Shown in pieces: positions 1 to 64,000 of a stretch of DNA of 64,000 nucleotides. The DNA comes from Boswellia sacra. Lineage: Eukaryota; Streptophyta; Magnoliopsida; Sapindales; Burseraceae. The DNA is taken from the NCBI GenBank assembly GCA_013180625.2, contig SNVD02004377.1:1-64000 (forward strand), written 5' to 3'. The notes beneath the pieces were generated by a model. It saw nothing but the letters and a program-made list of their open reading frames with translations, was not told where the DNA came from and ran no database searches. Position numbers and translations under genes: made by a program. The stretch's first letter is position 1; every line of letters begins with the position of its first letter.

Positions 1-75
1 GTGTGGTTCAAATTAAATATTTCAGTCTTTTCGATACAAGATTCAACTTCCAAATAGTTTTTTTTTTTTTATAAA
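1..75. repeat. Relic of a dispersed repeat
   Basis: This stretch closely matches part of 23925-24000 (the segment around 'caaattaaa', then 'gattcaacttccaaa' and a T-run). It is the edge of a dispersed non-coding repeat that also occurs twice at 23690-24060. Nothing recognisable follows from 76 to about 300. Confidence 0.5.
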
Positions 76-300
76 TAAGACTGGAGCGGCCGACTTGTTA
101 TAGCCTTATTGTCATTATATTTTTATAAGGATAATTATATTATATATGAAAGATATGTAGTTGATAAATAATTATACTAAGATTGTAATACTTTTCCATT
201 AATTTTTAACAATTAATTGATATCTTGTTGACAACATTCATGTCCAGGCCTAAAAGGCCTTACCAAGCTGCCTGGCCTTTGTAAGGCCTTCGAAAGCCAA

Positions 301-650
301 TCATATATGTTCTTTAACGAAAGCAGGAATGAATCCATGAAATCAATTTACTTGGGAGATCTTAGTACTAGTGAGAATTGAAGAGTACTGTCTCCAAACA
401 AGTTCTCTAGCGACATAAATAATTTTCATTTATATTTAATTCTAATTTGAATAAATTTAGTTCTACATTTGTAAATGGAAACAAATTAACATTTCAACAT
501 CCTTTTGCTCACAATCATTGGCACTTTGCTCTCTTAAATTGGCTACTACAGTTTTATATATGCTTATGATCAAACCATATACTTTAGGAGTGAGGATAAA
601 AATCTTAGATTAGGCAAATTAAGTGCCGTATTAGTTGTTCCACTGTAGTG
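301..650 (+). repeat. Degenerate copy of the recurring upstream block
   Basis: This is the most degraded copy of a roughly 350-bp block also found at 26198-26390, 38402-38790, 39261-39640, 55171-55580 and 56640-57050. Shared landmarks are 'attctttgaa..agcaggaat', 'acttgggagatctta', 'tctgtcttcaaacaag', and 'attggcactttgct' followed by 'aggcaaagtgctgt'. The splice-donor-like GTAAGT seen after 'acaa' in the other copies is missing here (it reads 'acaagttctct'). Elsewhere the block lies upstream of a DUF247 gene; here it precedes family X copy a. Confidence 0.6.
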
Positions 651-1218
651 GGGAAAAACGGTCGCACGATTGCTGAAGATTCTGGGCTTTGAAGCCTGGC
701 CCTTGAGAATCTGTTTCTGGTTGGATCAGCAATTGTGGCCCAAGCGGAATAGTGGATATATAAATTGATATGGGAAAATTATATGGACATCGAGATGTAT
801 ATTATTTTGGATAAATTATTAAATTATAAAAATTCAAAAATTATTGAAATTCAGACCAAATTTTATGGGATGGGACCAAATTTTGTGGGGATCATATTAA
901 AATGATAAGGTTTTTATGTCATTTTGCATATCTACTTGCATTTCGTCATTTACATAAATTAACTTCGTAAGAAATTATTTTTGATCTAGTTTTTGTTAAT
1001 GGAGTCTAACACTGGTCACATGCACTTGATTATATAGCCTTCTAGGTGTGCATCAAGAGATTTCAAAAACTATACGTAAAACCTACTCAATGTTGTATTT
1101 TTCAGATTAACAACCTTAATTATAATGATGGAGTTTGTGGATTGTAATAAGATCAGTTTGGCCTAGAATTAATTATGTGAATTATGCGTTTTCTCCTTTG
1201 TACACACACACACACACA

Positions 1219-1260
<42 letters not shown>

Positions 1261-1286
1261 CTTTCAAAAAGACTACAACAGCTTCA
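651..1286 (+). promoter_or_regulatory. Upstream region of family X copy a
   Basis: This region matches the upstream DNA of family X copy b (48390-48780), with shared runs such as 'gtaaaacctactcaat' and 'cctagaatta'. It also matches the region before copy d (63360-63480). No open reading frame of note is present. A compound (AC)n(CT)n microsatellite at 1202-1262 lies directly before the predicted ATG at 1287. Conservation across copies suggests a shared promoter or 5' UTR, but no core promoter element could be fixed. Confidence 0.4.
1202..1262. repeat. (AC)n(CT)n microsatellite
   Basis: About ten AC dinucleotides run directly into about 16 CT dinucleotides, ending in CTAT units. It is absent from the upstream region of family X copies b and d, so it arose in this copy. 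Low-complexity translated frames over it are not genes. Confidence 0.95.
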
Positions 1287-1495
1287 ATGCCTACGAAGAT
1301 CTTCAACAAGCAACAAGCATATAATGCGAACAAGCAGCAGCAATAAAGGAAGGATGCTTTACCGATGCAAACAAAGCCAACTTAGCCTACATTTGGTCAG
1401 TTTATGAGGAGAGGGACGTCGACTCGAAGACCAACGCGAAAACCGGTCAACTTTGATCCGATGCAAAATCAAACTCAACTTGAAGAGAAAGTTGA

Positions 1496-1641
1496 CACTA
1501 GAGGAAAGCAAGGTATACTGTACCCTTTTGCGGCGGTTTTTAAAAATTGCCGTGAAAGGTATTTGGGGAAACATATTTACGGCGGTTTATTAAACCGCCG
1601 TATAAAAGTTTTAAAAATTTCCCAAATCCCATTTAACCCTA
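1496..1641 (+). repeat. CACTA 5' terminus and subterminal GGCGG repeats
   Basis: After CACTA come 'ttttgcggcggttttt' (1526-1541) and a perfect-arm hairpin at 1575-1605, whose arms are 'tttacggcggttta' and its reverse complement. The same motif recurs about nine times at the other end (18068-18458). Such subterminal repeats are the usual transposase-binding sites in CACTA elements. The Athila element landed 146 bp inside this end. Confidence 0.85.
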
Positions 1642-3158
1642 TGATAAACACTTAAATATGCATGTTTAATAAAAGTTTAGTTCATCATATTACATTAATA
1701 GTATCATTAAATTCCTCAACTTAAGCATATTTGTAGCATTTGCATCTTTGGAATTAATTCCTCTTAATTTTAGTTTTGTTACAGGTTCGGTAAAATGAGC
1801 ATAACTCTCTATTTATAGATCAGAATGGTGCAATTCTTAATGTTTTGGAAACCTGATTCAATTGTCTACAAGATTACATTTCACAAGCATAATCAAATTC
1901 GGGCTCTTAGTGGACCAAAATTGGGCTTGAAGTGAACCCATCTACAGTCTCAGCCCAGTTTGACCAGGCCTCAGTTGGACCGTATCTCTCAAAATACGTA
2001 TCCAAATTATGCAAATCAATATGTTCTAGAAAGCTGAGAGAAATATCTACAACTTTCATGAAGACATGTGATTAAATTCACAACATTTCGATGTCAAAAT
2101 TGATGGTCAAAGTCGGTGCCTAATGATCCCAATTGTCAAAGATATTTACAACTAATATTTGACAATTATGCCCCTGAATTTGACAAGTTTGCCCCTGGAT
2201 GTATCTATAAATAGAGGTGCCTTGTGACCCATTAGGGCATCTTGGCCTTGGCTGGAACATTTTGGCTTTGGCTAGGATCTTGTATTGTGTTTTGCGTGTT
2301 TATGTTGTTAATGAATTTTCTTTTTCTTGCATTTTATTTTCTTTCTATTATAATGTTCTTCTAATTTCTCTTTGCTAAGGTGAAAGGGTGAAACCCTTGA
2401 TATGAGAATAAGGATTCTCTAACCCTTAATATGTGCTTAATAATCTTAATCTTATAATGTTTATTCAATATGATTTATATTTAATTTCTTAATCAATCTT
2501 GACACCACTCGTAAAGTGGAGGTCTTGATCCATTGTCGACAATCCTTGGCACATCAAATGCTTGGATCCTTTCTAGATGATGTATGGTTCTTCCTTACCG
2601 ACACGAATCTAGTTAGGAACCTTGATTTTTTGTAGACATATGATGATTGGCACATTGGATGCTTGAACCCATTTACAAGAAGTGGTATAAATATTGGTAA
2701 TGAAACAAATATAATTCATATAACTAAAATGGGTTAATTATCCTTATTTGAAATATCAAGGGCGGATCCCCTAACCTTAGCCTTCATTGTTATTGTGTTA
2801 ATTCCTCTTGTATTTTAATTATTCTATTGTTTATGAACTTTTTATTTTATTTACTATGGTAGGTTCTACCACATTATGAAATTGTTCTTTAATTTACTAT
2901 GGTTGGTTATACCACCTATTTCCATGGATGTTTTTACCTCCTCTTTCTTTTTGTTTTATATTTGAATGGTCGGTAATACCACCTACCATCTTACATACTT
3001 GTTGATATTATCTGTCATTTCTTTTGAAGTATCACACCATATTTGATTATATTATAAATTTGTAACGCCTAAAAATTCCCTTCCGTGATCGACCGAGGAC
3101 TCAACGGTTTATGACTGCGACAATCTATACTTGGAGAGACAATCCTTTCGGAGTGTCA
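1642..3158 (+). repeat. Athila 5' LTR
   Basis: It starts TGATAAACAC and ends GAGTGTCA. It aligns with 11613-13138 along its full length, with more differences in the first 400 bp and the last 80 bp. A TATA box (TATAAATA, 2206-2213) precedes a long pyrimidine-rich leader. A third, inverted and truncated copy of this LTR lies at about 49999-51046. Confidence 0.95.
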
Positions 3159-3166
3159 AACGAGTT

Positions 3167-3184
3167 TGGCGCCGTTGCCGGGGA
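3167..3184 (+). other. Primer binding site, tRNA-Asp
   Basis: The 18 bases TGGCGCCGTTGCCGGGGA are the complement of the 3' end (including CCA) of plant tRNA-Asp(GTC). They start 8 bp after the 5' LTR. tRNA-Asp priming is common among Athila elements. This is where minus-strand cDNA synthesis would begin. Confidence 0.9.
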
Positions 3185-3359
3185 AGGTAAAAATTGGCGT
3201 GCAAAATTGTAAGTATTCTCTTTTCTCATCTTAGATCTAAATTTTTATTTTTTGTGTGTTCATCTTTGCTCTCTTTTCTTCTCCCTTTCTTGCATGAAAA
3301 TTTGGTCACGAACATCTAGTGGTAGACTTGTTAGAAAAACATCATCTTTTCTAGAAAAC

Positions 3360-5098
3360 ATGGCCAACAATCATGAAGAAATATTCACGGATGAAGGGGA
3401 CAACCGTTCGCAACAAATGATCAAAACCAACGAAGAACCCTCAGAGACTACATGAATCCAGTAAAGACTAGTTGCACCATCTTGTGTAGTTTCTCCTCCA
3501 GATTCAATCCATTTCAATTTCAAACCAAGTTTTGTTCGACTTTTACCCACTTTTCATGGCCTTGACATGGAGAACCCATATTCGCACTTGAAACTCTTTG
3601 AAGAGGTATGTAGCTCCTACACTGACCCAAATTGTAGCATAAACACTATTAGATTAAAGCTTTTTCCTTTTTCTTTAAAAGATAAAGCTAGAATATGGCT
3701 ACAAAATTTGAGGTCGAATTCCATTAGTTCATGGGATGAGATGAAACAACAATTTTTGAAAAAATTTTTTCCTACCCATAGAACAAAATCTCTTAAAAGA
3801 CAAATTTCTGATTTCTCTCAAAAACAAGGGGAAACCCTTTACCAATGTTGGGATAGGTATAAGGAACTACTTAATACCTGTCCTCACCATGGTTTGAAAC
3901 TTGGAGAATAGTTGCACACTTTTATGAAGGGTTAACACCTCAAGATAGGCAACTAGTAGAATTAATGTATAATGGAGAATTTAAAGAAAAAGACCCTGAG
4001 GAAGCACTTGACTTCCTAGATTTCTTGGCAGAAAAGGCACAAAATTGGGACACTGCTGGCACCTATGAGGTACCAAGCAAGACCCCAACCCCGACATCCA
4101 ATAGAGGTATTTACAACCTTAGGGAAGACCAGACTTCAAGCCAAATTTGCATCCCTAGCTAGAAAAGTCGAGCTTAGAGAGAAAAAGAGTGGTCAATGAA
4201 TCTAGTCAAGAAAAGTCTGAACATTGTGAGACAAGGACCTTCTACAGCTGATGAGTTGCCCATACGTTGCCGGCTACTTTAGGGGAAGGTCTCATGAAGA
4301 AGCCAATGCATTAAACACTTCATAAAGGCCAAATCACAATCCATTACTCACAAAACCTATAATCCGGATTGGCAGAAAATCATCCAATTTTAGCTGGAAA
4401 CAATGACAAATCATTTCATAATCCACAAGTCCCTTTTCAAGCACAACAAAATTTCAAAATTCTCATGATCATGCATATGCTCCTCCTCCTAGGAAAGACC
4501 TTCAAGAAACATTGCATTCATTCATTACAAAGCAAGAGACTTTCAATAGCCAAACTGCTCAAACATTAGCAAATTTGTCAAAAACTCTTGCAAAATTTGC
4601 ATCTACATTTAGCATCCAAGAGAAGGGAAAATTTCCTTCTCAAACATTGCAAAACCCCAAAGATCAATCTAACTCAAATGCAGGGAGTTCAAGTAACCAT
4701 TATTTTGACCAAGCCAAGTCAGTCATGACCTTTCGCAATGGTAAGATTGTTGAAAAACACATTCTTATCCCTTGTGAGAAAGAAGACGAATCGATCTCTA
4801 AAGGACAGGAAGAGGTGGCCAAACCAACACCTAGCGAAGAAGAAACCAAATCGTCATCTGTGCCTCCATTTTCTCAAGCATTAGCCACACAAAAGAAGCC
4901 AACTCAAAATTCTGAAATCTTTGAAATTTTCAAACAGGTAAAGGTCAACATTTCCTTGCTTGATGTGATCAAACAGGTACCTTCTTATGCAAAATTTTTG
5001 AAAGACTTGTACACTGTGAAAAGAAAATTGAATGTGAAAAAGAAGGCCTTCCTAGCTGAGCAAGTAAGTGCCATTCTTCAAAATAATAATACAGTGAA
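3360..5098 (+). pseudogene. Athila gag, broken
   Basis: It encodes the capsid-type structural polyprotein that packages element RNA. The likely start is the ATG at 3360. The first frame stops at 3455 and resumes in another frame. The best domain is 3567-3911, a retrotransposon-gag domain with 'RLKLFPFSLKDKARIWLQNL', 'WDEMKQQFLKKFFP' and 'GETLYQCWDRYKELL', followed by a TAG. Further pieces (3965-4162, 4512-5098) include the acidic linker before protease. At least three frameshifts or stops break it, so it cannot make a full Gag. No zinc knuckle is visible, which is usual for Athila. Confidence 0.9.
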
Positions 5099-5616
5099 AT
5101 ATAAGGATCCAGGTTGTCCTACAATTTCATGTGTTATTGGAGACCATAAAATGAACAAGCTTTACTTGATCTTGGTGCTAGTATGAATTTGCTTCCATAC
5201 TCGGTTTTTCAGAAACTTAATCTAGGTGAGTTAAAACCAACTTTGTGACTCTTTTGCTTGCTGATAGATCAATTAAAGTACCAAGAGGAATAGTAGAAGA
5301 TGTGTTAGTTCAAGTCGATAAATTCATTTACCCAGTGGATTTTATCGTCTTGGACATACAACTAGTGAAAATATATAATTCAATTCCTGTCATTTTAGGG
5401 CGTCCATTTCTAGCTACCTATAATGCTTTGATTAATTGCAGGAATGAAGTCATGAAGCTATCATTTGGAAACATGACAATGGAACTTAATGTTTTTAATA
5501 TATGCAAACAACCACATGAAGAAGAAGATGAAATTGAGGAGGCCAATATGATTGAAACTATTATGGGAGACCATATCCAAAAAGGGAGTTCTCTGACCCT
5601 TTGGAAGCCCGTTTAG
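5099..5616 (+). pseudogene. Athila aspartic protease, frameshifted
   Basis: This is the retropepsin-type protease that would cut the polyprotein. The active-site triad region reads D-L-G-A-S at 5168-5182. The typical downstream 'ADRSIKVPRGIVEDVLVQV' flap region and 'PVILGRPFLATYNALI' motif follow at 5260-5440. The frame is lost just before the DLGAS motif and again around 5240, so the fold is spread over three frames. It joins gag upstream without a gap, as in related elements. Confidence 0.88.
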
Positions 5617-5639
5617 TCAATTCATTAGAATCAAGTATG

Positions 5640-6161
5640 CCTGATCTTTCTGATATATGTTCTTTACTGGATTGTGCACAGGTGATGGAAAAAGGCTCAA
5701 AACCAAGATTTGAAGAATTGGGGCAAAGAAGAAAGCAAGGAAGGGAAGCTCCTAATTAGAATAAAGCCCTTACCTCAAGGACTGAAATATGCATATCTGG
5801 GGGAGAGCAGGACATAATCCGATGGTAATTTCTTTCATCCCTCCAATACGAGCACAAGGTAAAAGCTTGATAGAAGTGTTAAAAGGCAAAAAAATACACT
5901 TGGGTGGACTTAAAAGAAAAAATGCATTACCCTTTAATTTGACACATAGAATACATTTAGAGGAAAAGCCAACACAGCTCAACCAACCGCAAAGGAGATT
6001 AAATCCACACCACATGAAAGAGGTCATTAGGGCTGAAGTTTCTCAAACGTACTTGATGTGGGAAATTAATCTATCCTATTTCTGATAGTAATGGGGAAGC
6101 CTACACAGTAGTACCTAAAAAATCTGGCATCACAGTAGTTACAAATGAAAAGGGTGAATTA
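5640..6161 (+). pseudogene. Athila pol spacer between protease and reverse transcriptase
   Basis: Pieces in shifting frames resemble the conserved Athila stretch before reverse transcriptase: 'THRIHLEE', 'QRRLNPHHMKEV' and 'VVPKKSGITVV'. Two stop codons at about 6083-6090 and several frameshifts interrupt it. This removes the normal translational link from protease to reverse transcriptase. Confidence 0.75.
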
Positions 6162-7538
6162 TTGCCAACTCGTGTCTCATCTAGTTGGAGGATGTGCATT
6201 GATTATAGAAAATTAAATGCTGTCACTAGAAAAGACCATTTTCCCTTACCCTTCCTTGACCAAATTCTTGAAAGAGTAGCAGAAAACCCCTACTACTGCT
6301 TTCTTGATGGATACTCAGGCTACTATCAAATTCCCATTGCACTTGAAGACCAAGAAAAAACCACATTCACGTGCCCCTTTGGCACTTTTGCATTTAGGAG
6401 AATGTCTTTTGGATTTTGTAATGCTCCAGCTACTTTTCAAAGATGCATGCTAAGCATTTTTAGTGATATGGTCGAGCATTGTTTAGAAGTTTTTATGGAT
6501 GATCTAACTGTCTTTGGAAACTCTTTTGATAATTGTCTTGGAAACTTAGAAAAAGTCCTAAAAAGGTGTGTAGAAAAAGGTCTTATTTTGAATTGGGAAA
6601 AATGTCATTATATGGTCACTTCGGGAATTGTCTTAGGCCATGTGGTGTCTTCTAAAGGAATTGAAGTGGACAAAGCAAAAGTGGAATTAATTTCCCATTT
6701 ACCTCCACTAAAAACAGTTAAAGAGGTCCGTTCATTCTTAGGGCATGCTGGATTTTATAGGAGGTTCATAAGAAATTTCAGTGCTATATCTAAACCTCTT
6801 TGTAACCTCTTAATAAAAGATACTTCCTTTGAATGGACTCAAGAATGTCAAAATGCCTTTGATACACTAATTGGACTTTTAACAACTGCTCCAATTATGC
6901 AATCTCCTGATTGGTCCTTGCCTTTTGAATTGATGTGTGATGCAAGTGACTATGCCGTTGGTGCTGTCTTAGGACAAAGAAAAGAAGGTAAGCCTTATGT
7001 CATATACTATGCAAGTAGGACTTTAAATGATGCGCAAATGAATTACACAACAACTGAAAAAAAACTACTTGCAGTAGTATTTGCATTGGACAAATTTCGT
7101 TCTTATTTAATTGGTTCTCCCACAATTGTTTACACTGCCCATGCAGCTGTGAGATATTTAATGACTAAACAGGATGCAAAAACTAGATTGATACGGTGGA
7201 TCTTATTGCTCCAAGAATTCAACATCACAATAAAGGATAAGAAAGGAGCCGAAAATGTCGTTGCTGATCATCTTTCAAGACTAACGACAGAGACATTAAT
7301 TGAAACTTCACCTATCAATGATTCTTTTCCTGATGAATTTTTATTTTCCGTTACTATTGTACCTTGGTTTGCTAATATCGTAAATTTTCTTGCGACAGGG
7401 AAAATGCCACCTCATTGGAATGCTCAAGACAAAAGAAAATTTTTAACCAAGGTGAAAAATTTTTACTGGGATGATCCGTATCTTTTCAAATATTGTCCGG
7501 ATCAAATAATAGAAGATGCATACCCGACAATGAGGTAA
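6162..7538 (+). pseudogene. Athila reverse transcriptase and RNase H, open but truncated frame
   Basis: A 458-residue open frame covers reverse transcriptase (about residues 1-180) and RNase H (about 250-370). Reverse transcriptase keeps its catalytic aspartates: FLDGYSGY (Asp49) and FMDD (111-114). RNase H shows the DAS motif (Asp260) and TTEKKLLAVVFA (Glu299). The third motif reads YTAH at 324-327 where this family normally has YTDH, so a catalytic Asp is replaced by Ala at residue 326 (codon 7137-7139). The N-terminus is cut off by upstream frameshifts and the frame ends at the integrase junction. The first Met is a chance internal one. Confidence 0.93.
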
Positions 7539-8696
7539 GTAGTGTCATTAATTTTTGTCATTCGAAGCATGTGGAGGACATTTTTCATCTAGAAAAACAG
7601 CTGCTAAAATCTTGCAATGTGGATTTTATTGGCCCACCTTATTTAAAGAATGCACATGCATTTTGCAAAACGTGTGAAATTGTCAAAAATTGGGGATCCA
7701 TTTCAAAAAGAAACATGATGCCTTTGAATCCATTCTTGTTGTTGAAATCTTTGATTGTTGGGTATTGATTTTATGGGACCCTTTCCACCGTCATTTGGTT
7801 TTGTGTATATCCTTGTTGCAGTAGACTATGTTTCAAAATGGGTCGAGGCAATTCCATGTCGAAACAATGATCACAAAACAGTTGTCAAATTCTTGAAAGA
7901 GAATATCTTGAGTAGATTTGGAATTCCTCGAGCCATTATTAGTGATGGGGGTACGCATTTTTGTAATAAACCATTTGAAACCTTAATGAAGAAATATGGA
8001 ATAACCCATAAAATTTCTACACCTTATCACCCACAAACAAGTGGACAAGTTGAATTAGCTAATAGGGAGATAAAACAGATCTTAGAAAAAACGGTTAACC
8101 CAAATTGTAAAGATTGGTCTTTAAGACTTAATGATGCACTTTGGGCTTACCGAACTGCTTTTAAAACATCATTGGGAATGTCTCCTTATAGACTAGTTTA
8201 TGAAAAACCTTGTCACTTGCCTGTGAAAATTGAGCATAAAGCTTATTGGGCCATTAAAACATTCAACACAAATTTGAATGATGCTTGCAAGTTACGTAAA
8301 CTCCAACTGAGTGAACTTGAAGAAATCAGGAATGAGGCTTATGAAAATTCTAAAATCTACAAAGAAAAAAAGAAGGTTTTTCATGACAAATCCATTATTA
8401 GAAAATCTTTTGAACCTTCATGAAAAGTTCTTTTGTATGATTCAAGATTGCATTTGTTTCCTAGTAAACTTCGGTCTCGTTGGGCTGGGCCTTTTATTGT
8501 TAAAAATGTTTTCCCTTATGGAGCAGTTGAAATTGAGAACCCAAAGAATGGTAATGTGTTTAAAGTTAATGGACAACGGTTAAAACCATTCTTTGAAAAT
8601 TTTGACCAAAACGAAGAGTCCATTGCTTTAGTCGATCCTTTTTTAGGATTGATTTTTCCCGGTCAAGTGCCGGATACGGTACTCCGTGACTATTAA
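7493..8696 (+). pseudogene. Athila integrase, frameshifted
   Basis: The integrase is spread over three frames: a degenerate HHCC zinc region (about 7550-7690), the catalytic core (7755-8423) and a C-terminal domain (8433-8696) with '[20 protein letters not shown]'. The core keeps D-D-E: the aspartates in 'IDFMGPF' and 'ISDGGTHF' and the glutamate in 'GQVELANRE'. A single-base loss near 7750 separates zinc finger from core, and a TGA at 8421-8423 separates core from C-terminus. It is therefore not translatable as one protein. Confidence 0.92.
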
Positions 8697-8728
8697 AGTC
8701 GGTTTTTCAGTTCCCTAAAAACTGTTGC

Positions 8729-9316
8729 TTGCATCCATTTTCTTTTCTTCTCTCTCATTTTCTTCACATGGATACCATTTTCTCAAAATTGCACAAACAT
8801 TTTCCCTCTCTTCCTCAAAATGATTTGCTTAAAATTTATAAAGCTCGTGCAGAAAGACTAAGGTTTTTGATGCGTAAAGGTATTCCTGCTGATTTAAGAT
8901 GGTTAATTGAAGCCAAGGTTCGATTCTCTTGTGAGTTTTCAGATAATCTTGTTTACCATATGCCAAGTTTGGAAAAAAGCTCTTATGCTAAAAAGAGAAG
9001 AGCAAAAAGGTTACAAGTTTGTCACAAATGTGCAAGATGGACTTGTAACCAGCGTTGCCGCTCCTTGGGATATTTGTCTAACAATCGAGAGGATAAGCTA
9101 CAGTTCATCAAGGATGGACTGAGTAAGGAGTCCTTGAATGATATCCGAGTGACTCTTGAGACGCATTCTTGTGGACTTGTGCAGCGTGAAATTTTTAATT
9201 TGTGGACACAATTTCGAGATGAGCAGGAACGCTATAGTCTTAGGAATCTGACTCAAAATGACCCTGTTTGCCAGTTTATAAGAAAACTGGATGGGAAGCA
9301 TATCCCCAACTCATAG
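8729..9316 (+). CDS. Accessory ORF of the Athila element: basic, Cys-cluster protein resembling viral nucleic-acid-binding proteins
   Basis: This is an uninterrupted frame of 195 residues, 33 bp after the integrase frame. Translation could begin at Met1 or Met14; Met14 removes a hydrophobic leader. The centre has a basic run 'YAKKRRAKR' (86-94) followed by C98-x2-C101-x4-C106-x3-C110 with His99, then 'LQFIKDGLSKESL' (124-136). Basic run, then CxxC-based finger, then a FI..G-type helix is the order seen in the cysteine-rich nucleic-acid-binding proteins of carlavirus-type plant viruses (Pfam Viral_NABP), some of which suppress RNA silencing. The distance between Cys pairs is shorter here. This link is my inference from the pattern and was not searched. 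No membrane segment is obvious, so it is not a typical env-like product. The frame has stayed open although gag-pol has not. Confidence 0.6.
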   Translation: MHPFSFLLSHFLHMDTIFSKLHKHFPSLPQNDLLKIYKARAERLRFLMRKGIPADLRWLIEAKVRFSCEFSDNLVYHMPSLEKSSYAKKRRAKRLQVCHKCARWTCNQRCRSLGYLSNNREDKLQFIKDGLSKESLNDIRVTLETHSCGLVQREIFNLWTQFRDEQERYSLRNLTQNDPVCQFIRKLDGKHIPNS

Positions 9317-9631
9317 AAGGTGTTTAAGCCGTTTATGGACGTAAAACTAGAGGAAGATATAAGCCACAGTCACAACTACCTGTACATATGCATGCGTGCC
9401 ATCATTTTTGAATTTTAATGCTTCATTGCTGTCATTTTTGAATTTGTATCTTTTGTTGACTTATGGTGTCTTATTTCATCATCTTTTGACCTTTTTTTGC
9501 ATTATTGTCAACTTTTTCAACAAACAATCGAGCTACCTAGATAGATATCATCATTAACATACCTTTTTGCACTCCATAAATACCACATGTCTTGTTCTCT
9601 TCTTTACACATAGTTAGAGAGTCACATAGAC
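9317..9631 (+). promoter_or_regulatory. Spacer before the LOG frame with candidate TATA box
   Basis: This 315-bp AT-rich spacer has no reading frame. CATAAATAC at 9575-9583 lies about 50 bp before the LOG ATG and could act as a TATA box, which would let LOG be transcribed independently of the 5' LTR. This is inference from position and composition only. Confidence 0.3.
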
Positions 9632-10282
9632 ATGGAGGGAGCTTCAAAACGTCGAATCCAAAGGATATGTGTATTCTGTGGATCTCGACCAGGAAAAAGT
9701 GAAGAGTTCGTAGAAGTAGCGAATTATCTTGGTAGGCTACTGGCTGAAAGAAAGATTCATGTGGTTTATGGGAGAGGTAGCCTCGGGTTAATGGGTTGTT
9801 TGTCAACAGCTGCACATGTAGGAGGTACTCAAGTTTTAGGAGTTATTCCTAAAGCTTTGGCTGTAGAAAGTATTGTTGGAAAAACGGTTGGGAAGGAGTT
9901 ACAGGTCTCCTCTATGCATGAACGCATGGCACATATGCTCATCAATTCAGATGCCTGTATTGCTTTACCAGGTGGCTTTGGCACTCTTGAAGAAATTTTT
10001 CAAATTGCCTCTTGGGCCCAACTGAATCTCCATAAAAAACCCATAGGTTTGTTGAATGTTAAAAATTTCTTTGATCCTTTGATAAGTTTTTTTGATGCAG
10101 TTGTGGAACAAAATTTTATCCCTCATTCAGCAAGAAAGATCCTTGTTTCTGCCACTTCTGCTGGTGAGTTACTTGACAAATTACAAGAAGTTGAGCATGA
10201 ACCTGACCCAGCTAGTACTCAAATTAATTGGGCAGGAGGGCAAAACAAAAAGTGCAAATTGGATCTGAATCTCCGTTTATAA
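9632..10282 (+). CDS. LOG-like: LOG-family cytokinin riboside 5'-monophosphate phosphoribohydrolase, carried by the Athila element
   Basis: LOG enzymes release active free-base cytokinin from its nucleotide in the cytosol and nucleus. This frame is 216 residues, the normal length, and starts at the only sensible Met. The Rossmann-type fold starts 'RICVFCGSRPGKSEEF' (11-26). It has 'VYGRGSLGLMG' (45-55), MHERMAHM (95-102, with Arg98), and the family signature PGGFGTLEE (113-121, with Glu121), then 'WAQLNLHKKPIGLLNV'. Plant LOG genes normally have several introns; this copy has none, which points to capture of an mRNA. Two positions depart from the usual plant motif: Arg48 where the glycine-rich loop has Gly, and Met99 where Lys is usual. 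The last residues, LDLNLRL (210-216), resemble an LxLxL repression motif. Whether it is active is unknown. Confidence 0.9.
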   Translation: MEGASKRRIQRICVFCGSRPGKSEEFVEVANYLGRLLAERKIHVVYGRGSLGLMGCLSTAAHVGGTQVLGVIPKALAVESIVGKTVGKELQVSSMHERMAHMLINSDACIALPGGFGTLEEIFQIASWAQLNLHKKPIGLLNVKNFFDPLISFFDAVVEQNFIPHSARKILVSATSAGELLDKLQEVEHEPDPASTQINWAGGQNKKCKLDLNLRL

Positions 10283-11019
10283 TTTTTTTTCTTCTTGTCC
10301 TTTATTTTATTTTATTTTAGCATGTTATTTTATGAGTCTTTCAGGTCATCTCTCTTGAATAACAGAAGCTTCAGGTAATGTCTCCTATACTTTATCTCTC
10401 TACATTTAAATATTGAGGACAATGTTTCATTTGGTTGGGGGGGAAGGATAGTAGACATAAGTGTGTCTTGAAATTTTACTTTTTCTTGCAAAAAAAAAAA
10501 AAGAAAAAGAAAGCGAGTTAGTAATTAGATTCAGAGTGCGGTGTAAGGAGTTTAAATCCTCTTGAGACGCATTCTGGGTCAGGAATGGCAGAGTAGGGAG
10601 GACCAGTTTGAACTCTTGAAACCCATTCTAACCAATTTGTCATTTTATTTTTGCATTTTTGAAGACTTATTTGATATTATTTAGTCTTGATTTTTGAATT
10701 TTATAACAAGGGGGTCTTATTCATTTCGCTTTGAATCATTCAAATCTATGAACTCTCACAACCTTATCATTTAATAAATTGTGTGCTTATGTGCTCATTA
10801 AGCAAGTATCTATGAAACTTTCTTCACACATACACATACCTTGATGTATGATTGTGGGTGGCGAAATGAAATATTGTAATATTTGAGTTCTTTTGTTTTG
10901 TTTAGGATAACAACAAAAGGAAGGGGAAAGTTTAAAAAAAAATGAAAAATGAAAAAAAAAAAGAGAGAGAAAAGCAATGGTGGATAAGTTTGGTCTTGTA
11001 GCCTCCTTAATTCGAGCAA

Positions 11020-11272
11020 TTAAGCCCGAGGGGTGCCTCAACACCTAATACCCTAAGACCAACTGGTTTGGGAGCTATTGGCCCAAAGCTCGCTACATGG
11101 ATTAAGGAGAAAGCTTAATGGGATTGAACATTGCACTATCCACAAGTTTCTAAGCAAAAATAAAGCATCAGCAACCCGAGTCGTTAAGCTCGTAGGGGTG
11201 TCTTAACACCTAATGCCGTAAGGCCAACTGGTCTGGGAGTCATTAGCCTAAAGCTCGCTACATGGGTTAAAG
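11020..11272 (+). repeat. Duplicated 90-bp segment in the Athila 3' region
   Basis: 11020-11106 and 11183-11272 are imperfect direct copies: both run 'ttaagc.cg.aggggtg', then '.aacacctaat', then 'ccaactggt', then 'aaagctcgctacatgg'. They are separated by about 75 bp. Purpose unknown; paired repeats near the 3' polypurine tract occur in some Athila-like elements. Confidence 0.85.
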
Positions 11273-11600
11273 ATGCATTCTTTCAAAAAAAAAAGAAAAA
11301 AAAGAAAAAATATATAAAATGAATAAATACACCCTACCTAAGGTTGTTAGCCTTAACAAATACTAGAACCGATATGGCTTATTTCTAATAAGCCCCATAG
11401 TTATGTGTCAACTGAGCACAAAAGAAGGTTTGTGGATATCTTGACTAACGGGTACATGAGTCATTTAAAAAAAAATTAGTTGAGAGTTTATTTATTTGGA
11501 TAAAATCAATGAGAGTGCAATAATGACCACCTTGGATGTAAAATTCTATAAATCACTTCTAAATAATAACGCTTTAATTGCTAGGGACTAGCAATAAGCT

Positions 11601-11612
11601 AGTTGGGGGGTG
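11601..11612 (+). other. Polypurine tract of the Athila element
   Basis: AGTTGGGGGGTG directly abuts the 3' LTR start (TGATGAACAC at 11613). This is the primer position for plus-strand cDNA synthesis. Confidence 0.85.
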
Positions 11613-13138
11613 TGATGAACACTTAAATATGCATGTTTAATAAAAGTTTAGTTCATCATATTGCATTAATAGTATCATTAAATTCCTCAACTTAAGCATA
11701 TTTGTAGCATTTGCATCTTTGGAATTAATTCCTCTTAATTTTGGTTTTGTTATAGGTTCGGTAAAATGAGCATAACTTTCTGTTTATAGATCAGAATGGT
11801 GCAATTATTAATGTTTTGGAAAGCTGATTCAATTGTCTACCAGATTACATTTCACAAGCATAATCAAATTCGGGCTCTTAGTGGACTAAAATTGGGCTTG
11901 AAGTGAACCCATCTACAGTCTCGGCCCAATTTGACCAGGCCTTAGTATTTGAACCGTATCTCTCAAAATACGTATCCAAATTGTGCAAATCAATATGTTC
12001 TAGAAAACTGAGAGAAATATCTACAACTTTCATGAAGACATGTGATTAAAATTCACAACATTTTGATGTCAAAATTGATGGTCAAAGTCGGTGCCTAATG
12101 ATCCCAATTGTCAAAGATATTTACAACTAATATTTGACAATTATGCCCCTGAATTTGACAAGTTTACCCCTGGATGTATCTATAAATAGAGGTGCCTTGT
12201 GACCCATTAGGGCATCTTGGCCTTGGCTGGAATATTTTGGCTTTGGCTAGGATCTTGTATTGTGTTTTGCGTGTTTATGTTGTTAATGAATTTTTTTTTC
12301 TTGCATTTTATTTTCTTTCTATTATAATGTTCTTCTAATTTCTCTTTTGCTAAGGTGAAAGGGTGAAACCCTTGATATGAGAATAAGGATTCTCTAACCC
12401 TTAATATGTGCTTAATAATCTTAATCTTATAATGTTTATTCAATATGATTTATATTTAATTTCTTAATCAATCTTGACACCACTCGTAAAGTGGAGGTCT
12501 TGATCCATTGTCGACAATCCTTGGCACATCAAATGCTTGGATCCTTTTCTAGATGATGTATGGTTCTTCCTTACCGACACAAATTTAGTTAGGAACCTTG
12601 ATTTGTTGTAGACATATGATGATTGGCACATTGGATGCTTGAACCCATTTACAAGAAGTGGTATAAATGTTGGTAATGAAACAAATATTATTCATATAAC
12701 TAAAATGGGCTAATTATCCTTATTTGAAATATCAAGGGCGGATCCCCTAACCTTAGCCTTCATTATTATTGTGTTAATTCCTCTTGTATTTTAATTTTTC
12801 TATTGTTTATAAACTTTTTATTTTATTTACTATGGTAGGTTCTACCACCTTATGAAATTGTTCTTTAATTTACTATGGTTGGTTATACCACCTATTTCCA
12901 TGGATGGTTTTACCTCCTTTTGCTTTTTGTTTTATATTTGAATGGTCGGTAATACCGCCTACCATCTTACATATTTATTGATATTATCTTGTCATTTCTT
13001 TGAATTATTCACACATATTTGCTTATCTTATAATTTGTAACGCTAAAATTCCCTTCCTCGTGGATCGACCTCGGACTCACCGGGTTTATTACTTCGACAC
13101 TCCTATACTTGGGAGACAATCGTTTTTCGGATATGTCA
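11613..13138 (+). repeat. Athila 3' LTR
   Basis: It runs from TGATGAACAC to ATATGTCA and aligns with 1642-3158. The TATA box is at 12181-12188. It is followed by CCCTA (13139-13143), matching the five bases before the 5' LTR. Confidence 0.95.
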
Positions 13139-13180
13139 CCCTAATTACGAATTTCACTTTTCTTTCCTCTCGGTTCCCTC

Positions 13181-13535
13181 CGCGTCTCTCTCTACCGCAA
13201 AATTGACCACCCGCCTCTACTGTTACCTCCATAGCTCCTGCAGCAGCCATCCTATCCCCCATCGCTTCTACGTGACAATCTTTTTTCCCCTTGATCTCCC
13301 TTCGCGTCTCTCTCTACCGCAAAATCGACCACCCGCTGTTGCTGTTATCTCCATAGCTCCTGCAGTAGCCATTGTATCCGCCATCGCTTCTGCGTGACGG
13401 AGCCTTTTTTCCTCCTGGTCTCCCTCCGTGTCTCTCTCTACAGCAAAATCGACCACCCGCCGCCGCCGCTACCTCCATTGCTCCTACAGTTACCATTGTA
13501 TCCACCATCGCTTCTGTGTGACAGAGCCTCGTTGA
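13181..13535 (+). repeat. Three tandem copies of a 123-bp unit inside the CACTA element
   Basis: Copies start at about 13181, 13303 and 13427 (spacing 122 and 124). Each runs 'gtctctctctac.gcaaaat', 'gaccacccgc', 'ctcc.tagctcct', 'catcgcttct', 'gtgaca'. They are relatively GC-rich and translate into repetitive frames on the minus strand, but no start or family supports a gene. They lie 40 bp inside the CACTA DNA next to the Athila insertion and may be subterminal CACTA repeats. Confidence 0.9.
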
Positions 13536-15381
13536 TAGGTAAGCCATGTTGTGTGTGGATTTGATAAGTTAGGTTTTTGGTCTTTTTTATTAGGTGTGCG
13601 ATTTTTGGTATGTTGTGTAGTGTGTCATTGGGTGGTTTTTGTTTAATTTTCGTTGATTTGTACGTGATTTTGTGGATTGTGTGGAGTGGTTGTTCGATTG
13701 GGTGTGGAGTGGTTATGCGATTGGGTGTGGAGTGGTTGTTGATCAATGAATTACTGATGGTATAGTAGTCTGATAGTGAAGAATTTTTTAATTTCTGCAA
13801 TGAGAGCCTTCGCACAGTCACCTTATGCTTCCAGTTTTGTTTGTACTGAAGAATTAACAATATTAAGGTGTATTTGTGGTAGCTATTGTATTCCGCATAG
13901 CTACTATGTTGAATCAAATCGACTTGTAGATTTCTATTAGAAATCTATTTAGTGGTTTAATTTTTTAATTTCTGCAATGAGAGCCTTCCCACAATCCCAA
14001 TCAAATTTTTTTTCCTCTAATTTTCTAAATCTATTCCAGCTATTTGATTACCATCTCAGGTGCAGTCATATATAGATGTCTATCTTTTTATTCATTTACA
14101 ATTGATCGGTCGTTATTAGCTACTCCATCTTAATTTTCAAGTGCTTACTCAAAACCTTCGAAATGATTGTTTTAGTTTTTGAGTTAGTCTTCCCTGTTTT
14201 CCCATGACATTTGTGGCCATCCATTTGTTTACATGTATTATCTCATTCTGTGTGCCCTGATTCTTTCTTAAACTCTTAGAGTCCAAAAGGTATGAGGACT
14301 ATGTCTATAGTACACAGTATTTTTGGTTTTTCATGGTTTGTTTGGAAATTTTTATTTTTTCATGGTTTGTTTGGAAATTTGATTGCTATACATAATTTTT
14401 CCACTGTTCTGAATTATTTCGTTAATCATCTTCAAGTTGTAAGCAATTCATTCTTTTTGACCCATTCTCTCATTCACAGATTGTCATTGATCTACCTTGA
14501 GCATGTATCATATGATTACTTCTTAATGGGAGAAAACACATCAAGTTTTTCTTTTTATCTTAGCTATTAAATATAGGCACAATTGGCCACTTATAAGAGC
14601 AACTTGGCCTATGTGGCTGAATCAACTGTCTTTGAAGTTGGCATGGCCGTCAATGTAACCTGAATCAACTGTCTTTGAAGTTCCTCACCATATTTCTTAT
14701 TCAAAATGATAGCAGACTCATTGATGATTAACCTGATTCCTGTAACCTAAACTATTTTAGGAGTAAAGAGGAATGGTAGTTAATCGACAAGAGAAAATGA
14801 GAATGAACTGCTACTCTTGTATTTCATAAAAAAATGTTAGAATCATCAAAGCAAAACCTTTTGATTACCTCTTTCATACAATTATCGGGTGCTGCTTTGC
14901 TTTGATTGTCAAACAGCAAGCAAGAAGTGTTGCTTCCCCTCCTTTCAGTATGTCAAAAGTAAGTGAATTTTAAGAGATATAAGATTAGCTTCTCCTTGTA
15001 CCCTGTTGTCTTGAATCATAAATTTTTGTAGTTACTTGGTCTCGCGTACTGTATGTGCTGAATTGTTGATGCAGCGTTGCGAGTAGTGCATTTTCTATAT
15101 TTAGTTCCTAGATTGGCAGCCTCGTATCATCATACGTGGTGGTTTTTTATGTAAGGGTTTGCTTATTGCTAAACTTTGGTCTCTGTTAGCAGGAATGTGT
15201 TTTCAGCCAATAAATTTCTGCAGGCTCATAGCTGCGCAGAAACTTATGCAAATTTGTGTTTAATGAATATTGCTATGATTTGCTTGAATAGAATATGTAT
15301 AAGCAGTAAAAGATTAGAATTCTAGGATAATTATGTTACTTGGCGAAGGTATACATGTGTAATTGCTCAATTGCACTTGAG
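13536..15381. other. CACTA interior without recognisable gene
   Basis: There are only short frames. In an intact element the TNP2-type transposase body would lie here, upstream of its DUF4216 C-terminus at 15382. I could not find its catalytic motifs in any frame, so it has been lost or replaced. Confidence 0.5.
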
Positions 15382-15652
15382 ATGGATAAAAATAAACTCT
15401 AAAAAAGGATTCACTTCATCTACACTAAAACAACCAAATTTTAGTGTTGATGATGAACCTTTCATTTTAGCAGAGCAAGTTTGCTATATTCAAGATCCTG
15501 TAAATGAAGATTGACATGTTGTTCTTAAAATGTCAACAAGAGATACATTTGATATTAATTTTAAAAATTCATCCATTAGGCAATGAGTTGAGGGAACAAC
15601 AGTGATCATCAATCGAGAAGACAATGATGATCATATGGATGATATTGATTAA
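15382..15652 (+). pseudogene. C-terminal remnant of a CACTA TNP2 transposase (DUF4216-like)
   Basis: Read in one frame, 15382-15510 gives 'RWIKINSKKGFTSSTLKQPN', then 'DDEPFILAEQVCYIQDPVNED'-type text, a stop where the family has Trp, then 'HVVLKMSTRDTFDI'. The pattern 'EPFILA.QV.YI.DP...WHVV.K...RD.FD' is that of DUF4216, found at the C-terminus of CACTA transposases. A second in-frame TGA follows near 15585. The acidic tail ends in TAA at about 15652. It cannot encode a working transposase. Confidence 0.7.
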
Positions 15653-15915
15653 TAGTATTTTGTTTGACATGTTTTTATTGTTACGTGATTTTTTATATGG
15701 CTTTTGTTTTAGGGGCATTCTTCTTTCGTCCAATTATCTTATTGCCCCTCCTCTATGTGTATCTATTACTTTTTATGAATGAAATATACAGTTTGTTCAA
15801 TTGAACTTGTATGGATTGTAATTCTTTATTACATGCATATGTTAATTATCATGGAACTTAAAAATATATATTAGTTTTTTTTTTTTTACTGTGAATGTTT
15901 TTTGAATAGATAACT

Positions 15916-17490
15916 ATGCCACCGAAGAGACTAAGAGACACCTCTATGGAAAGTATAATACAACGGGAAGTAGAAGCTCAACGACAATCGGCAACATCTT
16001 CTCAAACTCAACCGAATAATGAAGGTATATACATTTTTATTTTTATTTTTTAAAATTTAAGGTTGTTTAAACATTTGTTGTTGTTTTTTTTATAGATGCG
16101 GGTGGTACATCAAGTGTTGTTAAAGGACGTGGAGCAGCTCGTACTATTCGTGAGTGGGGTACTGGCCAAAGGTTGCATTTTTAGTTTAACTCTCAATGGC
16201 AACTAATAAACACAAACAAAGACAAATTAACCACCCAACTTGGAATCATAGCCAAAAATGGCAACATGGCTCCATTGACTTGTCCTCGGTGGCAAAATAT
16301 GCCATCACATCTTTTGGATGCTATCTGGAAAGAAGTGAAGGTAATTTATGTTTAAGAAATTCATAATATAACATGTATATGTATTTGTACCTCCATTAAT
16401 ATATTGCAATTTGTTTTTGCAGGATAATACAGATGTTCCTGATGAGTATAGACCACATTGTTTACAACATATTGGAAACTTTTTGCGGGATTGGAAAGCT
16501 CGTGTAAAGAGGAATTACTACAAAAAATATGATACAGATGAGGACCGATTACAATTCACTCCTCCTAGGGTTCAGCCAGATCGGTGGCCTATTCTTGTAG
16601 CTTATTGGGGAACAGAACATGCTAAAGTATGTGCCTAACATAATTAAAAAAGTGTAGATTTCATATTTTTTGTATTTATATTGTAAGTCATATAATATCA
16701 TTGTTGTTAACATTGCTTATATTATAGGAAGCTGCAAAGAAGAATAAGGTAAATCAAACACAATAAGTTGCACTTCATCGAACAGGCCGCACGTCATTTG
16801 CCCAGAAACTAGAAGAGGTAAGTTACATTTCTTTGTTTATACGCTCTTTACTTGTTGGTTATCAAGATTTACTTATATCTCTTTAATAGTTGTATTATTT
16901 TAGTTCTGTTATTTTTTTGTTTAGATGATAAGGAATGGAGAGCAAACTAATCGCATTAGTATCTTCGTCAAGACAAGAACAAAAAGTAATTGAGAAGTAG
17001 GTGATGATAAAAGTGCAGAAATAATTGTAAGTTCTTTAATCTTTTAAACTTATTTATTCATCCACTATCTTTAAATTAATTTTTGCATAATAAATTATCT
17101 TTATTAAGTTATTTCTTTTCATTATGTTATAGAGTCAATTTAATGAAGGTTTGTCTCAATTTCCACAAGACCAACAAACTCAACAAGTGAGAGAAGAAGT
17201 ATTTGACAATGTAATTGGACCTGATCATTGCAGTTATGCCCGAACATATAGTTTTGGTCCATCTCCAACTGATGTTCAAGGCAGCAACTTATCGGATATT
17301 CACTTGAGGGAAGAGTTGGGTACTTTGCAGCAAGAACACCATAACTTGAAGCAAGCACACAAAAACTTGAACGATGCACACAACAACTTGAAGCAAGATC
17401 ATAACAACATGAAAATGATGTATGATGAAGTCGTTTCCTTCATGCAGGAGAGGTTTCCAGAATTTGTAGAGCGGCGTGCTGTAAGATCGG
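15916..17490 (+). pseudogene. CACTA second gene, Transposase_24 (Ptta/En/Spm) type
   Basis: Spliced gene on the plus strand with good GT-AG borders. Exons are about 15916-16024, 16096-16340, 16423-16626, 16728-16817, 16925-17026 and 17133-17480 or beyond. The Transposase_24 core is 'LLDAIWKEVK' joined across an intron to 'DNTDVPDEYRPHCLQHIGNF', then 'LRDWKARVKRNYYKKYDTDE', then 'RPILVAYW'-type text. The last exon has a heptad-like 'HNLKQAHKNLNDAHNNLKQD' coiled coil. In-frame stops in exon 2 (TAG about 16182), exon 4 (TAA about 16764) and exon 5 (TGA and TAG, 16990-17000) show it is dead. In CACTA elements this gene encodes the DNA-binding accessory protein. Confidence 0.8.
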
Positions 17491-18067
17491 TATTTACTTA
17501 TTTTTAAAGTTAAAAATGTAGTCAGTTGACTCATATTTTTAATTTATGTTTCTTTTTTTTTAATAAATAGGTCCCAGATGCTTCAAGTAGACATCATAGT
17601 CGTTTCTAATATGATAGTCATGAAACAAACAACCTCAAATATCGTGATTCAAACCACGAGAACGAATATGTACACAAATGAAATTAAACAATTTGTTTTA
17701 AAATACATAATGTTACTTAATGATTATAATCTTAGTTACAAATTTATTCTTGCAGGTTGTTTGCCAAGTTTTACGGCTTACTTATCAGATGATTGAGTTT
17801 TGTAGAGGTTGTTGAACTATATAACTGATCAGATGTTGTTTAACTATTTGACTATATGATATTGAACTGTGTGGATGATGATTGAGTTATGTTTGGTTTG
17901 TTTAGGTTATGGTTAAACTCTTTATGTGACATATCTTGATATTTGATTTGATTTCATCATATTTATTGAATGATTAAAGAAACATATCAAAATATTTTTG
18001 CGAGACAGGTTTCTTAATCTTTAGACAATAGATAATATTAAATAGCAAAACAATTTCAAAAAAAAAA
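17491..18067. other. CACTA interior, no gene seen
   Basis: AT-rich DNA following the Transposase_24 gene. A possible further exon ('gtcccagatgcttcaag', from 17572 after an AG acceptor) may extend that gene to about 17640. Otherwise nothing is recognisable. Confidence 0.5.
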
Positions 18068-18458
18068 CCATTTACGGCGGTTTCTTGGTCGTCGCAAAAA
18101 GATTCGACCAACTATTTGCTTAACCTATTTATGACGGTTTCTAGACCTTTTTATGGCGGTTATGTGAAAAATTTTTACGGCGGTTTCCATGCTTTTTACG
18201 ATGGGTTTGTGGTCGACGTAAAAATAAAACCATATACAGCGGTTCTAAACCGTCGCAAAAGGATGTGGTATATGCCAATTTCATTTCGTCATCTGTTTTT
18301 ACATCGAACACCAAAACCACCGTAAAAATATTTTTGAGGCCGGCCAAAACCGCCCTTAAAGCTTTTACTATAGTTACTTTTATGGCGATTTACAACCGCT
18401 GTAAAAGGGCTTTTGCGGCAGTTTTAGCCCGCCGCAAATGGTCCTCCATGTTGTAGTG
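18068..18458 (+). repeat. CACTA 3' subterminal repeats and terminus
   Basis: About nine direct and inverted copies of 'ttta.ggcggttt' (or 'aaaccgccgtaaa') lie between 18068 and 18445. Several are paired into hairpins, such as 18236-18262 and 18378-18405. The end reads 'tccatgttgtagtg', the inverse of the CACTA start, followed by TGA. Confidence 0.9.
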
Positions 18459-18699
18459 TGAAAAAGCTGTTGAAAGGAAGTTAACTCTTGAAGATATGAG
18501 AACATGCTTCTTGAGAAGAAGAAAGCTATCAATGCACATAAGAGGCCCGACGATGGGGAAGAAAGTCAATCTTGATAACGATTTCAAATTTATGAAGCTT
18601 TTGGACAAAAGAAATATGATATGGTTGAGAATTAAGCCTAACAAAGATTACAGCCATCGATATAATTATGAAGCTAAAATCTATAAACAAATCTGTTAA

Positions 18700-19230
18700 T
18701 AAAACTGGATTATTGAAGATTTTTGTTTGATAGTTACCCAGTCTGATGTTGTTTATTGCTCCTTTTATTCATTGAATCATTGAATAATAATCAATAATTG
18801 GGTTTTTTTTAAGTTTTATTTTTTAATATTTAAATGATTATAATTATAATATAATTTTATTAAAATTCTTTATATTTTATTAAAATATCATTTTAATGAC
18901 GCCCGAATAGCGGCATATGATATCCTTTATTTTATTCTCTTGAGAAACTTACTTGACATCCAAAGCTAGACTCATTTTAATAATTTGGTAACTGGCCTAT
19001 ATTTTCTAATTAATGTAGGATGTTAAACAAAAGTTATACTATATATACACTTTATCTTTAATGACATGAAAAGGAAAACTTGCATTTTGTTTTTTGTTTT
19101 TTGGGAATCTTTAAATCTTTTTTCTTCTATCACAAACATGTTTGAAGTACGTAATATTTTGGAGGTAATAGAGATAAATATTTGTTTCGTCAAGTTATCA
19201 AACAAAGAATATTAACAAATTATTTGAATT
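18700..19230 (+). repeat. Downstream segment shared with the DUF247 copy 1 locus
   Basis: This segment aligns with 31740-32220, downstream of DUF247 copy 1. Shared runs include 'caattgggttttt', 'tttattaaaatatc', 'ttgacatccaaa.ct' and 'ggcctatattttctaattaatgtagga'-type text (kept in pieces). This shows the family X and DUF247 loci share duplicated intergenic DNA. No gene is seen. Confidence 0.7.
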
Positions 19231-20454
19231 TGGATTTAATTTTTTCAGGACAACAAGATTCTTCTATCATTTTGCATTAGAGAGTGCATTTGATCTTTTA
19301 ATTCATTCGACTTCTTGAGACATTATTTCAATGTCAAGTTGGTAGAGTAGTGATCGAGCCATATCTAGGAGGTGTATTATTGTGTACCTCATATAGTGTA
19401 TGTTTCAATTAGAAATATATAGATTCTCTAGAAAAAGATCTACTCAATATTATATTTTTCTAATTAAGGTTTAATAAAAGAGTTGCCATGAATTATGACA
19501 AGATGATCGTAGCTTGTAATTACTCATCATTTACAATCACAATTAATAATCATGTTTTCAATTCTCAAATGTGGATTAAATAATAATTAATTTAAAAGGG
19601 TTTCAAACCCCGAAAGTTGTTATTTTCTCTCCATTTAAAAGCCACCCGAAAGGTAATTCTCGTTGTTGAGACTTGACAATTGTTAAAGGGACGGCAAGTT
19701 GCGTATTTGTAGGCTCAAGTGTACACAATTAGCATGATTTTGTCATGTTTTAGAGTGCCCCATGAAAGTATCATTTTGGAATCCACTCGCTGTTTAACTC
19801 AAACAAAACAAGGAACCCACGCTCCTTTGATGTGATTATTAACGAAACCAAGTAGCACCTTAGCCGACTTACAGAGGGTTAATCATGGGTCGAGCCTTGG
19901 GCTGTAAAGTTGGACTTGGACCAGTCTAGCCTCAGCAGGTAACAGTCTTTGATTGGGCTGCTCAAGCCCATGACCACTAGGCCTTTCTTTCAAAATTGAA
20001 ACCTATCCCTTGAAAAGAGTAATTCTATTCAGCACCACTTCTTAACTCTTCATCCTTTTATTCTTCTTCATTTGTTGACAATATTACCCTATAATAAAAT
20101 AAATAAAGAGAACTATAAATATACATCTGGCAGTACTCATTTCACTTTTATGATTTTCTGCCACTTGCACCATAGTCAATCTAATGGACAAATCGCAAAT
20201 AAAATAAATTTACACTTAATATGATGTCACATTTAAAGTGTTTTGAGCAACCTTGGCTTAATTTTTGCTACTGGGTTATAACATTGATCTCCTAAAATAG
20301 TTTTCTCCAGGAAAACCAAGTGTAGTTACCACTGAGAATAAAACATATCAAAAATAAAAATAAAGTTTTGAGAAAACGGCTAGAAATTTATTCAAACCAA
20401 GCACCTTCTTTCTCTTGGCACTCGTTTTAGCTTGTCAAAGGCAAGGGACCCAGA
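19231..20454. other. Intergenic DNA with fragments of family X upstream sequence
   Basis: 19420-19500 ('tctactcaatattatatttttctaatt') resembles the family X upstream region. 19860-19990 ('gattgggctgc..aagcccatgac') matches 48200-48310. Both suggest a further, mostly lost, copy of the family X block. No reading frame was recognised. Confidence 0.45.
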
Positions 20455-21505
20455 CTTCGGGTACGTTTTATTCCATCACTTAACACTTTTTAGATCTAAA
20501 TATTTTTTAGGACTTAATTTAGAACACTTAAAAACATGTTTGTTTGTACTTTTATCTATAACTTAGAAAAAGTGATAAGAATATATCTTATTTTTAATGT
20601 GACTTTTTTACCGTTATAATAAGATATGTAAAATATTTATATTATATCTGTAACAATTCCTTAAAAATTAAATAATTAATAAAATTGAACCAAAATTATC
20701 AATAATTATACAATATTTATTAATTACATTTATTACAAGTAAACCAAAATTATCATTTATTACATTTAACGAAATTAAACCAAAATCATCCTTAGTTATA
20801 TATTGATATTTATTAATTATATTTAGTAAAATTAAACCCAAATTATCAATAATTATACATTTAAAATTTACTAATTACATTTAAAAAAATTAAACTAAAA
20901 TTTTCTGCCTCTAGACCACACGACTGCCTTCTCTCTAACTACACTGGCATCACGTCATTTGCTCCTGCAAAGTCAATGGCTTCATCTCCCTCTCTCTTCC
21001 TTAGCTTTACCTCCATGGGCCCATCACCTCTCTTTCTTTTCTTGACCAGCTCAGCTCTCTCAACCTCCATGATAACTGCTTGAATGACACTGTTCTGCCC
21101 CTCACTAACTAGACCAACCTCAAACTTATTTGCTGAAATGACACCGTTCCATTTATTTCTCTAGAAATGAGTTTCTTTAGTGAAATCCCACTCGAAATTT
21201 TGGTGAAGCTCGCCATTATTTTCTTTGGACTATTGCGCAAATCATTGGTGTCAAGCCCTGCAAATTGATCAGAGAAGAAATGGCGGCTAGGTTTGGTTAG
21301 TTTTCACAAATTTATTTTCACAATATAAAAGGGGCATTAAAGACATTTTAATACATTCATATGTTTAAAGAGAAAAAAAAGTGATATTTTTTCACTTTTT
21401 TGATTCAGACAAAAATATTTGAAAATAAATTATTAAAACTTAAAACAAACAAGATTGTCACTTACTTCCATTCAGATTCAGATTTCAGTAGGTAAAACAA
21501 ATAGC
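20455..21505. mobile_element. Non-autonomous hAT-like element, copy 1
   Basis: The ends are imperfect inverted repeats: 'gggtacgttttattccatcac' (kept short) at 20459 and its rough complement near 21500. The left end matches 61800-61920 ('atcacttaa.actttttagatctaaa.a'), and the right end matches 62900-63050, so two members of one family are present. The GC-richer centre (20915-21290) encodes nothing recognisable. Family assignment is from end structure only. Confidence 0.55.
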
Positions 21506-22345
21506 CACTTTGTCTTGATCTTTTATCTACATTGAAATGATTACTAAACATACAAAAGGGTGGTCATCGGTCTGACTCTAATGGAATCCTTCTTGATTTT
21601 GCTTATGAAGATGCAGCTGCACACTGAAAATAATAAATTAAATTGCTTTTTTTTTCTCGCATATTAAGTTAGGATCACTAGCAGAAAAAGGCATAGGGTT
21701 GAAGTTTAAATAAAAACTTATTTTTTACAAAATTAAAATATTAAAGGGTAAAAATGTCAAAAGATTAAGAAATGTTAAAAGTGGGGGTTGAAGAAAAAAA
21801 ATGGGGGATTGAATAAAACCTTTGCCTTGAAAATCATAGATTGGCCCAAATGGTATTATATATGAGATGGTAATAGTCAGTAAGTCACCTCATACTTCTT
21901 AATTGTTAATTTTAATAGCAATGTTACACTTACAACACACTTGTAACCAACTCCCTGTAATCTGAGTTGATAAAAATTGAATGGAGAAGGAAAAAAAAGT
22001 TACATCTCTAATAAGATTCTATCAACGTATTTGTATGAAGAGTTGACTGTAAGTGAGTTATAGATGTAGTACTATTCTAATCATAAAATAAAAATGTTAC
22101 ATAATAAAGAGGCAAAAGGATATTTTTAATATTATTTGTAATAATTTCTTTACAAATTTATAAAAACGGATTAAATATAGATTTAAAAGGTTTGAATAAC
22201 AAAACTCGTGAAAATATTTGGAGATTAATATCACACTTATAAACTCTAGATACAAATTTATTCTTGCAAATTGAGAAATATCATAATTTAATTAGTGAAG
22301 TGAAGCCAAAAAGTCAACTACATTAGATGATTTGGCAATCATAAA
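21506..22345. other. Intergenic, no gene seen
   Basis: AT-rich DNA with poly-A and poly-T tracts. No frames or repeats were recognised. Confidence 0.5.
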
Positions 22346-22349
22346 TATA

Positions 22350-22992
22350 ATATCAGTGGCGAATCTAAGATTTTGGGTTTTTTTTTTTTGAAGGGGAGAT
22401 GCAAAATATTAAACTATATTATAACTTCTAAATATGAGAAAATATATTAATTGATTAATATTTAAGGTTACTAACATTGATTAAATATGGATTATCATAC
22501 AAATTTCTACAATAAGATGTGGTAGGTCACTAGTATAGTTCCCTATCCACGATTCTTCTATTTACTAAAATAATTTTACTGGAATATAGGAGAAATTCTC
22601 TACATGGGTAGAAAGAGTAAGGTAAGTACGACCTTGAATGCTTTGCTTAAATACTACATCCGAAGAATTCAAATTGGATTAGTGAATCGTTTTTCAGTCA
22701 TTCATTGAATGATAAATCACTACAAGTGACGGAGATACGTGATTTAAATACTGAAAAATCCAATATTTAAAAATTGTATCTAGAATAACTAAAAAAATGG
22801 AAGCAAAACTAGATATAATTTGATCGTTATGAGTAAATCCAAAATCGTTGATTAAACTATATTAAACAAGACCAGATATAATATTAAACTATGTTATAAA
22901 TTCTAAATATAAGAAAATATATTAATTGATTAATATTTAAGGCTACTAACATTGATCAAATATGAATTCTCATACAAATTTTGAAAATCAAG

Positions 22993-23061
<69 letters not shown>

Positions 23062-23620
23062 TAATCTAAATCAAGAAAACAAAAATGAATAAATATGTTA
23101 TTTAAATAACATATATGAAAAATGTTGAAAGAAAAATAATTATAATCCTAAAATATAGTTTTTACGAATTCATTATAACTTCTCAAATCTCAATGAAAAT
23201 TCAATGAAATTTTACATATTTTATATTTTAAAAAAGTAAGCCACGATAAAAAAAAAAGGAAGAGAGAAAAAATTTTAACAAAGTCTAAATTTTTTTTTTT
23301 AAACTTTTACTTAAGAGTGAGGTAATAAGAATAATAAAAGAAACAAATGAATAGAAGATAGTTATAATACAAATAATAAATAAGGCATTTAATAATTCAT
23401 TAGTCATTTATGTGAATATGAGAACTTTGGAAGATTTACATAGAGAATCATCACTTATGTATAGTAGAATTAAATTATATTTTGTCTTTTTTTTTTTTAA
23501 ATTGGAGGGGCCAATATGCAGAATTTTAGCATATTTCAAACTAATAAGAAATGTTTTTATTATATTTAAGGACTTACTGTTAAAGGGGGCTGATAGGTCC
23601 GCCCTTATATAACATATATA
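22350..23620. mobile_element. Probable non-autonomous DNA transposon
   Basis: It starts 'agtggcgaatctaagatttt' and ends '.gggggctgataggtccgccct', which are rough inverted complements of the 'AGTGGCGGA-CC' type common at plant transposon ends. Inside are two direct copies of a 105-bp segment (22400-22505 and 22873-22985, about 90% alike) and an AT microsatellite. There is no transposase. Confidence 0.4.
22996..23057. repeat. (AT)n microsatellite
   Basis: About 31 uninterrupted TA dinucleotides, inside the probable transposon at 22350-23620. Confidence 0.95.
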
Positions 23621-23689
23621 ATAAGTTTGTATTTGTCAATTATATTAGGGACCTTATTGATTCAAATTGAAAAAGGGTGGTCTTCTATC

Positions 23690-24110
23690 CTTTGGCTTGG
23701 TTTTAGATAAACACTTCTGTTCTTTTGGTAAATGATTCAACTTCCAAAGAGTTTTTTTTTTTTTTTTTTTGGACCATTGTCACTAACTACCTATGAGGTT
23801 TGGCCTATTAATTATAGGCAGGAACAAGGTTTACCTGATCTTTAATAAAAAAATACCCTGATGTCTCTCAAAATTCATCACCATCAATAAACTGATTATT
23901 AGGTTTTTCTATCCTTCTGCTTCGTTCAAATTAAACATCTATGTCCTTTGGATAAATGATTCAACTTCCAAAGAGTTTTTTTTTTGGACTATTGTCACTA
24001 ACTACCCTTGAGGTTTAGCCTATTAATTATTAGGTGGAAACAAGTTTACCTCTTTAATTAAAAACACTTTTGAGGTTTCTCAAAATCTATCATTGTCAAT
24101 AAACTGAATA
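23690..24110. repeat. Two copies of a 240-bp dispersed repeat
   Basis: Two successive copies share 'gattcaacttccaaagag', a T-run, 'attgtcactaactacc', 'gaggttt.gcctattaatta' and 'tctcaaaat..atca'. The 5' part also matches window positions 1-75. Non-coding. Confidence 0.75.
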
Positions 24111-24120
24111 GTGGAAATGG

Positions 24121-24358
24121 GTGAACTAGAAATTTCGGGCATCCCAAAACATCAAATGTTAAAATGTCTCTTTTACCCTTACATCTCTCAATTGAAAGGG
24201 CTAAATTAGAAATTCCGAACCCCCCAAAATATCAAATGTTAAAATGTCTCTTCCTCCTTTACATCTCTCAACTGAAAGGGCTAAATTAGAATTTTCAAAC
24301 TCCCCCTAACATCAAATATTAAAATGTCTCTTCTACCCTTACATCTCTAAACTAAAAT
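24121..24358. repeat. Three tandem copies of an 80-bp unit
   Basis: Unit text: 'aaatgtctct', 'ctttacatctct.aa.tgaaa', 'gggctaaattagaa', 'ccc', 'catcaaat.ttaaaatgtctc'. Copies begin near 24150, 24240 and 24325. The first flank shares the end of the unit. Non-coding. Confidence 0.75.
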
Positions 24359-24399
24359 GTCGTATTTATCCTATTGGTTTTTTCTTCTTAAATTTAAGA

Positions 24400-24975
24400 A
24401 ACGTGAAATTGGTTTGAACTTCACCATAAAGCAATAGGATGATTTGATGTTAAGCGCTAAGTGTTGCCCATCAACGTCAGTCCTCGCGCCAACACGTGGT
24501 CTTAATAGCCATCTAAACTCTAACGCAAAACCCTAAGACCTGAATCGGCTCCAGCCATCATTTAGCTCTAATTGCCAAATTTTATTTCATTGAACAAAAA
24601 TAAAAATAAAATAAAGCGAACAAAAAATCGAAAAAATTTTGTTTTCATCACTCTTTCCATTTCTTTCTCCGAAGCCACCACACTCGCCAACTCCCTACGT
24701 CATGATTTTTTGACTTGGGTGAAGAGTGATCGAGACGGATGATTTACGTTGAATACGTGATTAATTGATTTTTCTTCAAATAATTGTGGGATTGGAAAGA
24801 TTAACTATGACTTTTTTTTGTTTATTTATTTACTATATATATATATGTATATATATAGTGATGGGGGCTCTTATAATTCATGAGTCGTTTGATATTGAGC
24901 AATTAAGAGAGAAGGAAAAAAACAAAGATGATGAGGGAGAGACGATGGCTATTGTTGGGTTGTTGTGTGTGTGTG
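24400..24975. other. Intergenic, possible short exon-like text, no gene called
   Basis: 24440-24560 is GC-richer ('gtcctcgcgccaacacgtgg', containing a CACGTG G-box). It is followed by AT-rich DNA and a small frame that runs into the purine tract. I found no family and no convincing gene. Confidence 0.4.
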
Positions 24976-25183
24976 AAAGGAGAGAGAAGAAGAAGAAGAA
25001 GAAGAAGAAGAAGAAGAAAAAAGAACAGAATAAATAAAGGAAGAAAGAGAGAGAAGAAGTTGTTGTGTGGATGAAAAGAGAGAGAAGAAGAAGAAGAAAA
25101 GGAAAAGGGAGAAAATGAAAAAAAAAAAAAAGAAGAAGAAGAAAAAAGAAAATGAGAGAAAAAAATAAAGAAAGAGAGAGAAG

Positions 25184-25215
<32 letters not shown>
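24976..25215 (+). repeat. 240-bp purine (GA/GAA) tract
   Basis: The plus strand is nearly all A and G, with a (GAA)n core at 24987-25020. The Lys/Glu-rich and Phe/Ser/Leu-rich frames read through it are low-complexity artefacts. Long purine mirror-like tracts can form triplex DNA. Confidence 0.9.
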
Positions 25216-26197
25216 GTATAAAAGACTTTATATTTTTGCCAGAGAGCAAGTTAATGGAGGACTTAACCATAGCAGATGTTGAGGATTAATAGCAAAGTGG
25301 AACTGGATTGTGAAGTAGGCTTTAACCAAATAATATGATTTTATGTTAGAAGTACTACAAAGCCTTTGGACTTGGAAGAGAGGATGAAAGATGGTAGGAG
25401 AGATGAGACAAGTAAACAAATATTAAACGGGGAGAATATAAAGTAAACAGGAGAAGAATTGTGAAAATAAGAAAGAATACTTTCAGCTACTTGCGGTGTG
25501 TCATTTGCGAAGACAAATATGTGAATGAGCGAGAATAGTGTGACGTGGTGAAACATGCACCACACTATCATTTAAAACCGTCCCTAAGAAGCAACATTGA
25601 TCTCCACGCCTCAAAAGCCTTATGCAGCTTATATTATAATAACAATTTAGTTTGTGTTTGGTCCAAATGTTACTAAAAATTATCGGGCATTTTATTTTCA
25701 TAAATGGATTTTGACTTCTAAACGGAGTGTCTCTTCATGATTGTTTCAACTTAACTGTTCCTTTCAGGTTTATTTCTCTCTCCATTCACTTTCCGATCTG
25801 CCAAAACATGTTTAAGTACATATGACTTCTTGAAAGATGCAAGAGGAAGAGAGATGAGAGACGAGAGCCCACACAATCAAGAGGGAAAAGGGATAAAGAT
25901 GAGAAAGAAGAAGAGATATAAAGCCAATTTTTTTAATTAAAATAAACAGGAAATTATATTAAATTTATTTTATTGTTTTCATTTGTTAATTAAAGGAAGT
26001 ATGCCTTCTTAAGACAGAAGATTCAAGGTTGCCAAATTACCTTTCAAATATCCAACTTTAACGAAAGCAATATAAGTTATGTAACGGTAGAATTATTAAA
26101 GGCGATTTCGAAAAAGTGAAGGACATTCAGTAATTTAATCAAATCTCAGGATCATTGGTGAAATTTTCCTAACAGATATGGCTTTTACTTTTTATCT
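25216..26197. other. Intergenic DNA upstream of the DUF247 copy 1 block
   Basis: No gene recognised in 25216-25950. From about 25960 the sequence joins the segment shared with 39040-39260 and 56450-56640 ('gtaacggtagaattattaaag', 'gtgaaggacattca'). It is therefore the start of the duplicated upstream block. Confidence 0.6.
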
Positions 26198-26390
26198 TTT
26201 TAGCACATATACATTCTTTAAATAGCAGGAACCAATGGATCGTATCAATTTATTACTTGGAAGATCTCAGCTAGTGCCAGCGATAAAAGACGGCCTTCAA
26301 AACAAGTAAGAGCTTTACATAGTTTTGTTTTATTTTTCTAATTTGATATAATTTACTTCTAGCCTTCCAGATCTAGTATATTTTCTTAGT
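26198..26390 (+). promoter_or_regulatory. Recurring upstream block with splice donor (DUF247 copy 1)
   Basis: A copy of the block found before each DUF247 gene. It reads 'atacattctttaaatagcag', then 'acttggaagatctca', 'cggccttcaaaacaa' and then GTAAGA (donor GT at 26306). Together with the acceptor at 29860-29861, eight bases before the ancestral ATG, it suggests a non-coding first exon ending at 26305. Inference from conservation; no transcript evidence. Confidence 0.45.
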
Positions 26391-27230
26391 TAAATATTTA
26401 AAAGAAGAGAAACCGTAATATACACTCACATTATAGTATTTATGTGGAATCCCATATATATTATAAAATTTAGAAAATATGATTAAGGGTATTTGAGTAA
26501 TTTTATGAGAATTGGGTTGGATTATAGTTGTGGGCTTGTGTTAGAAATTAGTAAAGGTGAATTGGACTTGAATTTGAAATTAGTGGACTTAGGCCCATTG
26601 AGCCAAAGCCTTAAGTATATAAGAAATAGGGTTTTCTAGAATTAAGGGGAAGGAAAAAGAAAAGAAGAGAGGAGGAGAAGAAGTTCACGGTTCCAGGAAG
26701 AAAAGAAGAGAAAAAGAAGAAGAGAAAGGGGAGGAAAGAAAAGAGAGGAAAAATTTCAAGAAATTTAGCTTGGAAAACAGGTAGGGGTTCCTAACACTAT
26801 ACTTACTTCATGTTATGTGTTTTGTTGTTGAATTGATATTAGTTGTTATGCATGTGACTTGTTTTGATTTGATATCTTGACTACTTGGATGATGAATTAT
26901 GAGTGAAGTTACTTATTGTAAGTTGTTTGTTGTGATTGCACGAAGAATTATGTGTGAATTGAAGTGTTGATGAAGTGGAGTAGAGATGATTTTGTGAGAA
27001 GTGCAATTCATGTAACTGTTTTGTGTTGATTGAGTTGATGCGTTTTTCTGGATTGATAATGGTATGATTTCTCATTTGTTTTGGAAAATAGACAGATTAG
27101 GCTTTAAATAGCCGCTGATTTCATGGAATTTGGAGTTAAAACGGATTTTTGGTGAATTTTTGAAGTTGGGAGATGAATTCTGGAAATGGGACGTTTTGAA
27201 CCAATTCTGGAATTCGGTTCTGGTGTTTCG

Positions 27231-27480
27231 CTCGACAGTGAACAGTGTCGAGTGAACAGTGTTCGAGTGTTCGAGTGAAAAGTGTCGAGTGTTCGAGTGA
27301 ACAGTTTTCAAGTGTTCGAGTGAACAGTGTTCGAGTGAACAGTGTCGGGTGTTTGAGTGAACAGTATCGAGAAACAGTGTCGTATGAACAGTGTTCGAGT
27401 GAACAGCATCGAGTGAACAGTATTCTCGAATGAACAGTGTCTAAAAATAGTGTCGAGTGAATAGTATCGAGTGTCGAGCA
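27231..27480 (+). repeat. Short degenerate tandem array, GTGTCGAGTGAACA type
   Basis: About 18 irregular units built from 'gagtgaacagtgttc' and 'gtgtcgagt', 9-16 bp each. The frames over it are artefacts. A related TCGAGTGTCGA-type array occurs on the other strand at 51931-52170 inside a Mutator-like element. Confidence 0.85.
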
Positions 27481-27594
27481 AAATTTTAGAACCACCCCAA
27501 ATCGACTGTATACTTCTCAAAAAGTCCTAGATTTCGCATAAAAATTATATTTTCTTGAGATTTATCATAGTAATGATATTGAAAGGTTGTTAAT

Positions 27595-28445
27595 GTATGC
27601 ATTGGACCTTGGATGGGCCGTTTTGTATACGGATCCAAGGAGAATGCGGATAATAAATTCTAAGTGTTGGACCTTGGGTGGACCGTTATGTATATGGACC
27701 CAAGGGGAACACGAATATAACGATGAGATGTGTTGGACCTTGGGTGGACCGTTCTGTATATGGACCTAAGGGGAACACACATATAATGATATGAGATGTG
27801 TTGGACCTTGAGTGGACCGTTCTGTATACGGACCCAAGGGGAACACGAATATAACGATGAGATGTGTTGGACCTTGGGTGGACCGTTCTGTATACGGACC
27901 TAAGGGAAACACGCATATAATGATATGAGATGTGTTGGACCTTGGGTGGACCGTTCTGTATACGGACCTAAGGGGAACACGAATATAATGAGATGATGTG
28001 TTGGACCTTGGGTGGACCGTTCTGTATACGGACCCAAGGGGAACACGAATATAATGAGATGATGTGTTGGACCTTGGGTGGACCGTTCTGTATACGGACC
28101 CAAGGGGAACACGAATATATATGACGGACCCCGTTCTGTATACGGACAAGGGGAACACGAATAAAATGACATTGGGTGGACCGTTCTGTGGACCCTTGGG
28201 TGGACCGTTCTGTATACGGACCCAAGGGGAACACGAATAAAATGACATGATGTGTTGGACATTGGGTGGACCGTTCTGTATACGGACCTAAGGGGAACAC
28301 GAATAAAACAACGTGATATGTTGGACCTTGAATGGACCGTTCTGTAAACGGATCCAAAGGAAAAAAACGAATATAATAAATATGATGTGTTGAACCTTGG
28401 ATGAGCCGTTCTATATACGGATCCAAGGGGAATACGAATATAAAT
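27595..28445 (+). repeat. 66-68-bp minisatellite with a hairpin in each unit
   Basis: About 12-13 units. The core reads 'ttggaccttgggtggaccg', 'ttctgtata', 'cggacccaaggggaacacga'. CCTTGGGT pairs with ACCCAAGG around a short loop, so each unit can fold into a stem. Units 2-5 alternate two tail types, giving a 134-bp higher-order repeat. Two truncated units sit near 28128-28195. Proline-rich frames on the minus strand (up to 175 codons) come from the repeat being free of stops, not from a gene. Confidence 0.92.
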
Positions 28446-28906
28446 TTGATATGCGAATGGATATAATTGGTTGATCTATTAGTATTTGATGTCAAATCCT
28501 GTGATTGGATATTTGTGGAATATGAATAATTTTTTATAATGTTAGAACTTTCCTACTGGGCTTTATGCTTACCCCCTCCCTCCACAGGTAACACAGAAGG
28601 ATGCTTATCCTAGAGATGTTCCAAAGCTTTCTTAGGGAGTCTGGAGTCGGTATGCATATAATTTTTGGGGACTGTCTTGATTCTCCTTGTATGTAATGAG
28701 AGATTTCGTTAGGTGGCTATTAATTGATGTATTGATTTTAGTCACCAGTGTATGTAAAATTAATTTTGAACAAATAGTCATAAGTTGTAATGAATTCTTG
28801 TGATAAAAAAAAATATTTATGAGGTATGGATGACATAATTATTATAAATTCTTATTCAATCACCTCTAAAATCTCTAAATAAGAGATTTTGGGGCGTGAC
28901 AATTTA

Positions 28907-29868
28907 TAAAATAAAAACTTTAATATATTATAATATTATATTCGTTCTTAAAAATCAAGGATTAATCGCAATCTTAAACATTCAGGTAATTTAAAAATGA
29001 TTATGAAACTAGCATTATTAACATTCTTGTGCGTTGACATAGTAATCCAAATCTAACAGATGCATAAAATGGCTTTCAAAAGTATACGAGTTGTTTGGAG
29101 TGGCAGGCCTTCAAACGAGGAATTTTTGTCTAGCATTTTTGTAAATGTTGTTTTAGTAAAGCAATTATTTTAAAATTTAAAATTAATATTAAAATCCTAA
29201 AGCAAGCCTATACATATACACGCACACAATTTCAACTTTTTCGGCCTAGAGATCCGCAAAATGATCTCCCAAAGACCAAAACTATAGTTGTATTTTTAAA
29301 TTTTTGGCGACATTTTCTTTCATCCAGTAGAGGAAATCACTGATCTTAGTTCTAGTGGACTAACAAAGGATGTGTTCAAACCAATAAGTTTACTATTTCA
29401 TGATAGGCTAATATCATCGACTCTCCTTAATATCTGACCTTATTTTAGTAGAACCGAAAGCCTTCCGATTTAATTACAAAAGATCCCTAACACTTTCTAA
29501 AAATATATCAAAAAAATTTCCTATAAATAATTCTATATAATTTATAAACTTAAAAAAATGATTTTAGCTGGATAAACGACTTTTGAGAAAAGAGAAATCA
29601 ATTAATAGTTGTTTTTTTAGTATTTTTTTAATATTTTGTTGCTTATTAGTTACAATAAGTCAGAACAATATTATGTCTTTTCAAAATAGAAACGGAAACA
29701 GTTGTTGACTAAGAAGCCTTAGAGTACAACTTCCTTTTCAATTGGACATTTAAGGAAGTCATGTTATAAATTTGAACCTAGGTATCTTAAACAGCTAGTT
29801 AGGATTTAATGATTGTAATTGCAATATGACAACTTGTTAAATCCCAAATTATTATGTGTAGGAAAGCA
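28907..29868 (+). other. Predicted 5' intron of DUF247 copy 1, distal part
   Basis: It aligns with 39850-40680 in the second DUF247 block ('gaaactagcattatt', 'aatccaaatctaaca.atgca', 'ggagtggca'). There is no reading frame. It ends at the acceptor 'tgtgtag' (29860-29861). Confidence 0.55.
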
Positions 29869-29979
29869 ATGGCTAACGATGAAATAGTTGATCATCATTC
29901 TGAGGAAGAGATAGAGAATATTGACATAATAGGTGATCAAGTACCTATTAATAATGGCGCACAGAACGCTAAAGGCTAA
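29869..29979 (+). pseudogene. Ancestral N-terminus of DUF247 copy 1, frameshifted
   Basis: ATG at 29869 starts MANDEIVDHHSEEE-type text like copies 2 and 3, and stops at a TAA (29977-29979). Compared with copy 2, 22 bases stand where copy 2 has 24 between 'aataatggc' and 'gaattatc'. Ribosomes starting here would not reach the DUF247 domain. Confidence 0.85.
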
Positions 29980-31519
29980 AGAATTATCCAGTCATATCGA
30001 TACAAAACTTAGAGCTTTATCTCCAAGACCAGCTGCTGGAACAATATTTAAAGTACATCCACTTCTTCGAAATGTGAATGCAAAGGCCTATGAACCTCAG
30101 ATAATCGCAATTGGTCCTTACCACCGGAGTAATAATCAGTTAAATGCAATGGAAGAGCACAAGCTGCGATATCTGAAACAGCTTCTGAAGCGAAAGAGAG
30201 AGAATGATACGAACAAGTATGTCTCGGTCATGTGGGAATTGAAAGGAGAAGCTCGTGCTTGTTATGTAGGTTCTGTAGATCTTAAAGATGATGCATTTGT
30301 GGAAATGATGTTACTCGATGCTTGCTTCATCGTTGAGCTATTTCGTAACTGGACACGGACAATCAAGGTAGAAATTGGTGATCCTATCCCAATAGGAGGT
30401 TGGATCACTGGTTACGGGGCCCGCGATTTATTATTGGTTGAAAATCAACTTCCCTTCTTTGTTCTTCAGAAGTTCTTTGACATGACTCAGATGTCTTACC
30501 AAAAAAGCCTTTGTCACATGATATTTCAATTTTTCACTTATGCAAGTCTGACGGCAGGGCCTTTTCCAAAGGATGAAAGCTACCGCATCCCATCCGCCGA
30601 GCTGCCTGAGCATCTGCCAGGATTATTGCACAGGAACTGGAGGAATCATCATTCAGGAATAAATACAATGGATCTTACAAAAGAGAATAATTGTAAGTTC
30701 AGTTGTTCAAAATTCGATAGTTGTATTAAAGTTTCAAAAGTCATTCGTAAATGGTTTCATTCACTTTCAAAAACGGAAAGTGGGGATGTGACAGAAGCGA
30801 ATAATAGGAGGTTCATACGTGGTTGGTTTCATTCGTCTTCAGAGATGGACAGTATTGGGACTAATTGGACCACCAGAATTCATAATTGGATTTGTAAGTG
30901 GTTTTGTTTGTCTTCAAAAACTGATAGCGGGAATTTGACCGCAAAGCTTGACGAGAGTTTGAGTACTATTCGTTCCGCCACACGGCTCAAAGAGGCGGGA
31001 ATCAAGTTTACGAAAGTTAAGAGCGACAACCTGTTTGCTGTAGAGTTCAAAGATGGAATAATGGGAATCCCAAAATTGCTTATTGTAGATACCAGCGAGT
31101 CTTTCTTCCGAAATTTAATTGCCTATGAGCAGTTCTACCAGGAACCGACTATGCAACATGTTACTGATTACGTAAGACTCATGGATTGCCTCGTAAACAC
31201 CTCCAAGGATGTGGAGTTACTTTGTAAGCGTGGAATTATTGAGAACGGGTTAGGTGATGATGAAGTTGTTGCCAGCATGTTCAATAGACTTTGCGACAAT
31301 ATCGTCTTTTCTCCTCCTGATGAATACAAATACCGTAAAATATTCCAGGAAGTCGAGCAGCACTGTAACAGGCGTTGGAACAGATGGAAAGCCAACTTGA
31401 GACACAACTACTTCAACACTCCATGGGCAATAATTTCATTTTTTGCTGCTTTATTGCTGCTTCTACTTACAGCGACCCAAACTGTGTTTTCAGTTCTTGC
31501 TTTTATAAAACAAAAATAA
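29933..31519 (+). CDS. DUF247 (UPF0481) membrane protein, copy 1, shifted N-terminus
   Basis: A 528-residue plant DUF247 protein, single coding exon. Hallmarks: 'YEPQIIAIGPYHR' (53-65), 'MEEHKLRYLKQLL' (73-85), 'MMLLDACFIVELF' (125-137), 'RDLLLVENQLPFFVL' (164-178), 'FFRNLIAYEQFY' (391-402), and a C-terminal membrane helix (about 500-523) before a short basic tail. The middle has three WFxxSSK..SG units (273-287, 297-307, 322-336). The ancestral start is the ATG at 29869, matching copies 2 and 3, but a 2-bp loss near 29970 puts that frame out after about 36 codons. The ATG at 29933 (or 29954) lies in the surviving frame, so a protein with a new N-terminus is possible. DUF247 function is largely unknown; in grasses such genes act in self-incompatibility. 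Confidence 0.85.
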   Translation: MIKYLLIMAHRTLKAKELSSHIDTKLRALSPRPAAGTIFKVHPLLRNVNAKAYEPQIIAIGPYHRSNNQLNAMEEHKLRYLKQLLKRKRENDTNKYVSVMWELKGEARACYVGSVDLKDDAFVEMMLLDACFIVELFRNWTRTIKVEIGDPIPIGGWITGYGARDLLLVENQLPFFVLQKFFDMTQMSYQKSLCHMIFQFFTYASLTAGPFPKDESYRIPSAELPEHLPGLLHRNWRNHHSGINTMDLTKENNCKFSCSKFDSCIKVSKVIRKWFHSLSKTESGDVTEANNRRFIRGWFHSSSEMDSIGTNWTTRIHNWICKWFCLSSKTDSGNLTAKLDESLSTIRSATRLKEAGIKFTKVKSDNLFAVEFKDGIMGIPKLLIVDTSESFFRNLIAYEQFYQEPTMQHVTDYVRLMDCLVNTSKDVELLCKRGIIENGLGDDEVVASMFNRLCDNIVFSPPDEYKYRKIFQEVEQHCNRRWNRWKANLRHNYFNTPWAIISFFAALLLLLLTATQTVFSVLAFIKQK

Positions 31520-33790
31520 CAAGTCCTTTTAGGAAGTATTATGGGTTATCATGGTAGTTCTGGGAAGTGTTCGCAAGATGAAGATTGTAGCTGCTATTGG
31601 GGTGTTAAAGCAAATTGTGCTATAATGTTTTAGCGTGGATTAATATTTAATGCACGTTTGCTTTGATGTTCTTCTTTAAGTCTGTACTTCAATAATTTAT
31701 GGTTTTATTTTTATTAGAGTCCCATTGTATATATAATTACGTAGTCTGATATTATAGATTGTTTTGTTCTTTTTATTCATTCATGAGTATAATGAACAAT
31801 TGGGTTTTTATTAAAGTTTTATTTTTTTAATATTTAAATTAATATAATTATAACATAACTTTATTTTAAATTTTAATTTTATTATATTTTATTAAAATAT
31901 CTTTTTGATCACGTTATTCTAGCGTATAATATCCTTCATTTATTCTCTTAAAAAATTTAGTTGACATCCAAAACTTGACACTCCGATAATCTGATAACTG
32001 GCCTATATTTTCTAATTAATGTAGGATTTTAAACAAAAGTTATGCTGTACATATATATATACTTTTTCTTTAATGACATAAAAAGGAAATCTTACACTCT
32101 TTTTTTTTTTTTTTAATCTAACTTTTGTTTCTTTTATGACATTCATGTTTAAGTACGTAAAATTTTGGAGGCAACATAGATAAATATTTCTTTCTTAAAG
32201 TTATTAAACTAACGGCCAGCCTAGTTATTGAGACTTGAGACCTAGTGCTTAGCTTTCATTAGTTGAAGAAATCGATTGCTAACTACATGAGATTCAAAAG
32301 AGACGGCAGCAGCAAAACTGAATTCATTTTTCTCTTTCTTTTTTTTTTCCCGAATGTCGACTGTGGAGGTTCATTCTCTCTCAGTTTATTATCATCATCA
32401 TCATCACCATTATCGAAAGAAGAAGCATGAGTATTGTTTATTTTCTGATCAGATCTATTAAAGTTGTTTTGATCAGTTTGTTCTCTGATTACACAGATCC
32501 CTTTTGGTTGTCATCCATTTGGCTACACTGAAAATGTTGGAAGTGTTATGGAAAAAACATTAACCTTAATTGCAGGGGTGTGTATTATAAAAACCAGTTC
32601 ACAAAAGTGCAGACGTTCATGTTATGCGGACCATGAGATGGGGATACTCACAAGGAGGAGATCAAGATTAAAATGATGGACGTCTTTGTATACATCAGGA
32701 CAACTGCTTGTCAAGTATGGAATCTTGTCGATAAATGCTTTTTTTAGTAGTAATGCAAATTATAAAAATAAGAAATTTACTTCATTGTAAGCAAACATTT
32801 ATTGTCAGAACTTGAGACATGACAATGGAAGATTTCGGTGTCGATTTACTCGGAAATGAAGTACTGCTGCAACCATGTTATAAACACAATACGTAATGGC
32901 AACCGGAATCCACAAACAAGTAATGTAATGGCCCTAAGACCCCTGTTTGTCACAGATGTGTGAGTACAATATATAGGACCTTTTATATGCTTGAATTTAT
33001 CATTTATCAATATATCCTGACTTCAAGCCAAAATCAACCTGTTGATGGTATTTGTTTGAATTGCGATATCTGTATAATAAGTTTTTGAAGATTGAAAACT
33101 ATGCAAAGCATTGGAATACGTGACTATCAAATGTTGGTAGCATTGATTAAAAGTGGTTAGTTAAAGGTAGAAATGGTTGATGAATGAATTCGCAATCCTG
33201 CCCTTAAGGGAATTCTTAACCTTCATCTGGATTAGCGTACTTTTCATATGATATTAAAAGGATCTGTTAGCGAAAATATATGATTACAGGATATGAATGA
33301 ACTCTCTTCCATGCTCTGCTTTAATTGACGAGGTTGTTAGGATTTATTTATTTAGCTTTTATTTTTTTAATGGACTTGATCCTGCTGACATAGGCCTCAA
33401 CAACTTTAAAATTTTTGGTAACCTTCATATCCCTGCAAACTTTGTGGGTTCAATAGATTTCTTTTTTTTTTTTTTTTTTTTTTAAATACGGTGAGTGACA
33501 AGCTTTTGCATTACTTAGTGCAAGTTGTAGAAACCATAGGTAGATCTTTGCAACTTTAGTTATGCTAACCTTTTATAGTACAGTTGCGCAATAGTCTATT
33601 CCCACAAGATGAAACAATGTGACCGGAGTTACTTATAAAGGCCACCCACCAATAGTGGCATGGGAGCTAATGAATGAGCGAAGATTTAAAGCAGATCCAC
33701 AAGGAAAAACCATTGAGAATAAGATTGATAAATAAGGCACTTGGATTTATTAAGAAGAAACACCTATTGCACCTGCTTATACATTGAAGT
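31520..33790. other. Downstream of DUF247 copy 1, no gene seen
   Basis: 31740-32220 matches 18700-19230. 32391-32407 is a short ATC microsatellite. 32500-33000 has moderately complex text ('gaagatttcggtgtcgatt') without a usable frame. A T-run lies at 33462-33482. Confidence 0.5.
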
Positions 33791-33799
33791 ACCTTGTAA

Positions 33800-36700
33800 T
33801 TAACAGAACAAGTTACTGTACTATGTACGCACTAGAAAATAGAGGGGCAGCCATGCCAAATTCCCTGTAGTTTCCATCACCATCTCAATCTGCATAACAG
33901 GCTTCTTGAGGATTTCCAAAGTTAAAAAATGTGTTATTATTAATTGACAATAACACCAAGCTGTTCATGGAGAGCCAAGTTGGCATCAAAAAAGGACTTT
34001 ATGTGGTTGCAATGTCCTGCTAGTAGTAATTGAATAAGAACGCGTGGTAATATAACAGATCATAAGCTTGATAACCATATTAAAGTATAGCTGACATGCA
34101 CTACAGCCTTTAAAATATGAATATAGGGAAGAAAAAAAACACAAGGATAGAATAGAACAGTCCACAATTGAAATCACCTGCACAAATTGTAATCCTTCCT
34201 TCACAGCAGATAGAGCCATTGCAGAGCTTAAGTCATTGCACGAGGGTAGCTCCATTTCAGAAGCTTTAGTGGGACTTCACTTTTAAACACAAACAGCCAA
34301 CAACCAATGAAACAATGTAAGGCAAATTGGCAGCCCCGTGCATAGATAACCCAATAAGAGCGGTATCAGATTGCCGCAGTCAAACCTGCAATAACGAGAA
34401 CAACTAAACGTGTGATTAACAGGAAAAAAAAGCGGTCCATTTCCAGGCAAACCACATTGATAGCGATATTTAATTAAGTGGTTCATGATTATGTACTTTT
34501 CAACGACAAATAAGTAGGCTTAACTACTGCAACCATTACTGAGGTGAAATGCTTCCATTTCCAGCAGTAAAAAATAGATCAGCATAAAGTTAAGTGGATC
34601 TGTGTGTAGTAAGAAAAAATGGGAATTAGTAAGATCCACCCGTACATCAATAACTGATGCCAAATACGAACGGTCCAGCCCTAACTTTTCAAATCACAAG
34701 ACACTTAACTACTGCATAATAATTTAATAATGAAAGAGGAAAATCAGTAAGCTGCACCCCGGTAATCATAACCAATGTCAAGTAAATAATGGCAAATCCT
34801 TATCAATATGTTTGACAAATGCGTTCATAATGTAACAAGTAAATTATAAAGTTCCAACAACTATCCAAACATGTAGCAAAATGAAGCATTGGAACAAAAA
34901 TTGACAGTAAAATTCATTACATAAGGAACATTTATACTTGTCCATTAGACCAACATTCACATATTATAACAGGTCCATTGTATCAAAACACAGAGTCAAC
35001 TTACTGCTGATAACAACATTTTTATGTGTTTTATGACTCATAATCTTGGTCAATGCTTGTAATCCATTTACTAGTTCGGTAACTGGCAATACCTTAATAA
35101 ATCTTATGACGAGAGGGGAGAAGAGTCAAATGAACTAAATCTGATATCATGTCAAATGCTAAGCAGATATATAATTTCATGAAAAATTGTCGCAGGTGTA
35201 TGGAAGTATTAAAAACTCTAACGAAGCCGAAATTGATGCAATGAGCAGAACTATGTGCGAAATATTAAAAATTTAACGATGATACATTTGATCAAGTTGC
35301 ATTACTTGAAGATAGTTACTACCCTTCATAATTGCAATGGCGAAGCAGTGCATAAACAACATGGCTTCTAGAATCATCATTTTCTGCGACCAGAACCTTG
35401 AGTGATCTTAGAAGGAGAAACTGCTCCCAAAAAACCATTGTTCCTCGAGGACGTTGCTGATGAATTTACAGCATAGCTGATGCCTGAACAGTCACTCCAC
35501 AGCCATCTTTGACATTCTCAACTTATTGTATTTCAACTGATCATCATCAACGCCCACCTTGTTCACCCACAACCTTCTCTTCTATGTTCGTATCTCCCAA
35601 ACGATGATTTAGTTCCTCCAATTATTCGTTCCTGGTGTTATCAACGTTCATCTTCACACTCCCTGTAGATTAGATTCAAAATGACTTGTAATAAGGAAGG
35701 TCCAATAACATAACAGTGAAAACCGCTCTTCAATCAAAAAAGCAAAAAGCACATATCTTCCTCTACAAAAATCCAACATCTGCAAATGCAAATAGTTTAA
35801 TCTCATACAAGCCTGGAATCAATGTGTATGCAATGACAGAAAAAATGGTTTAACTGACTGAACCCCACACAGCATGACCTTCGAAAGCAGATTTTGACAC
35901 CAATGCCAACTTGACGGTATGCCAGCTGCACGGACATGTCATAGGCAGAAATTTGTTAACTTTCAAAGACAAGACGATGCCAATGATAAGGCTTTGCTTT
36001 GTAGTGACTTTGACCGATTATGCAAATATTTGTTGACGACCACTAGCAACGATAGTGTAACAACATAGAGATTTACAGGTTGATCAAACCTTCAATGTCT
36101 GGTAAAATTAGTACACAGACTAAAAAGCTCAAATTACATATATGTAACACATATCAAATCAAGTGCAACAGATGCATATGAACAACCATAATTCATCAAC
36201 AAAGACGTATTGCTGCTAACAAACATGCACTTATGAACTACATGCTATCTCAAATAAAGTAACTGATACAGTTGTGGTATTAATTTTCACAAGGATAAGC
36301 TAAACCATGAGTAAACCTTAACATAAGATTTCCACAATGGATCTTATTTGAGCAGAGTTGTTATGAGAAGGTACGAGCCCAATCCAATTCTTCTGTGTAT
36401 TCAGTGCTTCGGAAAACAATTACTAGATGAAGGGATGATGAGTACATGGCCTCTAGACAATTACAAAACTTGTGATGCTACCAAGAAGAGTGTTGAAAAT
36501 GTAAAATAAGCTATTGATCTTTACCTTGTGGGGCTAATCTGGATATTGTAGTTATAGACAAAGAACCCTATAATTTCCTAATAACCTCAAAACACAAAGA
36601 ACTCTAAAATTTAATTCAAATAAAAAATTGAATTCTACAATTAATTAGAGACACCATTCAACTCCAACTGCATATTCATAAACCCTTAAACCCTGCAACC

Positions 36701-37150
36701 TTTAAAGAAAGAATCAATCAACCCTACCAAAACACCTACAATCGAAACTAGTTCTTAACATGACAAGTTTGCAGGGGGAACCCATTCATTCAAATTTGGA
36801 AAGAGCCCGCTCTTAATCTGGGTAAAGCAAAGGATAATGGACATTACAGTACTCGAACAATCCACGTCGCAGAAGAAGATTTACCTTGGTGGAACTACAG
36901 TCCGAGTCAGAGTAGGACGATCAGCCGTCGAGCAGGGATACGAGTCTGATGGTTGAATCTTGACCATTGAATCGAAATCTCGGTGATGGTTGTGGGGGAG
37001 GAGGTCGAGAAGAATGATTTATAGCTGCTGTCCAGTTTTTGTTAAAGCTAGTTGGAAATGGGTTGGTCGCTCTGAGCCCAGGAGACAGCGATGACATCAC
37101 AGGAGAAGTGAAAGACTTGAGAGAACAGATTTGGCCGTTTCCAACTTTTT
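33800..37150 (-). other. Unidentified gene-like region, possible decayed gene or non-coding transcript
   Basis: Read on the minus strand, 36830-37030 looks like a 5' end: pyrimidine-rich leader, ATG at about 36966, then a good donor after 'gttccaccaag'. Exon-like pieces follow near 35860-35930 (ending 'gggttcagtcag'), 35360-35660 (several in-frame stops) and 34180-34390 (after 'attgcag', ending 'caatttgtgcag' before GTGATT). I could not assemble a continuous frame nor recognise a family. It may be a pseudogene or a spliced non-coding RNA. Composition is richer than the neighbouring AT-rich DNA. Confidence 0.3.
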
Positions 37151-37194
37151 TTTTTTTTTTGTGGTTTATGAATTTTAAACAATATCAACAGTAA

Positions 37195-38070
37195 ATGATC
37201 ATTCAAACTAAACTAAAATGGACTATAAGGAACAGTACCGTTTACGATTAATTTTTCGGCATTTATGATTTTTATAAGCTTATTTACTACATTTTGCACT
37301 CATTTACGATTTGAGAAATTTTTGTTCTCTCCCCCTTCAGAGAATTGTTACTTCATTTGCGACTTTTATTTGATGTGGACGGCTTTATACATTAGTTTAT
37401 AAGTTTTATTTCTAATTTACGAATCTTACACTTAAGTGCTAAAGGTTAATCTTGAGAAAATAAATAGTAACTTTGGTTATAAAATACGAAACAGAACACT
37501 AATGTTTATGAGATTTTTTATTACATTTACAGCTTTTATATTATTATTTACGAGTTTTACATACTCATTGATATCTCTACAAAATTTTTGTTCTCTCCTA
37601 TTTGGGATAAACGGTGATACAAGATGAGCAATTGCTGTTTACTAGATTTTTTTTTTTGTATTTATAACTTTTTCACTTTTTGTTTATAACTTTTACATAT
37701 TCATTTATGTCTTTTGAACTTGGATTGAACAATACTTATGTTTATTACTTTGTTTTGTGTTTATAACTTTAACACACAGGTGTATAACTTTTATCTGTAA
37801 TTTACGAATTTTACACAAAATTATTAAAGGTCAAATTTGAAAAGATGAATAGTTAATTTGGTTATAAAATACGATAACCAGTAGGGGTGTTTACAATTTT
37901 TTTTATTTTTTTGCAATTACGACTTTTACAGCACGTTTAGGACTTTGGAAAAATTTTGGTTTCCTTGGCCTTGAGATAAATAATAACTTGGTTTACAACT
38001 TTAATCCCGTGTTTACGACTTTTACTAATTGCTTTACAACTTCCATTTTTCATATACGAAATTTGCAGGA
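37195..38070 (+). repeat. Region of degenerate TTTACGACTTTTA repeats
   Basis: About 15 variants of 'tttacgacttttaca' or 'tttataacttttaca' are spread over 870 bp, often 25-60 bp apart. A larger repeat of about 380 bp is also visible: 37441-37500 and 37823-37885 share 'aaggt.aa..ttgaaaa.atgaatagt' and 'ggttataaaatacga'. Non-coding; not a known family to me. Confidence 0.6.
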
Positions 38071-38401
38071 TATTGATTAGGGTCAATTTAGTAAAATGAT
38101 TGTGTGATAATATGATGTAACAGGCGGGAGCACTGTACATTCGGGCGGGAAGATAACCGGTTGTGGAAACTGGATGTAAACTTTGCAATTTTTTTTTATC
38201 TGGTAAGTGTCGGATATCCATGCGCCATACTACAGTTGATGTACAGTAAACGCTGCACCGGTGCTTTAGCTGTATCGTAGCTGAACCCGAAAAAAATTGG
38301 CGGAAAGCATCTTTGGGGCCCCATTATAGCTATACTTGTACAAAAAAGTTCCTTTACGAGTGGCTGAAAAAAAAAGAAAAAGAAAACTATACTTATCAAC
38401 T

Positions 38402-38790
38402 TTTTGGCAACATACATATTCTTTAAAGAGCAGAAATAATCGATCATCTCAATCTACTTGGGTGGTGTTAGAGGTAGTAAGCAACTAAAACTGTCTTCAA
38501 ACAAGTAAGTTCTTTCTCTACACATAGTTAATTTCGATTTATATTTGTAATTTGATTTAATTTAGCTCTAGATCTAGTAGTACATGGAAAGAAATCAAAA
38601 TCTAAACTTTAGATCTGATTTCTCTCATCATTGGCACTTTGCTGTATATCTTCATTGGCTGGATCAAGTTGTTTTTCTGTACTTATTACCAAACCATGGA
38701 TAAATATCTTAGATTAGGCAAAGTGCTGTGTATTAGCTGGCCTCGTTCACCATATATAGCCTTATCAAGTGAGGAAAGACAGTCACATGA
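38402..38790 (+). promoter_or_regulatory. Recurring upstream block, first of two before DUF247 copy 2
   Basis: A copy of the block with 'tctttaaagagcagaaataa', 'ctgtcttcaaacaa' and then GTAAGT (donor GT at 38505), and 'aggcaaagtgctgtgta'. It is closest to 55171-55580; both are preceded by 'attggcggaaagcatctttgg'. Possible non-coding first exon. Confidence 0.45.
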
Positions 38791-39064
38791 AGGCATATTT
38801 AAATTACCTTTTTTATTAATCTTCTATTATTTTGCATGGTAGTGTGCATATAATATCTTTTGTACATTTAACTTCTTGAAAGATGCAAGAGTAAGAGAGA
38901 TGAAAGAGGAGAGGCCAAAAGAGATGAAAAGGAGAGAGAAGAGATATAAAAGCCAAGTTTATTATTATTATTATTATTATTATTGATTTTAATAAATTTT
39001 TATTAAAATAAAAGAATTCATATTAAATTTAATAAATTTATTTTATTATTTTCATTTGTTAAAG

Positions 39065-39640
39065 TAAGTTTGCCGTTGTTAAGATAGGATAAAGGTAACC
39101 AAATTACTCTTAAAAATGTATAAACTTTAACAAAAGCAATGTAACGGTAGAATTATTAAAGGCTATTTCAAAAAAGTGAAGGATATTCATGTAATTTGGC
39201 CAAATGTCTGGGTCATTAATGGAATTTTATCTAAAAGATAACTTTGACTTTTTAAACTTTTTGGCTCGTGTTTAGTCTATATTTGTTACTCTCCAGGAAT
39301 TAATCAATCATATCGATTAATTACTGGGAAGATCTTAGTGGGATCAGCGATAAAAAAACGTTCGTCAGACAAGTAAGTCCTCTACATAATTAAATTTGAT
39401 TTATGTTTCTAATTTCATTTAATTTGGTTCTAGTCTTCGAGATCTAGTAAATGGAAACAAACTAAAATTTCAACTTCTGACCTGATGGTTTCTCTCATCA
39501 TTGGCACTTTGCTATCTTAATTGGCTCGTTTAAGAAGTTGTTTTACACTTATTACCAAACCATGCATATATAGGCTAGGCAGAGTGCTGTACTAGTTGGT
39601 TCACTATATAGCCTCATCGAGTGTGGGATGACAATCACTT
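39065..39640 (+). promoter_or_regulatory. Recurring upstream block, second before DUF247 copy 2
   Basis: It has the shared lead-in ('gtaacggtagaattattaaag') and the block proper from 39261, with 'actgggaagatcttagtggg', 'gttcgtcagacaa' and then GTAAGT (donor GT at 39373). It is closest to 56470-57050. The predicted acceptor is 44161-44162, giving an intron of about 4.8 kb, 2.06 kb of it the copia insertion. Confidence 0.45.
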
Positions 39641-40773
39641 GAACCCTCATCGTTCTTGGCTAGTACTTGCTTCCAATTATATGAATAAGTTGTCTTTATG
39701 CAAGAATCCCTTGACAGTAGCTCAACACAAAGAGATCTGAAAGAATCTTCAACCACTATATTAGTTATAAATTTTCTTAGCTCATGAATATGTAAAAGAA
39801 GAAAAATCATAATCCTATACACTTAAAATGAGATCACATTAAAGTGTTTATGCACTAAAAACTTTAATACATTGTAATATTTCATTTGTTCTTAAAAATC
39901 AATAATCACAATCTTAAACATCCAGGCAACTTAAATATGTTTGGGCACAAAACACAAACTAAAATATAATAAAACTTAAATGAGGAAACTAGCATTATTG
40001 TCATTCTCGTTTGTTTGGACAGGAATCCAAATCTAACATATGCATAAAATGTTTTTATTTGAGTTTTTTTGGAGTGGCAGTCCTTAAAAGGACTTTTTAG
40101 CTTGTTTTTTAAACCAATTATTTTAACATTTTTAATATTAATATATAAATTCTCAAAGCAGGCCTATGATTGTTTTGGACAAAATTAACCAGATTTCGAG
40201 GCTACCACGATTATTTTGAGACGGGAAACATTCTAACTTTTTGGGCCCGGTGCCTCGAAGGCATTTTACGAAGCTCATAAAACAAGTTATGTTTCAACCA
40301 TCTGGCAACATTTTTTCCTTGGAAATAAGAGTTTCTACTTTTTTGGGACCCGGGGATCTCCAAAATAATCTCTCAAAGATCACAAAGAAATTTGTGTTTC
40401 CAAAATTTTGGTGAAATTTTCTTTCATCAAATAGGAGTTAGAAATGATTGATCTTTAGTTCTAGACTCGAGGAGGCAAACAAAGGTTGTGTTGATCTCAT
40501 GAGTTTAGTATTTCACGATGAGAAAATATCGTTGATTATCCTTAAGATTGGACCTAATTTTGGTTCCCAATATTCACCAATTTAATTACAAAAATGAAAA
40601 ACCCCTAACATTTTCTAAAACTTTTTCTTGACTTGCTTCAACTTCAATAAGTGGGTAACTAACTTCTTTAGTCTATGCTTTCACAAATTGTGGTATGAAG
40701 AGAAAGCTCATTAGAGTGAGAAAGTCGACTCCCCCAAGTTCTAGCTGCCTATATCTTTGGCGAGCTGTTCGTA
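39641..40773. other. Predicted 5' intron of DUF247 copy 2, proximal part
   Basis: 39830-40640 aligns with 26420-29500 once the solo LTR is removed. 40665-40778 aligns with 57058-57181. No gene. It ends at CAAGT (40774-40778), the copia target site. Confidence 0.6.
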
Positions 40774-40778
40774 CAAGT

Positions 40779-41257
40779 TGCTGGAGTCAATCCCTCCCAT
40801 GTGAAGGGAGGTGGAGTTAGGCACCTCCCATGGGAGGTAGGTGGCCAACCATGTTAGGTGAAGGTAGGTGGCCAAACTCTTACCTAACATGTTTGACAAT
40901 TAATGCAGAAATCCTCCTATAAATAGAGGACGATTTTTGCGGATTTAATCATTCCAGAGGGAATCCCAAAACCAAAGAGTTTGGAAGAGAGCCAGGAGAG
41001 CTCTAAGAAATCCAGAAAAATCTAAACCAGAGAGTTTAGAAGAGTTAGAGAGCCAGAGAGCTCCAAGCATTCAGAGAAGGATTCTAGAGAGAGTCCAATT
41101 CAGAACCAGAGAGTTTTGAGAGTGTTAGAGAGCCAGGAGAGCTCCAGGAAATAGTTTTAGAGGAGTTTTTGTGTAATTCTTGTATTATAATTTTCTCTGT
41201 GAATACAAGTTAATTTTCTTCCAGAATCTGTTCTGAGTGTGCATCGCATCCCCAACA
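40779..41257 (+). repeat. Copia element 5' LTR
   Basis: 479 bp with a TATA box (TATAAATA, 40918-40925) followed by a purine-rich leader of repeated 'agagagccagagagctcc' units. It is nearly identical to 42358-42837. Confidence 0.95.
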
Positions 41258-42357
41258 AGTGGTATTAGAGCCTGGTTGAGCTCTTGGAACGTCAGAACAG
41301 AGAGAGAAAATACAGAGAAAATTGTCCCCTGTTTCTGGAAATTTGAAATTTTCAAAAAGTGCTCAAATTTTAAATCTGAAGTGTCCAGCTTGTTTGTAAC
41401 ATCGAACCGATCATTCTGCAATTTTTCGGCGACCGAGACGATCACCAGAGACGCCGCACGCATCGCACGCGTCTAGCACCTGAACTGCCAGTGGGCGTCA
41501 CTCGCTCCACGCGCCACACGCGCCATCCAGAGGTTGAAGAAGGCTGACGTTATCCTCCACGTCAGCGCACTTTTGCCACGCAAGCACAGCCACATCAGCA
41601 GAGCCAGGTCAGAGAACCCGCCACGTGTCATACACGTCAGCATCCCGCATGTCTGACACATCAACGCCATGTCAGAGCCTGGTGTCCCGACATTGCCACG
41701 TCACCCAAGCTTTCTGAAATTGCAATTTGACCCCAGTCATTTTATGGCCCCAAAATTTCTGAAATTTTCAGTTTAGTCCTGGAAATTTTCAGTTTAGTCC
41801 CTCAGATTTCAAAACTTCATTTTTCTTCCACAAAAGGAATATTTGAGCCCCAAAAGAGGCTATTCCAACATTTTTTACCGTTCCGGACGCAACGGTGGAC
41901 TTGGATTTTTGAAATTCTATTCCAATTTTAGTTCAAAAAATTGAAAGAATCATCCAGAGCCATGATCAAGTTGACAACACACTATGGAGACCCATGATGA
42001 AGGATCTCCTCAGTTGTAAGGGCAGAGACTTGAAGCAAAGTGGAAGAAGATGATGAGATGCCAAAAGAAGAAGTTTCAGAAGCAGATCAGGAGGAGGAAA
42101 ATAAAGAGATTGTTGAGCCAAGGGGAGCCACAATCATCTGTAGAAGTTATTGTACCTCCTGGAGACGAAGAACCTCAGCCAAGACAATCTGAGCGAGGTA
42201 GGATTCCGTCGAGGAAATAATCCAGAATCAGAATATACATTGCTTACTGATGAAGGGGGAGCCAGAAAGCTAGAACTATGGAGAGACATAGTTGAATTAG
42301 AGGCTGACTGATTATCTTCATGGTTATTCCCCTTCACATGGGATGGAGGGGGAGAAT
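41258..42357 (+). other. Copia element internal region, primer site to polypurine tract
   Basis: It starts with the tRNA-Met primer site (41260). 41440-41710 is strikingly GC-rich and repeats CCACGTCAGC-like motifs about six times. The polypurine tract 'gggatggagggggagaat' (42340-42357) abuts the 3' LTR. No complete frame remains. Confidence 0.85.
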
Positions 42358-42837
42358 TGCTGGAGTCAATCCCTCCCATGTGAAGGGAGGTGGAGTTAGG
42401 CACCTCCCATGGGAGGTAGGTGGCCAACCATGTTAGGTGAAGGTAGGTGGCCCAACTCTTACATAACACGTTTGACAATTAATGCAGAAATTCTCCTATA
42501 AATAAAAGACGATTTCTGCAGATTTAATCATTCCAGAGGGAATCCCAGAACCAGAGAGTTTTGGAAGAGAGTCAGGAGAGCTCCAAGAAATCTAGAAAAA
42601 TCTAAACCAAAGAGTTTAGGAGAGTTAAAGAGCCAGAGAGCTCCAAGCATTCAGAGAAAGATTCCAGAGAGAGTCCAATTCAGAACCAGAGAGTTCTGAG
42701 AGTGTTAGAGAGTCAGGAGAGCTCCAGGAAATAGTTTTAGGGGAGTTTTTGTGTAATTCTTGCATTATAATTTTCTCTGTGAATACAAGTTAATTTTCTC
42801 CCAGAATCTGTTCTGAGTGTGCATTGTATCCCCAACA
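42358..42837 (+). repeat. Copia element 3' LTR
   Basis: 480 bp, nearly identical to the 5' LTR, with only scattered substitutions. It is followed by CAAGT. Confidence 0.95.
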
Positions 42838-42842
42838 CAAGT

Positions 42843-44170
42843 GTTATTAGAAAGCCTCTACAAGGATCCAGGAATATGCACAGGTCGGCACAATAAGTTT
42901 GGCCATATCCAACCATACTTGAGTTAAGATCAAGTATCCCCTCTTTACTCCCGACCATGCTTAGTTACCCTAAAACATTTGACTGTACTTGGTCATGGTT
43001 GAGTTGGTTTAGATATTTTTGGGTTTTCCTAGATTTGACCAGGGTTTGATCGTTTGGAGCCTTTGCTACTCCATCACCATAGCCTTTAACCCTCTTCCTC
43101 ACGTTTTCTTGGGAATAATCTAAACCAAAAACAAATTATCAAAACCCCTTCTACTATGAGTAATTTATCAAAAGTAAAAAACTCAAACATTAAATATAAT
43201 TTAATTTAAAAATTAACTCAATATTTATATTGAAATATTAAATAATTGAGAATATCTATTCACACAAACAAGGTATTAAAATATAAGTGAAAAATATATA
43301 ATTAATATTTTAAGCTATTTATTATTTTTCAATTATTAATAAATTATAATTATATTTAAAATTAATTTTAGACAAAAATTGTTAAATATTTAAACATTAC
43401 TAAAATATTATTTATTAATATTTTTATATTATATTTTAGTAATTAATAAATACAAAAATTACAAAATTAATGATTTTAGTGATATCATAATATTTTAGTT
43501 CAGTAAATTATTAATTATTTAAATATTATTTAAATATAAATCATTTAAAATAATTATTATTTAAAAATATAAATTGCTAATTATTTGCCAATAGAATCAT
43601 TTGTTTTATAGTTATCTAATAATAATTTACTTATTCATTTATTATAATATTATTACCTCGCAGAGGGGAGTCCTTTGAAGTCCCAAAGTAATGGGACTAT
43701 TTAGAGGAATAAAATTTATTCTTGTTCCATTCCCTTGGAAACAAGCCAAACAAGAGACCACGAATAATTTTAACATATTAGTCGAGTTCCCAATTGGTTT
43801 GGAAACTGAAATGTTTTTTTTTTAGCTTGGACAAATGAATTTTGAAATGGAAATAATAGTTGTTTTTTAATTAATTTTTTGTTTTGTCACTTATTAGTTA
43901 TAATAAGTCAAACAATATTTCGTTTGTTTTGAAAATAGAAAATGAAAATTATATATAATATAACTAGTGAAAATATAGAGTACACACCCTTTCTTCCAAG
44001 AATTAGGATCGTTGTCATTTAAAATTGAATGTTTAGGGAAGTCATGATATAAATACAAATCTGTTCTCCACCTAGGAATTTTAAATAATACGATTTGATG
44101 ATTTGTTATTCTAATATAATTATTTTATAACTTCTTGGTATATCCCACATGATGATCATTAGGGAAGGCA
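42843..44170 (+). other. Predicted 5' intron and leader of DUF247 copy 2, distal part
   Basis: It is highly similar to 57182-58549, including the AT-rich stretch and 'gagtcctttg.agtcccaaagtaatggg'-type text. There is no frame. It ends with acceptor 'gatcattag' (44161-44162), 8 bp before the ATG. Confidence 0.6.
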
Positions 44171-45820
44171 ATGGCTAATGATGAAATAGTTGAACATCAT
44201 TCAGAGGAAGAGTTGGGGAACGTTGATATAATAGGTGATCAAGTACCTACTAATAATGGCACGGAGAATATTTCTAATGCTAATGAATTATCAACTCATA
44301 TTGATGCGAAACTTCAAGCTTTATCTCCAAATCCAATGTCACGTGCCGGAAAAATATTTAAAGTGCATGAACTTCTTCGTAACGTGAATGTAGAGGCCTA
44401 TGAACCTCAAGTACTCGCAATTGGTCCTTACTACCGGAGCAAGAATCACTTAAGTGCGATGGAAGAGCACAAGCTTCGCTATCTGAAACAGCTTTTGAAG
44501 CGAAAGAGGCAAAATAATACAAACAACTATGTCTCAGTTTTGTGGAAATTGAAAGGAGAAGCTTGTGCTTGTTATGTAGATGCCGTACATCTCAAAGATT
44601 ATGAGTTTGTGGAAATGATGTTACTCGATGCTTGCTTCATTGTTCAGCTATTTCGCGAGGTTTCAGGGACAATCCGGACAGAAATTGGTGATACTATCCT
44701 AAACGGAGGAAGTTGGCTTTGTTATAGTATGGCCCGCGATTTATTATTAGTTGAAAATCAACTTCCCTTCTTTGTTCTTCAGACATTCTTTGAAATGACT
44801 AAGATGCCTAACGATAAAAGCCTTTGTCAAATGATTTTTCAATTTTATAATGTCGCAAATGTGGTTCCGAAGCCGGGGCCTGTAGCAAAAGATGAAAGCT
44901 ACTACATCCAATCCGTGGAGCATCTCCTGGGAGTATTACATAGGAAGTGGACGGACCATTCAGCAATGGACAGTGTGGATCCTAAAGAAGAGAATAAATG
45001 TACGTTCATTTGTTTAAAATTCGAGAGGTGTTTTAAAGTTTCAGAAGTCATGATCCGTAAATGGTTTCATTTGCCTTCAAAAACGGAAAGTGGCAATGTG
45101 ACAGGAGACAATAACTGTAGGTTCATGTTTAGTTGGTTTCATTCGCCTTTAAAGATGGACAGCAACTGGCCCTCCAAAATTCATAATTGGATTTCTAAGC
45201 GGTTTTACTGTTGTTCATCAAATATTGATGGCGGGAATTTGACGGAAGATAATGATGCGATGTTAAGTATTCCCTGCGCCACACAGCTCAAAGAGGCTGG
45301 AATCAAGTTTAAGAAGGTTAAGAGCATTAACCTGTTCGCTATAAGGTTCAAAAATGGAGTAATTGAAATCCCAAAATTGCGAATTGACGATGCGAGCGAG
45401 TCTTTCTTCCGAAACTTAATTGCCTATGAGCAGTTTTACCAGGAAGCGACTATGTTTTATGTTACTGATTACATTAAACTCATGGACTGCCTCGTGAACA
45501 CCTCCAAGGATGTGGAGTTACTTTGTAAATGTGGAATTATTGATAATGCAGGGTTAGGAGATAATGAAGCTGTTGCCAACATGTTTAATAGGCTGTTCGT
45601 CAATGTCATTTTTTGTCCTGAAGACTACAAATACACTGAAGTATTCCAGCAAGTCAACCAGCACTGCAACAGGCGATGGAATAAATGGAAAGCCAACTTA
45701 AGGCACAACTACTTCAACACTCCATGGGCAACCATTTCATTATTTGCCGCTTTATTACTGCTTCTACTTACGGTGGCCCAAACTGTGTTTTCCGTTCTTG
45801 CTTATATGAAACAAAAATAA
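44171..45820 (+). CDS. DUF247 (UPF0481) membrane protein, copy 2
   Basis: A complete 549-residue DUF247 protein in one exon, starting MANDEIVEHHSEEE (acidic N-terminus shared with copy 3). Domain text: 'FKVHELLRNVNVEAYEPQVL' (63-82), 'AIGPYYRSKNHLSAMEEHKL' (83-102), 'MMLLDACFIVQLF' (149-161), 'ARDLLLVENQLPFFVL' (188-203), 'LKEAGIKFKK' (373-382), 'SFFRNLIAYEQFY' (411-423), 'DYIKLMDCLVNTSKDVELL' (433-451). One membrane helix, about 522-545, then MKQK, so it is probably tail-anchored. 276-362 is an inserted region with three related WFH/SK/SG units, absent from the usual DUF247 layout. Residues 160-190 and the insert differ strongly from copy 3, while 370-450 are nearly identical. Confidence 0.93.
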   Translation: MANDEIVEHHSEEELGNVDIIGDQVPTNNGTENISNANELSTHIDAKLQALSPNPMSRAGKIFKVHELLRNVNVEAYEPQVLAIGPYYRSKNHLSAMEEHKLRYLKQLLKRKRQNNTNNYVSVLWKLKGEACACYVDAVHLKDYEFVEMMLLDACFIVQLFREVSGTIRTEIGDTILNGGSWLCYSMARDLLLVENQLPFFVLQTFFEMTKMPNDKSLCQMIFQFYNVANVVPKPGPVAKDESYYIQSVEHLLGVLHRKWTDHSAMDSVDPKEENKCTFICLKFERCFKVSEVMIRKWFHLPSKTESGNVTGDNNCRFMFSWFHSPLKMDSNWPSKIHNWISKRFYCCSSNIDGGNLTEDNDAMLSIPCATQLKEAGIKFKKVKSINLFAIRFKNGVIEIPKLRIDDASESFFRNLIAYEQFYQEATMFYVTDYIKLMDCLVNTSKDVELLCKCGIIDNAGLGDNEAVANMFNRLFVNVIFCPEDYKYTEVFQQVNQHCNRRWNKWKANLRHNYFNTPWATISLFAALLLLLLTVAQTVFSVLAYMKQK

Positions 45821-46780
45821 CAAGAGTCATTTTGCAAAGGAGTAACTTTCGCATATTGGTTAGTCATGGAACTGGAAGTGTACGCAAGATGAAGATGTGG
45901 TTGCTATGGGCTACTAAAACTAATTGCGTAGTAATGTTTTGATGGAATGTTTGCTTTCATGGTTTTCTACTAGTCTGAACTTTATGGATGTATGGTTTTA
46001 TTTTTATTGAAGTCCTATTGCGTGACTTAGGTAACTCATGAAAACTTTTTTTAACTAGAGTAATGTTTTGCATGACAATTTTACTTCAATTTACGCATCA
46101 TATTTCTCTGGGTTGTCATTTTGGAAAATCTTCTTTTAATTAAGTTTGTCTGCTTTGATATGGCATTTTCGAATTGTACGTGGCATAGAAGATAAAGATG
46201 TGGAATCATGGGTCGGTGTTGTTAGTTATGTGAGTAAAATGCCCCGAGTCACTTAAAATTCATAATTATTGGTTATTGCGTCTTATTCACATTACTAAAT
46301 TAAGTAGTCCATATCACCGTATTTTATGAAATGTTCCGTCAGGACAGGAAACTTTGTAAGTTAGTTTTTCAAAAAATTTATAAACCTCTGTCGCAGCCCC
46401 ATCTATTTAGTTAAGTATTAGCTAGGTTATGTTAAGCTCATAGTTTCTCATGAATGTATATATTGAGCCTGGTGACTCTTTCAGTTTGGGGGTCCCATAA
46501 TGCTTTTCTGAGTTCATCGCTATTTGCTACGCAACTTTTTGTGGTTGCTTGGTTTTTTGGATGGGACACCGGTTATGGCAGGTGGACTGACACGTAATAT
46601 AACTGGTCAAATGTACTTATTACTATAAACATATTACTGTCTAAATTGATTGAGGTTTACTGTAATTTTGTCTATTTTTACAGTATTCCAGTTTTAATTA
46701 GATTAATTAATTACTTGTTTAGAGTTTTTTGTTAATCCAGTTTAATGTTAATATCAAGGAATTAAGAAAAAATATTGATA
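45821..46780 (+). other. Duplicated 3' flank of DUF247 copy 2
   Basis: It aligns with 60194-61140 ('gtaatgttttg', 'catcatatttctctgggttg', 'aattattgg.tattgcgtctt'). No gene. It marks the extent of the block duplication on this side. Confidence 0.75.
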
Positions 46781-46784
46781 ATTG

Positions 46785-47225
46785 GTTAGGTGATGATGAA
46801 GTTCGGGCCAACATGTTTACTAGGCTTTGCGACAATGTTGTCTTCTTCTTCTTCTTCTTCTTCTTTTCTTCTGAGGACTACAAATAAAACAAAAGATTCC
46901 AGGAAGTCAATAAGAACTGTAACAGGCATTGCAACAAATGGAAAGACAACTTAGTACACAACTACTGCAACACCCCATGGGCATTGATGTGTTTGTTTGT
47001 ATTTTTGAAGTTTTTATTTTTAAAATTTAGAAAGAATATGTTGTTGATTTTAAATTTTTTAATTTTAAAAATAATATATAGTTGAGATTGATTTAAATAC
47101 CTTGGCAAATGTACATTTTTATAAAACAGTTTTTTAAGTTTGTAAACAAACATAACCTGTTTCATTGCTACTTCTACTTACGGTGTCCCAAACTATGTTT
47201 TCAGTTCTTGCTTAAATAAAAAAAA
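46785..47225 (+). pseudogene. 3' fragment of a fourth DUF247 gene, interrupted by a MITE
   Basis: Only the C-terminal part of the gene is present: 'taggtgatgatgaagtt.ggcc' through 'caccccatgggca' and, after an insert, 'cttctacttacggtgtccca' to the end of the frame. An expanded (TTC)n run at 46844-46868, a TAA just after 'gaggactacaaa' and the insertion at 46982-47159 destroy it. It lies about 1 kb downstream of copy 2 and is a truncated tandem duplicate. Confidence 0.85.
46982..47159. mobile_element. Small MITE inside the DUF247 fragment
   Basis: A 178-bp AT-rich insert with inverted ends: 'cattgatgtgtttgtttgta' at the left and 'caaacataacctg', its rough complement, at the right. It interrupts the DUF247 text between 'ccatggg' and 'cttctacttac'. 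No clear target duplication remains. No coding. Confidence 0.65.
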
Positions 47226-47439
47226 ATAACAAGTCATTTTGCAAAGTTGGAATCTCGCATATTGGTTAGCCATGATCCGCGAAGTGTACACAAGGTGAAG
47301 ATTATGGCTGCAATGCGCTACTGAAAGCTAATTGTACAAGTATTGATTTGGTGGAATGCTTGCTTTGATGGTTTTTTTATTCTCTGTACTTTATTAATTC
47401 ATGTATGGTTTTATTTTCTTTAAAGTCCTGTCATATAAA

Positions 47440-48040
47440 TAGAGAGGAACCAGAAAATTCAGATAAGAGGGACAGGCTCCAACAAATGATATTCAAAATA
47501 AGAAATATTTAATATTGATATTTAATTATATTAATTTTGGAATCCATATGATATAAAATAAATTATTATTCCTTCCATAAAACTTATTACTAAAAAGCAC
47601 ATACTCTCTTGAAGCTTCCAATGTATATAGATTGACATATGAAGAAGATAAAACCTAAGAAAAGAGAAATAAATACTCATATCTACTAATAGGTATTGAC
47701 AAAAAAGAAAAGAATACTTATATTTATCAATAGATATGAAATTCTAATATTAATAAAGTGATTTAACAAATTCTAAAATGAAACACCTATATTACATGGA
47801 TCACAAATGAAATGACTTTATTAAGTATAAAAATTATTAAGTTTTGGCTTTAAAAATTTGAATGATAAAAAGAAAAGAGGGAGAAAGTATAAAAAAGTCA
47901 TTTTATTTTGAGTAAATTTGAAAATTCTTAAATATAATAGGATCATTCGGATACATACAAATTTTTGAAAAAAAAAATAATAATAAAGGAGGGGCTATTG
48001 CCCCTTCTTGTCCCTTAGTGGCTTGTCCATGGGACTCGAA
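47440..48040. mobile_element. Probable non-autonomous element
   Basis: The left end 'gagggacaggctcc' and right end 'cttagtggcttgtcc' with 'ggaggggctattgccccttc' suggest an AGTGGC-type plant DNA transposon of about 600 bp. It is AT-rich and has no frame. Weak evidence, from end motifs only. Confidence 0.3.
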
Positions 48041-48955
48041 TTACTTAATTCTTGAAAAATTCTTCTGCTCTATAAATATTTTTCTTCTTCAAGGAGCCTC
48101 TCTGCTTTTTTCTTTGATTATTTTTTAATTTCTTTTTTGTTTTCTGTACTCTTAAAATGATTCAGCGCATAATCAGAGAGCACGTGGAGCGAGTGATGGG
48201 TAGCCTCGGGCCATGAAACTGGACTTTGTCCGGCTCGACAATGCATCTTACTTGATTATTGGCTTGAGTCCGTGATTGGGCTGCATAAGAAGCCCATGAC
48301 AACAAGACTTTGGGCTGTTGCAGCTTAGCCGTTGGCAACACAATTATGTAAGGACCAGTGAGTCTCTAATGAAAAAATAAAATATGCTTTTAAGTTTTTT
48401 CGTCGACATGCAACCGGAAATTGAGATATATATTACTTTGGATAAGTTATTAAATTAGAAAGATTAGGAAATTATATAAATTGGGACCTGGATCTAAAAT
48501 GATAAGGCTTTTATGTTGTTTTGCATGACTTACAAATGGTCCGCTAAATTTAACTTCTTCGGAGATTTTGAAATATTTAACTTCTTAGGATATTATTTTC
48601 GATTTAGTTTTCGCTGAATAGGGCCTACTTGGACTTGGTTATAGCCTTCTATTTGTATCAAGAGACCGCCAAGAGTATATGTAAAACCTACTCAATATCG
48701 TATTTCTAAAATTAATAAGGTTAATCAAAAAGAGGAGTTTGTGAATTGTACGTAATTAGTTCAGTTAAGCCTAGAATTATTCATCTTTCGCAAAAGCTTC
48801 AATTCTGGTCCTTGGCTTGGAGGGATCAAACACTAACTTCTCGGATGTGAATTTCCGAATCCAAAAAGACAAATAAAATCTGCTTGCTCCTTTGAAAAGG
48901 TAGAGCTTTCTATATATATAAATATATGGACTACTACGTGAATCTCTGACAACAA
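48041..48955 (+). promoter_or_regulatory. Upstream region of family X copy b
   Basis: 48200-48310 matches 19860-19990. 48390-48780 matches 750-1190 before copy a ('tttggataa.ttattaaatta', 'gtaaaacctactcaat', 'cctagaatta'). A TATA-like run lies at 48912-48929. Probable promoter of the family. Confidence 0.45.
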
Positions 48956-49575
48956 ATGATTAAAACTCTCTTAATTTCTCAATCTCGTATACAAGTTGTC
49001 TGTTTTCTTCTTGTCTCGGTTATGGCTCTCGTGATAGCAAATTGTTTCAGTGTTTTAACTGATGAGCACGATAACGTGGTCGCTCCACAAGTCTCCGAAT
49101 TAACACTACTGCAACCTCAATGCCTGCTGCTAAGACCTTCTAGAACCAACAAGCATTAGGTGCGCAAAAGAAACAGCTACAATATAGGAAGGATGCTTTA
49201 CGGATGCAAACAAAGCCACCACAGCCTACTTTTGGTCAGTTAATGATGGCAAAGACGCCGATTCGAAGACCAAGACAGATGCCGAAAACCATGCATAATC
49301 AGCCTCAACCCGATGAGACAGTTGAAAAAGTTGTTGACAGGACTTTGACTACTGAAGAGTATGAGAACAAACTTCTTGAGAAAAAGAAAGTTATCAATTC
49401 ACCCAAGAAACCCGACGGGGAGAGGAAAGTCGATCCTGATAAAGTTTTCGAATCCATGAAGCTTTTGAACAAAAAGAAATGTAATGTGACAGAGAAGACT
49501 AACAAAGATTACAGTGATCGACGTAATTATGAAGTTAAAATCCACAAAAAAAGGTTGATAGAAGTGGATTATTGA
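48956..49575 (+). pseudogene. Family X copy b, best-preserved copy
   Basis: Two frames. 48956-49159 encodes 67 residues with a hydrophobic segment ('VVCFLLVSVMALVIANCFSV'), and may be an upstream frame or signal region. The main frame starts at the ATG at 49120 but meets a TAG at 49141-49143; it is open from the Met at 49204 to the TGA at 49575 (123 residues). The product is hydrophilic and very Lys-rich, with 'PPQPTFGQLM', 'TTEEYENKLLEKKKVI' (coiled-coil-like) and 'NKDYSDRRNYEVKIHKK'. The same text, including 'KTF.NQQAL' before the stop, is readable in copies a and d, so the ancestral protein began at 49120. I recognise no family. A shortened protein from 49204 could still be made. Confidence 0.6.
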
Positions 49576-49998
49576 AGATTTTTGTTTAATAGTTACCTTT
49601 TATGATATTATATGTTGTTTACGGTTCTTTTTATTATTGAGTAATAAGCGAAATTGGTTTTGTTATCAAGATTATGTTTTTATATTTTAATTTTGGAAAA
49701 ATTAAAAAAATAGAAAAAATTAGGGGCCTTTGGTGAAACTTAGACACATCCTGAAAAATTTTTCATGCCATAGACACTTTCTTCGAAAAATGACTAAAAT
49801 ACCCTTAATAATTCATTGTTGAAAAGAAAGAAGAAAGAAGCATCGTCACTCTTTCCTCCACTGTCCGAAACACTTTTCAACACCTTTATTTCATTTCATC
49901 TTATTGTTTAATCTTTAAGTTGAAGCTGAGCAACAAGATAAGACAAACTCTCCGTAATCTCTCTCTAAATGGAGCAAGAATGTTGAAGTAGGTTGTAA

Positions 49999-51046
49999 TG
50001 TTTTCATTATACCACTTCTTGTGAATGGGTTCAAGCATCCAATGTGTCAATCACCATATGTCTACAACAAATCAAGATTCCTAATTAGACTTATGTCGGT
50101 AAGGAAGAACCATACGACATTTAGAAAGGATCCAAGCAGTTGATGTGCCAAGGATTGTCTACAATGGATCAAGACCTCCATTTTACGAGTGGTGTCAAGA
50201 TTGATTAAGAAAATAAATAGAAATTATATAAAATAAACAACATAAGATTATGATTATTAAGCACATATCAAGGGGAAGAAAATCCTTACTCTTTATATCA
50301 AGGGTTTCACCCTTCCACGTTAGCAAGAGAGAATTTAGCAAAACATTATAAAAGAAAAAAAACAAATTACAAGAAAAAGAAAATTCATTAATAACATTAA
50401 AACACAAGAGAGAAAAACACAATAACAAGAGATCCTAGCCAAGGCCAAGATGCCCCCAATGGGTCACAAGGTACCTCTATTTATAGATACATTCAGGGCA
50501 AACTTGTCAAATTATAAAAGAACATTTGTCAAATATTTTGTTGACAATTGGGGTAATTAGGTGAACCAACTTGACTACCAATTTTGACATTGAATTATTA
50601 AGAATTTTGATCACATGTCTTTATAACAGTTGTAGATATTTCTCTCATCTTTCTAGAACATGTTGATTCATACGATTTAGATACCTATTTTGAGAGATAT
50701 GGTCAAAATATTGAGGCATGGTCAGGCTGTGTCGAAACTGTAGATGGGTTCATTTCAAGCCTATTTTTTGTCCATTAAGAGCCCGAATTTGATGATACTT
50801 GTGAAATATAATCTTGTAGATAATTTAATCAGCTTTCCAAAACATTAAGATTTGTACCATTCTAATCTATAAATAAAATGTTATGCCCATTTTACCGAAC
50901 CTACATCAAAATCGAAATTAAGAGAAATTTAATTCAAAAGATGTAAAGACTACAAATATGCTTAAGTTGAGGAATTTAATGATACTATTAATGCAATATG
51001 ATGAATTAAGCTCTTATTAAGTATACATATTTAAGTGTTCATCAAT
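49999..51046 (-). repeat. Truncated inverted Athila LTR
   Basis: This is the reverse complement of about the first 1050 bp of the Athila LTR at 1642-3158. On the minus strand it starts TGATGAACAC at 51046 and stops within 'acaagaagtggtata'. The last 450 bp of the LTR are absent. It is more diverged from the 1642 element's LTRs than those are from each other. It lies inside the Mutator-like element, directly beside its left inverted repeat. Confidence 0.9.
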
Positions 51047-51830
51047 TCGCCCATCAACAATAAAAACATTCAAACCTTTACCCAAATCTTCAATATGAAT
51101 AGTACAATCATCATTCTTGTCGTCACCATGCTCACTAACATCATCACTAGCATCATTACAATCTTCATTACCACCATTATCATCATTAATGTCATCACTA
51201 GCATTATTAACATCAATATTGCCTAAACTCTTAAACTCTCTAATGCTATCGAGATGACGTACTAATCTCAATGGCATCAATGGGGGCACCCATTCTTCAT
51301 TTCACATAACAACCCAACTGACTCATGCCCTACATGCCCTACATATTGCTCAAAGTCAATGCCAATGTCATCATTCAATTGTGGTTGTGCACAAACAGGA
51401 GTGGACTCACTTAATTGGTTGCTTCCACTTGCTAAGCAAAACATAAAGGGATGAGAAGAACTTTGCCGCCTTTGTATTGCATCGGATCCTGACCTGTGTC
51501 TTTGCTTGTCCGTATCTTTAACTTTGACAATTAGTGGTGTATATGATTGTTGGTATTCTAAACAATGTTATATAAAAAACCAAACATCTTTGTCAGTCTC
51601 AATAGGAGTCAGCAATGGTGGAACACCCTTAAAAGCAAATTGAACCTCTAAACTTATGTTATGCTTATGAAGATCTCAACCCATTTCAGTACTAATACAG
51701 TCAACCAACTCATTATAAGTAGTATACCTACATATTATCAATGGCTTTGCCCTCCCACCGGTGTACAAATAACCACCATTCTCTTGCATAATTCAAAAAC
51801 CATTGTATAGAATAAGTATGTGTAAAGTTT
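51047..51830 (-). pseudogene. Mutator-like transposase N-terminal fragment
   Basis: Minus-strand text from 51830 downward reads 'YTTYNELVDCISTEMG', 'FKGVPPLLTPIETDKDVWFF' and, after stops and a frameshift, an Asp-rich stretch and 'PPLMPLRLVRHL'. The pattern of a Tyr-rich start, 'Y.ELV..I' and 'P.L.P....D.DV..F' is that of the variable N-terminal region of plant MURA transposases. The DDE catalytic region is absent. Several stops occur. Confidence 0.55.
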
Positions 51831-51930
51831 CCATATCCTGCATGATAGAGACATATCATATAAGATCTGTGACCAAAAAATCATTATGAAATTGCTTAAA
51901 TAGGTCACAAGAATGACAATTCTGCCCAAA

Positions 51931-52170
51931 CGCTCGACATATCTCGATGGAATCTAACTCGACGCTTGACACACTACACACGACACTCGATACTTGACAA
52001 AATACACATCTGACAATCGACACATTCGACACTCCACTCAACGCACTAACTCGACACTTGACCATAGCCTCGACAAAATCCCTCGACACTCGATATTACC
52101 TCTCGACATGTCGAGCGTTGGTCTTATGTATCTGACACATGACATATTTGTCGAGCGATCTCGCTCGACT
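51931..52170 (-). repeat. Degenerate TCGAGTGTCGA array in the Mutator-like element
   Basis: About 15 variants of 'cgacactcgac' (plus strand) at irregular 11-25-bp spacing. It lies on the 5' side of the transposase remnant. It is similar in motif and strand-inverted relative to 27231-27480. Confidence 0.75.
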
Positions 52171-52644
52171 ACGTCGATCTTCTTCCCCCTCGCCTGCGAT
52201 TCCAGATTTTCTCTACGATTTACAATTTTCAGCAAATATTGGCAAAAACCGCACTATGTCTAAGTTTAGTTCATATACATATCCCTATTTTAAGCTAGAT
52301 AATGTGGTTGAAAGCTACGAAAACAAGAAATAATAAAAATATTACAACCTCCTTCAACGTTCTTATGCCATTTAGAGAGAGATTACAGAGAGTTGTCTTA
52401 CCTTATTGCTCAGCTTCAACTCTAAGATTAAATAATGAGATGAAACAAAAGTGTTGAAAGGTGTTTCGGACAGTGGAGGAAAGAATGACAGAAGTTTCTT
52501 TCTTCTTTCTTTTCAACAATAAATGAATGCAAGGCATTTTAGTCATTTCACGTTCAAAGTATCTATGACATTAAAAGTTTTTAAGATGTGTCTATATTTC
52601 AGTAAAAGCCCCTAATTTTATCTATTTTTTCCATTTTTCCTAAG

Positions 52645-53566
52645 TATTTTGAATTACCTGGTCCCCACTTTAACTTTACAACAACTTTTATATTCTCTCT
52701 CCTGACCTTTTTGTATTAAAATATTTGATTTCTTCTCTCTCACCTCACATTATCTCAAGTCACTTGGATTACTCCTATAAATTTAGCTCTATCAACCTTT
52801 AAAAAAACCATTCTAAACACCGACAAACTAAAATTCTCAATGGTTTCTTTTTTCCTCTAAACTACATCAACTAGTCTTTAAATACTATTATTTAAAATAA
52901 ATAAATTATGCTTTTTAATTTATCTTTGTTTTTAAGTGAAATTATAATTTGGGAGCTTGCTTTTTTTTTTTTAAGAAGTAGATTGTCTACTTAAATAGAA
53001 ATATTAAATTATTTCATATTTCATCAATAATTATTTTCAATTACTTAAAGTATGTGTTAATAGATGATTACTAGACTGACTTTAAGAGGAACATTATAGT
53101 AAATTATTATAATATATTGATATTTAATAAGAAATTAATATTGCAATAAAAATTTATTCGTTTTAATAATTAGAACAACTATGGCTATTAATTTAATTGA
53201 TTGTTATTTATTATTATTTAAAGTTTTGTTATTATAATTAGAGGAAAATATGTTAATCATTGCAATGTGAATGTGATTAAATAAGTGTACTCTAAGGATA
53301 TTATTATATTTTTTCAGCATTTCAATATAATCAGGGACTAATTATATATTTTATTCTTTTAATAATTTTTATTATATATATATATATATATGTGTGTGTG
53401 TATTGTATATTTGTTTTGGATTAAATACAAAAAATTAAAGTTATATATATCCCGGCTCTAGCCCTACAATATCTGTACGTGAAAAACTTGCACAATTAAT
53501 GTTGTATTTTTTAAGAGTTTGGTTGCCACAGAAGTATCCAGAGCAACTGTGCACTACGCAGCCTGA
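52645..53566. other. Intergenic; 3' part is family X copy c upstream text
   Basis: AT-rich DNA with no gene. It has a (TA)n(TG)n microsatellite at 53377-53402. From about 53510 the text ('ttggttgccacagaagt') matches the region before the ATG of family X copies b and d. Confidence 0.55.
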
Positions 53567-53900
53567 ATGCCTCCAAAGACCTTCAAGAAGGGGGAAGTAT
53601 CAGATGCGACGACAAACAGCACTACAAACAGGAGGGATGCTCTATTGATGCCTGGAATTATGAGGGAAGAGAGACTTATATTTGAAGACCAATACTGAAA
53701 TCGGTCGACTTTGATGCCATGCAAAATCAATCTTAACCTGAAGTGTCAAAAGAAATTAAGTTGAAAAAGTTGTTGAAAGGATGTTCACTCTTAAAGAGTA
53801 CGATAACAAGCTCTTTGAGGGTTGAAAAGAAATATAATACCGTAGATAAGCCTCAAACAAGGATTCCATAGAAAAAGTGGACTATTACCCACTTAATTTG
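53567..53900 (+). pseudogene. Family X copy c, degenerate
   Basis: It starts ATGCCTCCAAAGACC like copies a and b and keeps landmarks ('aggagggatgctcta', 'ttgaaaaagttgttgaaag', 'gagtacgataacaagctc'). It is out of frame in several places and has lost most of the 3' half before 'aaaaagtggactatt'. Not translatable. Confidence 0.75.
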
Positions 53901-55040
53901 TAGATTTTTGTTTAATAGATTACAATCTAATATTATCACATACTGCATAATCATGGTTCTTTTTGTTTAATTTTTGAATAATTATGGAACAATAAATGGA
54001 GTCAATTTGTTATATATATATAATTTCCATGTTAAATGAGTTAAATAATTAAGAAGAATTACTTTAAATACTATATGGGATGCTATCTATTAACCAAATT
54101 GATAACCGTGGATTAATTGTTAACATTAATTCCAAAGTTAAATACTCTTTATATTGTCATTTTGTTATTAAGAATGGTAGATAGCAACGTGAAAGGTAGT
54201 ATGTAAATGTTCTTTTCAGTACTTTGTGAGCTTACATGTGGCCATCTATCCTGATATGTGGAGAAGATAATCATGGATTGCAGACAAGATTGGTTCAGAC
54301 TTGGGGAATTGAAGATAATATTTCAATGGTGAAGCATTACTAGCTTTTGCATATTGACAGACAGATTTCTTCCTATGTTTTTCATGTGTATGAGTTTCTT
54401 GAAGTGTGCATAGTGAGAGGAATTTAATACATAACCAAGAGTCGTGTGTGTTTATGCTTTCGTTCTTGTTTTAATTTTTGTATCTCACAAACTGATCACA
54501 ACTAAAAGTCAGTATATATGCTTTTTCTCTGTTAATTAATCCCTAACTTGTGATATACATTAAGGTAATTTCTGTTCAACAACTTTTTCAATAAAACGAT
54601 ATTAACAAGCATATACTTAATTAAATAAATGGGGAGCCGCTTTTAAACGTGTGGTCTTAAATTAAGACGAAAACAATCAAAATAATGGTTGTTGGAAGGG
54701 TATGAAATTACTTTATATACCCTTTCAACAACAATTTTTTTTTTTAAACAAATTACCCTAACTTAGTTGTATTCAAATAAGCAGCCAGTTAAAATTAAAG
54801 ATGGATATTTTAGTTTTAAGTTTAACTGTAGTCTTTCTTTGACTACAAACATCAAATATTGGATGTGTTTGTTAATTTTTCCACAAAATAAAAACCTTTT
54901 TAAGCTCAAAAAGGTGAGCGTTTTGCACACGGTAGTACAGTAATTTCAACTTTCAACGATGAGAAAGCAACCTTTAAATGCTTAATACAACCTTGCATCT
55001 AATTAATTAATTTTGTGTTTTAGGACCCTTTTTTTCAATA
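53901..55040. other. Intergenic, no gene seen
   Basis: It starts with 'gatttttgtttaatag', shared with the 3' flank of copies a and b. Beyond about 54010 I found no frame, repeat or homology. Confidence 0.5.
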
Positions 55041-55170
55041 TATATATGGATGGAAAAAATTGGCGGAAAGCATCTTTGGCCCCATTATAGCTGTACTTCA
55101 ATACTTGTAGATAAAAGTTCCATTATGAGTAGTTGTTATAAAAAAAAAAAAAAATTGTACTCATTAATTT

Positions 55171-55580
55171 TCTGGCAACACACATATTCTTTGAACAGCA
55201 GAAATAATCGATCATCTCAATATCTACTTGGAGGATGTTAGAGCTAGTGAGGAACTAAAGACCGTCTTCAAGCAAGTAAGTTCTTTCTCAACACAGAGTT
55301 AATTTCAATTTATATAGTTAATTTCAATTTATATTTGTAATTTGATTTAATTTAGTTCTAGATCTAGTAGTAGATGGAAAGAAATCAGAATCTAAACTTT
55401 AGGTCTGATTTCTCTCATCAGGGGCACTTTGCTTTTCATTGGCTGGATCAAATTTTTTTTCTGTACTTATGACCAAACCATGGATGAATATCTTTAGATT
55501 AGGCAAAGTGCTGTGTATTAGCTGGCCTGGTTCACTATATATAGCCTCACCAAGTGAGGAAAGACAGTCACATGAAGGCT
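55171..55580 (+). promoter_or_regulatory. Recurring upstream block, first of two before DUF247 copy 3
   Basis: It is closest to 38402-38790; both follow 'aattggcggaaagcatcttt'. It has 'gaccgtcttcaagcaa' and then GTAAGT (donor GT at 55276). Confidence 0.45.
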
Positions 55581-56469
55581 TTGTACAACCAAATTAACAA
55601 AGAGACCTAGATCTGAATGTCAGATTCTTAATCTTCAAATTAAACTACTATATATTTTATCTTAGTTGGATATTTAAGATAAGAAAAATTATTGTCCTAA
55701 TTAAAGGAGATCTTATTGAAGTAGCTAGTGTTATTTGTAAATGAGGTGGAAGTGGACGGAGAGAGATATTGGTGGAAGAGAGATTTTATAAAATAATTAA
55801 AAAAAAAGACAGAAGAACTGCCTTAATCAATAATGATGGCGGCAGTCATTTTTGTTTTGATATGAAAGTTTCAACGTTTCTGGGGCCCAAAAATCTGCCA
55901 AATGATCTCGTGTCCCAAAATTATTTTGAAATATTCCCTTGAATTCGCTAAAATATTCTTATAATATTTATTTATAATTAAATTATATATAGAATTTATT
56001 ATTTTATTTTTAACAAAATTACATTCAATTATTTATCATTAATTTTATATAATATTTCTCAAATATCACGTGTTTTTGTACTTCCTGCAAAATCCGTTTC
56101 GGAAATAAATATTTTCGTAAAAGATTTAGACTTAAATTAAATTATATTCCATGAAACTATTAATTAAAAGATATTAAGAAAATATTTATATTCTATTTTT
56201 TAATTAATCTTATATTATTTTACATGATAGTGTGCATTTAATTTAATTTTGTTTTGGTACATATGACTTCTTGAAAGATGCAAGAGAAAGAGAGATGAAA
56301 GAGGAGAATATGCCACAAAATCAAGAGGGAAAATAGATGAAAAGAAGAGAGAAGAAGAGATATAAAAGCCAGTTTTTTATTATTATTGATTTTAATAAAT
56401 TAAGATTTTTATTCAAATAAAAAGGAATTTATACTAAATTTAATAATTTTATTTAATTATTTTCATTTG
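55581..56469. other. Spacer between two upstream blocks, no gene
   Basis: AT-rich DNA. 56230-56400 ('tgcaagagaaagagagatgaaa') aligns with 38880-38990 and 25835-25930, showing it is part of the same duplicated upstream unit. No frame. Confidence 0.5.
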
Positions 56470-57050
56470 TTAAAGTAAGTTTGCCGTTCTTAAGATAAGG
56501 TAAAAGGTAACCAAATTACTCTTAAAAATGTATAAACCTTAACGAAAGCAATGTGACGGTAGAATTATTAGAGACTATTTCAAAAAGGTGGAGGATATTC
56601 ATGTGGAATTTTGTCTAAAAGAAACTTTTACATTTTTAACTTTTTGGCACATATTTATTCTTTGAAAAACAGGAATTAATCAATCATCCCGATTAATTAC
56701 TGGGAAGATCTTAGTGGGATCAGCTATAAAAGACGTTCGTCAGACAAGTAAGTTCTCTGCATAATTAATTTTGATTTATGTTTCTAATTGAATTTAATTT
56801 AGTTCTAGTCTTCGAGATCTAATAAATGGAAATTAAACAAACTAAAATTTCAACTTCTGACGTGATGATTTCTGTCATCATTGGCACTTTGCTATCTTAA
56901 TTGGCTCGTTCAAGAAATTGTTTTACACTTATTATCAAACCATGCATATATCGGTTAGGCGAAGTGCTGTACTAGTTGGCTTGTAAGAGTGAGGATCAAC
57001 GTCTTAGATTAGGCAAAGTGCTGTAGTAGTTGGTTACTATAGCCTCATCG
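56470..57050 (+). promoter_or_regulatory. Recurring upstream block, second before DUF247 copy 3
   Basis: It is closest to 39065-39640. Donor GT at 56748 ('cgtcagacaa' then GTAAGT). With the acceptor at 58540-58541 this gives the shortest predicted 5' intron, 1.79 kb. Confidence 0.5.
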
Positions 57051-58549
57051 AGTAAGCATAGACTAACTTCTTTAGTCTATGCTTTCACAAACTGTGATAT
57101 GTAGAGAAAGCTCATTTGAGTGGGAAAGTGGACTCTCCCAAGTTCTAGCTGCCTATATCTTTGGCGAGCTGGTCGTACAAGTGTTATTAGAAAGGCTATA
57201 ACAAGGATCCAGGAATATGCACAGGCCGGCACAATAAGTTTGGCCATATCCAACCATACTTGAGTTACGATCAAGTATCCCCTCTTTACGCCCGACCATA
57301 CATAGTTACATTTGACTATACTTGGTCATGGTTGAGTTGGTTTAGATATTTCTGGGTTTTCCTAGATTTGACCAGGTTTCGATCGTTTGAGGCCTTTGCG
57401 ACTCCATCACCATAGCCTTCAGGTCTCTTCCTCACATTTTCTTGGTAATAATCTAAACCAAAAACAAATTATCAAAACCCCTTCTTCGAAAAGTTGTCCC
57501 ATGTTGATGTATAATAGGACTGAACTAAACTACTTTGAGTAATCTATAAAAAGAAAAAAACTCAAACATTAAATATAATTTAATTTAAAAATTAACTCAA
57601 TGGTTATATTGAAATATTAAATAATTGATAATATCTATTCACACGAATAAGGTATTAAAAAATAAGTGAAAAATATATAATTTGTATTTAATTTGTATTT
57701 TAAGCTATTTATTAATTTTCAATTATTAATAAATTATAATTATATTTAAAATTAAATTAAGATAAAAAATGTCAAATATTTAAACATTAGTAAAAAATCA
57801 TTTATTAATATTTTTCTATTATATTTTAGTAATTAATAAATATAAAAATTACAAAATTAATGATTTTAGTGATATCATAATATTTTAATTTCAGTAAATT
57901 AATAATTATATAAATATTATTTAAATATAAATCATTTAAAATAATTATTATTTAAAAATATAAATTACTAATTATTTGCCAATAGAATCATTTGTTTTAT
58001 AGTTATCTAATAATAATTTACTTATTCATTTATTATAATATTATTACCTCGCAGGAGGGAGTCCTTTGGAGTCCCAAAGTAATGGGACTATTTAGAGGAA
58101 TAAAATCTAGTCTTGTCCCATTCCCTTGGAAACAAGCCAAACAAGAGACCACAAATAATTTTAACATATTAGTCGAGTCCCCAATTGGTTTGGAAACTAA
58201 AATGTTTTTTTTTCTTTTTTAGTTTGGACAAATGAATTTTGAAATGGAAATAATAGTTGTTTTTTAATTGATTTTTTGTTTTGTTACTTATTAGTTATAA
58301 TAAGTCCACAATGTTTCGTTTGTTTTGAAAATAGAAAATGAAAATTATATATAATATAACTAGAGTACGCACCCTTTCTCCCAAGAATTAGGATCGTTGT
58401 CATTTCAAATTGAATATTTAGGGAAGTCATGTTATAAATACAAATGTGTTGTCCACCTGGGAATTTCAAACAATACGATTTGATGATTTGTAATTCTAAT
58501 ATAATTATTTTATAACTCATGTCCCAAATGATGATCATTAGGGAAGGCA
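57051..58549 (+). other. Predicted 5' intron of DUF247 copy 3
   Basis: It aligns with 40665-40778 joined to 42838-44170 of copy 2, and so shows the copia-free state at 57177-57182. Long AT-rich tracts, no gene. It ends 'gatcattag' before 'ggaaggcaATGG'. Confidence 0.6.
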
Positions 58550-60193
58550 ATGGCTAATGATGAAATAGTTGAACATCATTCAGAGGAAGAGTTGGAGAAC
58601 GTTGATATAATAGGTGATCAAGTGCCTATTAATAATGGCACGGAGAATATTTCTAATGCTAATGAATTATCAACTCATATTGATGCGAAACTTCAAGCTT
58701 TATCTCTAAATCCAATGTCACGTGCCGGAAAAATATTTAAAGTACATGAACTTCTTCGTAACGTGAATGCAAAGGCCTATGAACCTCATGTACTCGCAAT
58801 TGGTCCTTACCACCGGCGCAAGAATCACTTAAGTGCAATGGAAAAGCACAAGCTTCGCTATCTGAAACAACTTTTGAGCCGAACGGAGCAAAACGGTACG
58901 GAAAACTATGTCTCAGTTTTGTGGGAATTGAAAGGACAAGCTCGCGCTTGTTATGCAGATCCCATAGATCTCAAGGATTACGAGTTTGTGGAAATGATGT
59001 TACTCGATGCTTGCTTCATCGTTGAGCTATTTCGCAAGTGGATATGGGCAATCAAGACAGAAAGTGGTGATCCTATCCTAAACGGAATAGGTTTGATTGG
59101 TGTTAGTGTGGCCCGCGATTTATTATTAGTTGAAAATCAACTTCCCTTCTTTGTTCTCCAGAAATTCGTTGAAATTACTAAGATGCCAACCGATAAAAGC
59201 CTTTGTCACATGATTTTTCAATATTATAATGGCATTAATGTGGTTCCGAAGCCAGGGCCTGCACTAAAGGATGGAAGATACTGCATCCAATCCGTGGAGC
59301 ATCTACTGGGAGTATTACATAGGAGGTGGACATATCATTCAGTAATGGACAGTATGGATTTTAGAGAAGAGAATAAATGTACGTTCATTTGTTCAAAGCT
59401 CGACAGATGTATTAAAGTTTCAGAAGTCATACGTCAATGGTTTCATTTGCCTCCGAAAAGGGAAAGTAGGAATGTGAGAGAAGACAATAACTGTAGGTTC
59501 ATATGTAGTTTGTTTCATTCGTCTTCAAAGATGGCCAATAATTGGCCCTCTAAAATTCATAATTTGATTTCTAAGTGGTTTTACTTTTGTTCATCAAATA
59601 TTGACGGTCGGATTTTGACAGAAGATAATGATGCGAGGCTTAGTATTCGTTGCGCCACACAGCTCAAAGAGGCTGGAATCAAGTTTAAGAAGGTTAAGAG
59701 CATTAACCTGTTCGCTATAAGGTTCAAAAATGGAGTAATCGAAATCCCAAAATTGCGAATTGACGATGCGAGCGAGTCTTTCTTCCGAAACTTAATTGCC
59801 TATGAGCAGTTTTACCAGGAAACGACTATGTTTTATGTTACTGATTACATTAAACTCATGGACTGCCTCGTGAACACCTCCAAGGATGTGGAGTTACTTT
59901 GTCAATGTGGAATTATTGATAATGTGTTAGGTGATGATGAAGCTGTTGCCAACATGTTTAACAGGCTGTTCGACAATGTCATCTTTTGTCCTGAAGACTA
60001 CAAATACAAAGAAGTATTCCAGGAAGTCAACCAGCACTGCAACAGGAGTTGGAACAAATGGAAAGCCAACTTAAGTCACAACTACTTCAACACTCCATGG
60101 GCAGCAATTTCATTTTTTGCCGCTTTATTACTGCTTCTACTTGCGTTGTCCCAAACTGTCTTTTCCGTTCTTGCTTATTTCAAACAGAAATAA
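58550..60193 (+). CDS. DUF247 (UPF0481) membrane protein, copy 3
   Basis: A complete 547-residue DUF247 protein, one exon. Same layout as copy 2: acidic N-terminus, 'AYEPHVLAIGPYHRRKNHL' (76-94), 'MMLLDACFIVELF' (149-161), 'ARDLLLVENQLPFFVL' (188-203), 'SFFRNLIAYEQFY' (410-422), a C-terminal membrane helix (about 520-543) and a basic tail. The insert with WFH-type units spans about 276-361; the units are less regular here (QWFHLPPKRES, LFHSSSKMAN, KWFYFCSSNIDG). The frame is free of damage. The whole block (about 57177-61120) duplicates 42838-46780. Confidence 0.93.
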   Translation: MANDEIVEHHSEEELENVDIIGDQVPINNGTENISNANELSTHIDAKLQALSLNPMSRAGKIFKVHELLRNVNAKAYEPHVLAIGPYHRRKNHLSAMEKHKLRYLKQLLSRTEQNGTENYVSVLWELKGQARACYADPIDLKDYEFVEMMLLDACFIVELFRKWIWAIKTESGDPILNGIGLIGVSVARDLLLVENQLPFFVLQKFVEITKMPTDKSLCHMIFQYYNGINVVPKPGPALKDGRYCIQSVEHLLGVLHRRWTYHSVMDSMDFREENKCTFICSKLDRCIKVSEVIRQWFHLPPKRESRNVREDNNCRFICSLFHSSSKMANNWPSKIHNLISKWFYFCSSNIDGRILTEDNDARLSIRCATQLKEAGIKFKKVKSINLFAIRFKNGVIEIPKLRIDDASESFFRNLIAYEQFYQETTMFYVTDYIKLMDCLVNTSKDVELLCQCGIIDNVLGDDEAVANMFNRLFDNVIFCPEDYKYKEVFQEVNQHCNRSWNKWKANLSHNYFNTPWAAISFFAALLLLLLALSQTVFSVLAYFKQK

Positions 60194-61140
60194 CACTGTG
60201 TTTTGCAAAGGACTAAGTTTCGCATATTGGTTAGTCATGGAACTGGGATGTGTACGCAATATGAAGATGTGGGTGCTACGGGCAGTGAAAACTAATTGTG
60301 TACTAATGTTTTGGTGGGATGCTTGCTTTGATGGTTTTTTATTAGTCTGAACTAAATTAATGCAAGGTTTTATTTTTATTGAAGTCTGTTGTATAACTTT
60401 AGTAACTCTTGAAAACTTTTTTTTTTTGAACCAGAGTAATGTTTTGCGTGGTAATTGGATTATCACATTTCGATTTACGCATCATATTTCTCTGGGTTGT
60501 CATTTTGGAAAATCTTATTTTGATTAAGTCTGTCTTCTTTTATCTGGCATTTACGAATTGTAAGTGGCACAGAAGATAAAGATCTGGAATCGTGGATCAG
60601 TGTTGTTAGTTATATGACTAGAATGTCCTGATTCACTAAAATTCATAATTATTGGCTATTGCGTCTTATTCACATTACTAAATTAAGTATACATAGTCCA
60701 TGTCATTATATTTTATGAAATGATCGTCATGACAGGAAACTTTGTTAGTTTTTCATTTCTAAACCTCCTGTCGAAGCCTGATCCATTAGGTTATCTTATG
60801 CTCAAAGTTTTCCATGAATGTAAATCAAATAGAATACAAGGTGGAGATGTTAGCTTTTGAGCCTGGTGACTCTCTCAGTGTGGGTACCATGATGCTTATC
60901 TTTCTCGGTTCATTGCTATTCGCGCTACACAACTTTTTGTGGTTAATGGTTGTATGGATGGGACATCGCTTTTGGCGACACGTACTATAACTGATCAAGT
61001 ATTTATTAATATAGATATATTACTGACTATATTGATCGAGGTTTATCTTTAATTCTGTCTATATAGACGTTATTCCAGTTGTAATTAGATTAATTGATTA
61101 CTTTTAAAGAGTTTATTGTTAGTCTGAAACGGATCAGTAT
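60194..61140 (+). other. Duplicated 3' flank of DUF247 copy 3
   Basis: It aligns with 45821-46750. No gene. The similarity fades near 61120 ('tgattactttta.agagttt.ttgtta'). Confidence 0.75.
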
Positions 61141-61794
61141 TTATTGAACCTCTTAAGATTTTACCAAACTGCATTTTGAACAAGAGAGATCCAATCATGT
61201 TGGGGTTTCACGTTCTTGAAGGGATAGCAATTCTACCGGGCCCTACGTAAAACTCTCGGTTCTTTAAATCATAAAAGCTATCTTAATCCCGAATACGAGT
61301 CATCAAAATCAGGGGTCGAACTTGCAGGTGGCAGGAGCCCAGCCAAATTACGAGAAAATTTACATTTTGATATAAAAAGTTTAAACCATAACTCTTATAT
61401 CTTTACTATAAGAAAAAATTCTTTTTCTATAACCTACCCAAACTTGATAAATGCAATATATATATACACACACACACACACACAAGATTTATTTTAAATC
61501 TTATACATTATTCTCTTTTTATTATTTTGTTATAAAATATAATAACCGAAATATTAATTTACTAAATTATAATTTTCTATTATTCCCCTGAGGTTTGCTA
61601 AAATCCCGTATGACGGCCTTTAATTTTGAAAATCTTGCATACATCTCCTTTCTGTTAAAATCCATTAAAAATATAAAATTTTCAAATTGTCTATAGTTGA
61701 ATGTTCTAAATATTCAAAATTTTTAAACAAAAAAAAAAAAACAATTATAGGAGCTTAATATATATCCGTGTAGAGTAGGAAAGCAAATATATAA
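61141..61794. other. Intergenic, no gene seen
   Basis: 61160-61350 is GC-richer ('ccgggccctacgtaaaactc', 'gaacttgcaggtggcaggag') and could be a relic of a mobile element, but no frame or ends were recognised. A short CA microsatellite lies at 61465-61484. Confidence 0.45.
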
Positions 61795-63060
61795 CGCTTA
61801 GTTTTGTTTTTGTTTCAATCACTTAATACTTTTTAGATCTAAACACTTTTTAGGATTTAATTTACACCACTTAATAAGATATTTGTTTGCTCTTTTAGAT
61901 ATCACTTAAAAAAAGTGGTAAGGAAATATTTTAACTTTAATTTAACTTTTTTTTATCCTTGTTGAAATGTAAAATTTTTGTAATATATTTATTTATTACA
62001 ATTCTTTAAAAATTAAATAGTTAATAAAATTAAACTAAAATTCTTTTTTCATTTAAATAGTTAATATTATATTTATTATAATCCCTTAAAAAATATATAT
62101 TTAATAAAATTAAATTATAATTATAACAATTAAATAAATTATGTTATACTATTATTTTTATTTTTTAAAAAATTCAAAATTCAGTTACACATAAAATAAT
62201 TGAGACACTTTTTTTCTGTTGTTGTGTGCTCAACTTCATTAATAAATATTTGTATTATATTTTTACATATAAAATAAATATAAATAATATTATTTATTTA
62301 AAATAAAAAGGTAATTGAAATTTTAGATCAAAGCCGCCACATCCTCTGCCGTAGTCGGCCACCGATGTTGTACATCTAGTGACAACACCGGTACCAGAGC
62401 AATCGGCTATTCACATCGGATTAGTTTTGACAAATGGAGTGGAGTTCGGCTGTTGGAAGCCGAAAAAGATCCGAAGCCACTACATCCTCTGTCATCGATC
62501 ACCGTCAATTTTGCCCATCTGATGACAATGCCAATACCATAATGATTAGCTCTTCATGATCTACAAATATGTCCGATTACTTTTGACAAATTAAGCGCAT
62601 TTGGCTTGAAAGATTCGACGCCACCATATTTATGTGCTTCTTGCAGCGAAACAACGATAAATTGTCCAAAAATATTTCAATGGTTGTGTAGATCATGAAG
62701 AGAGGATTGTTATGGCCTGCATAGAGGAGAGAAGAGGTGAATGGCGACTAGGGTTTTGCAGTAAACATAAGTTTGGTTGGTAATATAAGGGGGGGGGTGG
62801 GGGGGGGGGGGGGGCGGGGGCATTAATGATATTTCACTTTTTCAAATTAAAAATATTTTTTATATAAGGATAATTATGATATTTTATTACATTCAGGTGT
62901 TTTGAATGAGAAAAAGTGATTTTTTTACTTTTTTTATTCAAATATATATGTCTAAAAAAAGTGATCAGAACTCAAAAAAAAAAGACTTAAATTTTTTAAC
63001 TACTGAAATCTATTCAAATTCAGATTTTAGAGCCCAAAACAAATGGACCCTTAGAGTACA
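61795..63060. mobile_element. Non-autonomous hAT-like element, copy 2
   Basis: The left part (61820-61930) matches 20475-20585 and the right part (62880-63050) matches 21370-21500. The right end reads 'caaaacaaatggaccctta', a typical inverted end of plant hAT-like MITEs. The GC-richer centre (62325-62750) contains 'gccgccacatcctctgccg' text repeated in altered form near 62478. No transposase. Confidence 0.5.
62789..62820 (+). repeat. Poly-G run
   Basis: 30 G in 32 bases, broken only by T at 62798 and C at 62815. It can form a G-quadruplex. The length may also be unreliable because such runs are hard to sequence. Confidence 0.9.
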
Positions 63061-63619
63061 GAACTATGAATTGAACAATAGAGAAATAATTAACTAAAAC
63101 AATTTAGTTCTTTGGTCAATAAATTAGATGCATGACATTAAAAACATTAAATACATAAATGTAATAAATTGAACAATAGAGAATAAATGTAACTCCTTGT
63201 TGGATGTAATAAGAACATTAAAAACATAAATTGAAGTAGTAAAAGAAAATAAAAAAAAATTAAGTACACTATGAATGGAACAGAGGAATTAAGCAGTATT
63301 TAATAGAAAGGCCTGCCTTCAACGTATAACAATAGACTTCAAAGAGAATTTGTACACTTACGTGCTCAATATCGTATTTCTCGAAATAACTAATAATGTT
63401 AAACAAAGGAGTTCGTGAATTATTCGTAATAAGATCAGTTTGGCCTAGAGTTACATATCATTCACAAAAGCCATAATTTGGTTGTTTGCTTGTTGGGATC
63501 AATATCAACTTGTCTCTAATACAGATACAAACTACTAGTTTATGTATTCCCTAATCCGGAAAGACAAATAAAATCAGTTTTCAAGTTTCAACTTTGGAAA
63601 GGAAAAGCTTTCCATTATG
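63061..63619 (+). promoter_or_regulatory. Upstream region of family X copy d
   Basis: 63360-63480 ('ctcaatatcgtatttctcgaa', kept short; 'gatcagtttggcctagagtta') matches regions before copies a and b. No frame. Confidence 0.45.
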
Positions 63620-64000
63620 ATTCTCGTGACGGCTTATTGTTTCAGTTTGTTGACTCATGAGCACGATGGCTTAGTCGCCACAGAAGTCATCTAAAGGACT
63701 AGCACTGTAGTCTCAATGCGACAATGCTTACAAAAATATTCAACAAGCAACAAGCATTGGATATGAAGAAAAAACAGGCGCAGCAATGTAGGAAGAATGC
63801 TCTGCTGATGCAAACAAAGCTAAAACACAGCCTAATTTTGGTCAGCTTATGACGGGAGAGACATAGATTCGAAGACCAACGGGGAAAACGGTGGACTGAT
63901 GCCGCGGAAAACAAGCAAAATCTAAAGAGAAAGTACAACTAACACTAGGAAGTTTTGCGTGGGCCATTCCTAGAAATATATAATATCAAAAGCGAATTTG
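63620..64000 (+). pseudogene. Family X copy d, frameshifted and running off the window
   Basis: 63620-63688 aligns with the hydrophobic 5' frame of copy b ('acggcttattgtttcagt', 'gactcatgagcacgatgg'). The main frame starts at the ATG at 63724 (TKIFNKQQAL text as in copy a) and stops at a TGA near 63849 after a one-base shift in 'aagctaaaacacagcc'. Similarity to copy a continues to 'agagaaagt' (63932) and then ends. The rest lies outside the window or was replaced. Confidence 0.7.

Follow-up and report, generated by a model that had tools for sequence, protein, structure and literature searches.

A Ty3/Gypsy retrotransposon family of Boswellia sacra with a LOG gene and a partner gene resembling those of viral nucleic-acid-binding proteins

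The element and its boundaries

The window, a stretch of 64,000 nt from Boswellia sacra contig SNVD02004377.1, holds an LTR element that spans positions 1642-13138 and is bounded by CCCTA duplications. Its features are:

1637..1641, no strand: target-site duplication CCCTA, left
1642..3158, + strand: 5' LTR (TG...CA), 1517 nt
about 3167..3184, + strand: primer-binding site TGGCGCCGTTGCCGGGGA, seen in the sequence
3567..3911, + strand: gag fragment (PF03732, E 7e-20)
4512..5616, + strand: gag/protease region, two ORF pieces (4512-5186 and 5245-5616) with weak Pfam matches, below cut-off
6162..7538, + strand: reverse transcriptase / RNase H (PF00078, PF17917, PF17919)
7755..8696, + strand: integrase (PF00665 in ORF 7755-8423; frame broken before the end)
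8768..9316, + strand: Cys-rich protein of putative viral nucleic-acid-binding type (NABP), 182 aa, PF05515
9390..10369, + strand: LOG-bearing stretch, missing in the related NABP element L001
9632..10282, + strand: intronless LOG ORF, 216 aa, ATG start (PF03641, E 1.8e-37)
10370..11604, + strand: 3' untranslated region that contains an 80-nt stretch twice, at 11029 and at 11194
11605..11610, + strand: G-run of the polypurine tract, directly before the 3' LTR
11613..13138, + strand: 3' LTR, 1526 nt
13139..13143, no strand: target-site duplication CCCTA, right

The TG..CA LTRs, target-site duplication, primer-binding site, polypurine tract and RT-RH-INT order are those of a Ty3/Gypsy LTR retrotransposon, and every boundary feature listed in an earlier note on this DNA (LTRs, CCCTA duplications, primer site, polypurine tract) was located. 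The same note had described two intact sense ORFs after the integrase, and both are there, a 182-aa Cys-cluster protein and then a full-length 216-aa intronless LOG. Intactness applies to these two open frames but not to the copy itself, since gag-pol is interrupted and the gag, protease-like, RT/RNase H and integrase ORFs are separate pieces. Between the two LTRs the K2P distance is 0.025 for the first 1350 columns of the alignment but 0.34 for its last 172 aligned sites. The element belongs to a large family, of which it is a decayed member. Putative acceptor-like stretches lie just before both accessory ORFs, TTTTTCAG at about 8710 and TTTACACATAG at about 9610.

We take the primer site TGGCGCCGTTGCCGGGGA to be of tRNA-Asp type, and Athila is an assumed label, which follows the earlier note and, for LOG-bearing elements, what Steinbauerova et al. 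reportedly found in 2011. Candidate Athila traits are this primer site of putative tRNA-Asp type and the sense extra ORFs 3' of pol; PF03078 (Athila ORF-1) found no match among the element ORFs scanned with Pfam. Non-chromoviruses are among the elements that use a tRNA-Asp primer (PMC6317226).

A multicopy family with a shared gene order

Intronless LOG genes occupy at least 300 distinct places in the host genome, counted from two lists of at least 150 places each that on comparison had none in common. The gene order first noted in this one element recurs: NABP-LOG-3'LTR is found in 64 of 68 own-genome copies fetched, which were picked by LOG similarity, while three of the other four are truncated where their contig ends and one has no NABP. 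The same genome holds a second family, with a LOG 64-66% identical, in which NABP sequence lies upstream in all four copies checked.

The earlier note had named a private capture of LOG by this element, or its separate insertion there, as outcomes that would undo its reading. The related element L001, which has NABP but only 113 nt at the place corresponding to the LOG stretch, would suit such a history; it shows either that NABP can do without LOG or that this element has lost its LOG. Against it stand the order kept in 64 of 68 copies and the NABP upstream in the second family, the closest hits of this LOG in the genome, which are other element copies, and its place in a clade with element-type LOGs from other plants. 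The longest exact repeat common to the LOG flanks (9317-9632 and 10283-10500) is only 8 nt, and the sequence thus shows no sign of a LOG inserted separately with a target duplication of its own. We therefore reject both histories as practically out of the question.

Split LOG genes of the host, known only as matches to a 58-aa canonical LOG piece and left out of the trees, are 67-88% like that piece at 12 places, with matches ending at residue 40-52; element LOG copies are 45-53% like the same piece, with matches running to about 55. Most element-type LOGs outside the Boswellia sacra genome come with no visible genomic context.

Selection on both genes

Variants seen in at least four LOG copies are mostly synonymous, with N/S of 7/29, and singletons, at 92/40, are near neutral (p 7e-8). 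The second family repeats this contrast (8/29 for variants in at least three copies vs 41/25 for singletons, p 9e-5), and between the two families LOG has a dN/dS of 0.26/1.45. For NABP the trend is weaker, with shared variants at 15/16 and singletons at 144/59 (p 0.02). In these sequence comparisons purifying selection is seen on LOG and to a lesser degree on NABP, and the copy differences point to selection that would keep both accessory genes working as the element spreads. Non-coding divergence (0.0425) is below LOG dS (0.082), which keeps the non-coding stretch from serving as a clean neutral reference. LOG is intact in 59 of 68 copies, a count biased by the choice of copies by LOG similarity, and NABP is intact in 22 of 64, with frame-shifting indels in 27 of 64.

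That both ORFs are functionless cargo hitch-hiking with the element would fit the broken gag-pol of this copy and the fact that most copies are dead. It is very improbable, however, given the contrast of shared and private N/S in two families, a between-family dN/dS well below 1 and catalytic residues kept over deep divergence, and we reject it on these grounds. One 'stop' was counted among the LOG-copy variants present in at least 10 copies; we take it for an artefact, because positions were scored singly and stops are lacking in 59 of 68 copies.

NABP, the viral-type partner

The NABP ORF starts either at a TTG (8729-9316, 195 aa) or, more likely, at the ATG at 8768 (8768-9316, 182 aa). It encodes a basic patch, KKRRAKRL, followed by C-x2-C-x4-C-x3-C, and the predicted product resembles the nucleic-acid-binding proteins of carla-, allexi- and mandarivirus type, Cys-rich proteins (PF01623, PF05515) that likewise have a basic patch and then a Cys cluster. 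The viral link rests on Pfam profiles, not on direct alignment with viral proteins: the match to PF05515 (E 2.1e-7, 31.6 bits) is above the curated cut-off of 23, that to PF01623 (E 8e-4, 19.7 bits) is just under the cut-off of 20.9, and 58 of 62 relatives match both profiles, each at E <= 0.01. Whereas the viral family is encoded by RNA viruses, NABP is encoded by an LTR retroelement and has an extra conserved C-terminal half that extends past the profile match. Two scans of the NABP and LOG alignments against viral contigs found no relative, a PDB sequence search with NABP gave no match, and a fold search with its poor predicted structure (pLDDT 69.6, pTM 0.39) gave no viral structure (best E 4.1). 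Members of the viral Cys-rich family suppress RNA silencing, and CVB p12 is a transcription factor causing hyperplasia (PMC12172455).

LOG: fold, pocket, tail and phylogeny

The second protein has the LOG fold (structure match 2a33, E 1e-22, TM 0.96 by target), the PGGxGTxxE motif and the catalytic Arg and Glu, which place it in the LOG class and are shared with plant LOG1/LOG3-type LONELY GUY proteins (2a33, 1ydh). Unlike these, element LOGs, about 45% identical to canonical LOGs, are intronless, have Lys99 and Glu124 replaced and have an added basic LxLxL tail. Residue roles (catalytic, AMP-binding, side-chain pocket) were taken from PMC4979012. Catalytic R98 is present in 107/113 element-type LOGs and E121 in 111/113, with Thr118 and the glycine loops also conserved, while the pocket residue K99 is present in 2/113 and E124 almost never; canonical LOGs have all four in 94/94 (counts leave out 7 of 120 element-type rows, not 205-230 aa, and 26 of 120 canonical rows, not 205-235 aa). 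The inferred N6 side-chain pocket reads MHMQW in this copy vs MHKEW in 94/94 canonical LOGs, and the only element-type row with canonical MHKEW is P0119. In the GGGS loop this copy has Arg48, common to 3 of the 68 copies including this one, and the other 65 have Gly48.

The C-terminal tail of this copy, NKKCKLDLNLRL, consists of a basic patch and LxLxL, with the end LDLNLRL. An LxLxL end with exact spacing beside a basic patch occurs in 102 of the best 120 element-type LOGs and in 0 of the best 120 canonical LOG1/3-type LOGs; of the 18 element-type LOGs without it, 8 are truncated, 4 are gene models with odd extensions and 6 have an altered end. The tail leucines (L212 in 106/108, L214 in 103/107, L216 in 105/106) are conserved like the active site. 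The tail is predicted to be disordered and outside the fold (residues 202-210, pLDDT < 50), and hence to be available. Its LxLxL is a motif of EAR/TOPLESS type, and as a probable recruiter of TOPLESS the tail suggests that LOG has a further or another role. HaRxL21-type EAR-motif pathogen effectors likewise combine a C-terminal LxLxL with possible TOPLESS recruitment, and in other effectors LxLxL was insufficient for TOPLESS binding (PMC7446885). The element LOG differs from HaRxL21 in belonging to a genomic retroelement and in having the motif joined to an enzyme.

Element LOGs form one clade, with SH-aLRT 100 when 75 element-type rows are used and support of 100/100 with 50 rows (bootstrap not settled), the element-type and canonical sets being the best 120 each of two similarity searches, so that the way the sets were built accounts for part of their separation in the trees. 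The canonical LOGs are of LOG1/LOG3-like type; LOG8 is represented by a single row and LOG5/LOG7 by none. P0119 is the first branch (97/93) and carries both the tail and the canonical pocket, which suggests that the tail arose before the pocket changed.

Proposed function and alternatives

Our preferred reading, to which we assign a probability of about 0.6, is that of an Athila-type Ty3/Gypsy element with a cassette in the env slot, comprising an NABP suppressor or regulator and a captured, altered LOG, by which the host would be made permissive. A large family carries this two-gene accessory cassette. For the element, NABP may act as a silencing suppressor or as a nuclear zinc-finger regulator. 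LOG would go back to a single capture, in which a plant LOG1/3-like gene was taken up in spliced form, and would have kept its catalytic core, then gained the basic LxLxL tail recruiting the TOPLESS co-repressor in the nucleus; the nucleotide side-chain pocket would have been reshaped after that. Together the two proteins would make cells more permissive, above all dividing and germ-line-forming cells, with silencing damped and with cytokinin or modified-nucleotide status and TOPLESS-dependent transcription shifted. Silencing suppression, nuclear action, TOPLESS binding, the substrate and the benefit to the element are what we infer from these features; the cytokinin benefit proposed in the earlier note is plausible. 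Only tentatively do we go further, to an endogenous-retrovirus-like plant lineage with a two-protein host-manipulation module, an RNA-virus-type suppressor and a nuclear TOPLESS-binding LOG with changed substrate, kept for replication in meristem and germ-line-forming cells.

LOG might instead activate cytokinin like any ordinary LOG enzyme, raising the free hormone and so promoting cell division, the tail being unimportant. LOG enzymes are the direct route of cytokinin activation (PMC4979012), and the fold, R98, E121 and PGGxGTxxE are conserved in the family, with a canonical pocket retained in first-branching P0119. Yet nearly all members have other residues in place of Lys99 and Glu124, which belong to the inferred prenyl/adenine site, the tail is conserved as strongly as the active site, and this very copy has Arg48; in a bacterial LOG, alanine changes of the tested AMP-binding residues nearly abolished activity (same source). 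This leaves the ordinary enzyme a serious contender that we think somewhat less probable than not. The opposite extreme, a LOG domain with little catalysis serving mainly as a stable nuclear carrier of a TOPLESS-type tail (decoy or recruiter), would account for clade-wide pocket changes beside a conserved, presumably available tail. We consider it unlikely, as a mere scaffold would not need Arg98, Thr118, Glu121 and the glycine loops, and as variability along element-type LOGs parallels, site by site, the variability in canonical ones (Spearman 0.48, 199 sites). The tail, for its part, could be a folding, dimer or localisation feature that does not bind TOPLESS, the motif being short and common and having failed to bind in the other effectors mentioned. 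Its exact spacing at the very end beside the basic patch, confined to element-type LOGs among the best 120 of each set, and its modelled position outside the fold speak against this, and we hold it to be possible but not the better account.

Relation to known elements

Steinbauerova et al. in 2011 reportedly described Athila-type elements of Citrus and Populus with extra ORFs, among them LOG-like ones (YgdH / LOGL4), and the extra sense ORFs are said to lie 3' of pol. Our literature searches found no printed account of the NABP partner, LxLxL tail, pocket changes or selection pattern of element LOGs; one joining EAR/TOPLESS with retroelements found none, and one joining carlavirus-type NABP with Athila found nothing related. 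That Gypsy elements of Citrus and Populus contain LOG-type domains has been published before (PMC9289625, which cites Steinbauerova 2011). The present element shares with them a LOG-type domain in Ty3/Gypsy elements of rosid plants; the accessible part of that source gives the domain alone, whereas the NABP partner, LxLxL tail, pocket changes, selection test and copy number are given here. Some Ty3/Gypsy elements of orchids, which encode a working RNA demethylase of ALKBH type, likewise hold a captured RNA/nucleotide-related enzyme kept over replication rounds, but the enzyme is another one and no viral-type partner gene is described in the accessible part (PMC9289625).

The preferred reading bears on how envelope-less LTR elements of plants evade silencing and gain access to the germ line, and a selection-kept cassette that would pair a silencing-suppressor family with hormone activation and a co-repressor motif offers concrete, testable proteins. 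If it is true, hundreds of plant 'LOG' gene models would be element genes, and such element-derived models matter for annotation and for work on the cytokinin gene family.

Structure and age of the element

The following features, all on the plus strand, carry the argument:
1642-13138: LTR element, CCCTA on both flanks, LTRs of 1517 nt and 1526 nt
8768-9316: ORF (from its ATG) for a Cys-cluster, nucleic-acid-binding protein (NABP), 182 aa
9632-10282: ORF (from its ATG) for a LONELY GUY (LOG) protein, of the cytokinin-activation enzyme family

The earlier note had claimed complete boundaries and a full-length LOG, and both hold: LTRs lie at the element ends with CCCTA outside them, and LOG spans 216 aa in a single ORF, with a predicted LOG fold (pLDDT 86.3, pTM 0.82) that finds 2a33 at E 1e-22 in a structure search. 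Gag, RT/RNase H and integrase fall in separate ORFs (Pfam), so uninterrupted gag-pol is impossible for this copy. An internal TTGGGGGG tract (10436-10447), 3' of LOG and conserved in the related element L001, resembles the tract preceding the 3' LTR.

In their first 1350 aligned columns, comprising 1343 sites, the two LTRs differ by K2P 0.025, which at a plant substitution rate of 1.3e-8 would mean an age of about one million years; a precise insertion date is unsafe because divergence is uneven towards the end. The ~170 end columns (2990-3158 versus 12965-13138) are far more divergent (K2P 0.34 across the final 172 sites); either conversion or recombination, or else indels that upset the alignment, may explain this. 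Three head-to-tail copies of ~124 nt (13158-13527, 79-85% to the reference copy) start 15 bases past the right CCCTA duplication.

Copies in the Boswellia sacra genome

A six-frame search covered 7431 contigs (638.6 Mb). Of 14394 first-look candidates for the window LOG, at least 150 matches were scored; excluding the window itself, these are 92-96% identical, and 127 of the 150 are stop-free. The order integrase-NABP-LOG-LTR, described in the earlier note (with NABP as ORF195), recurs among 68 copies fetched from this set, window included: the 3' LTR is found in all 68, NABP upstream on the same strand together with the 3' LTR downstream in 64, and integrase sequence, inside the stretch fetched, in 56. 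Three of the four copies without NABP stop at a contig edge. A canonical LOG3 protein query gave a second set, whose best 150 matches are intronless, 51-54% identical to the query, and share no place with the 150 of the window-LOG list; upstream of four of these copies NABP sequence was found every time, partial where the stretch was cut. The contig of the window holds a further element-type LOG ~109 kb off (L029; G000 contig C2213, 118580-119227).

Among proteins, the top relatives of the element LOG are 52-70% identical and often clustered, several to hundreds of members per single plant, e.g. 327 in the Pterospermum cluster P0105. One Rhamnella gene model (P0230) fuses NABP and LOG, and LOG and NABP matches on contigs of equal size (8723, 4511 and 2128) suggest, by inference, that the pairing occurs elsewhere.

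The NABP partner

The NABP matches PF05515 (Viral_NABP) at E 2.1e-7, over the family cut-off, and PF01623 (Carla_C4) at E 8e-4, slightly below it. A search of 5.8 billion proteins (E <= 0.001) found 374 relatives; named sources among the best 120 are Populus, Xanthoceras, Acer, Rhamnella and Orobanche, and of these 120, 100 have the C-x2-C-x4-C-x3-C pattern and 113 the basic patch. In an alignment of the window and 61 of the best 120, each profile is matched by 58 of the 62 rows (E <= 0.01). Against a viral affinity, PDB searched by sequence gave no match, and the predicted model, of poor quality, matched no viral structure. Judged by its Pfam profiles, which it shares with carlavirus and mandarivirus proteins, the ORF is a viral-type nucleic-acid-binding protein. 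Viral proteins of this kind are described as silencing suppressors or pathogenicity factors, and CVB p12 as a transcription factor causing hyperplasia (PMC12172455).

C-terminal tail and side-chain pocket

At their C-terminus, element-type LOGs carry a basic patch and [LM][DN]LxLxL; in the model predicted for the window LOG this tail is disordered. LxLxL is the very C-terminal end in 102 of the best 120 element-type LOGs versus none of the best 120 canonical (LOG1/3-type) ones. This is described as the EAR motif, which recruits TOPLESS and, as here, is C-terminal in HaRxL21, though insufficient by itself (PMC7446885).

In Corynebacterium LOG, Arg99 and Glu122 are given as catalytic, and Met96, His97, Lys100, Glu125 and Trp129 as the inferred prenyl site (PMC4979012). 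In the numbering used here their counterparts, R98, E121, M95, H96, K99, E124 and W128, are each invariant in 94/94 canonical LOGs. Among 113 element-type LOGs, R98 is found in 107, E121 in 111, W128 in 112, M95 in 102 and H96 in 58, whereas the two other residues are nearly always replaced: K99 is kept in just two (M/I/L in 109), and E124 becomes Q or H in 107. P0119, a relative combining the tail with a canonical pocket, splits off ahead of the remaining 49 element-type rows (97/93; bootstrap not settled); therefore capture and tail seem earlier, and the pocket change later. Arg48 in the GGGS loop is present in three of the 68 copies, the window among them, and with it the enzyme of the window copy may be impaired.

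Origin of the LOG

Element-type LOGs form one clade against the canonical rows and LOG8 (SH-aLRT 100; 100/100 in a second tree), on a long stem (1.1). A single capture is likely rather than proven, since the sets were picked by similarity and LOG5/LOG7 types are absent. The host retains LOG genes in split form: with a 58-aa piece of a canonical LOG, 12 places in the genome match at 67-88%, ending at residue 40-52, versus 45-53% for the element copies.

The NABP also occurs without LOG, because L001 (DAIEQH010000041.1, a 3330-nt contig) carries integrase and NABP and has no LOG in the 983 nt 3' of NABP. Its flanks match window 9302-9389 (84%) and 10370-10447 (74%), with 113 nt between them versus 980 in the window. 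This plant-like contig is filed under a bacterial Candidatus Nomurabacteria MAG, where its plant-type retroelement genes are probable contamination.

Selection on LOG and NABP

Variants in the 68 LOG copies were binned by number of carriers. Singletons have N/S 92/40 (2.30), where the neutral expectation is 2.1-3.2, varying with transition bias; variants in 2-3 copies have 21/13, and those in at least four 7/29 (p 7e-8). A second LOG-bearing family (13 copies, 64-66% identical in LOG) gave 41/25 for singletons, 2/8 for two-copy variants and 8/29 for at least three copies (p 9e-5); four of the 13 have a one-base deletion. Between window LOG and this family, dN is 0.257 and dS 1.45. For NABP in window-family copies N/S runs 144/59, 41/21 and 15/16 (p 0.02), and between window and L001 dN is 0.20 and dS 0.89. 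NABP is frame-shifted in 27/64 copies versus 1/68 for LOG, a contrast inflated by sampling the 68 copies by LOG similarity. That sampling limits the selection results as a whole, as does a non-coding divergence (0.0425) lower than LOG dS (0.082).

Relation to published work

Steinbauerova in 2011 reportedly found two Athila-like elements with LOGL4 similarity. Consensus Gypsy sequences from P. trichocarpa and from two species of Citrus are listed with LOG (YgdH) (PMC9289625, citing Steinbauerova 2011); the list in section 12 of that paper has no viral NABP. Searches of open-licence PMC papers brought up no report of the NABP partner, LxLxL tail or pocket change. Thus retroelements with extra ORFs are already known; so far as the literature was searched, the partner gene, tail, pocket and selection evidence are new.

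Other features of the window

Three full-length DUF247 (PF03140) genes form a spaced cluster:
29933-31519, plus strand: DUF247 gene
44171-45820, plus strand: DUF247 gene
58550-60193, plus strand: DUF247 gene

The stretch 27766-28495 resembles a minisatellite, its minus-strand ORFs being made up of repeats similar to VFPLGPYTERSTQGPTH.
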